Shown here one piece after another: positions 1 to 64,000 of a stretch of DNA of 64,000 bases (position 1 is its first letter; each line of letters starts with the position of its first letter). The position numbers and the translations under genes are program-made. The stretch is from Geodermatophilus sp. DF01-2 (GTDB lineage: Bacteria; Actinomycetota; Actinomycetes; Mycobacteriales; Geodermatophilaceae): positions 1-64,000 of the forward strand of contig NZ_SPQN01000007.1 in NCBI RefSeq assembly GCF_004571065.1. The letters are read 5' to 3'. The notes under the pieces were generated by a model. That model searched no databases, had not been told where the DNA came from, and worked only from the letters and a program-made list of their open reading frames with translations.

Positions 1-294
1 GGCCTCGGCCTCGCGGGCCGCCGGGATGGCGGTGGGAGCCGCGCCGGCGGGCGCGCTCGCGGCGCCCTCGCTGCCCGCCTGGCGGGCGGAGATGGCGGCG
101 ACGAGGTCGCCCTTGCGCATCCGGCCGGTGCCGGAGATGCCGAGCTCGGCGGCCAGCCGCTGCAACTCGGGCAGCAGCATGCCGGAGAGCCCGCTGCCGC
201 GGCGACGGGTGCGGCCCGTCGTCCCAGAAGCGGCAGGTGCCTCGTCGGTGCTCGCGCCCTGTGGCGCGGTGACGAGGTCGGTGGTCTCGCTCAC
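1..294 (-). CDS. rho: Transcription termination factor Rho, N-terminal part (runs off the window)
   Basis: Only the first 98 codons lie in the window; the gene continues past base 1. Rho is the hexameric RNA helicase that ends untranslated transcripts. Residues about 35-65 (LSGMLLPELQRLAAELGI, then a basic RMRKGDLVAAI stretch) match the Rho_N helix-extended-loop-helix domain. An Ala-rich insert follows, as in the long acidic/basic linkers of actinobacterial Rho. The GTG at 294 is chosen because GGGAAGGA lies about 7 nt upstream and the protein then begins VSETTDLV. The gene is downstream of and co-oriented with the threonine genes, separated by a hairpin and about 250 nt, so it probably has its own promoter. 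Identity rests on the Rho_N domain and on gene order, because the helicase part is not visible. Confidence 0.85.
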   Translation of the reverse strand, partial: MSETTDLVTAPQGASTDEAPAASGTTGRTRRRGSGLSGMLLPELQRLAAELGISGTGRMRKGDLVAAISARQAGSEGAASAPAGAAPTAIPAAREAEA

Positions 295-481
295 GTACAG
301 GTCCTTCCCTGCGGAGACCTGCGCCTACCAGCGCAGGGGGTGACCCGGCCCCTCCCCCGCCCTGTCCTTGAGCGGACACGAGAGAAGAACGGGATCCAGT
401 GGGTGCGGAGCGGTTCCTGCGGCGACGGACATCAGATCGTCTGCAACGCCCCGCGCGAGGCTCGCCCGACTGGGCGGCTAC

Positions 482-508
482 GCCGTGAGCCTAGTGCCGG
501 CTCACGGC
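482..508 (-). terminator. Hairpin terminator after thrB
   Basis: GCCGTGAGCC and GGCTCACGGC form a perfect 10-bp stem around a 7-nt loop, 36 nt beyond the thrB stop and before rho. There is no clear T tract, as is common in G+C-rich actinobacteria. It probably ends the argS-thrB transcript and isolates rho. Confidence 0.6.
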
Positions 509-543
509 CACGACAACACTGGTGAGTACCGGTGTGTTCCTCG

Positions 544-1467
544 TTATCGAGACGATACCTCAGGCGGTCCCACCTGCGCGTCTGCCCCGATGGAATCCAC
601 CCCGAGGGGCAGCACGGTCCACCCCGGAGGGGTGAGATCGGTCACCCTGCGCACCTGCGCGGCTGCCGCCGAGTCGTCAGGCGAGCGGCGGGCGAGCACC
701 AGGAGGCTCGGCCCGGCGCCGGAGACCACGGCGGCGTGGCCCGCGGCGCGCAGCCGCACGAGCAGCTCCGCCGAGCCCGGCATCGCCGCCGCGCGCTGCC
801 GCTGGTGCAGCCGGTCCTCGGTGGCCTCGAGCAGCAGGCCGGGCGCGGAGGTCAGCGCGTGGACCAGCAGGGCCGAGCGGCCGGCGTTGAAGGCGGCATC
901 GGCGTGCGGCACGAGCTCGGGAAGCAACCCGCGGGCCACGTGCGTGGACAGCTCCGCGACCGGCACCAGCAGCACCGGCAGGACGTCGGGGTGCGCCTCG
1001 AGGCGGACCGCCCGAGCACCGCCGTCCTGCACCCACGACAGGGTCGCCCCGCCGAGCAGGCAGGCCGCGACGTTGTCGGGGTGGCCCTCCAGCTCGGTGA
1101 CCAGCCGGAGCACCGCCTCGTCGTCGCGGGCTTCGACGTCGGGGCACAGCTCCCACGCCCCGATGACGCCGGCGACGACCGCGGCGGCCGACGAACCCAT
1201 GCCCCTCCCCTGCGGGATGCCGTTCTCGGCGACCACCCGCAGCCCGGGCGGGTGCCAGCCGAGCTCGTCGCAGGCGGCGCGGAAGGCGCGGACGACGAGG
1301 TGCCGCTCGTCCGCGGGCAGGCTGCGCGCGCCTTCACCGGTCATCGCGACCTCCAGCCCGCTCGCGGCGGTGCTGAACTCGAGGACGTCGTAGCGCGCCA
1401 GCGCGAGGCCGGCGCCGTCGAACGCCGGACCGATGTTGGCGCTGGTCGCGGGGACGCGCACCCGCAC
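544..1467 (-). CDS. thrB: Homoserine kinase
   Basis: Phosphorylates L-homoserine with ATP, giving the substrate of threonine synthase, in the cytoplasm. This is a GHMP-kinase fold protein. The N-terminal VRVPATSANIGPAFDG strand and the phosphate-binding loop IPQGRGMGSSAAAV are both present, and the C-terminal GAGPSLLVLA motif is intact. The length of 307 aa from GTG 1467 fits the family. The start is uncertain: an in-frame GTG at 1593 overlaps the thrC stop by 4 nt (GTGA), like the upstream gene pairs, but would add 42 residues read through two copies of an intergenic repeat. Neither GTG has a strong ribosome site. I infer that the repeat was inserted at the gene junction and prefer the downstream start. 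This is the last gene of the lysA-hom-thrC-thrB set. Confidence 0.92.
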   Translation of the reverse strand: MRVRVPATSANIGPAFDGAGLALARYDVLEFSTAASGLEVAMTGEGARSLPADERHLVVRAFRAACDELGWHPPGLRVVAENGIPQGRGMGSSAAAVVAGVIGAWELCPDVEARDDEAVLRLVTELEGHPDNVAACLLGGATLSWVQDGGARAVRLEAHPDVLPVLLVPVAELSTHVARGLLPELVPHADAAFNAGRSALLVHALTSAPGLLLEATEDRLHQRQRAAAMPGSAELLVRLRAAGHAAVVSGAGPSLLVLARRSPDDSAAAAQVRRVTDLTPPGWTVLPLGVDSIGADAQVGPPEVSSR

Positions 1468-1527
1468 CGGCCCGGCCGCGTCCGGGGTCCCCGGCCTCGT
1501 CCCGGGTCCCGCCCCGAGCGTGCGAGG

Positions 1528-1577
1528 GGTGGGGAGGACGGGGTCCTTCTCCGAGCGGTGGGGAGGACGGGGTCCTT
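1528..1577. repeat. Two copies of the G+C-rich intergenic repeat between thrC and thrB
   Basis: The 21-mer GGTGGGGAGGACGGGGTCCTT, less its final T, recurs at 1528-1548 and 1557-1577, 29 bp apart. It is the reverse complement of the GGACCCCGTCCTCCCCACC family found at several other core gene ends in this window. Here it lies between the thrC stop and the conserved start of the ThrB fold. Confidence 0.85.
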
Positions 1578-1589
1578 CTGGTGGTCCTT

Positions 1590-2675
1590 TCACAGGCCCA
1601 GCTGCATGGCGGCGGCCGCCGCGTCGACCGGCACGGTCACCGGAGCCGGCGCGCCGGAGATGGCCCACTCCGGGTCCTTGAGGCCGTTGCCGGTCACCGT
1701 GCAGACGACCCGCTGCCCGCGCTCGAGCTGGCCGGCCTCGGCCATCTGCAGCAGTCCGGCGACCGACGCCGCCGACGCGGGTTCCACGAAGACCGCCTCG
1801 GTGCGGGCCAGCAGCCGGTAGGCGGCGAGGATGGCCCGGTCGGTGACGGCCTCGATCCGCCCGCCGGACTCGTCGCGGGCGGCCAGCGCCTTGGTCCAGG
1901 ACGCCGGGTTGCCGATCCGGATGGCGGTGGCGATCGTCTGCGGCTGCTCCACGACCTGCCCGGTGACGATCGGGGCGGCGCCCGCGGCCTGGAACCCCCA
2001 CATCCGCGGCGTCCGCGAGGCCGTGCCGTCGGCGGCGTACTCCCGGTAGCCCTGCCAGTAGGCGGTGATGTTGCCGGCGTTGCCGACCGGCAGGCAGTGG
2101 ATGTCCGGCGCGTCACCGAGGACGTCGACGATCTCGAAGGATGCGGTCTTCTGCCCCTCGATCCGGTACTGGTTCACGCTGTTGACGAGGCTGACCGGGT
2201 AGTCGATCGCCAGTTTGCTGGCCAGCGCCAGGCAGTCGTCGAAGTTGCCGTCGACCTGCAGCAGCTTGGCGCCGTGCACCAGCGCCTGGGCGAGCTTGCC
2301 GAGCGCGATCTTGCCCTGCGGGACGAGGACGGCGCAGACCAGCCCGGCGCGCGCGGCGTACGCGGCGGCGCTGGCGCTGGTGTTGCCGGTGGAGGCGCAG
2401 ATGACGGCCTGGGCGCCCTCCTCGCGGGCCTTGGTGATGGCCATCGTCATCCCGCGGTCCTTGAAGGAGCCGGTCGGGTTGGCGCCCTCGACCTTGAGGT
2501 ACACCTCGCAGCCGGTGCGCCGGGAGAGCTCGGCCGCCGGCACCAGTGGGGTCGCGCCCTCCTGCAGGGTGACCACCGGGGTGCTGTCACTGACCGGGAG
2601 GCGCGAGCGGTAGGCCTCGATGAGGCCCGGCCACAGCGGGGAGACGGTCCCCCGGACGGGCAGCTGCGTCGTCAT
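1590..2675 (-). CDS. thrC: Threonine synthase
   Basis: PLP enzyme converting O-phosphohomoserine to threonine. It has 361 aa, matching the short (about 350-360 aa) actinobacterial class. The PLP lysine is K72 in GSFKDRGM; the Gly-rich phosphate cup is in the [17 protein letters not shown] region and the [16 protein letters not shown] motif binds the substrate. The ATG at 2675 overlaps the hom stop by 4 nt (ATGA), giving translational coupling. It sits between hom and thrB, the normal threonine operon order. Confidence 0.96.
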
Positions 2676-3994
2676 GACAGTCCCTCCACACGCAGGATGC
2701 TGGTGACGCCGCGGACGGCGGGCATCTCCCGGAGTGCGGCCACCGTCGCCGACAGTGCGGCGTCCGGGGCGCTGTGGGTCACGATGACCAGGGTCGCGGC
2801 GTCCCCGTGCCCGTCCTGGCGGACGGTCGCGATGCTGACCCCGTGCCGGGCGAACTCCTGCGCCACCGTCGCGAGCACGCCCGGCTTGTCGGCCACGTCG
2901 AGGCTGACGTGGTACCGGGTCGGGGTCTCGGCGATCGGCCGCGCGGGCAGGCCCGCGTAGGTGGTGACGCCGGGACCGGCGGTGCCGGCGACCCGGTTGC
3001 GTGCGACGGCGACCAGGTCGCCGAGAACGGCGCTGGCGGTCGGCTCGCCCCCGGCACCCTGGCCGTAGAACATCAGCTGGCCGGCGGCCTCGGCCTCGAC
3101 GAAGACGGCGTTGAACGCCCCGCCGACGGCGGCCAGCGGGTGCGCCGTCGGGATCATCGCCGGGTGCACGCGGACGGCGACCGAGTCGCCGTCACCATCG
3201 CCGTCGCCGGCAGCGCCGTCTCCCACCCGCCCGACCCGCTCGCAGATCGCCAGCAGCTTGACCGTGCAGTCGATCTCCGCCGCGCGTGCGACGTCGGTCG
3301 AGGTGACCGCGGAGATGCCCTCGCGGTACACGTCCGACGCGGTCACCGACGTGTGGAAGGCCAGCGAGGCGAGGATCGCCGCCTTGGCCGCGGCGTCGAA
3401 GCCGTCGACGTCGGCGGTCGGGTCGGCCTCGGCGTAGCCGAGTTCGGTCGCCTCGGCCAGGGCCTCGGTGAAGCCGTGCCCGGTCTCGGCCATGCGGGAG
3501 AGGATGTAGTTCGTGGTCCCGTTGACGATGCCGACCACGCGGCGCAACTGGTCGCCGGCGAGCGACTCGCGCAGCGGGCGCAGCAGCGGGATGGCCCCGG
3601 CGACGGCGGCCTCGTAGTAGAGGTCCACGCCGGCCTTGGCCGCGGCCGCGTGCAGCTCGCCGCCGTCGTCGGCCAGCAGCGCCTTGTTCGCACTGACCAC
3701 CGACTTGCCCGCCTCGAAGGCGGCCAGCATCAGCGAGCGCACCGGCTCGATGCCGCCGATGACCTCGACGACGAGGTCGACGTCGGGCCGGGTCACCAGC
3801 CCGTGCGCGTCGGTGGTCAGCAGGTGCGCCGGCACGTCGGGGTGCCGGTCGGGACGGCGGACCGCGACACCGGCCACCTCGACCGGCCGGCCGATGCGAG
3901 CGGTGAGGTCGGCGGCCTGCTCGTCGAGCAGCCGCAGCACCGCGGTCCCGACGGTGCCGCAGCCGAGCAGCGCGACCTTCAGCGGCCGGGTCAC
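2672..3994 (-). CDS. hom: Homoserine dehydrogenase
   Basis: Reduces aspartate semialdehyde to homoserine with NAD(P)H, the branch point to threonine and methionine. The 440-aa protein has an N-terminal Rossmann motif [15 protein letters not shown], the central catalytic domain ([31 protein letters not shown]) and a C-terminal ACT domain ([16 protein letters not shown]) that normally mediates threonine feedback inhibition. The GTG at 3994 overlaps the lysA stop (GTGA), and its own stop overlaps the thrC start. An Asp/Gly-rich insert (about residues 270-282) looks like a linker expansion. Confidence 0.96.
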
Positions 3995-5517
3995 GACCGC
4001 ACCTCCGCCCCGACCGGCACACCGGTCGACCGGGCACCCGCAGGGTGTTCCGGGGCGGGCTGATCGATCGCCGGCGAGGGCGCGGGCACGTCGCAGAGGA
4101 CGGCGTCGAGAGCGAACACGTCGGACAGTGTCTGACGGCGGACGATCTCGGTGGCCACGCCGTCCCGCACGGCGACCACCGGCGGCTTGAGCAGGTAGTT
4201 GTAGTTGCTCGCCATCGACCAGCAGTAGGCGCCGGTCGCGGCGAGGGCGAGCAGGTCGCCGGGCTGCACGTCCGACGGCAGCCACAGGTCGCGGACCAGG
4301 ACGTCGCCGCTCTCGCAGTGCTTGCCGACGACGCGGCACAGCGCCGGTGGTGCGTCGGAGACCCGGTCGGCCAGCACGCAGGTGTAGGAGGCGTCGTAGA
4401 GCGCGGTGCGGATGTTGTCGCTCATCCCGCCGTCGACCGAGACGTAGTTGCGCACCAGCGGCGTGCCGGGCGCGCCGCTGGCGCCCAGCTGCACCGGCTT
4501 GACGGTGCCGACCTCGTAGAGGGTGACCGTGCCGGGGCCGGCGATCGCCCGGCCGGGCTCGACGGCCAGCCGCGGCACCGGCAGCCCCAGCTCGGCGCAC
4601 TCGCGGGCCACGACCGCGCGCAGCCTCACCGCCAGGTCGGCCGGGCTGACCGGGTCGTCGTCGGGCAGGTAGGCGATGCCAAAGCCGCCACCGAGGTTGA
4701 GCTCGGGCAGCACCTCTCCCGTCGCATCGCGCACCTCGCCGAGCAGGGCCACGACGCGGTGCGCGGCCGCCTCGAACCCGGCGGTGTCGAAGATCTGGGA
4801 GCCGATGTGGCTGTGCAGGCCGGTCAGCCGCAGCGCGGGCTCGGCGACGACCCGGCGGGCGGCGGCCAGCGCATCGCCGGTGGCCAGTGAGAACCCGAAC
4901 TTCTGGTCCTCGTGGGCGGTGGCGATGAACTCGTGGGTGTGCGCCTCGATACCGACCGTCGTGCGGACGAGCACCGGCACCGGCGCGCCGCCGGCGGCGA
5001 CGCGGGCGGCGGCCAGCGGGACCAGCCGGTCGATCTCGTCGAACGAGTCAAGGACGACGTGGCCGATGCCGGCCTCGACGGCCAGCCGCAGCTCCACGAC
5101 CGACTTGTTGTTGCCGTGCAGCGCGATCCGCCCGGCCGGGAATCCGGCGGCCAGGGCCAGGGCCAGCTCGTTGCCCGAGCAGGCGTCCAGGTGCAGGCCG
5201 TCCTCGGCGATCCAGCGGGCCACCTGGCCGCAGAGGAACGCCTTGGAGGCGTAGTGGACGTCGGCACCCGCGAAGGCGACGGCGAAGTCGGCGGCCCGAG
5301 CGCGGAAGTCGGCCTCGTCCAGGACGAACAGCGGGGTCCCGTGCTCGCGGGCCAGCTCGGTGACCGGCCGGCCGGCCAGGTGCAGCTCGCCGTCCAGACG
5401 CGTCGCCGACCGCGGCCAGACGTGCGGGTCGAGGGCACCGAGGTCGGCCGGCGGCGCACCGGCCGCCGGCGGCGGCGTGATGCTCGAGTGCAGCGGCCCG
5501 GCCGGGTGCGCCCTCAC
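3991..5517 (-). CDS. lysA: Diaminopimelate decarboxylase
   Basis: Last step of lysine synthesis: decarboxylates meso-diaminopimelate with PLP. It is a fold-III PLP enzyme of 508 aa, slightly longer than usual because of a Pro/Ala-rich N-terminal tail. PLP lysine K92 lies in [13 protein letters not shown]. The [10 protein letters not shown] loop, the GGGFGIAY phosphate-binding stretch and the KHCESGDVL active-site cysteine motif are all visible. The GTG at 5517 overlaps the argS stop (ATGTGA) and has GGAG 5 nt upstream. The lysA-hom junction is a 4-nt overlap, so lysine and threonine branch genes are co-translated from one message. Confidence 0.95.
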
Positions 5518-7187
5518 ATCCGCTCCGGAGCGCTCACGCCGAGCACGCCGAGGCCGTTGTGCAGCACCACGGCGGTCGCCGCGCACAGCCACAGCCGGGC
5601 GACGTTCAGGGCGGTCGCCTCCTCGTCGCCGCGCGGCAGCACCCGGCAGGTGTCGTAGAACCGGTGGTAGGTGCCGGCCAGCTCCTCGAGGTAGCGGGCC
5701 ACCCGGTGCGGGGCGCGCAGCTCCGCGGCCGACGTCAGGACCCGCGGGAACTCGCCGATCGCGCGCAGCAGCACGTTCTCCCGCTCGTGGGTGAGCCGTG
5801 CTGGGTCGACGTCCCCCGGGGTGGGCGGGTCGAGGCTCGTGGCCACGCCCAGGTCGGCGGCGTTGCGCAGCACCGAGGAGATCCGGGCGTGCGCGTACTG
5901 GACGTAGAACACCGGGTTGTCGTTGGTCCGCCGGCTCCACAGGTCGAGGTCGAGGTCGATCTGCTGGTCGACCGAGGCCCGGGCGAGGGCGTACCGCGCC
6001 GCGTCGGCGCCGACGGCCTCCATGAGGTCCTCGAGCAGCACGACGGTGCCGGCCCGCTTGCTCATCCGCACCGGGCCTCCGTCGCGCACCAGGTTGACCA
6101 GCTGGCCGAGCAGGATCTCCAGGTTGGCCTCGGGGTCGTCGCCGACCGCCGCCACCAGCGCCCGGTACCGGCCGACGTAGCCGGCGTGGTCGGCGCCGAG
6201 CATGATCACGACCTTGTCGAAGCCGCGGTTGCGCTTGTCCAGGTAGTAGGCGCAGTCGGCGGCGAAGTAGGTCGGCTCGCCGTCGCTCTTGACCAGCGGC
6301 CGGTCCTTGTCGTCGCCGAAGTCCGTCGTCCGCAGCCAGACGGCGCCGTCGGCCTCGTACACGTGGCCGTTCTCGCGCAGCCGCGCAATCGCCTTCTCCA
6401 GCGCCCCGGTCTCGTGCAGCGTGCGCTCGCTGAAGTAGACGTCGAACTCGACGCCGAAGGCCGCGAGGGTCCGCTTGATCTCGGCGAACATCAGCTCGAC
6501 GCCGCGCTCGCGGAACCGCTCCTGCTGTTGCTCCTCGGGCAGGTCCAGGACGCCGGGCTCGGCGGCCACGACCTGACCGGCGATCTCCCCGATGTAGGCG
6601 CCGGCGTAGCCGTCGTCGGGGACCGGACGGCCGCCGGCCGCGGCCATCAGGCTGCGGGCGAACCGGTCGATCTGCGCGCCGGCGTCGTTGAAGTAGTACT
6701 CCCGGGTGACGGAAGCGCCGCTGGCCTCGAGGAGACGGCCGAGGGCGTCGCCGACGGCGGCCCACCGGGTCCCGCCGATGTGCACCGGGCCGGTCGGGTT
6801 GGCGGAGACGAACTCGAGGTTGAGCCGCTGCCCGGCGAGGGTGTCGGTGCGCCCGTAGGCCGGGCCGGCGGTGACCGTGTCGACCGCGATCCGGCCGAGT
6901 GCGCCCTGGGCGAGGGTGATGTTGAGGAAGCCGGGCCCGGCGACGTCGACCGACGCGATGCCGGGGTGCGCGCGCAGTTCGTCGGCGAGCACCTCCGCGA
7001 CCGCGCGCGGCGGCTGCCCGGCGGGCTTGGCCAGGCGCAGCGCGACGTTCGTGGCGTAGTCCCCGTGCTCAAGGTTCTTCGGGCGCTCGACGACGACGTC
7101 GTCGGGGACCGGCACGGCCAGCACGCCGCGCTCGACGGCGGCGGCCACGGCGGTCCGGACGACGTCGCGCAGCTGCTCGGGTGTCAC
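5514..7187 (-). CDS. argS: Arginyl-tRNA synthetase
   Basis: Charges tRNA-Arg; cytoplasmic class I synthetase of 557 aa. The HIGH-type motif is seen as [13 protein letters not shown], and the KMSKS-type motif as [14 protein letters not shown]. The N-terminal Add-1 domain and C-terminal all-helical DALR anticodon domain (ending SAPERM) are present. The GTG at 7187 gives the normal N-terminus ([10 protein letters not shown]). It heads the minus-strand argS-lysA-hom-thrC-thrB run, an arrangement well known in actinobacteria. By coincidence, the tRNA-Arg gene that hosts the island lies 1.7 kb away. Confidence 0.97.
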
Positions 7188-7410
7188 CGCACGAGCGTAC
7201 TGACGCCGACTCCTCCTCCGGTGCGGGCTTCCCCACTTCCAGCGGCGCCCCGGCTCGCGCTCCCAGAGTCCGTCCAGCTTGCGGACCTAGACTCGGAGAC
7301 CGGACGGCCGCGCGGGAATCGCCGCGCGCCCCGGCCGGTCCCGCACGCACGCGGCCGGCCAGGACGAGCACGGACACCGAGCACCCAGGAACGAGCACCG
7401 AGGAGAGGCC

Positions 7411-8181
7411 GTGGCCAAGGACCGCAAGCCCGAGGACGGCCGCGCACGTGGCGGGGCCAGCCGGCCGGGTGCGTCCGGCGGCAGGGGCGGCCGCACCCGC
7501 CCGCCGGTGGCGAACGTGGTCGCCCAGCAGCGGCCGTGGGGTCTGATCGCCGCCGCGGTCGTCGTGGTGCTGTTCGCCGCCGCAGTCATCACCTACGCGG
7601 TGGTCCAGGTCAACGAGGCCGAGGCCGGTCGGGTCGACTCGGTGGAGGAGATCGGCGGCGTCCAGGTCTTCGAGTACGCCGCCGGGCAGGACCACGTCAC
7701 CACGCCGGTGGAGTACGAGCAGTCCCCACCGGTGGGCGGGCCGCACGACGGCGAGTGGGCCGACTGCACCGGCACCGTCTACGAGGTCCCGATCCGGCAG
7801 GAGAACGCCGTCCACAGCCTCGAGCACGGCGCGGTCTGGATCACCTACGACCCCGAGGCGGTCTCCGAGGACGGCGTGGCCACGCTGGCCGACGTCGCGA
7901 ACGAGTCCGGCCGGATGCTCTCCCCGAACCCCGGGCAGGACTCTCCCATCAGCCTGCAGTCGTGGAACCACCAGTTGAAGGTGGACTCCGCCGACGACCC
8001 GCGGATCGTGCAGTTCGCCGACTTCCTGACCTACAACCAGGAGTTCTTCCCGGAGCCCGGCGCCAGTTGCGAGAACCCGCAGTTCATCAGCGACCCGCTC
8101 ACCGTGGACGACGGCAGCCGCGCCGCCACGGCCGACGTCCCGACCATGCCGGACGCCGACGCCGGGACCGGGGCGCCGTGA
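7411..8181 (+). CDS. DUF3105 membrane-anchored protein
   Basis: 256 aa. A basic, Gly/Arg-rich cytoplasmic tail (1-48) precedes one membrane span (about 49-71, GLIAAAVVVVLFAAAVI). The extracytoplasmic domain has the DUF3105 signatures HVTTPVEYEQSPPVGGPH, DCTGTVYE and NAVHSLEHGAVWITYDP, with several conserved His and Cys. The function of DUF3105 is not known. The start is the GTG at 7411, after GGAGAGGCC. It overlaps the following DUF305 gene by 4 nt (GTGA), so the two are co-translated. This pairing with a metal/redox-associated DUF305 protein suggests a shared envelope role, but that is inference. Confidence 0.85.
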   Translation: MAKDRKPEDGRARGGASRPGASGGRGGRTRPPVANVVAQQRPWGLIAAAVVVVLFAAAVITYAVVQVNEAEAGRVDSVEEIGGVQVFEYAAGQDHVTTPVEYEQSPPVGGPHDGEWADCTGTVYEVPIRQENAVHSLEHGAVWITYDPEAVSEDGVATLADVANESGRMLSPNPGQDSPISLQSWNHQLKVDSADDPRIVQFADFLTYNQEFFPEPGASCENPQFISDPLTVDDGSRAATADVPTMPDADAGTGAP

Positions 8182-8849
8182 CGCCCGCCGGCCCTCCCTC
8201 CTCCGCCCGCAGCCCCCTGCGGGTGGTCCTGCTGGCGGTCATCGCCGTCGGGCTGGTCCTGCTCGGCGGCGGCGCCGCGGTGGCCCTCGGCATCGGGCGC
8301 GGAGAACCGGCGCCGACCGCGGAGTCGGTGGCCGCCGGGTTCGCCCGCGACATGTCCCAGCATCACCTGCAGGGCGTGGAGATGGCCAACCTCGTGCCCG
8401 AGCGCAGCACCGACCCGGAGGTGCGCCAGCTGGCGTTCGACATCGCCGAGACCCAGAACAACCAGGTCGGCCGCCTGCAGGGCTGGCTGGCACTGTGGGG
8501 CCTCCCCCCGACCGGCGGGCAGACCATGGCCTGGATGGGCGCCGATGCCGGGCACGGGGGGCACGACATGGCCGCGACGGCGGACGGGCTGATGCCGGGG
8601 ATGGCCACCGAGGAGGAGCTGGCCGAGCTGCGCGGCCTCTCGGGCACCGAGTTCGACGTCCAGTTCCTGCGGCTGATGATCCGCCACCACCAGGGCGGCC
8701 GGGAGATGGCCGAGTACACCGCCGAGCACGCGGCCGTGCCGGCCGTCGCGAACCTGGCCGGGACGATCGCCGAGACCCAGACCGCCGAGACCACGACGAT
8801 GACGCGGATGCTGGCCGCCCGCGGCGGCACGCCCCTGCCGGCCCCCTGA
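8178..8849 (+). CDS. DUF305 family exported protein
   Basis: 223 aa with an N-terminal hydrophobic anchor (VVLLAVIAVGLVLLGGGAAVA) and an extracytoplasmic four-helix DUF305 domain. The typical paired motifs MSQHHLQGVEMANL and MIRHHQGGREMAEYTAEHA are present, and the middle is Met/His-rich (AWMGADAGHGGHDM). DUF305 proteins are often near copper or other metal handling genes, and His/Met richness fits metal binding, but no substrate is shown here. The GTG at 8178 overlaps the DUF3105 stop. Confidence 0.86.
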   Translation: MTPAGPPSSARSPLRVVLLAVIAVGLVLLGGGAAVALGIGRGEPAPTAESVAAGFARDMSQHHLQGVEMANLVPERSTDPEVRQLAFDIAETQNNQVGRLQGWLALWGLPPTGGQTMAWMGADAGHGGHDMAATADGLMPGMATEEELAELRGLSGTEFDVQFLRLMIRHHQGGREMAEYTAEHAAVPAVANLAGTIAETQTAETTTMTRMLAARGGTPLPAP

Positions 8850-8907
8850 GAGCCGTCGTCCGGGCCGCGCGGCGGGGCTGGTAGGTTCGTCCACGCCCCA
8901 TCGCAGA

Positions 8908-8982
8908 GCCCCCGTAGCTCAGGGGATAGAGCACCGCCCTCCGGAGGCGGGTGCGCAGGTTCGAATCCTGCCGGGGGCACCA
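8908..8982 (+). tRNA. tRNA-Arg (anticodon CCG)
   Basis: Cloverleaf read directly: acceptor GCCCCCG pairs with CGGGGGC, discriminator A at 8979 and encoded CCA at 8980-8982. The D arm is GCTC/GAGC. The anticodon stem is CCGCC/GGCGG with loop CTCCGGA, giving anticodon CCG, which reads CGG. The T arm contains GGTTCGAATCC. The 3' part (8935-8982) is part of the 48-bp repeat created by island integration, so the tRNA is intact but its last two thirds were supplied by the element. Confidence 0.97.
8935..8982 (+). repeat. attL: 48-bp direct repeat within tRNA-Arg
   Basis: Bases 8935-8982, from the anticodon stem through CCA, are identical to 32340-32387. Identity stops at both sides (C versus T before, C versus G after). 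Integration into the anticodon-to-CCA half of a tRNA is typical of tyrosine integrases. The adjacent integrase gene confirms this as the left attachment site. Confidence 0.93.
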
Positions 8983-9016
8983 CAAGAAGCCGCTGGTCAG
9001 TCGGCCGTTGGGGTGA

Positions 9017-10195
9017 TCAGTTCGACGCTGGATCAAGCGTGAACAGGTCCGGAGTCCGCAAATAGTCCGCAGAACGTTCGCGGACCGTCCGCGCAGCGAG
9101 GTCCAAGCGCTCCGCTACTGCGTCGAGGTCCTCGTCGAAAAGGTCGGCGTAGGTGTCCAACGTCATGGCGGCCGAGGCGTGCCCCAGCATCCGTTGCACC
9201 GCCTTCACGTTGGCACCGGATGACACGGCCAGGCTGGCGGCCGTGTGCCGGAGCTCGTGCGGCACGAGTCCCTCCAGTCCCAGCGCCTGGGCGGCCCGGT
9301 CGAAGCCCGCTCTGCGGAACACACGGTTGCGCAGCACTCCCCCGGCCCGCAGGCCAGTGAAGACGAGATCCTCAGGTTCCCGGCCTGCCAGCTGTTCGCG
9401 CAGGTCCTCGGCGATGAAGGCCGGGATCGGAACCGATCGGCGCTCGTACCCCTTGGGCGCGCCCCAGGTCAGCAGTCCGTCGACCTCGACGACCGATTCG
9501 GCGATCTCGATCCGGCGTCGGCGAAGGTCGACCCGCTTCACCTTGAGGGCTGCCAACTCGCCCCAGCGCAGCCCGCAGTACGCGAGGACGAGCACGACGA
9601 CGCGGTAGGAGGCCATGATCTCTCGCTCGCGGTGCGGGAGGCGGGTGCCAGCCCGGAGAGAACATGTCGCGTCCGCGAGGCGGTGGACCTGTGCGTGTGT
9701 GAGGTACCGCCGCCGAGCCTGTTGGACTCGGGGCAGGTTGACCTTCTGGCACGGGTTCCGGGAAAGCCGTCCGTCACGCACGGCGAGATCGAGGATGAGG
9801 CTGAGGACTCGGAAGTGCTTGCGGACGGTCGCGGGGGCAACACCCTCCGCGTGCTGCTGCGCCACCCAGGCCTGGACGTCGGCGTGCGACACAGCCACCA
9901 ACTGGTAGGCGGACCAATGGGGCAGGACGTGCCTGTCGAGGATGCTTCGGTACCGCGACCGCGTCGTGGGCTTGAGCTGGGCCTGACCCTCGAACCACTT
10001 CTCCGCCCACGCGCCCACCTTGATCTTGCCCGCGCGAGGGTCGACGTAGTTCCCGGTCTCCATGGCGGCCGTGACGGAGTTCAGCCACCGCTGGGCGTCG
10101 ACCTTGCGCTTGAAGTGGCGGGCGTGCTCCTTGCCGTTCTCGTCCCGGTACCGCGGCCGGTATGTGCCATCGGGCCGCCTGGCGATCGACGCCAC
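9017..10195 (-). CDS. int: Tyrosine site-specific integrase
   Basis: 392 aa. Residues 1-60 form an Arg-rich arm-binding domain (AP2-like, YRPRYRDENGKEHARHF). Residues about 62-150 are the SAM-like core-binding domain, and 165-365 the catalytic domain. The catalytic set is visible: R210 in YCGLRWGEL, a Lys near 249, H313 and R316 in HELRHTAASL, H339 in LGHASAAMT and nucleophile Y349 in DTYADL. It reads toward the tRNA and ends 34 nt from it, the standard layout for an integrase beside its attachment site. Its 3' end contains the left candidate arm site. No excisionase gene is seen in the 122 nt between it and the relaxase gene. Confidence 0.95.
   Translation of the reverse strand: MASIARRPDGTYRPRYRDENGKEHARHFKRKVDAQRWLNSVTAAMETGNYVDPRAGKIKVGAWAEKWFEGQAQLKPTTRSRYRSILDRHVLPHWSAYQLVAVSHADVQAWVAQQHAEGVAPATVRKHFRVLSLILDLAVRDGRLSRNPCQKVNLPRVQQARRRYLTHAQVHRLADATCSLRAGTRLPHREREIMASYRVVVLVLAYCGLRWGELAALKVKRVDLRRRRIEIAESVVEVDGLLTWGAPKGYERRSVPIPAFIAEDLREQLAGREPEDLVFTGLRAGGVLRNRVFRRAGFDRAAQALGLEGLVPHELRHTAASLAVSSGANVKAVQRMLGHASAAMTLDTYADLFDEDLDAVAERLDLAARTVRERSADYLRTPDLFTLDPASN
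9051..9073. promoter_or_regulatory. Candidate left arm-type integrase site
   Basis: A 23-bp block beginning GGAGTCCGCAAA and containing AGTCCGCA twice, 11 bp apart. It matches 32215-32237 near the other end at 20 of 23 positions, in the same orientation. It lies inside the 3' end of int. Paired repeats near both ends of an integrated element fit arm-binding sites of the integrase, which is inference. Confidence 0.55.
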
Positions 10196-10317
10196 CGCTC
10201 ATCGCCTCCCTGATCGTGAAGTTGGCCCGTGACCAGCGCCGTCTCGGGCTCGTCTGTTGACCCGAACGCTGACACCGCGCATGGGCCTTGTCTCCCGGCT
10301 GCCGTCTTCCTGGGGAT

Positions 10318-13300
10318 TCACCGGGAAATCCCCAGGCCCGGGTCGGGATGTCGAGCGAGCAGTCGGATGTCCTCGGGGCGCGGCGGCCGGACGCCCGGCT
10401 GAGATGGCGCCGACCGGTGGGCGGGTGTCCGGGTGGCGGCGGGCGCGGGGTCGTGGCGGGCACGCCAGCGGTCACGTTCTCTGGCGAGCTGGTCGGCCGG
10501 TTGGGCGAGGAGAGCCGGCTCGGCCGTCAGGCAGGTGATGCGGGCGCGGACGGCGGCCAGTTCTGTCTCGGTGGCGGCGATGTCCCGGTCGGTGTCGGCC
10601 AGTCGCTCCGCCGGGTCGGGGGTCCAGGCGAGGCGCCCGAAGCGGGCGAGCCGGTCCTCGTGCTGTCGGCGGGCGTGGGCCACCGCGGCTCCGGCGTGCC
10701 GGTGGGTCTCCTGGGCGGCGGCTGCGACCGCGCGCAGCTGGGCGTGTTCGGGGTGGGCGCGTTCGGCGTGGTGGCGGGCGTAGGAGTCGAAGGCCGTCAA
10801 GAGCCGCGGTCGGTCGTCGGACCGGTCGGCCAGGCGCGCGATCTGCTGCGGGTCGGTGGGCATCGCGGGCAGGTAGGGCCGCCAGGCGTCCGCCCAGTCG
10901 ACCAGCTGCTCGCCGGCCCGGTGCACCGTCGCCCGCCGAAGCCGGAGCCGGCCGGGACCGTCGAGCACGACCTGCGCGACGTCACGGACGGCGTTCCGCC
11001 CGGTGTCCCAGCTGCCGAGCAGCGTGTCGCGGATACGGTCGGTCTCGGCGGTGACGTCCGCGCCGCTGGCGTCGGCGCGCGCCGTGGCGCGGCGGGCCGC
11101 AATCCCGGTCTGCTCGTACCGGGCTTCCAGCGCGTCGGCCCGGTCGGCGTGGGCGGACTCGAGCGCGACGATCTCGCGCAGCGCGTCCCGGCGAGGCACG
11201 TCGTGGGCGAGCCGATCCAGGCAGCGCTGCTCGGCCATCCACGCCGCGTGTAGGTCGGCGAGCACCTGCTCCAGCGGCTGCGGTGTGGCGTAACGGGCGG
11301 CCTCGGCGGCTGCCAATTGTGCGGCGTGCGCCGGGCCGAGGTCGGCGCGGTCGCGGGCGAAGACGGCGAGCCACTGCTCCCGCGCCTCGGCGGGATCGGT
11401 CGCCACGAGGTGGGCGGTGTTGGCCTCCCTGCCGCGGGTCATCCCGACGTAGGCCGCGGCCGCGCCGGTGTCCTCGCCGACCACCAGGTGCGCGGCGGTC
11501 ACCGTGTCGCCTTGCACGCCGTGCGCGGTGGTGGCGTAGGCCAGTTCGACGTGCGCGGTGACGTAGTCGGCGGGCAGCACCCGCTCCCCTCCCCGGGCCG
11601 GGGTGACGGCGAGGGTGACATGCGGCGCGCCGTTGGGGATGACGACCAGCCCGCCGTTCCGGTCGACAGCGGTGACCGTCCACACGTCGCGGTTGGCCAC
11701 CTCGAGGTGGCGGTCGTTGCGGCGGGTGGCGATCCGATCGCCGACGCCGATCCGCTCCCCGGCCCCGGCGATGGCGACGCGCTGGTCGTCGACCCGGCCT
11801 TCGGTGACCAGGCGGTCGCGGATGGCGGCGTTGAGGGCGGCGGCCTGCTCGCGTGTGGCGACCACCACGGCCACGCGCTCGCCCGCGGTGTAGCCGTCGG
11901 CCGCGGCGGCGAGCGTCTCCCGCAGCGCCTCGGGGTCGGTGTGCAGCCGGATCTGCCCGCGGGCCAGCAGCGCGTCGAACACCGCCCCGGGGTTCTCGCC
12001 GGCGCGCATCGTCAGGGTCAGCTCGGCGTAGTCGGTGTCCGGTGTCGTGTGGCCGGTGGCGTCGGTGCGGGTGAAGCGGTGCACCCCGACCAGGGTCAGG
12101 TGCTCGGCCGGGTCGACCTGGGCCGCGGCGAGGTCGAGGACGCCGCCGCGGCCGACCGCCGCGAGCTGATGCCGGTCCCCGAGCAGGGCGAGGTGCACCT
12201 GGCACTCGTCGGCGACCGTCAGCAGGGCCCGGGCGGTGTCCTGGTCCAGCATGCCCGCCTCGTCCACGACGAGGAGATCGCGGGCCCGCAGCCGCGCCCC
12301 CTCAGCGGGTCCGGCATACGCCCGCCCGGTGACCGGGTCGGCGTGGCCGACGGCGAGGCGGGTCCACCCGCCGTCATCATTCCAGCGCCAGCCGTATTCG
12401 AAGGCCAGCCGGGCCGCCGAACCGGCGACCGCGCCGACCTCCGCGGCGGCGACCTGGGCCGCCTTCAGGGTCGGGGTCACCACCACCAGCCGGCGGCCCT
12501 GCTCGGCGAGCGCTTGCCTGGTGGCGGCCAGGGTGGTGGTCTTGCCGGCGCCGGCCGCACCCACGACCACGACCAGGGCCCGCTGGCCGGCGAGCGCGGC
12601 GACCGCCGCCGCCTGCCCCGGGTCCAACCGGCTGTCACCCACCGCCACGGGCGGCGTCGGGTTGTTGTCAGGGAAACCGGCCGGGCGTTCGGTGGCGCGG
12701 GAGGCGAGGCGGGCGGTGAGGTCGGCCTCGACGGCGAGCACCGGGCTCGATGTCCAGGCCCGGATGTGCTCTGGCACCCCGCCGGCAGGACTGTGGCGCT
12801 CCAGCAGCGGCTGGCAGCGGGACAGGGTTCGGGCGGTGAGGTCTTCGGCGAGCTCGTTGCGCACCGCCGGGTCGGTGACGATGCCGGCGGCGGCGATCAG
12901 CTGTTCGACCTCGCCCCGGACGTCGGCGGCGTTCCACGCCGAGCGGGCGGCGCCCAGCCGGGCCAGCACCCGGCCCACCAGCTGCTCCCGGTTCAGGCTG
13001 CCGACCGGGGTGGGGGTCAGGCCGATCGGGACGTCGCGGTCGCGGTAGCCCAGGGCGGCCAGCTCGGCCCGCCACCGGGCCGTGAGGTCCTCCCCCGGCT
13101 GTGGCAGCACCTTGTCCGGGCGGCCCGCGGCCCACGCCCGCGCGTCCCAGGAGCGGCGCAACGACGGGCCGGGGGATTCGCCGGGATGCGCCGCAGTCCA
13201 TTCCCGTTCGTAGGTGTCGATGTTACGGGCGATCTGCGTGGTCCGGGCGCTGAAGGCACCCACGAAATCCGCCAGCTGCCGGATCTCCCCGCCGTCATTC

Positions 13301-13974
13301 AACGCATACCCGTGGGCGGCGAGGACGGCCCGGGATTGCGGGTCGCAGGCGACCGCGGCGTGCCCGATACCGTTGATTGCGTCCAGCGAGTCGCGGACAC
13401 CGACGGTGTGCAGCCCGCGCCATTTCCCGGCCGCGAACACCCGGGCGTTGATCTGCAGGTGCAGATGGCGATGCGGATCCCCGGCCCGCGACGTGTAGTG
13501 CGCCACCGTCACCGCCTCGGCCACCTGCACCGGCACCTGCACCTGCCCGCCCCGCGGACCGACCCGGGTGGTGGCGTGCTGCCCCAGCCAGCCGATGATC
13601 TGCTCGGCCGCCCGAGCCTGAGCCGCGTCGTACGCCGTCGCGACGTCTGGATGCAGCGCGACCGCCAGCGACCACGTCTTCGGCCCGTTCACCACCACCT
13701 CGACAAACCGCACCGCATGCCCGTCACCGCGCAGCTGCCCCCGCGGCTCGCCGGTCCCCGGATCGCAGCCGGCCACCCACGTCTCATAGGCGTCACCGGT
13801 CAGCGGCGCCAGCTCACTCACCCGCCCCTCGGTGACGCTGAACCGGCGCGCGACGCCGGCGCCCTCGGCGAGGTAGTAGTCATCCGCCCGGCCCCGGTCA
13901 GCCTCCACGTAGTGGCGGGCAGCCGCCGGCGCGCCGGCGTAGATCTTCATCCCGCCATGCATTTTCAACGCCAC
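10318..13974 (-). CDS. MobF-family conjugative relaxase-helicase (TraA/TrwC-like)
   Basis: 1218 aa. Nicks and unwinds transferred DNA in conjugation. The N-terminal relaxase domain (1-about 300) has candidate tyrosines near residues 12, 22 and 33-34, and the metal-binding His triad H168, H170, H172 in PHRHLHLQINA. The central SF1B helicase (about 440-850) has Walker A GAAGAGKTTT (K478), Walker B LLVVDEAGMLD, motif III LLGDRHQLAAVGRGG and a late motif TAHGVQGDTVTAAHL. The C-terminal 300 residues are Ala/Arg-rich and helical. Full length argues that it is functional. It is the only transfer gene seen, so movement would need another element's secretion system. It is co-oriented with int. Confidence 0.92.
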   Translation of the reverse strand: MALKMHGGMKIYAGAPAAARHYVEADRGRADDYYLAEGAGVARRFSVTEGRVSELAPLTGDAYETWVAGCDPGTGEPRGQLRGDGHAVRFVEVVVNGPKTWSLAVALHPDVATAYDAAQARAAEQIIGWLGQHATTRVGPRGGQVQVPVQVAEAVTVAHYTSRAGDPHRHLHLQINARVFAAGKWRGLHTVGVRDSLDAINGIGHAAVACDPQSRAVLAAHGYALNDGGEIRQLADFVGAFSARTTQIARNIDTYEREWTAAHPGESPGPSLRRSWDARAWAAGRPDKVLPQPGEDLTARWRAELAALGYRDRDVPIGLTPTPVGSLNREQLVGRVLARLGAARSAWNAADVRGEVEQLIAAAGIVTDPAVRNELAEDLTARTLSRCQPLLERHSPAGGVPEHIRAWTSSPVLAVEADLTARLASRATERPAGFPDNNPTPPVAVGDSRLDPGQAAAVAALAGQRALVVVVGAAGAGKTTTLAATRQALAEQGRRLVVVTPTLKAAQVAAAEVGAVAGSAARLAFEYGWRWNDDGGWTRLAVGHADPVTGRAYAGPAEGARLRARDLLVVDEAGMLDQDTARALLTVADECQVHLALLGDRHQLAAVGRGGVLDLAAAQVDPAEHLTLVGVHRFTRTDATGHTTPDTDYAELTLTMRAGENPGAVFDALLARGQIRLHTDPEALRETLAAAADGYTAGERVAVVVATREQAAALNAAIRDRLVTEGRVDDQRVAIAGAGERIGVGDRIATRRNDRHLEVANRDVWTVTAVDRNGGLVVIPNGAPHVTLAVTPARGGERVLPADYVTAHVELAYATTAHGVQGDTVTAAHLVVGEDTGAAAAYVGMTRGREANTAHLVATDPAEAREQWLAVFARDRADLGPAHAAQLAAAEAARYATPQPLEQVLADLHAAWMAEQRCLDRLAHDVPRRDALREIVALESAHADRADALEARYEQTGIAARRATARADASGADVTAETDRIRDTLLGSWDTGRNAVRDVAQVVLDGPGRLRLRRATVHRAGEQLVDWADAWRPYLPAMPTDPQQIARLADRSDDRPRLLTAFDSYARHHAERAHPEHAQLRAVAAAAQETHRHAGAAVAHARRQHEDRLARFGRLAWTPDPAERLADTDRDIAATETELAAVRARITCLTAEPALLAQPADQLARERDRWRARHDPAPAATRTPAHRSAPSQPGVRPPRPEDIRLLARHPDPGLGISR

Positions 13975-14059
13975 CCGACAATGACCAACAAGTCACCCCC
14001 AGAAGCGGCGATGGGCCCCGCAAAGCAGGACCCGACCTACCTCCGAAGGTAGCATGCGT

Positions 14060-14127
14060 GCCGTCTCTTGGAGACCTTCTGCCGTCTTTTTGGAGACCTT
14101 CTGCTTGACGTCTTTCGGAGACCTTCT
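14060..14127. repeat. Three tandem units inside an IS66 remnant
   Basis: Units at 14060-14080, 14081-14102 and 14103-14127 share GTCT-N-GGAGACCTTCT. On the minus strand they encode repeats of the KQKVS motif of the IS66 transposase C-terminus. The slightly different lengths (21, 22, 25) shift the frame between units. Confidence 0.8.
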
Positions 14128-14400
14128 GCTTAACCTTGGCCATGCGGACGTCACGTTCGGCGGCGTTGTTGTCAAACGGCACCCGCGGGTCGATCGCAAA
14201 GCGCAGGTAGTCCTCGATGCACCGGTGGATGCGGCGGGCCAGCGCACGGTGCCGGCGGCCGACCGCGCCGGGCGGCAGGTCGCGGCGGAGGCGCCGATGA
14301 GCGCTGCGGACACGATCATCTGTCGCCGAGTGGCCAGCAGGCCGGGGTCGGACCGTACGCCGGTGTCGGTGAGCTGCTTGAGCGCGAGCAGCGCGTCGAT
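14090..14400 (-). pseudogene. IS66-family transposase, C-terminal remnant
   Basis: The minus strand encodes DYLRFAIDPRVPFDNNAAERD followed by VRMAKVKQKVS, the conserved end of IS66 transposases (final DDE glutamate in the ERD motif). Upstream sequence resembling LLALKQLTDTG lies in another frame, so the copy is frameshifted and lacks most of the gene. The downstream end runs into three tandem units that scramble the frame. No terminal repeats were identified. It lies just upstream of the relaxase gene start, so its insertion may have replaced neighbouring transfer genes. Confidence 0.75.
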
Positions 14401-15141
14401 TCACCTGGAAGGTGCTCCTCGATCAGCGCGGAACAGACCCTGAAAAAGCCCCATCCTCGCAGGTCAGAAGTACCTTCGTTTGATCGACTTCCGGCTACGC
14501 GGCCCCGGCGTGAAGGCGCCGGGCTACCTGACGGCCGTAGGGGGGCGGGAGACGGCTTGGACGACGTCGTAGGACACGCCCACGCGGTTGGTCAGCGGGC
14601 GAACAATGGTGCATGACGACGACGACGGCCTGCGCCTGACGCCGGTGCTAGCGCCCGTGCAGGTCATGGTGATGGTGCAGTGAGGGTGGACGTGGCCGAG
14701 GCCGCGCGCGCTCGGCGCCGACCTAATCGACGCGGCCTGCGGGTCGTGGTCGACGACCGGACGGACGTTCCCCTCAGGTCGCCGCGCGGTGGACTAGAAG
14801 CTTTGTAAGGGCGTGCCGCTTGCGCCTTGCGCGGCTCAGGCGACCTCGCCGCCGGGCAAGTAGCGGCCGCCCATCGGCTCTCCCGCGGGAAGAAGGCGGT
14901 CGAAGCCTGTGAGGAACGCTGGCCCCGGGCACCCCCCTGGTCGGCCGTGGTGGAGGCGGGCGGCGACGACCTGGCCCCGTCGGCGCTCACCGTTCCCTCG
15001 CCTCGTACGCGCGGCTGACTTGGTTCCCGAAAGCGACACCGAACCCAACTCAGTCAAGTCGCTCGCTCATACTGGTTGACTCGCCTCGTCTGGGACATGC
15101 CCTCCGCGTCCCGGAGGAAATCTGCAGCGCTGAGGGAGTCC
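14401..15141. other. Stretch without a recognisable gene
   Basis: About 740 nt between the IS66 remnant and the promoter of the 15217 gene. Short open frames on both strands show no family resemblance or convincing ribosome site. The mixed composition suggests leftover insertion-sequence debris. Confidence 0.5.
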
Positions 15142-15170
15142 TTGACGAGCCCGGGTCTCACTCTTAGTGT
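15142..15170 (+). promoter_or_regulatory. Sigma-70-type promoter for the secreted-peptide gene
   Basis: TTGACG at 15142-15147 and TAGTGT at 15165-15170 are separated by exactly 17 nt. The gene start at 15217 follows a leader of about 40 nt that holds a strong GGAGAGGA ribosome site (15203-15210). This is one of the clearest promoters in the window and suggests the module is expressed. Confidence 0.65.
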
Positions 15171-15216
15171 ACAGACGTGCGCGAAGAGTGAGCGCCAAAC
15201 CCGGAGAGGACATGCC

Positions 15217-15552
15217 GTGGTCCGTCGTATCGGCCAGACGCCGTTCGTGCGTCCCTTCATCACCCTTGTGCTATCGCTGGGGCTCCTGTTCACCATGACC
15301 CCCAGTGCCCAAGCGGCTTACGGGGTCTTGCAATGCCTGAACAACTCGGCATTGACCTACAACCTCGGATCGGGGCAGCGACTGACCGAAGGTTCAGACG
15401 CCCGCCTGTACCGCGTCAAGCGAACAGACACGGGTCAGCAGTTGACCACCATCGTTGGATGGTGGCAGACCAGTGGGGGCACGAGCGTCTATTACGACAA
15501 CCACACCTACTACATCGAGTACACTGGTCGGTGGTCCAACCCCACGCCATAG
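15217..15552 (+). CDS. Small secreted protein, probably truncated by an in-frame amber codon
   Basis: 111 aa. A Sec signal peptide is clear: basic VVRRIGQ, hydrophobic FITLVLSLGLLFTM, cleavage after PSAQA. The mature part is Tyr/Trp-rich (VGWWQTSGGTSVYYDNHTYY) with one Cys. I do not recognise a family. The GTG at 15217 follows GGAGAGGA at 7 nt. After the TAG at 15550-15552 the same frame continues without interruption as GVHSVWFTNKGDLRGTFLYE plus RSC, to a TGA at 15622-15624 that overlaps the ATG of the next gene. This suggests a nonsense mutation of a 135-residue ancestor with two Cys, or readthrough. It is the first gene of the 15217-19468 envelope/export module. Confidence 0.75.
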   Translation: MVRRIGQTPFVRPFITLVLSLGLLFTMTPSAQAAYGVLQCLNNSALTYNLGSGQRLTEGSDARLYRVKRTDTGQQLTTIVGWWQTSGGTSVYYDNHTYYIEYTGRWSNPTP

Positions 15553-15623
15553 GGTGTGCACTCCGTCTGGTTCACGAACAAGGGCGACCTTCGCGGTACC
15601 TTCCTCTACGAGCGCTCCTGCTG

Positions 15624-16142
15624 ATGATAAGTGAGCCAATGAATCACGCAACTCCTCGCGGTTTTGCCGTGACTGCGCTGCTGTTTGTCGCACTCACGGG
15701 ATGTAGCGGCGAATCGCAGCAACCGGCGCAATCGTCGACCGAACCCACAGACGTCTACGTCTCCCCGGTGGTCGACTGCTTAGACCAACTCGGTATCCCA
15801 TACCGCACTACCGACCTGCCCGATGGAGGGCAGGAGATCGTCCCAGTCGGTGACGCAGTCGACGACCCCCAGATTCAGGCATGTCTCACCGGTGCCAATG
15901 GTCAGGGTGTGGGCCCCGAGGCGTCCGGACAGAACAGCGCGGCGGAATCGAACTCCGGCATCCGCGCTATCGCGGAATGCCTGAGGGAGGCCGGCTGGCA
16001 TGCCACCGTCGTCGAAGATCCGGCAATCACCTACGGCGATGGTTCTCGTGCGCTTGCCTACAGCGTCCCCGACGCGGAGCGCGCCGATCCGTCCTTCGCC
16101 GCCGACGAGTCCTCGTGCACGGAGGAGGTGCTCGACCAGTGA
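15624..16142 (+). CDS. Putative lipoprotein of unknown function
   Basis: 172 aa from ATG 15624 (an alternative ATG is at 15639). The lipobox LTGC after a hydrophobic stretch (FAVTALLFVAL) predicts a lipid-anchored outer-surface protein. The mature part is acidic with Cys residues in CLDQLGI, QACLTGANG, AECLREAGWH and SSCTEEV, suggesting one or two disulfides. The AECLREAGW motif occurs in small actinobacterial lipoproteins that neighbour peptidoglycan-binding adaptors and ABC exporters, as here. The first ATG overlaps the ancestral stop of the preceding gene by 1 nt, so the two were probably co-translated. Function unknown. Confidence 0.72.
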   Translation: MISEPMNHATPRGFAVTALLFVALTGCSGESQQPAQSSTEPTDVYVSPVVDCLDQLGIPYRTTDLPDGGQEIVPVGDAVDDPQIQACLTGANGQGVGPEASGQNSAAESNSGIRAIAECLREAGWHATVVEDPAITYGDGSRALAYSVPDAERADPSFAADESSCTEEVLDQ

Positions 16143-16219
16143 TCTGGTGGCTAGCGGGGCGTTCCTCATCGCAGTCCATTGCTTCCCGTAGTTCGGCACG
16201 GGCACCGGCGTAAGACGCA

Positions 16220-16256
16220 GGCGTTTGCTGAGGCTGTAGCGGCCTCAGCAAACGCC
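16220..16256 (+). terminator. Strong hairpin terminator after the lipoprotein gene
   Basis: GGCGTTTGCTGAGGC pairs perfectly with GCCTCAGCAAACGCC (15-bp stem, 7-nt loop), 77 nt after the stop at 16142. There is no T tract. It separates the first two genes of the module from the adaptor/ABC genes. The rest of the gap 16143-16483 shows no gene. Confidence 0.75.
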
Positions 16257-16483
16257 CACACCCCTTCGCGTTACGGTCTCCTATCGGTCAGGACGCATGG
16301 CGGGCGCGCAGCGGACGCAGCAGTCATGCGCCTACACGCCGCAGTCGTGCGTCATACCGAGAAAGCCGCCACCTCGTCCTGGTGGCGACCACCGTGAAGG
16401 CCGCGCACTCTCGGGACGCAGGAAGTAGACCTCAGGCCCGCGTCAGTCAGAGAGATGTTGCGGCCGAGTCGCCCCGTCTAGAA

Positions 16484-17647
16484 ATGACCTGGACCATGTC
16501 ACACATCAACGACCGCTTCCAGGAAGAGTCGCCCTCGCCGGCAGTTGTTCGTCGCTCGCGCGCGCTCACCGTCCTCGTCATCACGTTCGTGTTGCTCGCT
16601 GTCGCGTCATGCGCGACCAGCCCCTCAGCCGATCGCACGAGCCACGAGGCGCAAGTCGCGGAGGCGGACTGGATGCCCGTCACATCAGGGGACATCGTCA
16701 CGAGTAGGCCGTTCGATGGAACTGTCACTCGGCCACCAGGGGCGCCGGTCTACTTTCATGGCACCGGTACTGTGACCGCCGCTCCTGCACTGGAGTCACT
16801 CCTGGAACCTGGGGACGTCGCAATTCGTGTCGACGACCACCCCGTCGTCGTCCTGCCGGGCGACGTGCCAGTTTTCCGTGACATCACGCGGGTCGTCACG
16901 ACGCCCGAAGCCGACCCGACGCCGAAGCCTGGGAACGTGCCGACCGAGGGCGCTCCTGAGCCAGATAGCGCGCAACTCGCCCCAGGCAACGACATTCGAC
17001 AATTGCAGAGCTTCTTGGCCTCAGCCGGGTACTTCTCCGGTGCAATCAATGGCCGCTTTTCCGACCTTCTGGGCAGGGCTTGCAATGCCTGGCGATTGGA
17101 CAACGGCCTCTCCAGTTACGCTGGCTTTCGCGCCGATGAGATTGTCTTTCTGCCCGGGCCAGGTCCATGGGCGGTGGCGTCAACAGATGTCTCACCTGGC
17201 CAGAGCATCGCTGACTCGCAATTCATGAGTGTGACTCAAGGTGCGGCTGTGGTGACCGTTGATTTGGATCGGCAGCCGGAGCCAGACGTCACCTACGCCG
17301 CACTGCCGGTAGCTGGCGATGCGTCCAGCGAGGTGCCCCTGACCATCTTGGGACCTGCGACGCAGGGAGACAACGGCCCGGTCCAGCTGCTGGGTCTACC
17401 GGACGGTGTACTGCTGCAGCCTGGTGCATCGCTCGTGGTAGAGCAGCGGCGCCGGCTAGCCGTCGGCGTTACCCTCGTGCCAATTGGCGCTATCCGGGTT
17501 GATGGGCGTGGCGACACCTTCGTCAGATGCAGGAACAGCGGACAAACCGAGCACGATTGTCCGGTGTCCTTAGGCGCCCACGACAGTGCCAATGCGGCCG
17601 TGCTTGATGGACTGCGGCCGGGTCAGGAAGTGGCGGTGCCCGCATGA
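16484..17647 (+). CDS. Peptidoglycan-binding lipoprotein, ABC-exporter adaptor
   Basis: 387 aa from ATG 16484 (ATG 16496 also possible). A hydrophobic segment (LTVLVITFVLLAVASC) ends in a lipobox, predicting lipid anchoring. A beta-rich N-terminal part is followed by a peptidoglycan_binding_1-type domain (IRQLQSFLASAGYFSGAING, then FSDLLGRACNAWRLDNGL). The C-terminal part resembles the beta-barrel/adaptor half of MacA/HlyD-like proteins (VTLVPIGAIRVDGRGDTFV). It is translationally coupled (ATGA) to the ATPase gene. This adaptor-ATPase-permease set is a common actinobacterial exporter layout in which the adaptor ties a MacB-like pump to the wall. The substrate is unknown; the peptide at 15217 is a candidate. 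Confidence 0.75.
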   Translation: MTWTMSHINDRFQEESPSPAVVRRSRALTVLVITFVLLAVASCATSPSADRTSHEAQVAEADWMPVTSGDIVTSRPFDGTVTRPPGAPVYFHGTGTVTAAPALESLLEPGDVAIRVDDHPVVVLPGDVPVFRDITRVVTTPEADPTPKPGNVPTEGAPEPDSAQLAPGNDIRQLQSFLASAGYFSGAINGRFSDLLGRACNAWRLDNGLSSYAGFRADEIVFLPGPGPWAVASTDVSPGQSIADSQFMSVTQGAAVVTVDLDRQPEPDVTYAALPVAGDASSEVPLTILGPATQGDNGPVQLLGLPDGVLLQPGASLVVEQRRRLAVGVTLVPIGAIRVDGRGDTFVRCRNSGQTEHDCPVSLGAHDSANAAVLDGLRPGQEVAVPA

Positions 17648-18339
17648 CGTCGAGGACCGGAGAGCGCCCGTTGCGATCGGCATCGCTTGTAATCAACGAT
17701 GTGAGCCTCTCTTTGGCGGGGAACCAGATACTCTCCGACGCAACCGCGGCTGTCTCTCGCGGCGACTACGTCACCGTTACTGGGCGGTCTGGTTCGGGGA
17801 AGAGCACTCTGTTGAATCTCATCGCCGGAAATCTCCGCCCCGACCGTGGCGTAGTCGAGATCAACGGCCGTGACCTCGCGCGACGGCGGGACCGTTTGCT
17901 GGCGCAACGAGGGGACATCGGATACGTCTATCAGACATCGCAGCTTGTAGCCTGGATGTCAGCGCTCGACAATGTGCTTCTCGGAATGCGTTATCAGGAC
18001 GTCAGTTCATCATCGAGGCTCAAGCGGGCCGAGCAGGCGTTGACACACGTGGGTTTGGCGCGGCGCGCCCATCATCGTCCGCATGAACTCTCGGGCGGCG
18101 AGCGGCAGCGGGTCTCTTTGGCTCGTGCTGTCGCACGTCGCCCCAGTCTCTTACTGGCAGATGAACCGACGGGCAACCTCGATGGAGCGACCGGAGCCGA
18201 GATTATCTCCGTGATCGAGTTGATGCGGCTGGACGCTGCCATCATCTTGGTTACACACGATTCTGCCTTGGCTGCCCGCGGAAGCCGTCGCTGGATTGTC
18301 GACTCCAGTCGACTTCACGAAGTGTCAGATGTTCAGTAA
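17644..18339 (+). CDS. ABC transporter ATP-binding protein (MacB/LolD type)
   Basis: 231 aa. Walker A GRSGSGKSTLL, Q loop in YVYQTSQLVAWMSAL, signature LSGGERQRVSLARA, Walker B LLLADEPTGNLDG and switch His in VTHDSA are all intact. Sequence type is that of FtsE/LolD/MacB exporters that drive mechanotransmission rather than classical transport. It overlaps the adaptor stop (ATGA) and runs 11 nt into the permease gene. Confidence 0.93.
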   Translation: MTSRTGERPLRSASLVINDVSLSLAGNQILSDATAAVSRGDYVTVTGRSGSGKSTLLNLIAGNLRPDRGVVEINGRDLARRRDRLLAQRGDIGYVYQTSQLVAWMSALDNVLLGMRYQDVSSSSRLKRAEQALTHVGLARRAHHRPHELSGGERQRVSLARAVARRPSLLLADEPTGNLDGATGAEIISVIELMRLDAAIILVTHDSALAARGSRRWIVDSSRLHEVSDVQ

Positions 18340-19468
18340 CTGGCCCCTCATCGAGGCTTTACGAATCTGCAGGGCACGGCCGAGAAGTAGCTCGACGAGT
18401 ATAGCCATGCTGCTGATTGCTGTGTGCACCATCATGCTCGTACCCTCACTGACGTCGGGCGCCGCTACCAAATTGCTCAGCGAGCTTGACGCTCTAGGAT
18501 CAGACGCTTGGTCCGTGACCCCGCAGCTCTTGCCCGGACAAGCGCCGCAACGGCTGGCTGATGGAACTCTGGAACGGGTTGCTGCCCTGCCGGGTGTCAC
18601 GTCGGTGACCTATGTCGTCGAGACGAACGCAACGGTGACGACATCCTTAGTCGATACGCGAGTCCAGCGCGTGCTCGTGGCCGGCGTTTCTTTCATGGGC
18701 AACCCCCGAATCAGCGAGGTGGTGACGGGGGAGCGCCGTGCAGTGCAGGGTTTGCCGTTTGCCGTCGTCGGCAGGGTGGCTGCCCAAGTGCTTGGTGTAG
18801 ATAGCCTGCCCGCCGTCATCTATGTCTCGGGGCAAGCGGTCAGGGTGACGGGCATCGCCGGTGACGATCCGCTCTTCCCACACTTGACCGACGCCGTTAT
18901 GGTCGATCCGACCTTCGCCCTCAGGCTTGACTCGGCTGGTGCGGCTGAAACGCTGGGGATTAGAGCGGAGGGCGTTCTCACGAACGACCTCATCCGTCGC
19001 GTTGTCGATCCGTTCGATGCGACCACGCTCGTCGTCGAGCGCCCGCCCGGCCTAGTTGAGGCCCGAGAGAAGTCAGGCGGGGTCTTGAGTGGGTTGGCGT
19101 TAGTTGGAAGCGTCACGGCGTTCGGTGCGGCTCTGATCGGAGTCGGTGTAACCATGACCGCGGCCGTCCGGCAGCGCAGTAGCGAGCTCGCCCTGCGGCG
19201 GGTGCACGGGGCCTCGCAATTCGCGATCATAAAGCTGATCGTCGCCGAGGCCGTCCTCTTGGGGCTGGTCGGCGGAGGTCTAGGAGTCGGCCTCGGGACC
19301 GGAACGTTTCGTATCGTCTGTCTCGTCAATGACTGGCCCTTCTTGTTCAACGGTGGGCTGGCCCTGGCAGGGATCGGCCTGTCATTGACTACCTGCCTTT
19401 TCGCATCACTAGTTCCTGCTGTCGTGGCGGTGAGGATGGAGCCGACGCGGGCGCTTGCAGTCGAGTAG
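18329..19468 (+). CDS. FtsX/MacB-type ABC permease
   Basis: 379 aa from ATG 18329. TM1 (STSIAMLLIAVCTIMLV) is followed by a large extracytoplasmic domain (about 45-245). Three C-terminal spans follow (LALVGSVTAFGAALIGVGVT; LIVAEAVLLGLVGGGLGVGL; LALAGIGLSLTTCLFASLVP). The coupling segment RQRSSELALRRVHGAS and the final PTRALAVE are typical of FtsX-like permeases. It pairs with the ATPase at 17644 and adaptor at 16484. The cargo is unknown. Confidence 0.9.
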   Translation: MFSNWPLIEALRICRARPRSSSTSIAMLLIAVCTIMLVPSLTSGAATKLLSELDALGSDAWSVTPQLLPGQAPQRLADGTLERVAALPGVTSVTYVVETNATVTTSLVDTRVQRVLVAGVSFMGNPRISEVVTGERRAVQGLPFAVVGRVAAQVLGVDSLPAVIYVSGQAVRVTGIAGDDPLFPHLTDAVMVDPTFALRLDSAGAAETLGIRAEGVLTNDLIRRVVDPFDATTLVVERPPGLVEAREKSGGVLSGLALVGSVTAFGAALIGVGVTMTAAVRQRSSELALRRVHGASQFAIIKLIVAEAVLLGLVGGGLGVGLGTGTFRIVCLVNDWPFLFNGGLALAGIGLSLTTCLFASLVPAVVAVRMEPTRALAVE

Positions 19469-20122
19469 CGCGGACGGCGCGCGCCTGTCCCGACGGGAGA
19501 TGGGCTCACGCGGGTGGTGGCCTCCCAGGAGCTACCCCACAACGCTTCGATGACGGGCAGCGCGCGGAAGTCACGTCCGGATAGCGGCCACGGGCGGTCA
19601 CCGCGGGCACCGCCTGAGGCATGACTGCGGCGCTGGGCCTGTCCGGCGACGCGTGCTCACTCCTGTGCATCAGCAGGGTCAGTGTCGGCTCTGCTCGCCG
19701 TCACAGACCTGTGACCGCGGTCAGCGGAAGGGGCCGGCAACCGCTCGCGGTCAGAGGGCGGCGGCGCCATGCGCACGAGTGAGTCTCACGGAACGACTCC
19801 CTTCGTTCGAGTGGGCGCAACGGTTATGGAGGATGGGACGGCCGATCAGCGGCTATGCGGTGATCGGCCAACGACCTCCGCCGCAGCACCTCGGTCGCAC
19901 AGAGGGGTGCGGACGCAGCCGGTCATCGGCATCTGACCGCGGCGCTCGCGGGCGCTGCAAGGCTGCGGCCCGGCTTATGTCGACGCGGGCTGCGACTGCC
20001 CCGGCAATCGGAAGGAGCCCGTTGACAGCCGGCGCCCGGGGTGAGGTGCCCGCGTGGCGATCAGCTCCCGTCCGTTGTGTCCGTCACCATGATGTTTCGT
20101 CGTGAACCGGAGGAGGTCGACG
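19469..20122. other. Gap of 650 nt without a clear gene
   Basis: Frames here lack ribosome sites and family motifs; an open frame at 19653-20105 looks incidental. The region ends in the ribosome site for the lipoprotein gene at 20123. Confidence 0.5.
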
Positions 20123-20890
20123 GTGGTCCGAGGTCGGGCGCTTGTGTGCGGATGGTCGGCCGCGGCCGTGCTGGGTCTCGTGGCCTGCACCGAGAACAGT
20201 CAGCCCCAGGCCGGCCCGCAGGCGTCGGTGTCGTCCGCGCGGTCGACGGCGTCGTCATTGTCGCCGGCGGCGCCCACGACGAGCGGCCCATCGCCGATGC
20301 CGTCCGCGGCCTCTTCGCCGGAGAAGTCGCTGCCAGTCACCGTGGACGCCGGGTACGCGGATGCGGTGGCGACCTTCGGCGCCGACGCGGTACAGGCAGC
20401 GTTGGCCGCCGATGCCCGCATCGCCCGCATCGCGCTGGCCGACTGCCATCTGTGGCAGACCGGAGAGGTCGATCCGGCGCTTCGCGGTCTGCTCGAGCCG
20501 GAGCTCCTTACCGAGATCGAAGCCGAGCTGGCGCGCCCTGACGGGTATCCGCGGACGCTACTGGCGCCGCTGCCCGATGACGACGGCAACGGCCACCGCC
20601 TTTCCGCCGCCGTCCGCGGCGGCTGCGACGCGAGCGCACCGCTGCAGCTGAACGTCGGCACCTTCACCATGAATGGTCCGCGGCTGGTCCTGCACGTCGA
20701 CCGCACCGGCGCCCAGCCTGCGCTTGTGGTCGGTGGTCACTTTGTCATGGACGTGACCCTCGGTGACGTGGGCGTCGCCGCAGGCCAGGACTGGCGGTTC
20801 ACCTCCGTTCCCGGTCCTGCCGGATGGCGGCTGGTGGGCGTGCAGACCGGTGGATCGCCTGTGAATTGGACGCTGCCGCTGCCCTCGTGA
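20123..20890 (+). CDS. Putative lipoprotein
   Basis: 255 aa. The N-terminus VVRGRALVCGWSAAAVLGLV ends in a lipobox (LVAC). A Ser/Thr/Pro/Ala-rich linker (about 30-75) leads to a folded domain with motifs DAVQAALAADARIARIALAD, CHLWQTGEVDPALRGLLEPE and a C-terminal beta-rich half (VVGGHFVMDVTLGDVGVAAG). No family is recognised. The GTG at 20123 is preferred because GGAGGAG lies 7 nt upstream. Its G+C content is close to the core's, unlike the genes on either side. Confidence 0.72.
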   Translation: MVRGRALVCGWSAAAVLGLVACTENSQPQAGPQASVSSARSTASSLSPAAPTTSGPSPMPSAASSPEKSLPVTVDAGYADAVATFGADAVQAALAADARIARIALADCHLWQTGEVDPALRGLLEPELLTEIEAELARPDGYPRTLLAPLPDDDGNGHRLSAAVRGGCDASAPLQLNVGTFTMNGPRLVLHVDRTGAQPALVVGGHFVMDVTLGDVGVAAGQDWRFTSVPGPAGWRLVGVQTGGSPVNWTLPLPS

Positions 20891-21697
20891 CTCTCGACCG
20901 CCCAGAGCGCGGCAACCTCCGTGCGGCGATCGACGCCCGTGCAGGAAGCGACGGGCATACCTGGAGCGGCAGCGCCACCCGCACAGCGTCGGCCGGCTAC
21001 CAGCGCGGTCCTGGGTCCCTGTGGCGTGGATTCCTCAGCAACGAGCGACGCAGAAGGCTCGGCCGGTCAGCGGGCGCTCGGTGTGTGAAGGACCCGACCG
21101 GACTCGGTGAAGGCGTCCAGCAACGACCGCTACGCGCGGACATACCTGCCCAGCTTGGGCCCTATCCCCGGATCTCCTCGGAGTAGCTCTTCCTGGCCAT
21201 GGTTCCTGGATCATCTCGCTTCCCCAGCAGATGCTGGATTCAGCGTGTCCAAGATCCGGGGTCAGGACCCCTTGACGTATTCGATCCGGCGCCCCCCTGT
21301 GCGTGCATCGGGCTCACCCTGCTCGACAGTGGTCGATGATGCACGGTAGGCAGCTCGCGACTTACGTCAACCCCCGTGACGCCGTCAGGTCGCAGAGTTC
21401 TAACATCCGCGTGTCGACCAACTGGTGGGACGCGACCGCCGCTCCAGCGGTGGCGGTGATGTATGGCTCCGGCGCACAGTGCGACACAGCTACGCAGAAA
21501 CCTGCACATCGCTGAAGGTCAAGTCGCGAGCAATGCTTGAAACCTGTGGATGAGCAAGAGCGTGGAGGGGGTCGTCGCCTCCCGACCATCCTCAAATAGG
21601 TCCCTCAAGCAAGGCCGGCGCGGCAACGCCGGTCGGAAAGGTACGACCCGGGCTCACCGTAGTTCCTGGAGCTGGTGACGGCGGCGAGCGCGCCGCG
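20891..21697. other. Gap of 800 nt without a clear gene
   Basis: No open frame with a convincing start, ribosome site or known motif. It leads into an IS256 fragment, so it may be decayed insertion sequence. Confidence 0.5.
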
Positions 21698-21907
21698 ACC
21701 GACGCTACCAATGGTGGCTCGCTGATCGATCAGATCGTGCAGGAGGGCGCCCGGCGGATGCTGATCGAGGCGTTGCAGGCCGGAGTAGAGGATTACATCG
21801 CCCGGTTCGCTGCCGACCGCGACGAGGCCGGGCGGCGGCTGGTGGTGCGCAACGGCTCGGCTCAGCCGCGCCAGGTGCTCACCCGCGCAGCCCTGATCGC
21901 GTCATAG
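21698..21907 (+). pseudogene. IS256-family transposase, N-terminal fragment
   Basis: The frame ending at TAG 21907 encodes SLIDQIVQEGARRMLIEALQ, then AGVEDYIARFAADRDEAGRR and LVVRNGSAQPR. This is the conserved N-terminal block of IS256 transposases (MULE-like superfamily). There is no in-frame start and the catalytic domain is absent, so it is a remnant about 70 codons long. Confidence 0.8.
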
Positions 21908-22455
21908 TCACCCACCGCCGACCAACACGGTGAGGACTACATTCCCCACCCAGCGGGACGTCACCGCCTGGAGATGGGCATGAAGCAGACCGCTCGCCCC
22001 GCAAGCCCGGACACTGGCAGGACCCGACGCGCGCCACCACGAGCCGTCGGTGTCGCGAGGTCGCGGCCACCCGGCCGAGCATGGCGGTCAGTTGTTCGTC
22101 AGCGGGAGGCGGGCACTCGACTTCCAGTCGCGCCCCCCTACAGAACCCGCACGCGGCGCGCCCGCAGCACCGGGGGGTCGATTCCGTCAGCGGTGGAGCC
22201 CCTCGAAGGACCAGCGGATAGATCTTGCTGGAGGCACGTTGCGGGGAAGCGGGCAGCCCTGACCTCGCATACAACGGCCGGGTGTGACGCCTGAGGCTCA
22301 TGGTGCGCCTGCGACATCGCGCCGCGAATCAAATCCCTAACCTTCTGCTTCCAGGGTGTCACGTAGCGCTATCTTCAACGCGCTCGCGGCTCCTGCTGCC
22401 ACATCGCCGGTTGAGCACCCCGCGTCCTGAGAAAAGACCAGAAGGAGACTGCGCG
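21908..22455. other. Gap of 550 nt upstream of the DUF1906 gene
   Basis: No supported gene. It ends in the AGAAGGAGA ribosome site of the gene at 22456. Confidence 0.5.
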
Positions 22456-24870
22456 TTGGATCAGATGGTCTTGGCCGCCCAACAATGGGTGAACCGCACC
22501 TACAGCGGTCGTGTGGGATACGTTGCCTGCCCGGAGAATGGGAAGACGGGCTGGTCGACCATGTATTCGCTTACGCGGGCGCTCCAGCTGGAGCTCGGCA
22601 TCACCGCAACGTCCGACTCCTTTGGCCCCACGACGCTCAGCAAGCTGCAAGCGAGAGGCAACGTTGGTCCCGGCGACCCAAAGCCCAACATCGTGAGCAT
22701 CGCACAGTCGGCCTTTTACTGCAAGGGATACGCGCCTGGTGGCATCACCGGACAGTTCGGCCCAGGGACCAGCTTCGCTGTTCATTCGATGATGCGCGAC
22801 ATGGGCCTGCAGGACTACGATAACGGCACCCTCCAGCCAAAAGTATATAAGGCTCTGCTCACCATGGATGCCTACGTCGTGGTCTCTGGGGGAACGGCAG
22901 ACATCCGCGCCATCCAGCAGTGGCTGAACGGCCGCTACTGGCTCAAGTCGACCTTCTTCGTCAGCCCCTGCGACGGTCTGTACACCCGCGACGTCCAAAA
23001 GGCGCTCATGAGGGCCATACAGTACGAGCTCGGCATTCCCGAGGCCTCGGTTAATGGCAACTTCGGGCCGAGCACGCAAGAAGGGCTAAAACAAAAGTCT
23101 GTTTACCCTGGCCACTCTGGCATTTTCGTCCAGCTCTTTTCAGCCGCCTGCGTTTTTAACAGCCCCGTCACGATGGGGTATAACAACACCTACACGACGA
23201 CCTGGCGATCGACCTTCGATCCGACCCTGCAGGCCTTCGTGCGTGCCTTCCAGGAGTTTTCGGCGCTGCCGCGCGCTGGCCGCATGATGCGGGACCCTGA
23301 CACCGGACAGGCGGTGTACAACGGATACGGCGATTACGACACCTGGGCACAGCTCCTTGTGTCGATGGGTAATGCTGACCGGACGGAGGTCTATGCCTGC
23401 GATACTCGCTTCCACATCTCGGTGTCGCGAGCCGTCGCGTTGAAGGAAGCCGGGTATGAAGTAGTCGGCCGCTACCTGGACGAGCCGCCGGATAGCTCCT
23501 TGAACAAGGAAATCCAGGATGGCGAGCTCGAGGCCATCTTCGCCGGCGGGCTGCGAGTCTTCCCGATTTGGCAGATGCACGGACGAAACCTGACGGACTT
23601 TCTTTATGGCAAGGGGCAAGAGCACGGAGCCAGGGCTCACGAGCGGGCCTTGCAGTACGGCTTCAACCGCGGGACAGTCATCTACTTCGCCGTTGACTAC
23701 GACGCCACAGACGAACAAATCTCCAGCCACATTGTCCCCTACTTCCGGGGGGTTCAGTCAGGCCTTGCAGAGAAGGGACGACGTTACGTGGCCGGAGTTT
23801 ACGGCTCGCGCAACGTGTGCACCCGCGTAAGCAACGAAGCCGCCGCCCGCTACTCGTTCGTCTCCGGCATGTCCTACGCCTTCTCCGGTAACCTAGGCTT
23901 TTCGCTGCCGAGCAACTGGAGCTTCAATCAGATCAAAGAGTTCAAGTTCACGAACGGATCTGACGCATTCGACCTCGACCGCACTGTTCGGCGGCCGAAC
24001 AGCGACATGGGCGCGGGACGGGAAGACATTAACGGACAAGCGTCCGAGCTGGACGAGTTTCTGCAATACATCGATGACCTCTACGCCGCCGCCGTGCGGT
24101 ATCAGGCGGCGTACCCCAATGCTTCATCCGACACCAACCTTCTCGTGTTGGACTGGCTGCGGTCTCCAAACTACACAGGAATTCAGAAGGGTTGGGATAT
24201 CCTCATCCAACCCGCTTCAGACCACTGGCGGGGCTGGGCCACGGACAATGCGCCGCAAAAGCGGCACAGCTTCACCGATCCAGCATACGGTTTCTCCGTA
24301 AACATCGATCACCTCGCCGCCACGGCACGAGTCATCCTCACGCAAGGCACGGGGGCGGGCACCGCGGCCGACCGCGGCGACTTCGGCGGGTGGGGTGGCG
24401 ACCTCACCACTCTGTACGCGCAGTGGCAGAACGCTGAGGCGTCCTACGCCTCAGGCTATGCCTTCTGCATGGAACGCCTCGCCCGCCCAACCGTGGACTC
24501 GTCGTTCAGCTTTCCGGACATGATCGAAGACGTCGACGGCCACCTTCTTGGTTCACAGATAAGGACCGGCGGCAAGTTCAACGAAGAGCTCCGCCGCCAC
24601 CTCAAAGGTGATGGCGCCAGGACGCGCTTCCGCCAGTTCTGGAACGATCGCTTCGGTGGCAGTCGCGCGACATGCGTCGGCGCGGCGAGGAGCATGCTCA
24701 CCGACGGCGGCATAGACGTTGTTCTGGACGGCATCAGGGACGGGGCCGTGTTGTACACCGCCGGCCCGAACACGCTCGTGCCTCAAATGTTACCCGCCTA
24801 CAAGCTTGATCCCTACCTGGAGGGCTTTGCCGACACGCTTATTCGCTTGGTCGACGTAGAGTCTGCCTAA
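22456..24870 (+). CDS. Large protein with peptidoglycan-binding-like repeats and a DUF1906 glycoside-hydrolase-like domain
   Basis: 804 aa. Residues 1 to about 300 hold repeated peptidoglycan-binding-like units (ALQLELGITATSDSFGPTTL; AIQYELGIPEASVNGNFGPS). Residues about 311-515 match DUF1906, the Rv2525c-like TIM-barrel family related to GH25 lysozymes (HISVSRAVALKEAGYEVVGR; VIYFAVDYDATDEQI; VAGVYGSRNVC). The C-terminal 290 residues are unfamiliar and mostly helical. TTG 22456 is chosen because AAGGAG lies 8 nt upstream; ATG 22465 is the alternative. No signal peptide is visible, so the protein either leaves by a non-Sec route or acts after lysis. G+C is clearly below the core. It precedes a small membrane protein gene and a Tat-exported wall-peptidase homologue. 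Confidence 0.85.
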   Translation: MDQMVLAAQQWVNRTYSGRVGYVACPENGKTGWSTMYSLTRALQLELGITATSDSFGPTTLSKLQARGNVGPGDPKPNIVSIAQSAFYCKGYAPGGITGQFGPGTSFAVHSMMRDMGLQDYDNGTLQPKVYKALLTMDAYVVVSGGTADIRAIQQWLNGRYWLKSTFFVSPCDGLYTRDVQKALMRAIQYELGIPEASVNGNFGPSTQEGLKQKSVYPGHSGIFVQLFSAACVFNSPVTMGYNNTYTTTWRSTFDPTLQAFVRAFQEFSALPRAGRMMRDPDTGQAVYNGYGDYDTWAQLLVSMGNADRTEVYACDTRFHISVSRAVALKEAGYEVVGRYLDEPPDSSLNKEIQDGELEAIFAGGLRVFPIWQMHGRNLTDFLYGKGQEHGARAHERALQYGFNRGTVIYFAVDYDATDEQISSHIVPYFRGVQSGLAEKGRRYVAGVYGSRNVCTRVSNEAAARYSFVSGMSYAFSGNLGFSLPSNWSFNQIKEFKFTNGSDAFDLDRTVRRPNSDMGAGREDINGQASELDEFLQYIDDLYAAAVRYQAAYPNASSDTNLLVLDWLRSPNYTGIQKGWDILIQPASDHWRGWATDNAPQKRHSFTDPAYGFSVNIDHLAATARVILTQGTGAGTAADRGDFGGWGGDLTTLYAQWQNAEASYASGYAFCMERLARPTVDSSFSFPDMIEDVDGHLLGSQIRTGGKFNEELRRHLKGDGARTRFRQFWNDRFGGSRATCVGAARSMLTDGGIDVVLDGIRDGAVLYTAGPNTLVPQMLPAYKLDPYLEGFADTLIRLVDVESA

Positions 24871-24951
24871 CGAGTCGGCACGACTGAAGATCCGCAGGAC
24901 GGCGCTCAGCCCGGCTTGTGCGCGAGAGACAACGAAGGGTTCGCATTCGCG

Positions 24952-25266
24952 ATGTCTACACGCGCGTGGCGCACGACCACCGGATGGCTAGTTGCCATCT
25001 GGGGACTGTGGATCATTATGGGGTTTGTTCACGTCCTTCAATGGAACAAGGAAGAAGTGTGCGAGTTCATACACGAGCAGCAGTATGACCCAGAGGTGGG
25101 CCAGGCGGTGCAGCTATTCCCACTGTCGAACAAATGCAACGCCGAGTATGACCTGATGCCTCCGTACGTTAATCCCGGCATCGTGGCGTTGACCGTCTTG
25201 GTCGTTCTATCTCTGTACTTCTACCGTCGAGCAGTGGCAAGGGAGCGAGCCGACAGTGCTGAGTGA
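24952..25266 (+). CDS. Small two-span membrane protein
   Basis: 104 aa. TM1 is WLVAIWGLWIIMGFVHVL and TM2 VALTVLVVLSLYFYRR. The roughly 50-residue loop between them has two Cys (EEVCEFIHEQ, NKCNAEYD) that could form an external disulfide. The ATG at 24952 gives MSTRAWRTTTGW; the ribosome site is weak. The stop overlaps the start of the next gene by 11 nt, so the two are coupled. No family is recognised. Position suggests it anchors or helps the M15-like protein. Confidence 0.7.
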   Translation: MSTRAWRTTTGWLVAIWGLWIIMGFVHVLQWNKEEVCEFIHEQQYDPEVGQAVQLFPLSNKCNAEYDLMPPYVNPGIVALTVLVVLSLYFYRRAVARERADSAE

Positions 25267-25966
25267 GAGCTTTACCGAAGGCCGCAGGTCGAGCGCGTCG
25301 CGGCGCCAGTTTCTTCTGGGAGGCCTAGGCGTCGTCGGCACGGCGACCCTGCTGATGGCTCGCGCTGAGCCAGCGGCCGCCGCACCGCCCGTAGCTGACA
25401 AGGGGCCGAGCCCCTGGCGCAAACAGACTTCGGCGAACGGGTGGCCAATCCTCAACGCGGCATCGCAACAGACCATTGAGGGCGCCAATGCCGTCTCAGT
25501 CGCGATTGCTGAGGGAGATGCGGCCATCATACTATGCCACGTCGTCAGACGCTTCCACTATGACATTGACGCCCTTCGCCAGGGTGACGTCTTAGGTCAC
25601 AGCACCGAGCGTCTCGTAGCTCAGGAGTACGAGTCGAACTACTTATCGGGCACCGCCATAGCCATCCGCCCAGGGTCGTATCCGGCCGGCGTCGCTGGGG
25701 GACTCTTCGCCAACGAGTTGGTTGTCGTCCGTGACATATTGGCCGAGTGCGGAGGCGTTGTGCGCTGGGGAGGCGATGAAGCCGTGCCCAAGGAGAGTCA
25801 CTTCCAGATCGACTATGGTCCCGGGGCCCGGGAGGTCAAGGACCTGGCAGCTACGATTAGGGGCTGGAATGAGACGCCCGGCGCTGGCGCGGGAGCGGTC
25901 AACGCTTTTGAAGCTGGTCGGCGTCGGGCCGCAGAGGCCATGGAGAAGCGCCAGAAGCAGGACTAG
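25256..25966 (+). CDS. Tat-exported M15 peptidase-like protein with degenerate zinc site
   Basis: 236 aa. A twin-arginine signal is clear: S15-R16-R17-Q-F-L, hydrophobic LLGGLGVVGTATLL, cleavage near AEPAAAA. The rest aligns by eye with actinobacterial D-Ala-D-Ala carboxypeptidases of family M15 (GWPIL start, VVRRFHYDID, ILAECGGVVRWGGD, SHFQI). The usual SxHxxGxAxD zinc motif reads SNYLSGTAIAI, so the His is Y129 and the Asp is A136. Only H182 of the third ligand motif remains. It should therefore not be an active zinc peptidase; a wall-binding or scaffolding role is possible. Coupled to the membrane protein before it. Confidence 0.8.
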   Translation: MLSESFTEGRRSSASRRQFLLGGLGVVGTATLLMARAEPAAAAPPVADKGPSPWRKQTSANGWPILNAASQQTIEGANAVSVAIAEGDAAIILCHVVRRFHYDIDALRQGDVLGHSTERLVAQEYESNYLSGTAIAIRPGSYPAGVAGGLFANELVVVRDILAECGGVVRWGGDEAVPKESHFQIDYGPGAREVKDLAATIRGWNETPGAGAGAVNAFEAGRRRAAEAMEKRQKQD

Positions 25967-25978
25967 CACGACGGCTTA

Positions 25979-27023
25979 GAGACTGTCTTGTAATTGATCG
26001 CTCACGCCGCCAGTCGGCCTTCGATGGTCAGGCGGCGGTGGGCTTGGCGTTCGGTGGCGTTGCTCCAGGCGACGTTCTGGCCGGCCAGCCGGGTGGCCAT
26101 GAGTCGGATCATGGCGGTCTTGACCATCGTCTCCGAGGTGGTGGTCAGCCGCTCGTAGTCGCGGGCCAGCCGCCGATTGCGGACCAGCCAGCCGAAGGTG
26201 CGCTCGACCACCCAGCGGCGGGCCAGCACCTGGAAGCCCTTGACCGCGTCGTTGCGCTTCACGATCGCGACCAGCAGGCGCAACTTGTCCCTGGCCCAGT
26301 CCAGCAGGCCCGCGTCGACGCGGTTGGCGTAGCCGCCGTCGGCCCAAACCAGCGCGATCGTGGGAAAGCGGTCGGCCAGCCGTTGCAGGATCGCCTTGCC
26401 GCCGGCGCGGTCTTGCACGCTGGCCGCGGTGACCATCACCACCAGCAGTAGACCGAGGGTGTCGACCACGATGTGCCGCTTGCGGCCGGTGGTCTTCTTG
26501 CCCGCGTCGAATCCGCGGGCCTCGCCGCCCTCGCTGCTCTTGACCGACTGGGCGTCGAGCACTCCGGCCGTGGGGTTCGGATCTCGTCCGGCGGCCATCC
26601 TGACCTGCGCGCGCGGCTGGTCGTGCACCGCGTCCCAGGTGCCGTCGGCTTCCCAGGTGCGGTACCAGCGGTAGGCCGTCGACCACGGCGCCAGGTCGTG
26701 CGGCACCATCCGCCACTGGCAGCCGGTGCGCAGCACGTAGAAGATCGCGTTCAGGACCAGCCGGTTGTCATACACCCGGGGCCGGCCGGCCCGGTGCGGA
26801 TCATGGGTCGGGAACAGCGGCTCGAGCACCGACCACAGCTCGTCGGTGATGCTGGAGGGATAGTCTCGTGCGGCGTCGTCCCCGCCGCTGGCGCGCTTGG
26901 TCACACAACGCACCGTGGCGGGGACGACCTCCGCTTCCAGGTGCCACGCCGACCGCGCACGAGACCGCCCTCACCCGCGCTGGGTCATCACTCATCGCAG
27001 CGGATCGATTACAGGACAGTCTC
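25979..27023. mobile_element. Complete IS5-family insertion sequence
   Basis: 1045 bp. The left end GAGACTGTCTTGTAATTGAT and the reverse complement of the right end, GAGACTGTCCTGTAATCGAT, match at 18 of 20 positions. TTA at 25976-25978 is repeated at 27024-27026 as a target duplication. It holds one full transposase gene. It inserted 10 nt after the M15-like gene without breaking it. Confidence 0.9.
26002..26913 (-). CDS. IS5-family transposase
   Basis: 303 aa DDE transposase in one frame. The N-terminal helix-turn-helix part is ITDELWSVLEPLFPTHDPHR and GRPRVYDNRLVLNAIFYVLR. The catalytic residues are seen in LDAQSVKSSEGG (first Asp), WADGGYANRV (second Asp) and VVERTFGWLVRNRR (Glu). The GTG at 26913 gives VRCVTKRAS; a shorter form could begin at the GTG 26904. 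It is intact with both terminal repeats, so it is probably active. Confidence 0.95.
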   Translation of the reverse strand: MRCVTKRASGGDDAARDYPSSITDELWSVLEPLFPTHDPHRAGRPRVYDNRLVLNAIFYVLRTGCQWRMVPHDLAPWSTAYRWYRTWEADGTWDAVHDQPRAQVRMAAGRDPNPTAGVLDAQSVKSSEGGEARGFDAGKKTTGRKRHIVVDTLGLLLVVMVTAASVQDRAGGKAILQRLADRFPTIALVWADGGYANRVDAGLLDWARDKLRLLVAIVKRNDAVKGFQVLARRWVVERTFGWLVRNRRLARDYERLTTTSETMVKTAMIRLMATRLAGQNVAWSNATERQAHRRLTIEGRLAA

Positions 27024-27178
27024 TTAGGGTCGGTGGGCCCGTCGCCATGCGTATCACATCGGCACGCGTGGCGACGGCCATGGGCAGGCGCACACGTCGC
27101 CGCGCGTCCTGTTTCGTGCGCCGCTAAGGTCGCTCGGCGAGCGCTGCGTCGCACGCGGCGCCGTACCGCGCTGACTCC

Positions 27179-27823
27179 GTGCAGTGCACCGTTGGGCGGT
27201 GCGCGAACTGCGACGCGTTCTTGGATCTCGCATCCGGGCACGCCCGGCTGTTCTGCGGGAGCTACTGCCGGTCTTTCGCCAAGGACGTCCGCTACTTCCG
27301 CGCCTGCCGGCGCGATAGGCGCCACACCGACCCGCTGGTGGCCCACGCGCTCAGAGTCCGCCTCGCCCACCTGGTTGCTGGCGGCTATGACGAGACAGCG
27401 AGGCGAATCAGCCCGGTCCTGCGGGCACGAGTACTCACCGCTGCAGGCGGGATGTGCGCGGCCTGCGGCCGGCGCCCAGCCACCGAGATCGATCACGTGG
27501 ATGGGCCCAGCGGCGCCCGCGAGAACTTGCAGGGCCTGTGCGGGCCCTGCAACCGGGCCAAGACAGCCGTGCGCCTGGGCCCGATGTCGCCGGACCAGCT
27601 GGCCGTCCGGTCAGCGTTCGTCGTCCGCGTCGAGGCCCGGTCACCGGCACGTGCCTGCGACGACGACGTAGGCTGGAACGACCTGCAGCCACAACTGCTG
27701 GAGCGCATCCGCGCGTGGTGGTCGTCCGCCCTACCGACCGAGTACCTCGGCCGCGTGGAATTCGCGCCCGACGGCCGTCCGGTGATCATCGAGCCCGCGA
27801 GCAGCGACGACCGGGGCCGGTAA
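27179..27823 (+). CDS. HNH endonuclease-like protein with N-terminal zinc finger
   Basis: 214 aa. The N-terminus has CxxC...CxxxC spacing (GRCANCDAFLDLASGHARLF, then CGSYC), a likely zinc finger. The central HNH core is CAACGRRPATEIDHVDG followed by ENLQGLCGPCNRAKTA, with metal-binding cysteines and the catalytic His of the IDH motif. It would cleave DNA; the target is unknown. The GTG at 27179 has no strong ribosome site, and the upstream IS5 element ends 155 nt before it, so its promoter may have been replaced. There is no methylase or terminase beside it, so a restriction or phage-packaging role is not supported. Confidence 0.82.
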   Translation: MQCTVGRCANCDAFLDLASGHARLFCGSYCRSFAKDVRYFRACRRDRRHTDPLVAHALRVRLAHLVAGGYDETARRISPVLRARVLTAAGGMCAACGRRPATEIDHVDGPSGARENLQGLCGPCNRAKTAVRLGPMSPDQLAVRSAFVVRVEARSPARACDDDVGWNDLQPQLLERIRAWWSSALPTEYLGRVEFAPDGRPVIIEPASSDDRGR

Positions 27824-27988
27824 GGCCGGTGGGCGTCACGACCTGCGACCGGCTCGGGATTCACGCACCGAGGCGTCGTGGTTGTCGTGATCCGAGGGCG
27901 ATTGCCTCCCAGGGCGCTACTTGGACCGGCGTCTGTCCTGGTACTTCCGGGCCTCGCCGGCGCGACACGACCGAGACGACTATTCACT

Positions 27989-28013
27989 TGGTGTGTACTC
28001 ATGGTGTAGACAG
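27989..28013 (+). promoter_or_regulatory. Candidate PadR operator/promoter
   Basis: TGGTGT occurs at 27989 and 28002, 13 bp apart, with TAGACA following the second copy and the padR-like ATG at 28019. This fits an autoregulated, near-leaderless promoter with the regulator binding over it. It is a motif-level guess only. Confidence 0.35.
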
Positions 28014-28018
28014 CGGGC

Positions 28019-28570
28019 ATGTCGTTGACGGAACTGCACCTGGCGCTCCTCGTGGGTGCTCCCCGGCACGGGTACGACATCAAGCAGGCGCACGACGCAT
28101 GGTTTCCGGACAGCCGCCCGCTGCCGTTCGGGCAGGTCTACGCCACCCTGGGCCGCCTGCAGCGGGACGGCTTGGCCGAGGTGGTGGAGACGCGGGTCGA
28201 CGGCGGCCCGGAGCGGACTGTCTACGCGCTCACCGCCGAGGGGGCCCAGCGGCTGCACGCGTGGCTAGCCGAGCCGGCAGCACCGACCGGAGCCGGTGCT
28301 GAGGAGATCGTCCGCAAGGCGATCGCCGCATTGCACACCGGCATCGACGTCCAGGGCTTCGTCGGTCGGCAGCGCGCGGCGCACCTGCGCCGGATGCGTG
28401 AGCTGCAGCAGACGCCGCCGGGGGCTGGACCGGCGGAGCGGCTGGTCCGTGAGCACCTGATCGCACACCTGGACGCCGACCTCCGCTGGCTCGACCTCGC
28501 CACCGACCTACTGCCGGTCACCGCCGGCGGCCAGCCCGCCCGTACCGACTCTCAGGAGAACGACACATGA
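28019..28570 (+). CDS. PadR-family transcriptional regulator
   Basis: 183 aa. The N-terminal winged helix is typical of PadR (LHLALLVGAPRHGYDIKQAH; GQVYATLGRLQRDGLAEVVE; ERTVYALTAEGAQRLHAWLA). A C-terminal helical dimerisation arm follows (VGRQRAAHLRRMRELQQ). PadR proteins repress drug or lipid export genes until a ligand binds. The last codons overlap the ATG of the ABC gene by 4 nt, so regulator and exporter are one operon. Confidence 0.93.
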   Translation: MSLTELHLALLVGAPRHGYDIKQAHDAWFPDSRPLPFGQVYATLGRLQRDGLAEVVETRVDGGPERTVYALTAEGAQRLHAWLAEPAAPTGAGAEEIVRKAIAALHTGIDVQGFVGRQRAAHLRRMRELQQTPPGAGPAERLVREHLIAHLDADLRWLDLATDLLPVTAGGQPARTDSQENDT

Positions 28571-29247
28571 ACCAGGCCACGCTCGCACTGTCTGGCGTCA
28601 GCCACTCCTACGGCCGCACCCAGGCGCTGCGGGACGTGACACTGTCGGTCGCTCCCGGTGAGGTCGTCGCCGTCACCGGCCCGAGCGGCTGCGGCAAGTC
28701 CACGCTGGTGATGCTCGCCGCCGGAGTGATGCGAACGCAGACCGGACGGGTGGTCGTGGCGGGCACCGACCTGGGCGGTGTCGACGATGCCGAACGAGCG
28801 CGGATCCGCAGACGGTCGGTGGGTCTGCTACTCCAATTCGGTCAGCTCGTTCCCGACCTGCCGGTGCTGGACAACGTCGCCCTGCCGCTGCTGCTGGACG
28901 GTCACGCCCCGGCCGAGGCGCGGGCGGCCGCCGCCGGATGGCTAGGACGGGTCGGGCTCGACGTCGACCACACCGCGTTGCCCTCGCAGCTGTCCGGCGG
29001 GCAGGCGCAGCTGGCGGCCGCCGCCCGGGCGCTGATCGCCGGACCGCCGCTGCTGCTCGCCGACGAGCCGACGGCCAGCCTGGACCAGACGTCGGGCCGG
29101 GCACTGCTCGACCTGCTCATCGGTACCACCATCCAGGCCGGTGGGTCGGTCCTGCTGGTCAGTCACGACAACGCCGTCGCCGCGCGGGCCGACCGGGAAG
29201 TCCGGCTGCGCGGCGGGGCCATCGCGCATGAGGTGGCGCTGTCGTGA
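28567..29247 (+). CDS. ABC transporter ATP-binding protein
   Basis: 226 aa. Walker A GPSGCGKSTLV, Q loop LLLQFGQLVPDLPVL, signature LSGGQAQLAAAARAL (a Q-A variant of the usual Q-R), Walker B LLLADEPTASLDQ and switch LVSHDN are present. It is of the LolD/MacB type. Both ends overlap neighbours by 4 nt (ATGA with padR-like, GTGA with the permease), so the three proteins should be made together. Confidence 0.93.
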   Translation: MNQATLALSGVSHSYGRTQALRDVTLSVAPGEVVAVTGPSGCGKSTLVMLAAGVMRTQTGRVVVAGTDLGGVDDAERARIRRRSVGLLLQFGQLVPDLPVLDNVALPLLLDGHAPAEARAAAAGWLGRVGLDVDHTALPSQLSGGQAQLAAAARALIAGPPLLLADEPTASLDQTSGRALLDLLIGTTIQAGGSVLLVSHDNAVAARADREVRLRGGAIAHEVALS

Positions 29248-30566
29248 AGATCTCGACCGCCTGGCTGCTCGCCCGGCCGAAGACCGCGACCGGCCGCACC
29301 CGCACCCGGCTGATTGCCGCCGGCTCTGCCACGGCGGGGGGACTGCTGCTCGCCGCCCTCGCGGTCCTGCGAGTGCCCTCCGCTGAGCCGACACCGACCA
29401 CCGGCGCCTCCTACGATCCGCGGTTCTCCGAGCTGGTCATCCACGGCGGACTCAAGCCCGGCGTGATCACCGGCATCCTGCTGCTGGTGGTCCCGGCGCT
29501 GGCCCTGACCTGGCAGGCCGTCACCACCGGCAGCGCGCGCCGGGCAGCGATTCAGCGCGGACTGCAGCTGGCCGGCGCGACACCGGCCGACCTGCGCCGG
29601 GTGGCTGCGCTGGAGCCGGCGGTGGCCGGTCTGCTCGGTGGGCTGCTGGCCGGGCCGGTCTACCTGCTCCTCTGGCTGGTGCTGGGACCCGCCGCCCCAA
29701 CGCGCGTCCGTCTGCTCCCGGACCTGTCCCCGGTCGACGCCCTGACCTGGTCCGCCATCGCCCTGTTCACCGCACTCCTCGCAGCCGCCGCCGGCGCCCG
29801 CTCGGCAACGCCCCGAACCCGCCGCCCGGTCCTCCCCTGGACCCGCCTGACCGGGGTCGCGGTCGGCGCCGCCGCGGTCTGGCTGGCGCTCCGGGAACCA
29901 CTAGACACCCCCGTCCTCCGGACCGTCTCGATGTGCGTCGCCGTCACGGTGCTGCTGCTGGCCCTGCTGTCCACCGGGTCGATCTGGGCCACGTCGAGAG
30001 CAAAGCGGCTCAGCCGGACCGGCCGGCCGGTCGATCTGCTCGCTGCCGGGGGCCTCCGCGCGCTCGCCGGCACCGCCGGACGCACGGCCGGGACCGTCTT
30101 GATCGCCGGGCTGACGCTGGGCATCGCCGCGGCGCTGCTCGGCATCACCCTGGCACCGCAACACTCCTTCTCCGACGCACTGCCCGGCGTGCTGCTGACC
30201 ATCCTGGCCGGCACGCTCGCCGTCCTGGTCGCCGTGACCGCCATGACACTCGCCGCCACCGACGACCTGGTGACAACCAGTCGGGCACTGGCGTCCACCG
30301 CCGCACTCGGAGCCGAACCGGCCGCGCTCGAACGGGTGCAGCGCCGCCGCCTCGAGGTGGTGACCGTGGGTCCCATGGCCGCCGGCCTGCTGCTGGGCGG
30401 AGTCGGCTACCCGGCATTGGGCGGCTCCCCCCTCGGAATCGGCACCGCGCTGATCGCTACGACGGTCGCGCTTCTCCTGATCCGGGGCCTGACCAGCCTG
30501 GTGACCCGGATACTCCGCCCACGGATCATGCGCGCGGCCGACCCGGCCGCACTGCGGGTCGCATGA
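29244..30566 (+). CDS. FtsX-like ABC permease
   Basis: 440 aa with about eight membrane spans. It shows the MacB/FtsX permease core twice (GLQLAGATPADLRRVAALEP and ALASTAALGAEPAALERVQR coupling segments), as in duplicated efflux permeases. It is coupled by GTGA to its ATPase and controlled by the PadR-like gene. A small-molecule efflux role is likely. The substrate is unknown. Confidence 0.9.
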   Translation: MKISTAWLLARPKTATGRTRTRLIAAGSATAGGLLLAALAVLRVPSAEPTPTTGASYDPRFSELVIHGGLKPGVITGILLLVVPALALTWQAVTTGSARRAAIQRGLQLAGATPADLRRVAALEPAVAGLLGGLLAGPVYLLLWLVLGPAAPTRVRLLPDLSPVDALTWSAIALFTALLAAAAGARSATPRTRRPVLPWTRLTGVAVGAAAVWLALREPLDTPVLRTVSMCVAVTVLLLALLSTGSIWATSRAKRLSRTGRPVDLLAAGGLRALAGTAGRTAGTVLIAGLTLGIAAALLGITLAPQHSFSDALPGVLLTILAGTLAVLVAVTAMTLAATDDLVTTSRALASTAALGAEPAALERVQRRRLEVVTVGPMAAGLLLGGVGYPALGGSPLGIGTALIATTVALLLIRGLTSLVTRILRPRIMRAADPAALRVA

Positions 30567-30772
30567 TGCGCGCAGACCCCGGCGATCCCACCGAACCGGC
30601 CACCGTCACCGCCGCACGACAACTCGCCGAGGAGGCCGCACAGTCCTGGCGAACCCTCCGGCGCCCGCGTCCACGACGCAACCATCGGGGCACGGTGGCA
30701 CGAACGTCGGCGCCGCTTGCCAATCCTCGGCCGCCAGACGGCGCCGGTGAGGGCGCGGCGTGGATGAGCTGA
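30563..30772 (+). CDS. Possible small protein coupled to the permease
   Basis: 69 codons starting ATG at 30563, overlapping the permease stop by 4 nt (ATGATG). The product is basic and Pro/Arg-rich (LRRPRPRRNHRGTVA) without a known domain or membrane span. The overlap fits the coupling pattern of the three preceding genes, but the composition could equally be chance. Confidence 0.3.
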   Translation: MMRADPGDPTEPATVTAARQLAEEAAQSWRTLRRPRPRRNHRGTVARTSAPLANPRPPDGAGEGAAWMS

Positions 30773-30933
30773 CTATCTGGGCCCGACCTGGCCCCTGCGG
30801 GACGCCCGGCGACGCCTGAGACCTGACTTCTATCAAGAAGCGCGATCTTGATGGGGTGCGGGCCTGAGACCTGCGGTTTTGTCGTCCGAGGTGCGTGGAT
30901 CTGCGCACTAATCGGTGACCGTAGGGTCGGCCG

Positions 30934-31628
30934 GTGGCCTACGTGCGCACCGTGAGGACGGCGTCCGGCGCCACCGCGGTGCAGATCGTGTGGTCCTCCC
31001 GGCGGGGGGCGCGGCGAATCGAGCACATCGGCTCCGGGCACGACGAGGCCGAAGTGGAGGCGCTGCGCGCCCGCGGCTCGGCAGCGGTTGGCCGGCGGGC
31101 AGACCGAGCTCGACCTCGGGCTCGAGGAGGACGTTTCCTCGAGCGGGCCGTTGCCCATCGTCGGGTCCCAGGCCGCGCACCTGTGGGATGCGCTGTCGCG
31201 GGCCTACGACGCGGTCGGGTTCGACCAGGTGGCCGGCGCCGACGAGGTGTTCCGGGCGCTGGTGTGCGCCCGGATCATCGAGCCCACGTCCAAGGCCGAC
31301 AGCCTGCGGGTGCTGGCCGAGGTCGGCGTGCCGGGCCCGTCGTACCCGACGCTGGGCCGCCGCCTGCCCGGCTACGCCACCGCCGAGTTCGCCGCCGCCC
31401 TGGCCAAGGCCTGCGCGGCGCACGCGGCGCTGGGGCCGGCGTCGCTGGTGCTCTACGACGTGTCCACGCTGTACTTCGAGACCGACACCGCCGATGAGTT
31501 CCGCAAGCCCGGGTTCTCCAAGGAACGGCGGCTGGAGCCGCAGATCACCATCGGGCTGCTCACCGACGCCACCGGCTTCCCGCTGATGGTGACCGCGTTC
31601 GAGGGCAACAAGGCCGAGACCAGCACTG
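30934..31628 (+). pseudogene. IS1634-like transposase, frameshifted and truncated
   Basis: GTG 30934 begins VAYVRTVRTASGATAVQIVW, the usual N-terminus of IS1634-like transposases. At about 31070-31085 the frame shifts by one, and the match resumes as AGGQTELDLGLEED, then LGPASLVLYDVSTLYFETD and FSKERRLEPQITIGLLTDA. It stops after FEGNKAET, where sequence of a different transposase begins. The DDE region beyond is missing, so the gene is dead. Confidence 0.82.
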
Positions 31629-31649
31629 CTGCCACCGGCCTGTCGCCGG

Positions 31650-32020
31650 GGCGGGCGCTGGCGCGATCACCGGCAGGTGATCAACGCGATCCTGTGGCAG
31701 GCCAAGACCGGCGTGCCGTGGCGTGACCTGCCCGAACGCCATGGGCCGTGGAAAACCGCGCACGAGCGGCTGCGCAAGATCACCTGATCGCTGACAAGGC
31801 CTACTGCCACCCCTCCACCCGCCGGGCGCTGCGCCGTCGCGGTATCGCCCACTCGATCCCGGAGAAGCGCCACCAGCGGGCGCACCGGCGTACGCGGGGG
31901 TCGGCCGGTGGGCGACCGCCGAAGTTCGACCGCGACCGGTATAAGCAGCGCAACGTCGTCGAGCGCTGCTTCAACCGGCTCAAGAAGTTCCGCGCCCTGG
32001 CCACCCGCTACGCCAAGCGC
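31650..32020 (+). pseudogene. Second IS5-type transposase, internally deleted
   Basis: [20 protein letters not shown] and [18 protein letters not shown] lie in one frame to a TGA at 31785-31787. At about 31783 another frame continues as [20 protein letters not shown] and NVVERCFNRLKKFRALATRY. The catalytic middle is deleted, leaving the N-terminal and the C-terminal Glu regions fused. It directly abuts the IS1634-like fragment, so one element inserted into or recombined with the other. Confidence 0.8.
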
Positions 32021-32214
32021 GCTACCGTCCCCGATCCACCGCGCAGCGGACATAACCGCCACCACGGCCGCACTGCTGGCGCCGACCGGTGAGTCGCCAT
32101 GCACCATCCCTGCGGGAACACGCGCAACAGACGCTTGGGTCGAACGCGATAAGGCGGGGTCCTCGTCGCCCGACGGCGATCGACGAACCGACGTCGCACG
32201 ATCTTGGTCCGCGC

Positions 32215-32237
32215 GGAGTCCGCAAGAAGTCCGCAAA
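32215..32237. promoter_or_regulatory. Candidate right arm-type integrase site
   Basis: GGAGTCCGCAAGAAGTCCGC plus AAA matches the left site (9051-9073) at 20 of 23 positions and again has AGTCCGCA twice. It lies 103 bp inside the right repeat. The stretch 32021-32597 otherwise holds no gene: it contains the IS tail, this site, attR and the old tRNA terminator. Confidence 0.55.
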
Positions 32238-32339
32238 GCGTCCGAAGATGGCCGCTCTCACCCGTCAGTGGCCAACGACATAACTGCAGGTCAACTGCGG
32301 AGTTGGACACTTGACCGCAGGTCAGCGAACCAGCCGAAT

Positions 32340-32387
32340 CGCCCTCCGGAGGCGGGTGCGCAGGTTCGAATCCTGCCGGGGGCACCA
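32340..32387 (+). repeat. attR: second copy of the 48-bp tRNA-Arg 3' segment
   Basis: Identical to 8935-8982 but preceded by CCGAAT rather than the tRNA 5' half, so it cannot encode a tRNA. It is followed by the hairpin at 32404-32436 and by core sequence. It marks the right boundary of the element. Confidence 0.93.
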
Positions 32388-32403
32388 GAGCTGCCTGTTT
32401 CCC

Positions 32404-32436
32404 GACCCGCACTGCCCGACCCGGGCGGTGCGGGTC
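32404..32436 (+). terminator. Probable original terminator of tRNA-Arg, now displaced
   Basis: GACCCGCAC pairs with GTGCGGGTC, and inner TGCCC with GGGCG, giving a 14-bp stem with a 5-nt loop, 17 nt past the CCA of attR. In the empty site this would directly follow the tRNA gene. The island now separates the two by 23.4 kb. Confidence 0.65.
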
Positions 32437-32597
32437 GTCTCGTTCCGGCCCGAGGCCCGGTCCCGCGGACGGGACGACGCGGCGGCCACCGGGTGGCCGC
32501 GGTGCGAGCCGGGACGTGCGGAGCGACGGGTCGGGGAAGGCCCGGCGGTCCGCACCGGTGACCGGCGTCACGCATGCGTCGGTTAGCGTCCGAACTC

Positions 32598-33494
32598 ATG
32601 ACGGACACGGGCATCGAGAAGGCACGGGTCGGCGACATCGAGCTCGCCTACGAGACGTTCGGCGACGCCGGGAACCCACCGCTGCTGCTGGTGATGGGCC
32701 TGGCCACCCAGATGGTCGGCTGGCCCGACGACTTCTGCGCCGGCCTGGCCGCCCGCGGCCTGTACGTGGTCCGGTTCGACAACCGCGACATCGGCCTCTC
32801 GACGCACCTGGACGAGGCCGGAGCACCCGACGTCATGGCCGTCCTCGCCGGGAACCGGTCCGGGGTGCCCTACGCGCTGGCCGACCTCGCCGAGGACACC
32901 GCCGGCCTGCTCGACGCCCTCGGCATCGGCAGCGCGCACGTCGTCGGCGCCTCGATGGGCGGGATGGTCGCCCAGCTGCTCGCCATCCGGCACCCGGAGA
33001 GGGTCCGCAGCCTCACCTCGATCATGTCGACCACCGGCGACCCCGCCGTCGGAGCGCCGGCGGAGGCCGCGATGGGCGTGCTGCTCGCTCCGCCGGCCAC
33101 CGACCGGGAGAGCGCGATCCAGCGGACCGTGGACACCTACCGGGTCATCGGCTCGCCGGGGTTCGAGTTCGACGAGGAGTCGGTCCGGCAACGCGCGGGC
33201 CTGTCCTTCGACCGGCGATACAACCCGGCAGGGGTTGCCCGACAGCTTGCCGCGATCCTCACCACCCACGACCGCACCCAGCACCTGGGCGAGATCACGG
33301 CACCGACCCTCGTGATCCACGGCGCACAGGACCCCTTGGTCGACGTGAGCGGCGGGCGGGCGACCGCAGCCGCCATCCCCGACGCCGAGCTGATGGTGGT
33401 CGAGGGCATGGGCCACGACCTGCCGCGGGGTGTGTGGCCGGAGCTGACGGACCGCATCGCCGCGCTCGTCGAGCGGGTGGAGCGGGCCGGCTGA
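32598..33494 (+). CDS. Alpha/beta-fold hydrolase
   Basis: 298 aa. Core fold with oxyanion motif LLVMGLATQMVGW, nucleophile S119 in VVGASMGGMVAQ, acid in VIHGAQDPLVDVSGG and catalytic His in GMGHDLPRGVWPEL. This group includes esterases and haloperoxidase-like hydrolases; the substrate cannot be told. ATG 32598 is the conserved start (MTDTGIEKARVGDIELAYE). It is the first core gene right of the island and transcribes away from it. Confidence 0.9.
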   Translation: MTDTGIEKARVGDIELAYETFGDAGNPPLLLVMGLATQMVGWPDDFCAGLAARGLYVVRFDNRDIGLSTHLDEAGAPDVMAVLAGNRSGVPYALADLAEDTAGLLDALGIGSAHVVGASMGGMVAQLLAIRHPERVRSLTSIMSTTGDPAVGAPAEAAMGVLLAPPATDRESAIQRTVDTYRVIGSPGFEFDEESVRQRAGLSFDRRYNPAGVARQLAAILTTHDRTQHLGEITAPTLVIHGAQDPLVDVSGGRATAAAIPDAELMVVEGMGHDLPRGVWPELTDRIAALVERVERAG

Positions 33495-33606
33495 CCGCCG
33501 ACGGCCGGGGCATCGCCGGCCCATCCCGCGCGCTGCGGGCGGGGCCGGACCGACAGAGCGCGAGAACGGCCGGCGATGCCACTGACGGGCGCCCGTCGGT
33601 GACCGC

Positions 33607-34377
33607 TCAGCTGGTCAGCATCCCGCCCTCGACCGGGATCGTCGTCCCGGTGACGTAGCCGCCGGCGTCGCCGACCAGGAAGACGAGCGCCGCGGCCAGC
33701 TCCATGGGGTCCCCGGCCCGGCCCACGAGCACCCGCTCCATCTGCTGGTCCAGGTAGCCCTCGGGGTACTGGTCGGTCATCTCCGAGGCGAAGAAACCGG
33801 GAGCCAGCGCGTTGACCCGGATCCCCTTGCGCCCGGTCCACTGCTGGGCCAGGTCGCGGGTGAGCCCGATCAGCCCGGCCTTGCTCGCCGCGTAGGCCGC
33901 CTGGGGCAGCCCGGCGGTGGTCAGCCCCAGGATGCTGGAGATGTTGACGATCGAGCTGCCCGGCTTCATCACCCGGCCGCAGGCCTGCGCCATCCAGTAG
34001 CAACCGTTGAGGTTGACGTCGATGACCTGGCGGAACTGCTCCGGGGTCTCCCGGGTGGCCGGCACGGCGGTGCCGACCCCGGCGTTGTTCACCAGGACGT
34101 CGACCTTCCCGAACTCGGCCACCGTGGCGTCCACGAGCGCCTGGCAGTCCTCGGGCCGCGAGACGTCGGTGCGCACGGTGATGGCCCGCCGTCCGGCGGC
34201 CTCGACCGCGGCGCGGGTGCCGGCCAGGCGGTCCTCCCGGCGGGCGCCGAGCGCGACGTCGGCCCCGGCCTCGGCGAGGGCACGGGCGAACACGGCACCC
34301 AGCCCCGAGGAGGCTCCTGTCACGATCGCCACCCGGCCGTCGAGCCGGAACATGTCGAGGACCGTCCTGTCTGCCAC
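33607..34377 (-). CDS. Short-chain dehydrogenase/reductase
   Basis: 256 aa classical SDR. NAD(P) motif TGASSGLG (20-27), NNAG at 97-100, catalytic Ser (about 148) in NISSILGL, and Y162/K166 in AAYAASKAG. The C-terminal [13 protein letters not shown] is typical. The GTG at 34377 follows GGGAG at 6 nt. It is divergent from the acyl-CoA ligase gene, sharing a 146-nt promoter region, which suggests fatty-acyl or 3-hydroxyacyl metabolism, though the substrate is not defined. Confidence 0.93.
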
Positions 34378-34523
34378 GTGTACTCCCGCCGTCGTCGTCC
34401 TTGGGGCCCCGAGCCTGTCCCCCGCGCCGCGCGCGCGCCACTCCGCGACCCGCCGGGACGTGGGGTTGGCCACACGACGGACGGGTACGTGCCGGTTTCC
34501 GTCCCGAGCCCGTGGGAGGACCC

Positions 34524-36023
34524 GTGGCCAACCTCGCACAGCACCTGCTCGACACTGCGGCGCAGCACGGCGACCGGCCGGCGCTGCGCATGGACGAGGC
34601 CGTCCTCGACTACGACCGGTTCCACGAGGCCGCCGCCGGGGTGGCGGCCGGCCTCCGCGACCGGGGCGTGCAGCCCGGTGACCGGGTGGGGATGGTCCTG
34701 CCGAACGTCGTCAGCTTCCCGGTCGTCTTCTACGGCACGCTGATGGCCGGCGCCGCCGTCGTCCCGATGAACCCGCTGCTCAAGGCACGTGAGGTCGAGT
34801 ACTACCTGCGCGACTCCGGCGCCCGGCTGGTGGTGGCGCTCGACTCGATCGCCGACGCGGCCACCGAGGCGGCGGCCGCCGTGGGCGTCGACGCGGTCGC
34901 CGTCGGACCGGTGGACCCCGGGGAGGCCCTCGGCGGGTCCGGCAGCCGGGACGCCGAACCGCGGGACGACCGGGACGCGGCGGTCATCCTCTACACCTCG
35001 GGGACCACCGGCCCACCGAAGGGCGCCGAGCTGACCCACGCCAACCTGCGCAGCAACGCCCGCGACGGCGGGAGCGAGCTGGTCGAGGCCACCCCGGACG
35101 ACGTGATCATGGGTTGCCTGCCGCTGTTCCACGTCTTCGGGCTGACCTGCGGGCTCAACGCCAGCGTGCTCGCCGGCTCCTGCCTCACCCTGCTGCCCCG
35201 CTTCGACGGGGCCAAGGCGCTGGAGATCGTCCAGCGCGACCGGGTCACGATCTTCGAGGGCGTGCCCACGATGTTCGCCGGGATGCTGCACACCCCCGAC
35301 CGGGACCGCTACGACGTATCCAGCCTGCGGCTGTGCGTCTCGGGCGGGTCGGCGATGCCGGTCGAGGTGATGCGGGCGTTCGAGGAGGCCTTCGGCTGCA
35401 TCATCCTCGAGGGGTACGGGCTCTCCGAGACCTCTCCCGTGGCCTCCTTCAACCAGCTGCACGCCGAACGCAAGCCCGGCACGATCGGCACCCCGATCCC
35501 GGGCGTGGAGATGCGGCTGGTGGACGACGAGGGCCGCGACGTGCCCGAGGGCGAGGTCGGCGAGATCGCCATCCGGGGCCAGAACGTCATGAAGGGCTAC
35601 TGGGGCAAACCGGAGGAGACGGCGAAGGCCATCCCCGACGGCTGGTTCCGCACCGGGGACCTCGCCCGCCGGGACGCCGACGGCTACTACGCGATCGTCG
35701 ACCGCAAGAAGGAGATGATCATCCGCGGCGGCTACAACGTGTACCCGCGGGAGATCGAGGAGGCGCTCTACGAGCACCCCGCGGTCGCCGAGGCCGCCTG
35801 CGTCGGCGTCCCCCACCCCGATCTCGGCGAGGAGGTCGCCGCGGCCGTCGCGCTCAAGCCGGGCACCCAGGCCGACCCCGGCGAGCTGCAGGCCTGGGTC
35901 AAGGAGCGGGTGGCCGCCTACAAGTACCCGCGGCACGTCTGGCTGGTCGACTCCCTGCCCAAGGGGCCGACCGGCAAGATCCTGCGCCGCGCCGTCGAGG
36001 TCCCCGCGGAGGTCGCACGATGA
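34524..36023 (+). CDS. Long-chain acyl-CoA synthetase (AMP-forming)
   Basis: 499 aa ANL-superfamily enzyme. P-loop-like [18 protein letters not shown], motif [10 protein letters not shown], hinge/adenylate motif [17 protein letters not shown], and C-terminal lysine in [11 protein letters not shown] are all present. It activates fatty acids with ATP and CoA. GTG 34524 follows GGGAGGA closely. Its stop overlaps the acyl-CoA dehydrogenase ATG by 4 nt, so the pair likely acts in one catabolic route. Confidence 0.95.
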
Positions 36024-37234
36024 CATCCCAGAATGCGACGCAGCAACTGGACACGTCCCATCTGGGCGAGGCGCTGGGCACCGACTTCTTCTCGGTCAGG
36101 GAGCAGTTCACCGAGGAGCAGTGGGAGAAGTTCATCGCCGTGCGCCGCTTCGTCGACCGGGAGGTGCTGCCGGTCGCCGGGGACTACTGGGAGCGGGCCG
36201 AGGTCCCGTGGCCGCTGATCCGCCGGCTGCCCGAGCTCGGCATCGTCGGTGAGAGCATCAAGGGCTACGGGTCGGCGGAGATGAGCCCGATGGCCGCCGG
36301 GCTGGTGCACATGGAGCTGCACCGCGGCGACGGCAGCCTCGGCACCTTCCTCGGCGTGCACGCCGGCCTGGCGATGCAGTCGATCGACATGTGCGGCTCG
36401 GAGGAGCAGAAGGCCCGCTGGCTGCCGCCCATGTCGACCCTCGACAAGATCGGCGCCTTCGCGCTCACCGAACCGCAGCACGGCTCGGACTCCGTCGCGC
36501 TGGAGACGACGGCCCGCCGGGAGGGCGACACCTGGGTGCTGGACGGCGCCAAGCGCTGGATCGGCAACGGCACCCTGGCCGACCTCGTGGTCGTCTGGGC
36601 GCGGGACGTCGCCGACGGCCAGGTCAAGGGCTTCGTCGTCGAGACGCCGGCCGACGGCTACGAGGCGTCGGTGATCACCGGGAAGGTGTCGCTGCGCGCG
36701 GTCTGGCAGGCCGACATCGAGCTGCACGGCGTCCGGGTGCCCGAGGAGAACCGGCTGCAGGAGGCGCACGGGTTCGCCGACACCGGCCGGGTGCTGGCCA
36801 CCACCCGCAGCGCCTGCGCGTGGATGGCGCTAGGGCACGCCACGGCCGGGTACGAGACCGCCCTGGCCTACGCCCGCGAGCGCCGGCAGTTCGGCAAACC
36901 GCTGGTGAGCTTCCAGATCGTGCAGGAACGGCTGGTGCGGATGCTGGCCGCACTGACCGGGATGCAGCTGTACTGCATGCAGATCGGGCGCCTGGCCGAG
37001 GCCGGGCGGCTGTCCCCCACGGTCGCCGGGCTGGCCAAGATGCACAACACCCGGACCGCTCGCGAAATCCTCGCCGAGGCCCGCGACCTGCTGGGCGGCA
37101 ACGGGATCCTGCTGCAGAACCACGTCATCCGGCACATGGCCGACATCGAGGCCATCCACACCTTCGAGGGGACGGAGACGGTGCAGACCCTGATCGTCGG
37201 CCGAGACATCACCGGGGTCAGCGCCTTCACCTGA
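36020..37234 (+). CDS. Acyl-CoA dehydrogenase (glutaryl-CoA dehydrogenase-like)
   Basis: 404 aa FAD enzyme. The FAD/substrate motif is [18 protein letters not shown], with [20 protein letters not shown] following. The catalytic base is Glu383 in [11 protein letters not shown], at the late position typical of the glutaryl-CoA dehydrogenase branch, and the ending [10 protein letters not shown] supports this branch. It oxidises an acyl-CoA produced by the ligase upstream, to which it is coupled. Exact chain length is unknown. Confidence 0.92.
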
Positions 37235-37300
37235 GAAAGGACCCCGTCCTCCCCAGCCCTCGCACGCTCGGGCCGGGATCCGGGACGGGGCCGCCCCCAC
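37235..37300. repeat. Intergenic repeat with hairpin potential
   Basis: Starts 2 nt after the dehydrogenase stop: GGACCCCGTCCTCCCC, then CCTCGCACGCTCGGGCCGGG and GGGACGGGGCCG. CCCCGTCC and GGACGGGG are inverted, so the RNA can fold. It belongs to the family seen at 1528, 45063, 46098, 55950, 56590, 59758 and 63760. Confidence 0.8.
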
Positions 37301-37318
37301 CCGAGCCGAGGGAGACCC

Positions 37319-37705
37319 ATGGCCGACCCGAGCCCGCCGCTGTGGCGGCAGGCCTTCGACGCCGTCGAGCGGCGCGTGACCCCGCACGCCGAGGAGTTCG
37401 TCCGCACCGAGACCTTCGCCGTCGGTGCCGCCCTGACCAGCCGGGTGGTCACGCTGGCCCGCCACTCCGCCCGCGGCCTGACCACCCGGGCCTGGCACCT
37501 GCTCAACCTGCCGGCCGGGACCGACGTCAGCCGGTTGCGGGCGCAGGTCGGCGCGCTGGACCGCGAGGTCCGCCGGCTGACCCTTCAGCTGGAGACCGAG
37601 AGACGACGTAGCACCGAGGAGAACGATGCCGCCCATCCCGAGCCCGCAGACGGTCCTCGACCGCGTCCGGCGCGACGTCGAACGCAACGCCCTGCGCGCC
37701 CGTAA
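37319..37705 (+). CDS. Small coiled-coil protein before PHA synthase (phasin/PhaE-like)
   Basis: 128 aa. The N-terminal helix (LWRQAFDAVERRVTPHAEEF) is followed by a heptad-rich stretch VSRLRAQVGALDREVRRLTL (coiled coil) and a basic Pro/Arg-rich tail. ATG 37319 has GAGGGAGA 6 nt upstream. Its last 80 nt overlap phaC in another frame, an unusually long overlap. By position and coiled coil it may be a granule-associated or synthase partner protein, but there is no clear PhaE signature. Confidence 0.65.
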   Translation: MADPSPPLWRQAFDAVERRVTPHAEEFVRTETFAVGAALTSRVVTLARHSARGLTTRAWHLLNLPAGTDVSRLRAQVGALDREVRRLTLQLETERRRSTEENDAAHPEPADGPRPRPARRRTQRPARP

Positions 37706-38747
37706 CGGCCTGAAGCTGGTCAGCGGCGTCGACCGGCCGAACGTCGGCCAGACGCCCAAGGACGTCGTCTGGCGACGGGGGCGTACCCAGCTATGGCACT
37801 ACCGCAACGACCCCGACACCTACGGCGGGGTGCGGTACTCACCGCCGTTGCTCATCGTGTTCAGCCTGGTCAGCCGCAGCTACATCCTCGACCTGACGCC
37901 GGGCAACAGCTTCGTGGAGCAGCTGCTCGAAGCCGGGTTCGACGTGTACATGCTGGACTGGGGCGAGCCCGACGAGCGGGACGCGGCCAACACGCTCGAG
38001 GACTACGTCGACGACTACATCCCCGCCGGCGTGCAGCGGGTGCTGGAGATCTCCGGCGCCGACGAGGTCAACCTGTTCGGCTACTGCTTCGGCGGTGACC
38101 TCTCCCTGCTCTACGCCTCGCACCACCCCGACGCGCCGATGCGCAGCCTCACCGTGCTGGCCACCCCGGTGGACTTCCGGCACATGGGTCCACTGGCCGA
38201 CCTGTTCCGGGTCGGCGGGCTGGACGTCGCCTCGGTGCTCGACGCCGACGGCAACGTGCCGCCGCGGGTCGTCGTCCAGGGGTTCCGCGCGCTGACCCCC
38301 ACCGCGGAGGTGACCCGCTACGTGACGCTGTGGGAACGCCTCTGGAACGACGAGTACGTCGCCGGCTACCAGGCGATGACCGGCTGGGCGGACGACCACG
38401 TGCCCTTCCCCGGGGCCGCTGCGGAGGAGACGGTGCGGATGCTGGTGCGCGACAACGGGATGGTCACCGACCGGCTGACGGTGGGCGGCGACCGCGTGCA
38501 CCTGTCCGACATCCGGGTGCCGTTCCTCACCGTGCGGGCCGACCGCGACCACATCGTCCCGCCCGACGCGACCGCGCCGCTGATCGACCTGGTCGGCTCG
38601 CCGGACAAGCACGAGCTGCGGCTGCCGGCCGGGCACATGGGCCTGGTGGTCGGCCGGACGGCGGCCCGCACGACGGTGCCGACGATCATCGACTTCATCC
38701 GCCGCCGCAGCGATCCGCTGGGCGCCGACGCCGCCGAGGAGGCCTGA
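37626..38747 (+). CDS. phaC: Polyhydroxyalkanoate synthase
   Basis: 373 aa, similar in length to class III/IV PhaC. The lipase-like box has cysteine in place of serine, NLFGYCFGGDLS, with nucleophile C154. The catalytic Asp lies in TVRADRDHIVPP (D306 or D308) and the His is H337 in PAGHMGLVVG. It polymerises 3-hydroxyacyl-CoA. Strong GAGGAG ribosome site. The preceding SDR, acyl-CoA ligase and dehydrogenase could supply hydroxyacyl-CoA. No phaA or phaB is next to it in this window. Confidence 0.92.
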   Translation: MPPIPSPQTVLDRVRRDVERNALRARNGLKLVSGVDRPNVGQTPKDVVWRRGRTQLWHYRNDPDTYGGVRYSPPLLIVFSLVSRSYILDLTPGNSFVEQLLEAGFDVYMLDWGEPDERDAANTLEDYVDDYIPAGVQRVLEISGADEVNLFGYCFGGDLSLLYASHHPDAPMRSLTVLATPVDFRHMGPLADLFRVGGLDVASVLDADGNVPPRVVVQGFRALTPTAEVTRYVTLWERLWNDEYVAGYQAMTGWADDHVPFPGAAAEETVRMLVRDNGMVTDRLTVGGDRVHLSDIRVPFLTVRADRDHIVPPDATAPLIDLVGSPDKHELRLPAGHMGLVVGRTAARTTVPTIIDFIRRRSDPLGADAAEEA

Positions 38748-38748
38748 G

Positions 38749-39297
38749 ATGGCCGATGTCGTCGAACTGACCGACGCCCACTGCGACGCACTGCTGCGCT
38801 TCTTCGGCGACCTCCCCGAGGGCGACCGCACCTTCATCCGGGAGGACGTCACCGACCCCGACGTGGTGCGTGGCTGGGCCGCCGATGGCACGTCCGGCAC
38901 CCGCCGCTGGGTGGCGCTCGACGGGGACGGCGCGGTCACCGGGTACGTCGCCGTCCTCCGGCTGCCCGGCTGGTCGGACCACGTGGGCGAGGTGCGGCTG
39001 GTCGTGTCCCCCGCCGGCCGCGGCTCCGGGCTGGGCGGGGAGCTGGCGCGGCACGCGATGGTGCAGGCACTGGAGGGGGGCCTGACCAAGCTGGTCGTCG
39101 AGGTCGTCGCCGAGCAGGGCGCTGCGCTGGCACTGTTCACCGGCCTCGGCTTCACCGGCGAGGCACTGCTGGTGGACCACATCCGTGATCGGGACGGCGA
39201 GCTGCGCGACCTCATGGTGCTGGCCCACCGCGTCGGCGAGACCTGGGCCGGCATGAGCGCGGTCGGGCTCGACGAGGCGCTCGGGGACTCCTCCTGA
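38749..39297 (+). CDS. GNAT acetyltransferase
   Basis: 182 aa. GNAT core strand GEVRLVVSPAGRGSGLGGEL, with the acetyl-CoA loop RGSGLGG, then FTGLGFTGEALL. The acceptor is unknown. It starts 1 nt after the phaC stop, so it is in the same operon and might act on the PHA machinery. No catalytic base can be named with confidence. Confidence 0.88.
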   Translation: MADVVELTDAHCDALLRFFGDLPEGDRTFIREDVTDPDVVRGWAADGTSGTRRWVALDGDGAVTGYVAVLRLPGWSDHVGEVRLVVSPAGRGSGLGGELARHAMVQALEGGLTKLVVEVVAEQGAALALFTGLGFTGEALLVDHIRDRDGELRDLMVLAHRVGETWAGMSAVGLDEALGDSS

Positions 39298-39359
39298 CCG
39301 CGCCGCCACCGCGGCGGCCGGAGCCGATGAGTTCGGCTCGCTCATCCAGTCCCCACGGC

Positions 39360-39767
39360 ATGAGTGAGTCCGAACGAACGCCCACGACCATCTCGAACAT
39401 CGGCGTGGCCATGTTCACGGTTGCCGACCAGGACGCGGCGCTCGCCTTCTACACCGGGAAGCTCGGCTTCGAGGTGCGTGGCGACACCCGCTTCGGCGAG
39501 CACGACGAGATGCGCTGGCTGGAAGTGGCCCCGCCCGGTTCGCGGGCGCGGCTGGCGCTCAACCCCCCGATGGGCGGCCGGCCCGGTGGCGGCTCGATCG
39601 GTGTCGAGACGCCGGACGTCCTGGGCGAGCACGCGCGCCTCCGTGCCATCGGCGGCATCGACCTCGACCCCGAACCGATGCGGACCCCGGGCGCCCCGCT
39701 GATGTTCATGCTGCGCGACCCGGACGGCAACCACGTCGTCGTTGTCGAGGAGCCACCCGCCTCGTAG
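39360..39767 (+). CDS. VOC-family (glyoxalase-like) protein
   Basis: 135 aa, two beta-alpha-beta-beta-beta units. NIGVAMFTVADQDAALAFYT and KLGFEVRGDTRFGE form the first, and PLMFMLRDPDGNHVVVVEEP the second. Members bind a metal and isomerise, cleave or sequester small molecules. Here no obvious metal His begins the first unit (NIGVAMF has no His), so it may be a binding protein. ATG 39360. Confidence 0.87.
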   Translation: MSESERTPTTISNIGVAMFTVADQDAALAFYTGKLGFEVRGDTRFGEHDEMRWLEVAPPGSRARLALNPPMGGRPGGGSIGVETPDVLGEHARLRAIGGIDLDPEPMRTPGAPLMFMLRDPDGNHVVVVEEPPAS

Positions 39768-39798
39768 TCGCGCCACCGCGGTCGGCCGTCGCCACCGA

Positions 39799-41436
<1,638 letters not shown>

Positions 41437-41561
41437 GGCCCCATCCTCCCCATAACGGAGTTGATCATCGTCTGGCTGCACGACACCACGGGCGACACGC
41501 CGGGAGGACGTGCACACGGACGATGGTCAACGGGCATCCGGCGGGGCCGGCCGTCTCATCA

Positions 41562-42668
41562 TCAGCCCGCCGCGTCCTCCCCGTCGTCCTCCTCGAGGAC
41601 GTCGTCGGCCATCTCGTCGAGCATGGTCTCCAGCGCGAGGTCGGCCTCGCCCGCCGGCCGGCGCCGCACCAGCCAGGGCTGCAGGTCGTCGTAGCCGCGC
41701 ACCGAGACCCGGCGCAGCGGCCGCACCCGGTAGCGCGGCAGCCCGCGCAGCCGGCGGACCAGGTCGCGGTCGACCAGCAGGGTCCCCGGGCGGGCGATCG
41801 AGGTGAGCCGGCTGGCCAGGTTCACCACCGGTGAGTACACGTCGCCGAGGTGGGTGAGCACCGTGCCGTAGGCGGCGCCGACCCGGAGCGGCGGGCGGTC
41901 CTCGGCCTGCCAGGCCTCGGGCAGCTCCAGCCCGATCTCGACGGCGTCGATCGCGGAGGCGGCGGTGTAGAGGATGCCGTCCCCGACCGTCTTGACCACC
42001 CGGCCGTGGTGGCGGGCGATGACTCCGCTGGCGATGCTCTCGAAGTCCTCGACCATCGCGCCGAGCTCCCGCCCGCCCATGCCGCGGCTGCGGGTGGTGT
42101 AGCCGACCAGGTCGGCGAAGCCGACGGCGAGTTCGCGCCGGTCGGCGCTGCCCGCGGGGGTGAGCAGCCGGTCGGCGTTGGCGGCCAGGTGCCGACGCCA
42201 CACGTAGTCCTGCACCTGCCGCAGCAGGGGGAACAACCTGCGGGCGGCGGCCACCGCCTCCTCGGGCCGGACCCCCCGCGGGCCGGCGTCCTCTCCCGCC
42301 CGGGCGAGCGCGTCGGCGAGCAGGTCGGTCTGCCAGTCGGCCAGCCGGGACAGCGACTGGCCCATGGCGCGGGCGATGGAGGCCTCGGTGCCCGGATCGA
42401 CGAAGCCGGAGTCGATCAGCGCCGAGAGCAGCAGCAACGCGCGGACGTCGGCGTCGGTGAAGACGCGGTCGTCGTCGGCGGCGTCGGGGAAGCCGAGTGC
42501 TCGCCAGAGCCGCTTGGTGCGCTCCGGCGGCATGCCGGCCATCGCGGCGACCTGCAGGCGGGTGAACTTCCGCGGGCCGTCCAGGAGCAGGCGCAACAGC
42601 GCCTCGCGGGCGGCGTCGGCGCCCGCGACGGCGGCTGGGTCCCCGGTGTCGTCGGGCAGCGGTGTCAA
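41562..42668 (-). CDS. Adenylate/guanylate cyclase domain protein
   Basis: 368 aa. An N-terminal MerR-like/wHTH regulator region (KFTRLQVAAMAGMPPERTKR; ADVRALLLLSALID) precedes a class III cyclase domain (AVGFADLVGYTTRSRGMGGR; GRVVKTVGDGILYTA; GDVYSPVVNLASRL). The metal Asp in FADLVGY and in TVGDGIL are present. Start is a TTG at 42668 overlapping the USP stop by 4 nt (TTGA), so translation is coupled to the USP gene. A tail rich in Asp/Glu ends the protein. Confidence 0.9.
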   Translation of the reverse strand: MTPLPDDTGDPAAVAGADAAREALLRLLLDGPRKFTRLQVAAMAGMPPERTKRLWRALGFPDAADDDRVFTDADVRALLLLSALIDSGFVDPGTEASIARAMGQSLSRLADWQTDLLADALARAGEDAGPRGVRPEEAVAAARRLFPLLRQVQDYVWRRHLAANADRLLTPAGSADRRELAVGFADLVGYTTRSRGMGGRELGAMVEDFESIASGVIARHHGRVVKTVGDGILYTAASAIDAVEIGLELPEAWQAEDRPPLRVGAAYGTVLTHLGDVYSPVVNLASRLTSIARPGTLLVDRDLVRRLRGLPRYRVRPLRRVSVRGYDDLQPWLVRRRPAGEADLALETMLDEMADDVLEEDDGEDAAG

Positions 42669-43123
42669 CCCGTGGTGTGGACGACCAGCACGTCGACCGA
42701 CGAGCGGCGGGTCACGTCGGCGGGGACCGAGCCGAGCAGCCGCCCCTTGAGGCTGCTGAGCCCGCGGTTGCCGACCACGAGCAGGTCGGCCTGCTCGCGG
42801 GCGACGACGTCGAGCAGCGTCTCGACCGGCGAGCCGACGACGGCGACCTGCGCGACGTCGACGGCGCCGGCGGCGGTCGCCTCCCCGGCCGCGGTGCGCA
42901 CGGCGTCCTCTGCCGGCGCGGACCCGACGACCTGGTGCGCGTCCTCACCGAGGACGTCTCGCGCCCGGCGCACCTCCCGGTCGTCGGCGCGGGACGGCAG
43001 GTAGGCGCAGACGATGACCAACTGGGCGCCGCAGGCCCCCGCGAGAGCCCCGGCACGGCGGACCGCCCGGAGGGAGGACTCCGACCCGTCGGCCCCCACG
43101 ACCACCCTGCGGTAGGCGCTCAC
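42665..43123 (-). CDS. Universal stress protein
   Basis: 152 aa. UspA fold with VVVGADGSESSLRAVRRAGA at the N-terminus and the ATP-binding motif LLVVGNRGLSSLKGRLLGSV (G-2x-G-9x-G(S/T) type). ATP-binding USPs respond to hypoxia and energy stress. The GTG at 43123 has GGAGG 6 nt upstream; a second GTG lies at 43129. It is co-transcribed with the cyclase gene, so the pair may link stress to cyclic nucleotide signalling. Confidence 0.92.
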   Translation of the reverse strand: MSAYRRVVVGADGSESSLRAVRRAGALAGACGAQLVIVCAYLPSRADDREVRRARDVLGEDAHQVVGSAPAEDAVRTAAGEATAAGAVDVAQVAVVGSPVETLLDVVAREQADLLVVGNRGLSSLKGRLLGSVPADVTRRSSVDVLVVHTTG

Positions 43124-43275
43124 GGACACCTCCTCGCTCGCGCTCCGGGCCGCCTCGGACGGTTGCCGCGGCTTCCCCGAGGGCCGGCTCCCCGCCCGAC
43201 CGGGCAACCTACCGAACACGGTGGTCACCGGTGTGCCCGGGGTCACGCTCCGGCAGTCCCGACACGCGGGTGGGG

Positions 43276-44298
43276 ATGCCGGCGGCGCCGGGCCGTGCGC
43301 TTGGATGGACGCGTCGCCCGGCCGACGACGAGGAGAGCGCCATCCAGCCCGGCAGCAGCCCCCACCGCGGCCCCGTACGGGTCGAGGTCCGCGGCCTCAC
43401 CAAGAGCTTCGGCGCCGTCCGCGCCGTCGACGACCTGAGCTTCACCGTCGAGCCCGGCTCCATCACCGGCTTCCTCGGCCCCAACGGGGCCGGCAAGACC
43501 ACCACGCTGCGCATGGCGCTGGGCCTGGAGCGGCCCGACGCGGGCACCGCCACCTTCGACGGCGTCCCCTATCCCGCCCTCCCGGCGCCGGTCCGCACCG
43601 TCGGCGCGGTGCTCGAGACGGCGTTCCACCCGGCGCGGTCGGGGCGCAACCACCTCCGGGTGTACTGCCGGGCCGCCGGCCTGCCGCCCTCCCGCGCCGA
43701 CGAGGTGCTCGCCCAGGTCGGCCTGGCCGAGGCCGGCCGGCGCCGCGCCGGCGGCTATTCACTGGGCATGCGGCAGCGGCTGGCCCTGGCCACCGCGCTG
43801 CTCGGCGACCCGGCGGTGCTCGTCCTCGACGAGCCGGCCAACGGGCTGGACCCCGAGGGCATCCACTGGCTGCGCGGATTCCTCCGTCACCTCGCGCACG
43901 ACCAGGGCCGCACCGTGCTGGTCTCCAGCCACCTGCTCGCCGAGATGGAGCAGACCGCCGACCGCGTGGTGATCGTCGGGGCCGGGCAGCTGGTCCGCGA
44001 GGGATCGCTGGCCGAGCTGCGCTCCGGCGCGCAGGGCAGCGGGGCGGTCCTCGCCCGCAGCCCGGAGGCCGGCCGGCTGGCCGAGGTCCTCGGTGCGGCC
44101 GGGTTCACGCTCGTGCCGCCGGACGACGACCTGGTCACCGTGACCGGGACGACGCCGGCCGCGGTGGGTGCGCAGGCCTTCCGGGCCGGGGTGGAGCTCC
44201 ACGAGCTGCGCGCGGAGACCAGCGGCCTCGAGGAGCTGTACTTCCGGCTCACCGCCGGCCAGGAGCAGTACGCCGCGCCTCAGGGAGGCGCCCGGTGA
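43276..44298 (+). CDS. ABC transporter ATP-binding protein (ABC-2 type)
   Basis: About 340 aa from ATG 43276. Walker A GPNGAGKTTTLR, signature YSLGMRQRLALATALLG, Walker B LVLDEPANGLDPEG and a C-terminal extension of the DrrA/CcmA type. The start is uncertain: ATG 43276 lacks a ribosome site, whereas GAGGAG at 43330-43335 lies 6 nt before an ATC codon (43342), right where the conserved domain begins. A near-cognate ATC start or a base change from ATG is possible. It overlaps the permease gene by 4 nt. Confidence 0.9.
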   Translation: MPAAPGRALGWTRRPADDEESAIQPGSSPHRGPVRVEVRGLTKSFGAVRAVDDLSFTVEPGSITGFLGPNGAGKTTTLRMALGLERPDAGTATFDGVPYPALPAPVRTVGAVLETAFHPARSGRNHLRVYCRAAGLPPSRADEVLAQVGLAEAGRRRAGGYSLGMRQRLALATALLGDPAVLVLDEPANGLDPEGIHWLRGFLRHLAHDQGRTVLVSSHLLAEMEQTADRVVIVGAGQLVREGSLAELRSGAQGSGAVLARSPEAGRLAEVLGAAGFTLVPPDDDLVTVTGTTPAAVGAQAFRAGVELHELRAETSGLEELYFRLTAGQEQYAAPQGGAR

Positions 44299-45062
44299 CC
44301 GCGCTCGTCCGCGCCGAGTGGACCAAGCTGTTCACGACCCGGGTGTGGATCGGGCTGCTGGCCGGCGCCTGCCTCCTGGCCGGTGGCTCCGCCGCCCTGG
44401 TCACCGGGCTGGCGGGCCAGCCCGGCGGCCCGCCTCCGGTGGGGACGGCGCAGTTCGAGCAGCTGGCCCTGGCGGTCGCGTCGAACGCCGCCGTCCTCTC
44501 GCTGATCCTCGGGATCATCGGGATGACCCAGGAGTACCGGCACCGCACCGCGACGCCGACCTTCCTCACCACACCCCGCCGCGGCCGCGTCGTGGTGGCG
44601 AAGCTGCTGGCGTACGGGCTCGCCGGGGTTCCGTTCGCCCTGCTGGTGACGGCGGTGACCGCGACCGTGGTCACCGTCTACGCGGGCGCGCGCGGCGCGG
44701 CGCCGTCCCTGACCGGCGACAACCTGCAGGTTCTCGTCTTCGCCGGGCTGGCGATCGTCGTCTACACGGTCATCGGCGTGGGCCTGGGTGCGCTGATGCG
44801 CAACCAGGTCGGGGCCATCGTCGGCGCGCTGGTCTACCTGTACGTCGTCGAGCCGTTGCTGAGTTCCTTCCAGGCCACCGTCGACGTCTTCAGGTGGTTG
44901 CCCGGTGGTGCACTGCGCGCGTTGACCACCACAGCCGGGGGGCCGCCGGGGGTCACGCTGGACCTGCTGGAACGCTGGCAGGGCGGCCTGCTGCTGCTCG
45001 GCTACGGTCTGGTGGCGGCCGTGCTCGGCACCCTGCTCGCCGTCCGCCGCGACGTCGTCTGA
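44295..45062 (+). CDS. ABC-2 type permease
   Basis: 255 aa, about six spans ([112 protein letters not shown]). The N-terminal VRAEWTKLFTTR is typical of these permeases. GTG 44295 overlaps the ATPase stop (GTGA). Substrate unknown. Confidence 0.9.
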   Translation: MTALVRAEWTKLFTTRVWIGLLAGACLLAGGSAALVTGLAGQPGGPPPVGTAQFEQLALAVASNAAVLSLILGIIGMTQEYRHRTATPTFLTTPRRGRVVVAKLLAYGLAGVPFALLVTAVTATVVTVYAGARGAAPSLTGDNLQVLVFAGLAIVVYTVIGVGLGALMRNQVGAIVGALVYLYVVEPLLSSFQATVDVFRWLPGGALRALTTTAGGPPGVTLDLLERWQGGLLLLGYGLVAAVLGTLLAVRRDVV

Positions 45063-45215
45063 ACGAGGACCCCCTGCCCCCCACTCATCGGCCCCCTCCC
45101 GGGCACCGCCGACGGCCCCGTCCAGAGGCTCATCCCGAGCTTGCGAGGGATTCATCCCGAGCTTGCGAGGGATGAGGAGGACGGGGTCCTTCGACGGTGG
45201 GGAGGAGGGGGTCCT
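45063..45215. repeat. Intergenic repeat cluster with a 22-bp tandem duplication
   Basis: GAGGACCCCCTGCCCCCC starts right after the permease stop. A 22-bp unit (CATCCCGAGCTTGCGAGGGA plus TT/TG) occurs at 45131-45152 and 45153-45174. Then GAGGACGGGGTCC and GGGGAGGAGGGGGTCC face the other way. The whole stretch 45063-45287 has no gene. Confidence 0.8.
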
Positions 45216-45287
45216 GCCACCTGCAGGGGGCCGAGCAGAACCTGACCGCACGGAGCACTGTCTTCCCGACCGGAACGGGGATTCCCC

Positions 45288-46097
45288 ATGACCACGCGCA
45301 TGACCGCACAGCGGCTGGGCCACCTGATCGCCGACGGCGACACCGAAGCCGTCCGCACTGCCGTCCAGGACTCGCCGCGGCTGCTCTCCACCACGGTGGA
45401 GCGCGACGGCCAGGGCGGCTGGACGCCGCTGCACCTGGCGGTGGCCGAGCGGCGCGCCGAGATCGTGCGGCTGCTCGTCGCGGCCGGCGCCGACCTCTCC
45501 GTCCCGACCGAGCACCGGCGGACGCCGCTGCACACCGCTCTGGTCTCCGCGCCCGAGCTGGTCCCGCTGCTGCGGGAGCTGGGTGCGCCGGTGGACGCCG
45601 CGAGCGCGGCCTACCTCGACGACGTCGACCGGCTCGGCGCCGAGCTGGACGGCGGCGCGCCCCTGACCGACCCGGTGACCGGGGTGCACCTGCTGACCCT
45701 GGCCGCGGCCGGTGGCGCAGCCGGCAGCGCCCGGGCGCTGCTGGACCGGGGCGCCGACGCCGACGGCGGGGCACTGCACGCCGCCGCGGCCGGCGGCCGG
45801 CTGGAGCTGGTCCGCCTGCTCCTGGCCGCGGGCGCCGACGTCAACCGCCGGGAGCCGGACACCGGCCGCTCTCCCCTGCACGCCGCCGTGTCCGCCGACG
45901 GTGGGCCCGACGCGCCCGAGGTGGTACGCGAGCTGCTCGACGCGGGAGCCGACGTCAACGCCACCACGGCCGACGGCGCCAGCGCCCTCGACATCAGCCG
46001 GGTCGCCGCGGCCCGCAGCCGCCGGGACGACACAGGTCGGGCGACCACGCACGACGCCCTTGCCGACCTGCTCGTGGCCCGCGGCGCCACGGATTGA
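45288..46097 (+). CDS. Ankyrin-repeat protein
   Basis: 269 aa. Ankyrin repeats are clear: GWTPLHLAVAERRAEIVRLL, VAAGADLSV, TPLHTALVSAPELVPLLREL, GGALHAAAAGGRLELVRLLL, AAGADVNRREP and SPLHAAVSADGG. Six or so units, with no signal or membrane span, so a cytoplasmic protein-interaction module. Preceded and followed by intergenic repeats. The partner is not evident from neighbours. Confidence 0.9.
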   Translation: MTTRMTAQRLGHLIADGDTEAVRTAVQDSPRLLSTTVERDGQGGWTPLHLAVAERRAEIVRLLVAAGADLSVPTEHRRTPLHTALVSAPELVPLLRELGAPVDAASAAYLDDVDRLGAELDGGAPLTDPVTGVHLLTLAAAGGAAGSARALLDRGADADGGALHAAAAGGRLELVRLLLAAGADVNRREPDTGRSPLHAAVSADGGPDAPEVVRELLDAGADVNATTADGASALDISRVAAARSRRDDTGRATTHDALADLLVARGATD

Positions 46098-46230
46098 GCG
46101 AGGACCCCGTCCTCCCCGCCCCCTGGGTCCCGCAGACTCCGGGTGCGAATCGGCCCCGTCCAGGGGCCCTCCTGCAGGGTTCCGCCGCGAGCTCGCGAGT
46201 GGCGGGGGGCAGGTGGGTCCTTCAGCCGGT
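46098..46230. repeat. Intergenic repeat after the ankyrin gene
   Basis: GAGGACCCCGTCCTCCCC starts 3 nt after the ankyrin stop; an inverted CCCCGTCCAGGGGCCCTCCT and GAGCTCGCGAG segment follow. A likely kgd promoter -10 (TAGACT, 46249-46254) lies just after. Confidence 0.75.
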
Positions 46231-46306
46231 CCGCCTGCAGGTGCGGGCGTAGACTCCATCCCCGGTCCAGAGACGTGCACCGACGACGAAGAAGGCACTC
46301 GACCCC

Positions 46307-49300
46307 GTGTCAAGCGTGAGCTCATCCCGGCCGTCCTCCACCCCCAACTCCTCAGCGGTGGCGGGATTCGGCACCAACGAGTGGTTGGTCGAGGAGATGT
46401 ACCAGCAGTACCTCGCCGATCCGTCCAGCGTGGACCAGGCGTGGCACGAGTTCTTCGCCGACTACCGGCCGGGCAGCCCGATGTCCGCCAGCGACGACCG
46501 GGACGCGCCGTCCGGGGTCGCCCCGGCCCCGGCGCCCACCCCGGAGGCGGCACCGGCCCCGACCGCCGCCCCCGCCCCGGAGCGGGCGCCCGACCCGCAG
46601 CAGGCACCGGCCCGACAGCAGGCACCCGACCAGCAGCCGGCCACCGGCGTCGGCGCCCCCTCCCGGGCCGGCCGCGTCCAGGAGCGCACCGAGGACACCG
46701 TCGTGGACCGAGCCGCCGACCGCACCGCCCAGCAGCAGCCGGCGAGCAGGGCGACGGGCAAGGCGGCGGGCGAGGCGACGGGCAAGGCGACGGCGAGCGC
46801 GCCGGCCGCCAAGGCCGCCCCGAAGCCCGCCGCCAAGGCCGAGGAGCAGGGTGAGGGCCCCGAGAGGGTCCCGCTGCGCGGGGCGGCGGCCAGCGTCGTC
46901 AAGAACATGAACGCCTCGCTGACCGTGCCGACGGCGACCAGCGTCCGCGCGGTGCCGGCCAAGCTGCTGGCCGACAACCGCATCGTCGTCAACAACCACC
47001 TGGCCCGCTCCCGCGGCGGGAAGGTGTCGTTCACCCACCTGATCGGCTACGCACTGGTCCGGGCGCTCGACGACTTCCCGAACATGAACGCCGCCTACGC
47101 CGAGGTCGACGGCAAGCCGACCCTCGTGCGGCCCGAGCACGTCAACTTCGGGCTGGCCATCGACCTGCCCAAGGCCGACGGCTCCCGCTCCCTCGTCGTC
47201 GCCTCCATCAAGGCCGCCGAGGAGATGGACTTTGCCCAGTTCTGGGGCGCCTACGAGGACGTCATCCGGCGCGCCCGCGCGGGCAAGCTGACCCTCGAGG
47301 ACTTCTCCGGCACCACGATCAGCCTGACCAACCCGGGCACGATCGGCACCGTCCACTCGGTGCCCCGGCTGACCGCCGGCCAGGGCGCGATCATCGGCGT
47401 CGGCGCCATGGAGTACCCGGCCGAGTTCCAGGGGATGAGCACCGAGGCGCTCACCGACATGGCGGTCAGCAAGATCATCACGCTGACCTCGACCTACGAC
47501 CACCGGATCATCCAGGGCGCCGAGTCCGGCGACTTCCTGCGCCGCCTGCACCAGCTGCTGCTGGGCGAGGACGGCTTCTACGACGACGTCTTCCGGTCGC
47601 TGCGGATCCCCTACGAGCCGGTGCGCTGGATGCCCGACGTGCGGGTCAGCCGCGAGGGGCAGATCGACAAGGAAGCCCGGGTCATCGAGGTCATCGAGTC
47701 CTACCGGCGCAACGGCCACCTCATGGCCGACACCGACCCGCTCGAGTTCAAGGTCCGCAGCCACCCGGACCTGGACATCCTCCAGCACGGGCTGACGCTC
47801 TGGGACCTCGACCGGAGGTTCCCGGTGGGCGGGTTCGCCGGGGAGAAGCTGATGGCGCTGCGCGACGTCCTCGGCGTGCTGCGCAACTCCTACTGCCGGA
47901 CCGTCGGCGTGGAGTACATGCACATCACCGACCCCGAAGAGCGGGAGTGGATCCAGCAGCGGGTCGAGCTCAAGGCCGAGCAGCCCGACCGGGAGAAGCA
48001 GAAGCACGTGCTGGGCCGGCTCAACGCCGCCGAGGCGTTCGAGACCTTCCTGCAGACCAAGTACGTCGGCCAGAAGCGCTTCAGCCTCGAGGGCGGGGAG
48101 TCGGTCATCCCGCTGCTGGACGAGGTGCTCATCGCCGGCACCGACCACGGCCTCGACGAGGTCGCGATCGGCATGGCGCACCGCGGCCGGCTCAACGTGC
48201 TGGCCAACGTCCTCGGCAAGAGCTACGCCAAGATCTTCGGCGAGTTCGAAGGCAACATCGACCCCGGCACGGTCCAGGGCTCCGGCGACGTGAAGTACCA
48301 CCTCGGCGCCGAGGGCACGTTCGAGAACCCGCTCCGCCCGGGCGCCGAGATCGCCGTCTCGCTGGCCAGCAACCCCTCCCACCTGGAGACGGTCAACCCC
48401 GTCCTGGAGGGCATCGCGCGGGCCAAGCAGGACATGATCGACAAGGGCGAGCAGGGCTTCACCGTCCTGCCGGTCCTGCTGCACGGCGACTCCGCCTTCG
48501 CCGGCCAGGGCGTGGTCCAGGAGACCCTGAACCTGTCCCAGCTGCGCGGTTACCGCACCGGCGGCACCGTGCACGTCGTCATCAACAACCAGGTCGGCTT
48601 CACCACCAGCCCGGCGGCGGCCCGCTCGAGCCTCTACTCGACCGACGTCGCCCGGATGATCGGCGCGCCGGTCTTCCACGTGAACGGCGACGACCCCGAG
48701 GCCTGCGTGCGGATGGCGCGGCTGGCGGTCGACTACCGGCAGGCGTTCAAGAAGGACGTCGTCATCGACCTGGTCTGCTACCGCCGGCGCGGGCACAACG
48801 AGGGTGACGACCCCTCGATGACCCAGCCGCTGATGTACGACATCATCGACCGCAAGCGCTCGGTCCGGAAGCTCTACACCGAGGCGCTCATCGGCCGCGG
48901 CGACATCACGCTGCAGGAGGCCGAGGAGGCGCTCAGGGACTACCGCGACCAGCTGGAGCGGGCCTTCGCCGAGACCCACGACGCGACCGAGACGCCGAAG
49001 CCGCAGCCGGTCATGGACCAGCCGGCGCAGCAGTCGACGGCGGTCGCCACCGCGATCACGCCCGAGGTCATGAAGGCGATCGGGGACGCGCACGTCTCCC
49101 TGCCGCCGGACTTCACCGTCCACCCGAAGCTCCAGCGGATGCTCGAGCGGCGCGCGGCGATGGTGAGCGAGGGCGGCATCGACTGGGCGATGGGCGAGCT
49201 GCTCGCCTTCGGGTCGCTGCTCATGCAGGGGGTCTGTGTCCGGCTGGCCGGCCAGGACTCGCGCCGTGGCACCTTCGTGCAGCGCCACTCAGTGCTCATC

Positions 49301-50218
49301 GACCGGGAGACCGCCGCGGAGTACACGCCGCTGGCGCACCTGTCCGAGGACCAGGCGAAGTTCTTCGTCTACGACTCGCTGCTCAGCGAGTACGCGGCGC
49401 TGGGCTTCGAGTACGGCTACTCCGTGGCCAACCCGGGGGCCCTGGTGCTGTGGGAGGCACAGTTCGGCGACTTCGTCGACGGCGCGCAGATGGTCATCGA
49501 CGAGTTCATCAGCTCGGGCGAGGCCAAGTGGGGGCAGCGTTCCGGCGTCGTCCTGCTGCTGCCGCACGGCCTCGAGGGGCAGGGCCCGGACCACTCCAGC
49601 GGGCGGATCGAGCGGTTCCTGCAGCTGTCGGCGGAGAACAACATGACCGTCGCCAACTGCACGACGCCGGGCAACTACTTCCACCTGCTCCGCCGGCAGG
49701 CGCTGTCGGACGTGCACCGGCCGCTGGTCGTCTTCACGCCCAAGTCGCTGCTCCGAGCCAAGGCCGCCGTCAGCCCGGTCGCGGACTTCACCGACGAGGC
49801 CTTCCGGCCGGTGCTGCCCGACCCGGGCGTGGGCGGCGAACCGCTGGACGAGGGTGCGGTGCGCCGGGTCCTGTTGTGCAGCGGCAAGGTCGCCTACGAC
49901 CTGTTCGCCGCACGGGAGGCCGAGGGCCGCGCCGACACCGCCGTCGTGCGCGTCGAGCAGCTCTACCCGCTGCCCGCCGAGGAGATCGTGCAGCAGCTGG
50001 AGCGATACCCGGACGCAACCGACGTCGTCTGGGTGCAGGAGGAGCCGGCCAACATGGGCGCCTGGCAGTTCATGGCCGTCAACCTGCCCGAGCAGCTGCC
50101 GACCGGGCGCAGCCTGCGCCGGGTCAGCCGCCGCGCCTCGGCCAGTCCGGCCGTCGGCTCGGCGAAGGTCCACGAGGTGGAGCAGAAGCAGCTCGTCGCG
50201 CAGGCCTTCGCCGACTGA
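46307..50218 (+). CDS. kgd: Multifunctional 2-oxoglutarate decarboxylase/dehydrogenase (Kgd)
   Basis: 1303 aa, the actinobacterial fusion of an E2-like acyltransferase domain and an E1 ThDP domain. An N-terminal segment ([20 protein letters not shown]) is followed by a long Pro/Ala/Lys-rich linker (about 65-185). The E2 core has the His of [12 protein letters not shown] (H399). The E1 part shows [14 protein letters not shown] (H625), the ThDP motif [20 protein letters not shown] and [12 protein letters not shown]. It links 2-oxoglutarate to succinyl-CoA or succinate semialdehyde in the TCA cycle. GTG 46307. Length is slightly above the mycobacterial enzyme because of the linker. Confidence 0.96.
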
Positions 50219-50235
50219 CGTGTACTTCACCGACC

Positions 50236-50418
50236 ATGTACTTCACGGATAGGGGCCTGGAGGAGCTGGCCGGCCGGCGGGGCGAGGAGCACGTGACCCT
50301 CGCCTGGCTGGCCGACCAGATGCAGGTCTTCGTCGACCAGCACCCCGACTTCGAGGTGCCGGTCGAGCGGCTGGCCACCTGGCTGGCCCGCGGCGGCACG
50401 GACGACGACGAGGAGTGA
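50236..50418 (+). CDS. Small DUF6104-like protein
   Basis: 60 aa, MYFTDRGLEELAGRRGEEHV then WLADQMQVFVDQHPDFEVPV and an acidic DDDEE end. It resembles a conserved actinobacterial family of unknown function found after kgd. Just upstream, GTGTACTTCACCGAC (50220-50234) repeats the start ATGTACTTCACGGAT 16 nt earlier in another frame, leading to a 10-codon frame that ends at 50252. This looks like a duplicated gene start. Confidence 0.75.
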   Translation: MYFTDRGLEELAGRRGEEHVTLAWLADQMQVFVDQHPDFEVPVERLATWLARGGTDDDEE

Positions 50419-50505
50419 CCAGGCCCCGGTGATCCCGGCGCGGGGGCCGGGTCCCTCCGGGGGCGCCGTCGGCATCGTGCTGGCCCGGCGGGCCACCGTT
50501 TTCGG

Positions 50506-51855
50506 TCAGGTCCGGCGCGACAGCGGCGGAACGATCCGCTCCCGTGTCGCCGCCGTCACCGCAGCGAATCCCGCCAGGTAAGGAACCAGCCCGGTGACCG
50601 GGATTCCGGCCGGGCCGTCGGTGCTCAGGCCACCGCGGGTCAGGACGACGAGCCCGGCGCAGCAGCCGATCAGGCCGACGACGGTCAGCGAGACCCGGAC
50701 CGGGGTGTCACCGACGCCCGGACCGGCCACCGACGACACCCGCTCGAAGCGCGCAACCAGCAGCACGAGCACCGCCAGCAGCAGGGTGCAGACGGCGATC
50801 CAGACCGGGCGCAGCGCGAACCAGGCGCCGGACACCGGCGGTGGCTGCGGATAGATCCCCGTTCCGTGCAGCAGCAGGCCGGCGAGGACGGCCGCGACCA
50901 GGTGCCAGAGGAAGATCGACATGATGGTGCCGTTCACGGCAACCGTGGCCACCCACACGGCTGACCTGTGGGCGAGCCGATTCAAGGTTCGCCGGGCGAC
51001 CAGGACCAGACCGATCTGGGCGAGCCCGAGAGCGAGCAGCGCCAGCGACGGGGGCGCGGTGTTCTGCAGCTCGGCGCCGGGGACGTTCACCATGCTCAGC
51101 GGGTAGGGGCCCAGCGCGACCAGTGTGACCACGGCGACGATTCCGCCCGTGGCCAGTCCTGGCGCCAGCCAACGCGGCCCGGGCAGACTGCCGCCTCTCC
51201 AGGCCACACCGAGGGCGAAGACGCACAACCAGACCAGCCCGAAGTTCAGCACGCCGAGTGCCGTCAGTTCTCCGCCCAGACGGAGCAGGTCGACCAGCGC
51301 GGCCAGGACGGCCAGTCCCAGTGGCAGCCATAGTCCGGAGCGCTCGTGGGCGCGCACGACGAGCGGGGTCAGGGCCACCAACGCGACGTACACGGCCAGG
51401 AACCACAAGTGGATCCCCATCAGCCACCCCGCGAGGCGGACCAGCTCCGGATCGACGCCCGCGAGCCGGGCCGTCGCCGCTGCTGCGACGACGATGACCA
51501 GGAACGCCGTTGTCGGGTCCAGAAGCCGACGGACCCGGCCGCCCAACCAGGCAAGTCCGTCGGTACCGGCCCGGCGGGCGCTGGTCCACGACGCCGTGCT
51601 GGCGTAGCCCCCCACGAAGAAGAAGACCGGCATGACCTGGAAGACCCAGTTGATCAAGTGCGCTGGGCGCCACAACGCCAGAACGCTCGTCCCCGTCAGC
51701 TCTCCGTCTCGGGACACGATGACGACGAGCAGCCAGTGCCCGACGACGACGGCAAGAATCGCCACCGCACGCAGCAGGTCGACACAGCGTTCCCGGCCCT
51801 CGGGTGTGGCGGCCACCAGCTCCCGCACCCCAGGTCCTCGAGTCCTGGCAGACAT
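50506..51855 (-). CDS. Acyltransferase family 3 membrane protein
   Basis: 449 aa with about ten spans. The N-terminal motif RCVDLLRAVAILAVVVGHWL carries the conserved Arg/His of the acyltransferase-3 (OafB/NodX) family, followed by FFFVGGYASTASW. A short soluble part follows each span; no SGNH domain is fused. It acylates a surface glycan or small molecule. The ATG at 51855 has GGGAGG upstream. It is convergent with kgd and the small gene, with a weak GGCCCG/CGGGCC hairpin (50481-50495) between them. Confidence 0.85.
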   Translation of the reverse strand: MSARTRGPGVRELVAATPEGRERCVDLLRAVAILAVVVGHWLLVVIVSRDGELTGTSVLALWRPAHLINWVFQVMPVFFFVGGYASTASWTSARRAGTDGLAWLGGRVRRLLDPTTAFLVIVVAAAATARLAGVDPELVRLAGWLMGIHLWFLAVYVALVALTPLVVRAHERSGLWLPLGLAVLAALVDLLRLGGELTALGVLNFGLVWLCVFALGVAWRGGSLPGPRWLAPGLATGGIVAVVTLVALGPYPLSMVNVPGAELQNTAPPSLALLALGLAQIGLVLVARRTLNRLAHRSAVWVATVAVNGTIMSIFLWHLVAAVLAGLLLHGTGIYPQPPPVSGAWFALRPVWIAVCTLLLAVLVLLVARFERVSSVAGPGVGDTPVRVSLTVVGLIGCCAGLVVLTRGGLSTDGPAGIPVTGLVPYLAGFAAVTAATRERIVPPLSRRT

Positions 51856-52014
51856 GCGCCGACCTCCCTGCCCTGGAACGCCGCACGTCGAGGACGATGC
51901 GACGGGATTCCACGATATGTGCGGCCCAGCCGACCGACGTGTGCCCTCCAGCCGACCGACTCGCCGACGTAGCCCAGCGGTCCGTGCCGTGGTCCGGGCT
52001 CCTGGCCTCGGGCC

Positions 52015-52395
52015 ATGGGCACGGTCCTGCTCGTCCGCCACGTCGTCGCCGCCGTCTTCCTCATCGGCCCGATGGCGCTGGTGCCGCGGATCGCGTTGCG
52101 CGCCGTCCGCGCCGGGAACGGCCCGGCGGTGAATCTGCTGGCCCGTTGGGCGGCGGTGTTCTCGTGGGCCTCGCTGGTGGTCGCGGTGTTCGGGTTCGGC
52201 GTCTTCGGGATATGGGAGATCCCGCCCGACGACGCCCTGGCTGCTCGTGCCGATGGCGCTCCACGTCATGGCCCTGGCCGTCAGCGTCGGGCTGGTCGTC
52301 CCGGCCCTGCGGCGAGCGGGCAGCGCGCTGCCGGGTCCGGGATCGTCTCGCTGCTGCTACTAGCCGTTGCCGTCCTCGTGGTCTGGCAGCCCTGA
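52015..52395 (+). pseudogene. Four-span membrane protein with two compensating frameshifts (DUF2269-like)
   Basis: The frame from ATG 52015 gives TM1 (VRHVVAAVFLIGPMALVPRI) and TM2 (WASLVVAVFGFGVFGIWE), then turns Arg/Gly-rich. From 52238 the +1 frame encodes WLLVPMALHVMALAVSVGLV, a clear third span. The first frame resumes near 52335 with the fourth span GIVSLLLLAVAVLVVW. One net insertion and one net deletion thus interrupt a roughly 125-aa, four-span protein. It may be a real pseudogene or have sequencing errors in a G+C-rich stretch. Confidence 0.6.
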
Positions 52396-52498
52396 CCCTC
52401 CGGCCGAAGTGGCCACGTCGGCCGCTCCCGGCGTGGCCGACACGCCGGGCTCGTTGCGGTTGCGTGGCGGCCCCTGACTCCGGCGGCACGCTTCGTGC

Positions 52499-53215
52499 GT
52501 GCTCGGTCACTCACATGCTCTCTCCGGGCTCGCCGTGGGCGCCGCGACGCTGCCGTGGGCGCCGGTCGAAGGCCCCGTCGCCCAGGTGGCCTGGATCGCC
52601 GCCGTCGGCGGGATGGCCATGCTGCCCGACCTGGACCACAACGGCTCGACGGTCTCGGACATGTGGGGCCCGGTCACCGACGTCCCCTCCGGCGCCATCG
52701 GCCGGCTGGCGCAGGGGCACCGCTGGGGGACCCACGACGCCGTCCTCGCCCCGGTGACCTTCGGCGCCCTGGCGGTGGCCGCGGCGAACGCCTTCTGGTC
52801 CAGCCTGCTGCTCCTGGCGCTGGCGATCGGCCTGGCGCTGCGGGCCCTGCACTTCGTCATCCCGGGACGGGCCGAGAACACCGTCATCGGCAACCTGGTG
52901 CTCTCCTGGGCCGGCGCCTGGCTGCTGCTGGAGCACAGTCCGGGCCCGGCCTGGCTGCCCTGGGCGGTCGCGCTCGGGGTGCTGACGCACATCGCCGGTG
53001 ACGCCCTCACCACACAGGGCGTTCCGGTGCCGGTGCTCTGGCTGCTGCGCCGCTCCCGGCTGGCGCTCACGCCGCTGCGGACCGGGACGGCGCTGGAGAA
53101 GGTGGTGCTCGCTCCCGCGTTCGTCCTGGTGACGCTCTGGTGCGTCTACCTCAACACCGACGTCCGCGCGGCCGTGGACCCGGTGCTGCAGGACCTGCGC
53201 AGTCTCAGCGGGTGA
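52499..53215 (+). CDS. YdjM-family membrane-bound metal-dependent hydrolase
   Basis: 238 aa. The N-terminal LGHSHALSGLAVGAATLPW and the metal motif AMLPDLDHNGSTVSDMWGP, followed by GHRWGTHDAV and THIAGDALTTQGVPV, match the LexA-regulated YdjM family (PF04307). About five membrane spans. The role is poorly defined; a phospholipid or small-substrate hydrolase is likely. GTG 52499. The end overlaps the convergent malic enzyme gene by 11 nt. Confidence 0.88.
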   Translation: MLGHSHALSGLAVGAATLPWAPVEGPVAQVAWIAAVGGMAMLPDLDHNGSTVSDMWGPVTDVPSGAIGRLAQGHRWGTHDAVLAPVTFGALAVAAANAFWSSLLLLALAIGLALRALHFVIPGRAENTVIGNLVLSWAGAWLLLEHSPGPAWLPWAVALGVLTHIAGDALTTQGVPVPVLWLLRRSRLALTPLRTGTALEKVVLAPAFVLVTLWCVYLNTDVRAAVDPVLQDLRSLSG

Positions 53216-54395
53216 CGCCCTGCTCCCGGGCGCGGGTCGACACCGCCGCCGCCACGGCCTCGGCCACCCGCCGGTCCAGCGGGCTGGGCACCACGTAGTC
53301 GGCCCGGACGTCGTCGCCGACGACGTCGGCGATCGCCGTGGCCGCGGCCAACTTCATCTCCTCGGTGATGCTGGTGGCGCCGGCGTCCATCGCGCCGCGG
53401 AAGACGCCGGGGAAGGCGAGCACGTTGTTGATCTGGTTGGGCTCCCCGCTGCGGCCCGTGGCGACCACCGCGGCGTAGCGGGCCGCCATCTCCGGGTCCA
53501 CCTCGGGGATCGGGTTGGCCAGCGAGAACACGATGCCGTCCGGCGCCATCGCAGCGATCGCCGACTCGGGCACCGAGCCCCCGGACAGGCCGAGGTACAC
53601 GTCGGCGCCCTCCAGCGCGCCGGCCATCGTGCCCGCACAGCCGGCCCGGTTGGTGTTCTCGGCGGCCCAGCGCTTGATCGGCGTCAGGTCGTCCCGTCCG
53701 GCGTGGAGGACCCCCCGGGAGTCGGCCACGGCGATGTCGCCGACGCCCGCCTCGAGCAGGATCTTGGTGCAGGCGATCCCGGCCGCTCCCGCCCCCGAGA
53801 CGACGACCCGCAGGCCGCCGAGTTCCCGGCCCACCACCCGCGCCGCGTTGCGCAGCGCCGCGAGGACGACGATCGCCGTCCCGTGCTGGTCGTCGTGCAT
53901 GACCGGGATGTCGAGCCGGTCGCGCAGCCGCTCCTCGATCTCGAAGCAGCGCGGGGCGCTGATGTCCTCGAGGTTGATGCCGCCGAAGGACGGCGCGATC
54001 GCCGCCACCGTCTCCACGATCGCGTCGACGTCGGTCGTCGAGAGCACGACCGGCACCGAGGACAGCCCGGCGAACTCGCTGAACAGGCAGGCCTTGCCCT
54101 CCATGACCGGCAGCGCCGCTCTGGGTCCGATGTTCCCGAGGCCCAGGACGGCGGTGCCGTCGGAGACCACGGCGACGACGCGGGAGGCCCAGGTGAACCG
54201 GTCGGCCAGCGCCGGCTCGGCCGCGATCGCACTGGAGACCCGGGCGACACCCGGCGTGTAGGTCAGCGCCAGGTCGGCGGTCGACTCGATCGGACGGGTC
54301 GGGCGTACGACGAGCTTGCCACCCTCGTGCACCGCGAACGCCGGGTCGTCGGCGAAGCGGTCGGCAGTCCCGTCGTGCAGCTGCTGCGCGCCCAT
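53205..54395 (-). CDS. NAD(P)-dependent malic enzyme
   Basis: 396 aa, short bacterial type without the phosphotransacetylase domain. Oxidatively decarboxylates malate to pyruvate. Tyr/substrate motif ALTYTPGVARVS, GDGTAVLGLGNIG-like (VSDGTAVLGLGNIGPRAALP), metal site in DDQHGTAIVVLAAL, Rossmann VVSGAGAAGIACTKIL and NPIPEVDPEMA are visible. ATG 54395 gives MGAQQLHDG. With Kgd nearby it fits central carbon metabolism. Confidence 0.93.
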   Translation of the reverse strand: MGAQQLHDGTADRFADDPAFAVHEGGKLVVRPTRPIESTADLALTYTPGVARVSSAIAAEPALADRFTWASRVVAVVSDGTAVLGLGNIGPRAALPVMEGKACLFSEFAGLSSVPVVLSTTDVDAIVETVAAIAPSFGGINLEDISAPRCFEIEERLRDRLDIPVMHDDQHGTAIVVLAALRNAARVVGRELGGLRVVVSGAGAAGIACTKILLEAGVGDIAVADSRGVLHAGRDDLTPIKRWAAENTNRAGCAGTMAGALEGADVYLGLSGGSVPESAIAAMAPDGIVFSLANPIPEVDPEMAARYAAVVATGRSGEPNQINNVLAFPGVFRGAMDAGATSITEEMKLAAATAIADVVGDDVRADYVVPSPLDRRVAEAVAAAVSTRAREQGVTR

Positions 54396-54519
54396 GGACC
54401 GTGGAGCGTAATCCAGCCGCACCGGGTCGCCGTCCGCCTCGTCCCCCCATGCGGGAGACACGGCTCGGCACGTGGACGCACTGCCGGACGTCCCGGGTCG
54501 GGCTGGCTACCGTCCTCGC

Positions 54520-55125
54520 GTGCAGATCCGTCAGCTCGCCGTCGGCGACGCGTACGTCCTGGACCTGGTGCCGCACGGCGACGCCCGCGGCCGCTTCACC
54601 GAGTGGTACCGCGCCGACGTGCTGGCCGACGTGGTCGGCCACGGCCTGCCGCTGGCCCAGGCCAACCACAGCGTGTCCGCGCACGGCGTGCTGCGCGGCG
54701 TCCACTTCGCGCTGGTGCCGCCCGGCCAGGCCAAGTACGTGTACTGCCCGGCCGGGCGGGTGCTCGACGTCGTCGTCGACGTCCGGGTCGGCTCGCCCAC
54801 CTTCGGCCGGCACGACAGCGTCCTTCTCGACAGCGAGGAGCCCCGCGCGGTCTACCTCTCGGAGGGGCTCGGTCACGCCTTCCTGTCGCTGGCGGACGGG
54901 AGCTCGGTGACCTACCTCGTGTCCAGCGGCTACGACCCGGCCCGCGAGGTCGGCGTCTCCCCGCTGGACCCGGCGCTGGACCTGCCGTGGCCGGACGACG
55001 TGGAGTTCGAGCTGTCGGTCAAGGACCGGCACGCGCCCACGCTGGCCGGGGCCCGGGAGCAGGGACTGCTGCCGACGATCGAGGAGTGCCGGGCGCGCTA
55101 CGGACAGCTGCGGTACGGCAGCTGA
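54520..55125 (+). CDS. rfbC: dTDP-4-dehydrorhamnose 3,5-epimerase family protein
   Basis: 201 aa. RmlC cupin: GDARGRFTEWYRADVL, the catalytic His of VLRGVHFALVPPGQAKYV, GRVLDVVVDVRVGSPTFG, and YLSEGLGHAFLSL. It epimerises a 4-keto nucleotide sugar for surface glycan synthesis. No other rml genes are nearby, so the exact sugar is uncertain. GTG 54520 directly follows a TACCGT box, possibly a leaderless start. It overlaps the convergent sodX by 28 nt. Confidence 0.88.
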   Translation: MQIRQLAVGDAYVLDLVPHGDARGRFTEWYRADVLADVVGHGLPLAQANHSVSAHGVLRGVHFALVPPGQAKYVYCPAGRVLDVVVDVRVGSPTFGRHDSVLLDSEEPRAVYLSEGLGHAFLSLADGSSVTYLVSSGYDPAREVGVSPLDPALDLPWPDDVEFELSVKDRHAPTLAGAREQGLLPTIEECRARYGQLRYGS

Positions 55126-55481
55126 CCGGGACGCCCGCCCAACCGGCCCGGTCGCGGCCACAGCCGGCCCAGCACCCGCCCGACGACGACGGCGGGGCCG
55201 AAGGCGCGGCTGTCGTCGGTGACGAACGGGTTGTCGCCCTCGACCCAGTGCCCGCCCGGAACCGTGCGGCGCACCCGCTTGACCACCAGCAGCTCCGGCC
55301 GCGCGGGGAACCGGGCCAGGACGACGTCCCCGGGGGCGACCGCTCCTCCCGGGCCGACCCGGCGCACGAACAGCCGGTCGCCGGAGCGGACCGTCGGCGT
55401 CATCGACGGGCCGGCCACCCGGGCCACGACCCAGGGCGTGACCAGCGGCGGGACTCGCGCCGGCCCTCCGTCGTCGGACAT
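55098..55481 (-). CDS. sodX: Nickel superoxide dismutase maturation protease (S26)
   Basis: 127 aa signal-peptidase-like protein. The nucleophile lies in VAGPSMTPTV (S26) and the general base in ELLVVKRVRR (K68), with the closing GDNPFVTDDSRAFGPA box. It removes the SodN propeptide so that His1 is exposed for nickel. It is divergent from sodN, 66 nt away. No membrane anchor is seen, so it is cytoplasmic, as in Streptomyces. Confidence 0.9.
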   Translation of the reverse strand: MSDDGGPARVPPLVTPWVVARVAGPSMTPTVRSGDRLFVRRVGPGGAVAPGDVVLARFPARPELLVVKRVRRTVPGGHWVEGDNPFVTDDSRAFGPAVVVGRVLGRLWPRPGRLGGRPGQLPYRSCP

Positions 55482-55547
55482 GTCCCTGCTGCTCACCGGG
55501 AGTAGGGTCGCAGACGAACCGACCACCACAGAACCGGAGGCACGTCC

Positions 55548-55949
55548 ATGCGTTTCCGCATGTTCTCCGCCGTGGAGGCCACCGCGCACTGCGACCTCCC
55601 CTGCGGCGTGTACGACCCGGCCCAGGCCCGCATCGAGGCGGAGTCCGTCAAGGCCATCCAGGAGAAGTACCAGGCCAACGAGGACCCGGTCTTCCGGCAG
55701 CGCGCCGTGCTGATCAAGGAGCAGCGCGCCGACCTGGTCAAGCACCACCTGTGGGTGCTGTGGACCGACTACTTCAAGCCGCCGCACTTCGAGAAGTACC
55801 CGCAGCTGCACGAGCTGTTCAACAAGGCCACCAAGCAGGCCGGTGGCACCGCGGCGAAGCAGAGCATGGACCCCGCCGAGGGCCAGAAGCTGCTCGACTA
55901 CATCGCCGAGATCGACAAGATCTTCTGGGAGACCAAGGCTGCCGCCTGA
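55548..55949 (+). CDS. sodN: Nickel superoxide dismutase
   Basis: 133 aa precursor. The nickel hook HCDLPCGVYDP begins at residue 14 (H14, C15, C19), after the 13-residue leader MRFRMFSAVEATA that SodX cleaves. The rest (VYDPAQARIEAESVKAIQEK) matches Streptomyces SodN closely. It removes cytoplasmic superoxide. A strong GGAGG ribosome site lies 7 nt before the ATG, and a TAGGGT box upstream could be its -10; Nur-type nickel control is known in the group but no site is evident. Confidence 0.97.
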   Translation: MRFRMFSAVEATAHCDLPCGVYDPAQARIEAESVKAIQEKYQANEDPVFRQRAVLIKEQRADLVKHHLWVLWTDYFKPPHFEKYPQLHELFNKATKQAGGTAAKQSMDPAEGQKLLDYIAEIDKIFWETKAAA

Positions 55950-56050
55950 ACGAGGACCCCTCTCCTCCCACCCCTCGTAGAAGGACCCCGTCCTCCTCAC
56001 CGCTCGCAGGCTCGCGGCGAGCCTCCGGACGGGGCCGGCGGAACCCGGGA
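55950..56050. repeat. Intergenic repeat after sodN
   Basis: GAGGACCCCTCTCCTCCCAC then GAAGGACCCCGTCCTCCTCA start right at the stop, with GCTCGCGGCGAGCC and CGGACGGGGCCGG following in inverted orientation. Confidence 0.8.
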
Positions 56051-56063
56051 GGGGCCGCGCAGC

Positions 56064-56105
56064 ACGACGACGGCCGGTGAGCGCCCGCTCGCCGGCCGTC
56101 GTCGT
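56064..56105 (+). terminator. Hairpin terminator downstream of sodN
   Basis: ACGACGACGGCCGGTGAG pairs with CTCGCCGGCCGTCGTCGT (18-bp stem with one G-T pair, 6-nt loop), 115 nt after the sodN stop and before the VOC gene. Confidence 0.7.
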
Positions 56106-56175
56106 CGGGGGCGACGAGTTCCTCGGCCCGGGCCGGTCTGCCTCCCGACACCCGCTCCAGGACGGAGGAGATTCC

Positions 56176-56589
56176 ATGGCTGCCCGGCTCAACCCCTACT
56201 TGCACTTCTCCGGCGACGCCCGCGAGGCGATGGAGTTCTACCGCTCCGTCCTCGGCGGTCAGCTGGAGGTGATGACCTTCGGTGACGTCGGCGGAGGCGG
56301 CGGGGAGTACCCCGACGACGGCGTCATGCACGCCTTCCTGCGCACCCCGGACGGCTTCGAGCTGATGGCCTCCGACGGCCACGACCCGCAGGCCGTTGGC
56401 CCCGACCGCCTGTCGCTGTCCCTGTCCGGGGACGACGCCGAGACCCTGACCCGCTGGTTCGAGGCGCTGGCCGAGGAAGGGAAGGTCGACGTCCCGCTGG
56501 ACGAGCAGGTCTGGGGGGACACGTTCGGCCAGGTGACCGACCGCTTCGGCATGCGCTGGCTGGTCAACATCGGCACGCCCGCCGCCTGA
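56176..56589 (+). CDS. VOC/PhnB-like protein
   Basis: 137 aa. RLNPYLHFSGDAREAMEFYR and SVLGGQLEVMTFGD are the PhnB-like start; DRFGMRWLVNIGTP is the usual end. Members are small dimeric proteins of unclear role. ATG 56176 has GGAGGAG 5 nt upstream. Followed at once by the largest copy of the intergenic repeat. Confidence 0.88.
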   Translation: MAARLNPYLHFSGDAREAMEFYRSVLGGQLEVMTFGDVGGGGGEYPDDGVMHAFLRTPDGFELMASDGHDPQAVGPDRLSLSLSGDDAETLTRWFEALAEEGKVDVPLDEQVWGDTFGQVTDRFGMRWLVNIGTPAA

Positions 56590-56790
56590 GGAAGGACCCC
56601 GCTGCGCCTTCCCGTGGAAGCACCCGGTCCTCCCCACGTCATAGAAGCGTCCCCGTCCTCACCGTGGAAGGACCCCGTCCTCCCCACCCCTCGCCGGCTC
56701 GGTACGGGGCCCGGGACGGGGCCTCGGCGAGCCTCTGGACGGGGCCGGCCCGGGACGGGGCCGCGGCGGGCCCCAGCAGCGGGGCCGGAC
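56590..56790. repeat. Large intergenic repeat array before psd
   Basis: Four variants follow in a row: GAAGGACCCCGCTGCGCC, GAAGCACCCGGTCCTCCCC, GAAGCGTCCCCGTCCTCACC and GAAGGACCCCGTCCTCCCC. Inverted GGGACGGGGCC segments come after. This is the densest array in the window and fills the gap before psd. Confidence 0.85.
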
Positions 56791-56821
56791 CACCGTCGCC
56801 GCCCGGTACCGTCTGACCTCG

Positions 56822-57499
56822 ATGCGTATCGACCCGGCCGGGTGGCCCTTCATCACCGGCCCCCTGGCACCTGCCGCCGTGCTCGCCGCTGCCGGGCGGG
56901 CCGGCGGCCGGCGCGGCCTCCGGATGGCCGCCTGGCCCTTCGCCTTCCTGTCCGCCTACATGGCGCTGTTCTTCCGCGACCCCGACCGGCGCTGCGACGT
57001 CCAGCCACCGGCTCCCGGCGACGTCCTCTCCCCCGCCGACGGCATGGTCATGGTCGCCGGCGAGCCGCAGGAGGGTGTCGCCCCGGAACCTGCGCCCGAG
57101 GGCGGCTGGCAGCAGGTCAGCGTCTTCCTCTCCGTGGTCGACGTGCACGTGAACCGCTCGCCGTACCACGGGGAGGTCGTCGAGAGCACCTATCGCCGGG
57201 GCAGCTTCCTGGCCGCCTACCGCAAGGAGTCGGCGCACCGGAACGAGCGCAGCGAGCTGTGGCTGCGCGACGGTGAGCGCACCGTGGTCTTCCGGCAGAT
57301 CGTCGGCGTGCTCGCCCGCCGCATCGTGACCCGCACCGGCGTGGGCCGGCAGCTGGCCACCGGCGAGCGGATGGGCCTGATGAAGTTCGGCTCCCGGATG
57401 GACGTCTTCGTCCCCCGGGACTGCGCGGTGCTCGTCCGGGTGGGCCAGCGGGTGCGCGGCGGCGAGACCGTCATCGCCCGCTGGTCCGACGCCGGCTGA
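56822..57499 (+). CDS. psd: Phosphatidylserine decarboxylase
   Basis: 225 aa proenzyme of the short (PSD-A) type. It self-cleaves at Gly190-Ser191 in LMKFGSRMDVF to give the pyruvoyl cofactor. The DVLSPADGMVMV and FLSVVDVHVNRSPYHGEV motifs are typical. A hydrophobic N-terminus (PFITGPLAPAAVLAA, PFAFLSAYMALFF) anchors it. It makes phosphatidylethanolamine from the product of the next gene, pssA, 11 nt downstream. Confidence 0.95.
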   Translation: MRIDPAGWPFITGPLAPAAVLAAAGRAGGRRGLRMAAWPFAFLSAYMALFFRDPDRRCDVQPPAPGDVLSPADGMVMVAGEPQEGVAPEPAPEGGWQQVSVFLSVVDVHVNRSPYHGEVVESTYRRGSFLAAYRKESAHRNERSELWLRDGERTVVFRQIVGVLARRIVTRTGVGRQLATGERMGLMKFGSRMDVFVPRDCAVLVRVGQRVRGGETVIARWSDAG

Positions 57500-57510
57500 G
57501 GAGGCCGACG

Positions 57511-58338
57511 GTGCCCACCTCCCCGTCCGGTGCCCGCTTCCTGCAGACCCGGCGGACGGCGACCGTCGAGTTCGTCCGCGGCTCGGTGCGTGGCACCCGG
57601 CGACGGGCGCTGGCGACGCTGCCCAGCCTGTTCACGCTGGCCAACATGATGTGCGGTTTCGCCGCGATCCTGGTCTCCATCCGGGGCCAGTACACGCTGG
57701 CCGCCGTCCTGGTCGGGCTCTCGGTCGTCTTCGACATCACCGACGGCGCCGTCGCCCGGCTGGTCGGCGCGGTCACCCCGTTCGGCCTGCAGTTCGACTC
57801 GTTGGCCGACCTGGTGTCCTTCGGGCTGGCCCCGGCGCTGCTGGCCTTCACGCTGTTCTCCGAGGGCCGCGACGCCTGGGACCCGTCGGGGTGGGTCGTC
57901 TGCTTCCTCTGGGTGGCCTGCGCGGCCATCCGGCTCGCCCGGTTCAACACCACCATCGACCCGACGGCGGACAAGCGGTACTTCACCGGCATGCCCAGCC
58001 CGGGCGCGGCCGGGGTCGTGCTCGCCTCGGTGTTCGCGTTCGGCGACCAGATGCAGGGCCGGGAGCGGCTGTGGGTGCTGCTCATCGTGGCCGTCCCGGC
58101 GCTGCTGATGGTGAGCACGATCCGGTTCCGCTCGTTCCGCTCGCTGGTCAGCCCGAAGAGCGGGCGCCCCTACGGGCTGATCGCCGCGGCGCTGGCCGTC
58201 GTCGTCGGCTTCGCGCTCGTGCCGGTGGTGACCGGCTGCGTGCTGGCCTACGGCTACCTGCTGGCACCGGTCCTCGTGCCGGTCTTCTCCCCGCTGAACC
58301 GGCTCGTGCCCGCGCGCCTCAAGGAGCTGCTGACATGA
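57511..58338 (+). CDS. pssA: CDP-diacylglycerol-serine O-phosphatidyltransferase
   Basis: 275 aa membrane enzyme. The CDP-alcohol phosphatidyltransferase motif is intact (D75-x2-D78-G-x2-A-R...G...D96-x3-D100, seen in DITDGAVARLVG and QFDSLADLVSFG). About eight spans. It transfers phosphatidyl to serine. It pairs with psd, and its stop overlaps the next GNAT gene by 4 nt (ATGA). Confidence 0.94.
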   Translation: MPTSPSGARFLQTRRTATVEFVRGSVRGTRRRALATLPSLFTLANMMCGFAAILVSIRGQYTLAAVLVGLSVVFDITDGAVARLVGAVTPFGLQFDSLADLVSFGLAPALLAFTLFSEGRDAWDPSGWVVCFLWVACAAIRLARFNTTIDPTADKRYFTGMPSPGAAGVVLASVFAFGDQMQGRERLWVLLIVAVPALLMVSTIRFRSFRSLVSPKSGRPYGLIAAALAVVVGFALVPVVTGCVLAYGYLLAPVLVPVFSPLNRLVPARLKELLT

Positions 58339-58814
58339 CGGTGCGGCCGATCCGCCCGGACGACGTCCCGGCCGTGGTCGGCCTGGTCCGCGAGCTCGCC
58401 GAGTACGAGAAGGCCCCGCAGGAGGCCCGGATGACCGAGGAGCAGCTGTCCGCGGCGCTCTTCGGCGAGGCTCCGGCGCTGTTCGGCCACGTCGCGGAGG
58501 TCCGGGGCGACGTGGTGGGCATGGCGCTGTGGTTCCTCAACTTCTCCACCTGGCGCGGCACCCACGGCATCTACCTCGAGGACCTCTACGTGCAGCCGCA
58601 GCACCGCGGCAGCGGCCTGGGCCGCGAGCTGCTGCGCACGCTGGCCGATCTGTGCGTGCACCGTGGTTACCGCCGGCTGGAGTGGTGGGTGCTGGACTGG
58701 AACACCCCGTCGATCGAGTTCTACCGGGCCGTCGGCGCGGTGCCGATGGACGAGTGGACGGTCTTCCGGCTCACCGACGAGGCGCTGTCGACCTTCGCCG
58801 CCGACCGTCGGTAG
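58335..58814 (+). CDS. GNAT acetyltransferase (diamine acetyltransferase-like)
   Basis: 159 aa. VRPIRPDDVPAVVGLVREL and IYLEDLYVQPQHRGSGLGRE with Q/RxxGxG/A loop (HRGSGLG), then EWWVLDWNTPSIEFYRAVGA. Resembles the spermidine/diamine N-acetyltransferase branch. Coupled to pssA by ATGA. The substrate is not certain. Confidence 0.88.
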   Translation: MTVRPIRPDDVPAVVGLVRELAEYEKAPQEARMTEEQLSAALFGEAPALFGHVAEVRGDVVGMALWFLNFSTWRGTHGIYLEDLYVQPQHRGSGLGRELLRTLADLCVHRGYRRLEWWVLDWNTPSIEFYRAVGAVPMDEWTVFRLTDEALSTFAADRR

Positions 58815-58968
58815 GCCTCTCGACGGCGGGCGGGCGGGCGCGACGCGGACCTCGGCCGGACGATCCCGGTCGGCGAGCCCGCCCCCGGGTCGCCACGCCG
58901 GCCGGACACTACGGTGCGGAGGTGCTGCCCACCTGGCCCTGAGCGCCCCCGAGCCCGAGGACGTGCGT

Positions 58969-59751
58969 GTGACGATCGAGCGCAAGCGACCAGAGTGCTG
59001 GCTGACCGACATGGACGGCGTCCTGGTGCACGAGGGCCTGGCGCTGCCTGGCGCCGCGGAGTTCCTGCAGCGCCTGACCGAGGCCGGACGACGCTTCCTC
59101 GTCCTCACGAACAACTCGATCTTCACGCCGAGGGACCTCGCCGCGCGGCTGGCCCGCTCGGGCCTGCAGGTGCCCGAGGAGTCGATCTGGACCTCGGCGC
59201 TGGCCACCGCCGACTTCCTGTCCACCCAGCTGCCCGGCGGCTCGGCCTACGTCATCGGCGAGGCCGGCCTGACCACCGCGCTCTACGAGGCCGGCTACAC
59301 GCTCACCGACACCGACCCGGACTACGTCGTCCTCGGGGAGACCCGCACCTATTCCTTCGAGGCGATCACCCGGGCGATCCGGCTGGTCGGCGCCGGAGCA
59401 CGGTTCATCGCGACCAACCCCGACGTCACCGGCCCCTCCCCCGAGGGCCCGCTCCCGGCCACCGGCTCGGTGGCGGCGATGATCACCCGCGCCACCGACG
59501 CCGAGCCCTACTTCGTCGGCAAGCCCAACCCGATGATGTTCCGCAGCGCCATGAACCGGATCGAGGCGCACTCGGAGTCCACCGTCATGGTCGGCGATCG
59601 CATGGACACCGACGTCGTCGCGGGAATCGAGGCCGGCCTGGACACCATCCTCGTCCTCACCGGCTCCACCCGGGCCGCCGACGTGGCCCGCTTCCCGTTC
59701 CGGCCGGGCCGCGTGCTGGACTCGATCGCCGACGTCGTCGAGCTGGTCTGA
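58969..59751 (+). CDS. HAD-family IIA hydrolase (NagD-like)
   Basis: 260 aa. The catalytic pair is D14/D16 in WLTDMDGVLVHEG; FLVLTNNSIFTPRDLAARL, the cap TATTTT-like (IATNPDVTGPSPEG) and YFVGKPNPMMF, VMVGDRMDTDVVAGIEAG motifs follow. NagD-type enzymes dephosphorylate sugar or nucleotide phosphates. GTG 58969 has GAGG 8 nt upstream; GTG 58963 is an alternative. Confidence 0.92.
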   Translation: MTIERKRPECWLTDMDGVLVHEGLALPGAAEFLQRLTEAGRRFLVLTNNSIFTPRDLAARLARSGLQVPEESIWTSALATADFLSTQLPGGSAYVIGEAGLTTALYEAGYTLTDTDPDYVVLGETRTYSFEAITRAIRLVGAGARFIATNPDVTGPSPEGPLPATGSVAAMITRATDAEPYFVGKPNPMMFRSAMNRIEAHSESTVMVGDRMDTDVVAGIEAGLDTILVLTGSTRAADVARFPFRPGRVLDSIADVVELV

Positions 59752-59757
59752 GGCCCC

Positions 59758-59815
59758 GCGTCAGGGCCCCGCCCGAGCTCGCGAGGGATGGGGGGACGCG
59801 GGGTCCTTTCCCAGC
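59758..59815. repeat. Intergenic repeat between HAD and membrane gene
   Basis: GGGCCCCGCCCGAGCTCGCGAGGGATGGGG and GGACGCGGGGTCC lie between two convergent genes. Its inverted halves could serve as a two-way terminator. Confidence 0.7.
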
Positions 59816-60298
59816 TCAGCGCTCCAGGAAGGCCAGCCGGGCCTCGGGGGTCGCCAGCAGGTACAGCTCGGTCGCGACCAGCACCAGGACCGGGACGCCG
59901 ACCCACGCGCCACCCCATTCGAACGCCGAGTAGTAGCCGAAGAGCCCCAGCAGCAGCTGCAGGCAGACGACCGGTGCGCGGGCCCAGGGCGAGACCCGCC
60001 ACAGCCCCACCGCGGCGGCGCCCAGCAGGACGGCGAAGAAGCCCACGTAGACGACCTCCGCCAGCGCGCGGCTGACGCTGTCAGGGGTCGAGGTGAACGT
60101 GAGGTAGAGCAGCCAGAGCGCGACCAGGGCCAGCGCCGTCGCCTCGACGGCCGCGACCAGCGCGGCCCGGCGCACCACGGGTGGCGCCGCCGCACGCCCG
60201 CGGGCGTGCCGCGGGGTCGCCGGCTCGGCGGCGCCACCGAGCAGCCGCTCGGCCCGTCGGCGGTGCCGCGAGGGCGGGGCTCCGGGGTCCTCCGTCAC
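59816..60298 (-). CDS. Four-span membrane protein of unknown function
   Basis: 160 aa. A basic N-terminal tail (PSRHRRRAERLLGGAAEPAT) is followed by spans ALVAAVEATALALVALWLLY, ALAEVVYVGFFAVLLGAAAV, APVVCLQLLLGLFGYYSAF and WVGVPVLVLVATELYLLATP. GTG 60298. Similar proteins are common in actinobacteria; no function is known. It is divergent from the lipid kinase gene. Confidence 0.75.
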   Translation of the reverse strand: MTEDPGAPPSRHRRRAERLLGGAAEPATPRHARGRAAAPPVVRRAALVAAVEATALALVALWLLYLTFTSTPDSVSRALAEVVYVGFFAVLLGAAAVGLWRVSPWARAPVVCLQLLLGLFGYYSAFEWGGAWVGVPVLVLVATELYLLATPEARLAFLER

Positions 60299-60421
60299 GG
60301 CCGGAAGGGTACGCGCCGGCCGTTCCGCCGGCCGGTGTCCCGCCGGACGCTCCGGTCCTCCTCCGCGCGCCCGCCGCACGCCAGCACCGGGACGGGCCGC
60401 CGCGCTGGCTAGCCTGGCTGC

Positions 60422-61444
60422 ATGCGTGCGCTCGTGGTGGCCAACCCCGCGGCGACGACGACCAACCGCGGCGTGCGCGATCGGGTGCTCGCCACCCTCG
60501 CCGGTGAGCTCGAGGTGGATCTCGCCGAGACGACCCACCGCGGCCACGGCTGCGAACTGGCCCGCAAGGCCTGCGCCGAGGGCGTCGACGTCGTCGTCAC
60601 CCTCGGCGGCGACGGCACGGTCAACGAGGTGGTCAACGGGCTGCTGCACGACGGCCCGGGCGAGCACGTCCCGCCCCTCGCCGTGGTGCCCGGCGGGTCG
60701 ACGAACGTCTTCTCCCGCGCCCTCGGCCGCTCCCGGGATCCGCTCGCCGCGGCCGCGGAGATCCTGGACTCGCTGCGCGCCGGCCGCATCCGGCGGATCT
60801 CGCTCGGGACGGCGAGCGCACGGGGCGCCAGCCGCACGCCCGCGCGCCTCCCCGACCCCGCCCTGGCACAGGCGGCGGCCGACGCGGCGGCCGACGCCCA
60901 CCCCGAGTGGACCGAACCGCGCTGGTTCGTCTTCTCCGCCGGCCTCGGCTTCGACGCCGACGTCATCGGCCGGGTCGAGACCCGCCGCGCCCGCGGGCGC
61001 CGCTCGACCGGACTGCTCTACGTCCTGGAGGCGACCGGCGCCTTCGTGCTCGGCCGCGAGCGCCGGGACCCGGCGATGACGGTGCAGCTGCCCGAGGAGC
61101 CGGCCCTCGACGGGGTGTTCCTGTGCCTGGTCTCGAACGTCTCGCCGTGGACGTACCTGGGTGCCCGGGCGGTCAACCCCACCCCGGACGCCTCGTTCGA
61201 CAGCGGGCTGGACGTCTTCGCGCTGGGCCGCACGGGGGTGTTCCGGATGCTGCACCACGTGCGGGAGGTGTTCGCCGCCCGGCCCGACGTCCGCGGCCGC
61301 GGGGTGCACCGGTGGCACGACCTGGGCGAGCTCACGCTGACCGCGGGCCGCCCGCAGGGCTGGCAGCTCGACGGCGACCACCTGGGGACGGCGACCGGGC
61401 TGCGGGTGCGCAGCGTCCCCTCCGCGCTCGCGGTCGTCGCCTGA
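60422..61444 (+). CDS. Diacylglycerol/lipid kinase family protein
   Basis: 340 aa. The DAGK catalytic domain has the ATP loop GGDGTVNE (62-69), followed by VVPGGSTNVFSRALGR, and the C-terminal lobe has FVFSAGLGFDADVIGR. It phosphorylates diacylglycerol or a related lipid (YegS/DgkB group). ATG 60422 directly follows CTGGCTG. With psd-pssA nearby it fits phospholipid metabolism. Confidence 0.93.
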   Translation: MRALVVANPAATTTNRGVRDRVLATLAGELEVDLAETTHRGHGCELARKACAEGVDVVVTLGGDGTVNEVVNGLLHDGPGEHVPPLAVVPGGSTNVFSRALGRSRDPLAAAAEILDSLRAGRIRRISLGTASARGASRTPARLPDPALAQAAADAAADAHPEWTEPRWFVFSAGLGFDADVIGRVETRRARGRRSTGLLYVLEATGAFVLGRERRDPAMTVQLPEEPALDGVFLCLVSNVSPWTYLGARAVNPTPDASFDSGLDVFALGRTGVFRMLHHVREVFAARPDVRGRGVHRWHDLGELTLTAGRPQGWQLDGDHLGTATGLRVRSVPSALAVVA

Positions 61445-61647
61445 CGCCCGCGGGAGCATCGGCGAGCGCCGGCCGGCGAGGAGCGGACCGAGGCGGGCGA
61501 TCCGGGGGCACCGTCGCCCGAGGTCGGAGGACCGCCCGGTCTCGTAAGCGGGGTGTGACCTGCGGTTTCAGGCACGCGGCGAGGTGATTGTCAACGCAGC
61601 GCGCGGGGCAGGCCGTCTGGTCGAGTGGCGGCCCTAGCATGCCCGTG

Positions 61648-61661
61648 GTGAGCTTGCTCAC
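61648..61661. promoter_or_regulatory. Palindrome upstream of whiB1
   Basis: GTGAGCTTGCTCAC is a 6-bp inverted repeat around TT, about 200 nt before whiB1. A TTGACA box (61690-61695) lies downstream. It may be a regulator site (the mycobacterial whiB1 promoter is known to bind Crp-type proteins), but this is only a motif. The gap 61445-61859 otherwise has no gene. Confidence 0.35.
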
Positions 61662-61859
61662 GAGGGGTCGACCGATGCCCTCGTTCTGCTTGACAGACGA
61701 CCTCGCCGTGAAAACATCGCGGGAGAAAGCAACCTGTCGGTAATACATGCATGAAGTCGCTGTGCCATGGCGCTGGTCACCCCGGTGCCGGCCTGCGGAT
61801 CGGTCCGAGGCCGGCGACGACTGCACCACACCGTAGACGACATCGAGGAGAACACGGCC

Positions 61860-62111
61860 ATGGACTGGCGCCACCGCGCGCTCTGCCGCGACGAGGATCC
61901 GGAACTGTTCTTCCCCATCGGGACGAGCGGTCCGGCCCTCGTGCAGATCGAGCAGGCCAAGGGTGTGTGCCGGCGCTGCCCCGTGGTGGAGTCGTGCCTG
62001 GACTGGGCACTGCGCTCGGGGCAGGACTCCGGTGTCTGGGGCGGGTTGTCCGAGGACGAGCGGCGCGCCCTCAAGCGGCGTCAGGCCCGCACCCGCGTCC
62101 GCACCGCCTGA
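61860..62111 (+). CDS. whiB1: WhiB-family iron-sulfur transcription factor WhiB1/WblE
   Basis: 83 aa. The four [4Fe-4S] cysteines are C9, C37, C40 and C46, followed by the G(V/I)WGG turn (GVWGG 58-62) and a basic DNA-binding tail (RRALKRRQARTRVRT). Sequence MDWRHRALCRDEDPELFFPI is nearly that of mycobacterial WhiB1. It binds the sigma factor region 4 and is essential in mycobacteria; its cluster reacts with nitric oxide. ATG 61860. An intrinsic terminator follows. Confidence 0.97.
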   Translation: MDWRHRALCRDEDPELFFPIGTSGPALVQIEQAKGVCRRCPVVESCLDWALRSGQDSGVWGGLSEDERRALKRRQARTRVRTA

Positions 62112-62126
62112 GCACACCGCACCACG

Positions 62127-62172
62127 ACGCAGCGGGGTCGGTCCAGCGAGGTCTGGACCGACCCCGCTGCGT
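62127..62172. terminator. Long hairpin terminator between whiB1 and pdtaS
   Basis: A perfect 20-bp stem (ACGCAGCGGGGTCGGTCCAG with its complement) around a 6-nt loop, 16 nt after the whiB1 stop and between two convergent genes. It can fold on both transcripts, so it likely ends both. Confidence 0.85.
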
Positions 62173-62243
62173 TGCGATGGCACTGTCGGCCTACCGGCCG
62201 AGTGCCGTCCCCGGCCGTCGCTGGGCCCGACCGTCTCGCTGCT

Positions 62244-63740
62244 CTACCTCCGGAGTCTTCCTGCGCCGGGGAGGGTGATGACCACCTCGGTGCCGGTGCG
62301 GCCGTCCGTGGGCGGGGAGGGCGGGCTGGTCATGGTGAGGCTGCCGCCGAGCTCGCTGGCGACCAGCGTGCGCACGATCTGCAGCCCCAGGCCGTCGCCC
62401 GCGGACGGCCCGAAGTCCTGCGGGAGGCCCCGGCCGTCGTCGCGCACCCGGACGACGAGGTCGTCGCCGTCCCGCTCGGCCACCAGCTCGATGCTGCCCG
62501 GGCTGCCGTCGGGGAAGGCGTGCTCGGCGGCGTTGTGCAGCAGCTCGGTGACCACCAGCACCAGCGGGGTCGCGGCCACCGCCGGCAGCTCGCCGAACTG
62601 GCCGACCCGCCGGGTCCGCGCCGCCGGGCCGACCGAGGTCAGGTCCCCCAACATCGGCAACACCCGGTCGAGGACGTCGTCGACGTCCACCACGTCCTCC
62701 CGGCTGCCCGCCAGGGTCTCGTGCACCACCGCGATCGACGACACCCGGCGGACCGACTCCTCCAGCGCCTCACGGGCGGCGGGCTCGGTCAGCCGGCGCG
62801 CCTGGAGCCGCAGCAGCGCAGCCACCGTCTGCAGGTTGTTCTTCACCCGGTGGTGGATCTCCCGGATGGTGGCGTCCTTGGTCAGCAGCGCGCGGTCCCG
62901 CCGGCGGACGTCGGTGACGTCACGTACCAGCACCAGCGCCCCCTGCTCGGCACCCGGCGCCTGCAGCGGCAGCGCCCGCACCAGCAGCGTGGCCGCGACG
63001 CTCTCGACGTCCGTCGGGTCGGGGAAGCGGCCGGCCACCGCCGCCCGGATGCCGGACCCGACCGCCTCGCCCGCGACCCGGTCGGCGGCGGCGTCGCGCG
63101 TGAGCCGCGCCAGGTCGGCGCCGACGACGTCCCCGGTGACCCCCAGCCGGCGGTACGCCGACAGCGCGTTGGGGCTGGCGTAGACGGCCCGGCCGTCGGC
63201 GTCCAGCCGCACCAGCCCGTCGCCCACGCGGGGGCTCAGCTCGGCGTCCAGCGGCTTCTGGGGTGGGAAGGTGCCGGCCGAGACCATGAGGCACAGGTCG
63301 GCGGCGATGTCGAGGTAGGTGAGCTCCAGGGTGGACGGCGACCGGGTCACCGCCAGGTTGGTGTCCCGCGCCAGGACGGCGACGACGACGCCGTCGTGCC
63401 GCACCGGCACCACCTCCCGCCGCCGCGGGGTGCTCCCCGACCAGTCCGGCTCTCCCTCGGTCACCGGGCGGCCCTCGCGGTGCGCGACCACGAACGGCTC
63501 CGCGGCCGGCCCCTCCACCTCCGAGCCCACCAGGTCCTCGGGCTGGCTCGTGGGCGCGGTCAGCGGGCGCACCTGCGCCACGCACCACCACGCTCCCGTG
63601 CGCAGCGGCACCCACAGGGTCAGGTCGGCGAACGAGAGATCGGCCAGCAGCTGCCAGTCGGCCACCAGCCGGCGGGCGTGGTCGACCTGCGCGGGCGCCG
63701 AGGCCGAGCCTCGGGTGAGGCGTTCGGAGAGGCTTCTCAT
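62244..63740 (-). CDS. pdtaS: Sensor histidine kinase, PdtaS type
   Basis: 498 aa cytoplasmic kinase. An N-terminal GAF-like region (about 1-170) and a PAS region (about 175-280) precede HisKA_2 (IREIHHRVKNNLQTVAALLR, phospho-acceptor H296 or H297) and HATPase_c (VVTELLHNAAEHAFPDGSPG; VRDDGRGLPQDF; GLGLQIVRTLV). Partner PdtaR is an ANTAR-type antiterminator in mycobacteria, but is not next to it here. The whiB1-pdtaS convergent neighbourhood is conserved in actinobacteria. ATG 63740. Confidence 0.93.
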   Translation of the reverse strand: MRSLSERLTRGSASAPAQVDHARRLVADWQLLADLSFADLTLWVPLRTGAWWCVAQVRPLTAPTSQPEDLVGSEVEGPAAEPFVVAHREGRPVTEGEPDWSGSTPRRREVVPVRHDGVVVAVLARDTNLAVTRSPSTLELTYLDIAADLCLMVSAGTFPPQKPLDAELSPRVGDGLVRLDADGRAVYASPNALSAYRRLGVTGDVVGADLARLTRDAAADRVAGEAVGSGIRAAVAGRFPDPTDVESVAATLLVRALPLQAPGAEQGALVLVRDVTDVRRRDRALLTKDATIREIHHRVKNNLQTVAALLRLQARRLTEPAAREALEESVRRVSSIAVVHETLAGSREDVVDVDDVLDRVLPMLGDLTSVGPAARTRRVGQFGELPAVAATPLVLVVTELLHNAAEHAFPDGSPGSIELVAERDGDDLVVRVRDDGRGLPQDFGPSAGDGLGLQIVRTLVASELGGSLTMTSPPSPPTDGRTGTEVVITLPGAGRLRR

Positions 63741-63759
63741 GGTGGCTCCGAGCCTATGA

Positions 63760-63900
63760 GAAAGGGCCCTCCTGCTCCCCACCGTGGAACGACCCTGTCC
63801 TCCCCACCCTCGCGAGCTCGGGGCGGTGCCCGGGACAGGGCCTGGGCGGGCCCCTGCAGGAGGGCCGGCTGGGCGAGAGGTGGGGAGGAGGGGTCCTCTT
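63760..63900. repeat. Intergenic repeat upstream of pdtaS
   Basis: GGGCCCTCCTGCTCCCCACC, GACCCTGTCCTCCCCACC and, in reverse, GGTGGGGAGGAGGGGTCCTC. Inverted GGGACAGGGCC. It fills the gap between the pdtaS start and the last gene. Confidence 0.8.
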
Positions 63901-63912
63901 AGGCTCGTCGCC

Positions 63913-64000
63913 GTGTCCTCGTCCCCCGGTACCTCCCCCCGGACCGTCGACCCGGCCCGGCCGGACGACTTCCCGCGCATCGCCCAGCTCACCTTCGACG
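63913..64000 (+). CDS. GNAT acetyltransferase, N-terminal fragment (runs off the window)
   Basis: GTG 63913 begins VSSSPGTSPRTVDPARPDDF and continues PRIAQLTFD, matching the start of phosphinothricin-type GNAT enzymes (xRPARPxDxPxIxxLxFxAY). Only 29 codons are in the window, so identity is tentative. Confidence 0.6.
   Translation, partial: MSSSPGTSPRTVDPARPDDFPRIAQLTFD

What the first reader, a model, noticed from the sequence alone, without database searches (positions are those of the whole stretch)
22456..25966. Possible new wall-targeting module: signal-less DUF1906 protein, two-span protein and M15 pseudoenzyme
An 804-aa protein with peptidoglycan-binding-like repeats and a GH25-related domain, a small disulfide-type membrane protein, and a Tat-exported M15-like protein lie together, the last two overlapping. 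All suggest action on peptidoglycan, but the first lacks a signal and the last lacks zinc ligands. It could be a defence, competition or lysis device of the element.
Basis: partly seen in the sequence, partly recalled or inferred. Interest (0 to 1): 0.65.

Follow-up and report, generated by a model that had tools for sequence, protein, structure and literature searches.

The report
Predicted wall-targeting toxin gene trio
Three neighbouring genes on a mobile element of an actinobacterium look like a weapon against rival bacteria: a large toxin that grips the cell wall and probably destroys the wall's lipid-linked building block, a small membrane protein that probably protects the producer, and an exported, disarmed relative of a wall-cutting enzyme; the arrangement was outlined in print in 2025.

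Summary
In detail: the three genes are real and form a conserved, accessory module. In 295 Streptomyces genomes, 90 of 99 places with a relative of the first protein have a relative of the exported LAS/M15-like protein downstream. The first protein has no signal; it joins peptidoglycan-binding repeats, an Rv2525c/DUF1906 barrel (Z 21) and a C-terminal domain with the published TelC signature. That domain's best PDB sequence match, weak (E 0.05), is the TelC lipid II phosphatase toxin. The same three-gene arrangement is already described as a predicted conflict system (PMC12419801), so it is not a new module. Added here: the N-terminal half is homologous to BacA of enterococcal bacteriocin 41; the VanY-like companion keeps the full zinc triad in only 2 of 86 copies; the C-terminus is swapped between unrelated domains; and the trio is cargo of a 23.5-kb tRNA-Arg integrative element. 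Most likely function: antibacterial competition, inferred, untested.

The parts
22456..24870 (+). Effector protein, 804 aa, signal-less: N-terminal peptidoglycan-binding-like repeats, Rv2525c/DUF1906 barrel, TelC-like C-terminal domain
22456..23385 (+). Residues 1-310: helical peptidoglycan-binding-like repeats (one PG_binding_1 match at residues 80-119)
   Evidence: Pfam; AF2 secondary structure
23386..24021 (+). Residues 311-522: Rv2525c-like / GH25-like TIM barrel; D316, D414, D416 present in 98 of 98 copies
23992..24867 (+). Residues 513-804: TelC-like (Lipocone) C-terminal domain with H619, W646-x-G648-D649, D688, D692, D694, R724
   Evidence: published signature
24952..25266 (+). Small membrane protein, 104 aa, two predicted spans in this copy, outer loop with two Cys and F-P-L...C-N...Y-V-N-P; member of the '3TM-CCDN' type; candidate immunity protein
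25256..25966 (+). Exported (RR signal) LAS/M15-fold protein, 236 aa, two of three zinc ligands replaced (Y129, A136, H182); 'VanY superfamily' companion
8935..8982 (+). attL: 3' 48 bases of tRNA-Arg (CCG) 8908-8982
32340..32387 (+). attR: exact 48-base repeat of the tRNA-Arg 3' end
9017..10195 (-). Tyrosine integrase of the carrier element (PF00589)
10318..13974 (-). TrwC-type relaxase/helicase of the carrier element
26002..26913 (-). IS4/IS5-type transposase immediately downstream of the module

Best explanation
The three genes are the cargo weapon of an integrative mobilizable element: an antibacterial effector with its protection. The effector (22456-24870) leaves the producer by a route not identified here, docks on the wall of a rival through its PG-binding repeats and Rv2525c-type barrel (the part it shares with BacA of bacteriocin 41), and its TelC-type C-terminal domain cleaves lipid II at the outer membrane face, stopping wall synthesis. 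The small membrane protein (24952-25266) sits in the producer's membrane with its loop outside and blocks the C-terminal domain. The Tat-exported LAS-fold protein (25256-25966) works on the wall side as a non-catalytic binder that handles or blocks the targeting half. Shown here: genes, co-inheritance, domain make-up, conserved residues, ligand loss, mobile carrier. Inferred: toxicity, lipid II as target, immunity, role of the LAS-fold protein, export.
For: Co-inheritance at 90 of 99 places in 295 genomes; accessory: 0 of 25 other genomes of the genus and 4 of 396 phylum genomes, own genome included. Homology to BacA (189/507 identities, E 6e-95), whose plasmid operon also carries a 595-aa wall hydrolase, a gene named bacL2 and a holin. 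C-terminal domain: H619, D649, D692, D694, R724 in 57 of 57 and D688 in 55 of 57 C1 copies (6 of the 57 repeat another record), fitting the published TelC signature of two Asp six apart with an Arg in the C-terminal extension; the best PDB sequence match of the profile is 5UKH = TelC, with YxxxxWD, GWxGD and DxxxDxD in the same order. 5 of 5 Firmicutes loci have a predicted membrane protein just downstream. The published domain analysis reads the same arrangement as a potential conflict system. In 28 C1 loci the small membrane protein's divergence follows the C-terminal domain (partial r 0.44, p 0.001) and the LAS protein's follows the N-terminal half (0.52, p 0.001).
Against: No activity data. 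The TelC match is weak by sequence (E 0.05), and the C-terminal domain was not folded and searched alone. The 3TM-type protein is not seen in 21 of 57 C1 and 26 of 36 C2 copies by BLAST (7 of the 21 and 6 of the 26 have another small predicted membrane protein; one more C2 copy shows the motif), and the same family occurs with both C-terminal types, which a strict one-toxin-one-immunity reading does not predict. The link of membrane protein to C-terminus weakens when close relatives are removed (p 0.064 with 19 loci, 0.13 with 14), and with 14 loci the membrane protein follows the N-terminal half better (0.30, p 0.016); so it does also with all 38 loci (0.205 against 0.187). No export route is known; no relative of BacL1, BacL2 or the Bac41 holin was found in the window.
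Confidence: 0.6

Rival explanations
1. Export apparatus: the small membrane protein and the exported LAS-fold protein form a holin/endopeptidase-like (type 10-like) route that lets the signal-less 804-aa protein through membrane and wall, rather than protecting against it.
For: The first protein has no signal. The LAS protein's best sequence match in the PDB is ChiX, a hydrolase required for chitinase secretion in Serratia. The Bac41 operon holds a 'toxin secretion/phage lysis holin'.
Against: The full zinc triad is kept in only 2 of 86 LAS copies. The membrane protein matched no Pfam, NCBIfam or PHROG family at E 1, and many loci have the LAS protein without it. An 8.6-kb Lactiplantibacillus plasmid has no LAS protein and no relative of the membrane protein, only an unrelated five-span ORF.
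Confidence: 0.15
2. The LAS-fold protein is an active second lytic enzyme, the counterpart of BacL1, and the trio is a two-component bacteriolysin.
For: Bac41 needs an endopeptidase (BacL1) plus BacA (passages). Two of 86 companions keep His-Asp-His. PMC12419801 calls it a secreted VanY superfamily peptidase.
Against: The window copy has Tyr and Ala at two ligand positions. The Asp is replaced in 17 of 17 copies of alignment A2.
Confidence: 0.08
3. Phage defence or self-lysis (abortive) device of the element.
For: Located on a mobile element with integrase and relaxase. DUF1906-type domains occur in phage endolysins.
Against: No PADLOC match at E 0.01 for any of the three; TelC is reported active only outside the cell.
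Confidence: 0.06
4. Ordinary wall-remodelling genes of filamentous actinobacteria.
For: The barrel is closest to Rv2525c, a Tat-secreted mycobacterial protein (a wall-related role is recalled). Many Streptomyces copies lie on multi-megabase contigs.
Against: Present in 74 of 295 Streptomyces genomes, in 0 of 25 other genomes of the genus, and on 544 of 72,556 plasmid records; the C-terminus is swapped between loci.
Confidence: 0.06

Closest known systems
TelC + PGBD + Rv2525c-barrel / 3TM-CCDN / secreted VanY-superfamily conflict system (Burroughs, Nicastro and Aravind 2025, PMC12419801; section 31 read whole, other parts as passages)
   Same: Same three components in Actinomycetota in one operon: PGBD and Rv2525c barrel fused to TelC, a 3-TM protein with two outside Cys, Asp and Asn, and a secreted VanY-superfamily protein; also read there as a potential conflict system.
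   Different: This copy has two predicted spans instead of three; its VanY-like protein has lost two of three zinc ligands (the full triad is kept in 2 of 86 copies); the membrane and VanY-like families are also found with an unrelated C-terminal domain, C2. The paper's main text has no occurrence of Bac41, BacA or 'bacteriocin'.
Bacteriocin 41 of Enterococcus faecalis (BacL1, BacL2, BacA, BacI)
   Same: BacA (the 726-aa gene of L022) shares residues 1-495 (37% identity) with the effector: PG-binding repeats and Rv2525c barrel; no signal found in either; a predicted membrane protein is encoded downstream.
   Different: BacA's C-terminus is a different domain (Ybfg_C match, hydrophobic tail); no relative of BacL1, BacL2 or the holin in the window; no LAS-fold companion found in the L022 stretch.
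TelC / TipC of Streptococcus intermedius (type VII toxin and immunity)
   Same: C-terminal domain with the TelC Asp signature; membrane-borne candidate immunity protein with its loop outside.
   Different: Delivery half is PG-binding plus Rv2525c barrel, not LXG; the immunity candidate is a multi-span protein, whereas TipC has one N-terminal span and a soluble domain.
Rv2525c (PF08924)
   Same: Barrel residues 311-522, Z 21.1 to 4pmq.
   Different: Rv2525c is Tat-secreted (entry title) and a single-domain protein (recalled); here the barrel is the middle of a signal-less 804-aa protein.
ChiX / LAS (M15, VanY) peptidases
   Same: LAS fold (first 14 VIA rows, Z 4.1-5.6); ChiX is the best PDB sequence match (E 0.0017).
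   Different: His68 and Asp75 of ChiX correspond to Y129 and A136 in the window copy.

Membership tests
PF08924 Rv2525c-like | Score above Pfam gathering cut-off | tested here: met
   170.6 bits against 27.2; Z 21.1 to 4pmq, rmsd 2.6 over 196 residues
prok-TelC (Lipocone) | Asp six positions downstream of the active-site Asp of helix H4, with a conserved Arg in the C-terminal extension | tested here: met
   D688 (55 of 57) and D694 (57 of 57) in predicted helix 686-703; R724 (57 of 57). That helix 686-703 is H4 is my assignment
prok-TelC (Lipocone) | Sequence similarity to TelC | tested here: inconclusive
   Best PDB match is TelC 5UKH but E 0.05; two further motifs in order, each without significance
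prok-TelC (Lipocone) | Helical fold with one beta hairpin | tested here: inconclusive
   AF2 shows helices with short strands 605-607 and 614-616; the domain was not searched alone and the VIA list covers mainly 308-522
prok-TelC (Lipocone) | Calcium-dependent lipid II phosphatase activity | not testable with these tools
   needs the bench
Published TelC/3TM-CCDN/VanY conflict system | Three genes together in one operon | tested here: met
   In the window; 35 of 57 C1 copies have all three
Published TelC/3TM-CCDN/VanY conflict system | Membrane protein with two Cys, Asp, Asn outside between spans | tested here: met
   Loop between predicted spans with two Cys, Asp and Asn residues; two spans instead of three in this copy
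Bacteriocin 41 | BacA N-terminal half | tested here: met
   189/507 identities, E 6e-95
Bacteriocin 41 | BacL1 endopeptidase encoded alongside | tested here: not met
   tblastn of six Bac41-operon products against the window at 1e-3: only BacA matches
LAS/M15 (VanY) peptidase | LAS fold | tested here: met
   First 14 VIA rows are LAS peptidases, related endolysins or Hedgehog domains, Z 4.1-5.6, next rows 2.7 and less; ChiX E 0.0017 by profile. Each alone is weak (Z under 8; Foldseek best E 0.39)
LAS/M15 (VanY) peptidase | His-Asp-His zinc ligands | tested here: not met
   Y129, A136, H182 in the window; full triad in 2 of 86 copies, absent in 83, one copy not aligned there
Polymorphic toxin system | Constant delivery part with interchangeable C-terminal domains | tested here: met
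   Clusters of 57, 36, 2 and 1 plus two truncated copies among 98; C1 and C2 profiles align only over 38 columns at the linker
Polymorphic toxin system | Cognate immunity protein matched to the C-terminal domain | tested here: inconclusive
   Partial r 0.44 (p 0.001, 28 loci), but p 0.064 and 0.13 when relatives are thinned to 19 and 14

The most novel reading that the evidence does not exclude
The LAS-fold companion is a dedicated pseudo-enzyme that lost metal catalysis and became the producer's wall-side shield or escort: it binds stem peptides or the effector's targeting half, so the system has two separate protections, one (3TM-CCDN) against the toxin domain and one against docking. This would be a general second layer of immunity for BacA-type toxins in actinobacteria.
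Probability: 0.25. Interest if true: 0.65.

Novelty: new member of a known kind. Interest (0 to 1): 0.42.

Why it matters
It links two literatures: bacteriocin 41, where BacA is a proven partner in killing, and the predicted TelC conflict systems of actinobacteria, for which I saw no experiment. If right, the BacA N-terminal half is the delivery chassis of a large family of wall-docking toxins found on Enterococcus, lactic acid bacterium and Streptomyces replicons, with exchangeable toxic ends. The mostly metal-less 'VanY' companion suggests that its published label as a peptidase may need revision. All of this is testable with three small genes.

Tried and rejected
Phage origin: an IMG/VR scan with the first protein found no relative; the phage collection gave 10 records, one (a faecal contig without annotation) covering 63% and the rest 23% or less. 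PHROG 15213 covers residues 1-713 but has no function. A scan of IMG/VR with the C-terminal profile gave two 25% matches, not followed up.

Gene fusions as proof of partnership: L018 and L026 seemed to join the first and third proteins, but look like decayed deletion copies and were not used.

C2 as a lytic transglycosylase: guessed from its letters; no PDB match at E 5 and no consistent Pfam match, so dropped. Foldseek on the third protein gave no match under E 0.001.

A scan for further conserved neighbours in 20 loci and the window pointed to no fourth partner, but its codon filter missed even the window's own third gene, so it says little.

Counts and drops. One search covered 112 stretches (8 partial or repeated loci left out beforehand); 110 matched the first protein; two (L117, L118, places of a lone third protein) did not. 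12 partial or re-fetched stretches were dropped, leaving the 98. Six of the 98 (L044, L049, L052, L058, L060, L100) repeat records held as L007, L009, L011, L012, L013, L010; they, L065, L067 and L119 were removed, but not. A4 holds 40 of the 57 C1 termini, A3 all 36 C2 termini, A1 and A2 the window plus 16 loci. Start codons of the third protein's relatives were chosen with a preference for an RR in the first 30 residues, so 'RR in 86 of 86' is biased and not counted as evidence. In one search rows were merged into 99 and 100 places. Partial Mantel p values tend to be too small for related sequences.

Literature searches. Three papers of that library hold two of Bac41, TelC, Rv2525c, DUF1906, lipocone: PMC12419801 has no Bac41, PMC12445918 and PMC5821083 (Bac41 and TelC once each) were not read, so a statement in print joining BacA to TelC is not excluded. 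The primary Bac41 papers were not held; what I say of them comes from passages in PMC8532689, PMC9951850 and PMC7018651. BacA = 726 aa is recalled.
Full report
WHAT IS THERE. The window holds three co-directional genes at 22456-24870, 24952-25266 and 25256-25966. G+C over 22.5-26 kb is 59-63%, against 65-67% in the 1.5 kb upstream and 70-74% in the 3.5 kb downstream. An IS4/IS5-type transposase follows at once (26002-26913, minus strand). The three genes are cargo: the last 48 bases of tRNA-Arg (8935-8982) recur exactly at 32340-32387 on the same strand, with a tyrosine integrase beside the tRNA and a TrwC-type relaxase next to it. The element is therefore about 23.5 kb.

FIRST PROTEIN. Pfam finds PF08924 and one PG_binding_1 domain. 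The AF2 model (mean pLDDT 82, pTM 0.65) shows helical repeats, a barrel and a helical C-terminal domain. Residues 311-522 match Rv2525c (Z 21.1, rmsd 2.6, 196 residues) and, further off, GH25 proteins (4ff5, 1jfx, 2x8r at Z 12.3, 11.8, 10.5). D316, D414 and D416 are present in 98 of 98 copies; that they correspond to the GH25 acidic residues is my inference. No export signal was found in this protein or in the other copies examined (96 in all).

C-TERMINAL DOMAIN. Residues 513-804 have no Pfam match. In 40 aligned copies R57, Y61, H107, W134, G136, D137, D180, D182 and R212 (domain numbering; add 512) never vary. A profile of these finds one PDB chain at E 0.1 or less: 5UKH, E 0.05, aligned over the DxxxDxD stretch, with WD and GWxGD in order but without significance. 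[quoted passage not shown] PMC12419801 gives as unique to TelC an Asp six positions after the active-site Asp of helix H4, paired with an Arg in a C-terminal extension (passages). D688 and D694 lie six apart in helix 686-703, and R724 follows.

PUBLISHED ALREADY. [quoted passage not shown] the authors read these as potential conflict systems. That is the trio found here.

CO-INHERITANCE AND DISTRIBUTION. Of 17 loci from genome contigs, 16 carry full-length relatives of the first protein (L018 is a decayed one), and all 17 carry a relative of the third close behind. Of 295 Streptomyces genomes, 74 have the first protein (99 places, E 1e-10) and 72 the third (100 places, E 1e-8); 90 of 99 first-protein places have the third within 3 kb downstream on the same strand, and 10 of 100 third-protein places lack the first. 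In the phylum sample 4 of 396 genomes have the first and 3 of 396 the third, own genome included in both. None of 25 other genomes of the genus has it; of 61 genomes searched there 3 matched: the own genome, one of the same order over residues 1-524, and one of the same family partially (271-468). On plasmids, 544 of 72,556 records match the first protein, 328 of them over at least 80%; 384 of the 544 are Enterococcus.

LINK TO BACTERIOCIN 41. On an E. faecalis plasmid (L022) the relative is a 726-aa gene behind a 595-aa hydrolase (Amidase_5, SH3_5, phage lysozyme), a gene named bacL2 and a holin. I identify it as BacA from this order and from its length (the length is recalled). The window protein aligns with it over 507 columns at 37% (E 6e-95) and stops near the barrel's end; BacA continues into a Ybfg_C-type domain with a hydrophobic tail. 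By contrast the E. faecalis protein of L019 aligns to residue 760 (33%) and falls into the same C-terminal cluster as the window. [quoted passage not shown] faecium plasmids (passages). A review states that Bac41 diversity lies in a downstream region linked to specific immunity factors (PMC8532689, passages).

EXCHANGEABLE ENDS. The C-termini of 98 copies fall into C1 (57, window type), C2 (36), C3 (2: BacA and an L. paracasei protein), one singleton and two truncated copies. C1 and C2 profiles share only 38 columns at the linker. The third protein accompanies both: 48 of 57 C1 and 36 of 36 C2 copies. The 3TM-type family accompanies 36 of 57 C1 and 10 of 36 C2 copies by BLAST, and one more C2 copy by motif; 7 further C1 and 6 further C2 copies have another small predicted membrane protein. 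In 5 of 5 Firmicutes loci a predicted membrane protein follows and no third protein was found.

THIRD PROTEIN. Its profile's best PDB match is ChiX (E 0.0017); VIA gives VanXY, LdcB, VanY, Ply500, ChiX and Hedgehog domains at Z 4.1-5.6, which is low, though the rows below are at 2.7 or less. ChiX binds zinc by His68, Asp75 and His123 (PMC5778951, passages). The corresponding residues are Y129, A136 and H182 in the window. Over 86 copies the combination is Tyr-Ala-His in 28, His-Ala-His in 12, Leu-Arg-Leu in 12, the full His-Asp-His in 2; one copy is not aligned there. So the published word 'peptidase' probably does not fit most copies. Other residues are kept (N128 in 84, G132 in 85, D160 in 84, W171 in 85 of 86), which argues for binding rather than decay.

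WHO MATCHES WHOM. Among 28 non-duplicate C1 loci the small membrane protein (mean identity 32%) diverges with the C-terminal domain beyond what the N-terminal half and the third protein explain (partial r 0.44, permutation p 0.001), while the third protein follows the N-terminal half (0.52, p 0.001) and not the C-terminus (-0.23). After thinning relatives to 19 and 14 loci the second link holds (p 0.01 and 0.012) and the first fades (p 0.064 and 0.13); with 14 loci the membrane protein follows the N-terminal half better (0.30, p 0.016). With all 38 loci of both types the membrane protein follows C-terminus and N-terminal half about equally (0.187 and 0.205). The link of LAS protein to docking half is thus the sturdier; that of membrane protein to toxin end is suggestive only.

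VERDICT. A real, conserved, mobile-element-borne module, very probably antibacterial, of a kind already outlined in print; the points added are the BacA connection, the loss of zinc ligands in the companion, the swapped ends with shared companions, and the carrier element. Function is inferred throughout.

Noticed in passing
8935-32387: A 23.5-kb integrative element in tRNA-Arg (48-bp exact repeats), with tyrosine integrase and TrwC relaxase next to attL; no other transfer genes were looked for.
   Followed up: partly
16382-19468: Low-G+C ABC exporter set inside the element: a protein with a PG_binding_1 match below cut-off, an ATPase (17644-18339) and an FtsX permease (18296-19468); a second ATPase with an FtsX-like protein (match below cut-off) lies at 28567-30566.
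   Followed up: no
13898-14404: IS66 transposase remnant (PF03050, E 1.4e-7) overlapping three 22-bp repeats at 14066-14134, next to the relaxase gene.
   Followed up: no
L018 1524-2963; L026 4280-6300: Decayed copies of the module in two Streptomyces records, with pieces of the first and third genes run together.
   Followed up: partly
L108, L109: The two copies whose LAS-fold companion keeps His-Asp-His both have a C2-type effector; possibly still active peptidases.
   Followed up: no
L023 (8,636-base Lactiplantibacillus plasmid): Carries a C1-type effector next to a PemK/MazF pair, with an unannotated ORF of five predicted spans downstream that could be its immunity protein.
   Followed up: no
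L120, L121: Two viral contigs encode 25%-identical relatives of the TelC-like domain.
   Followed up: no
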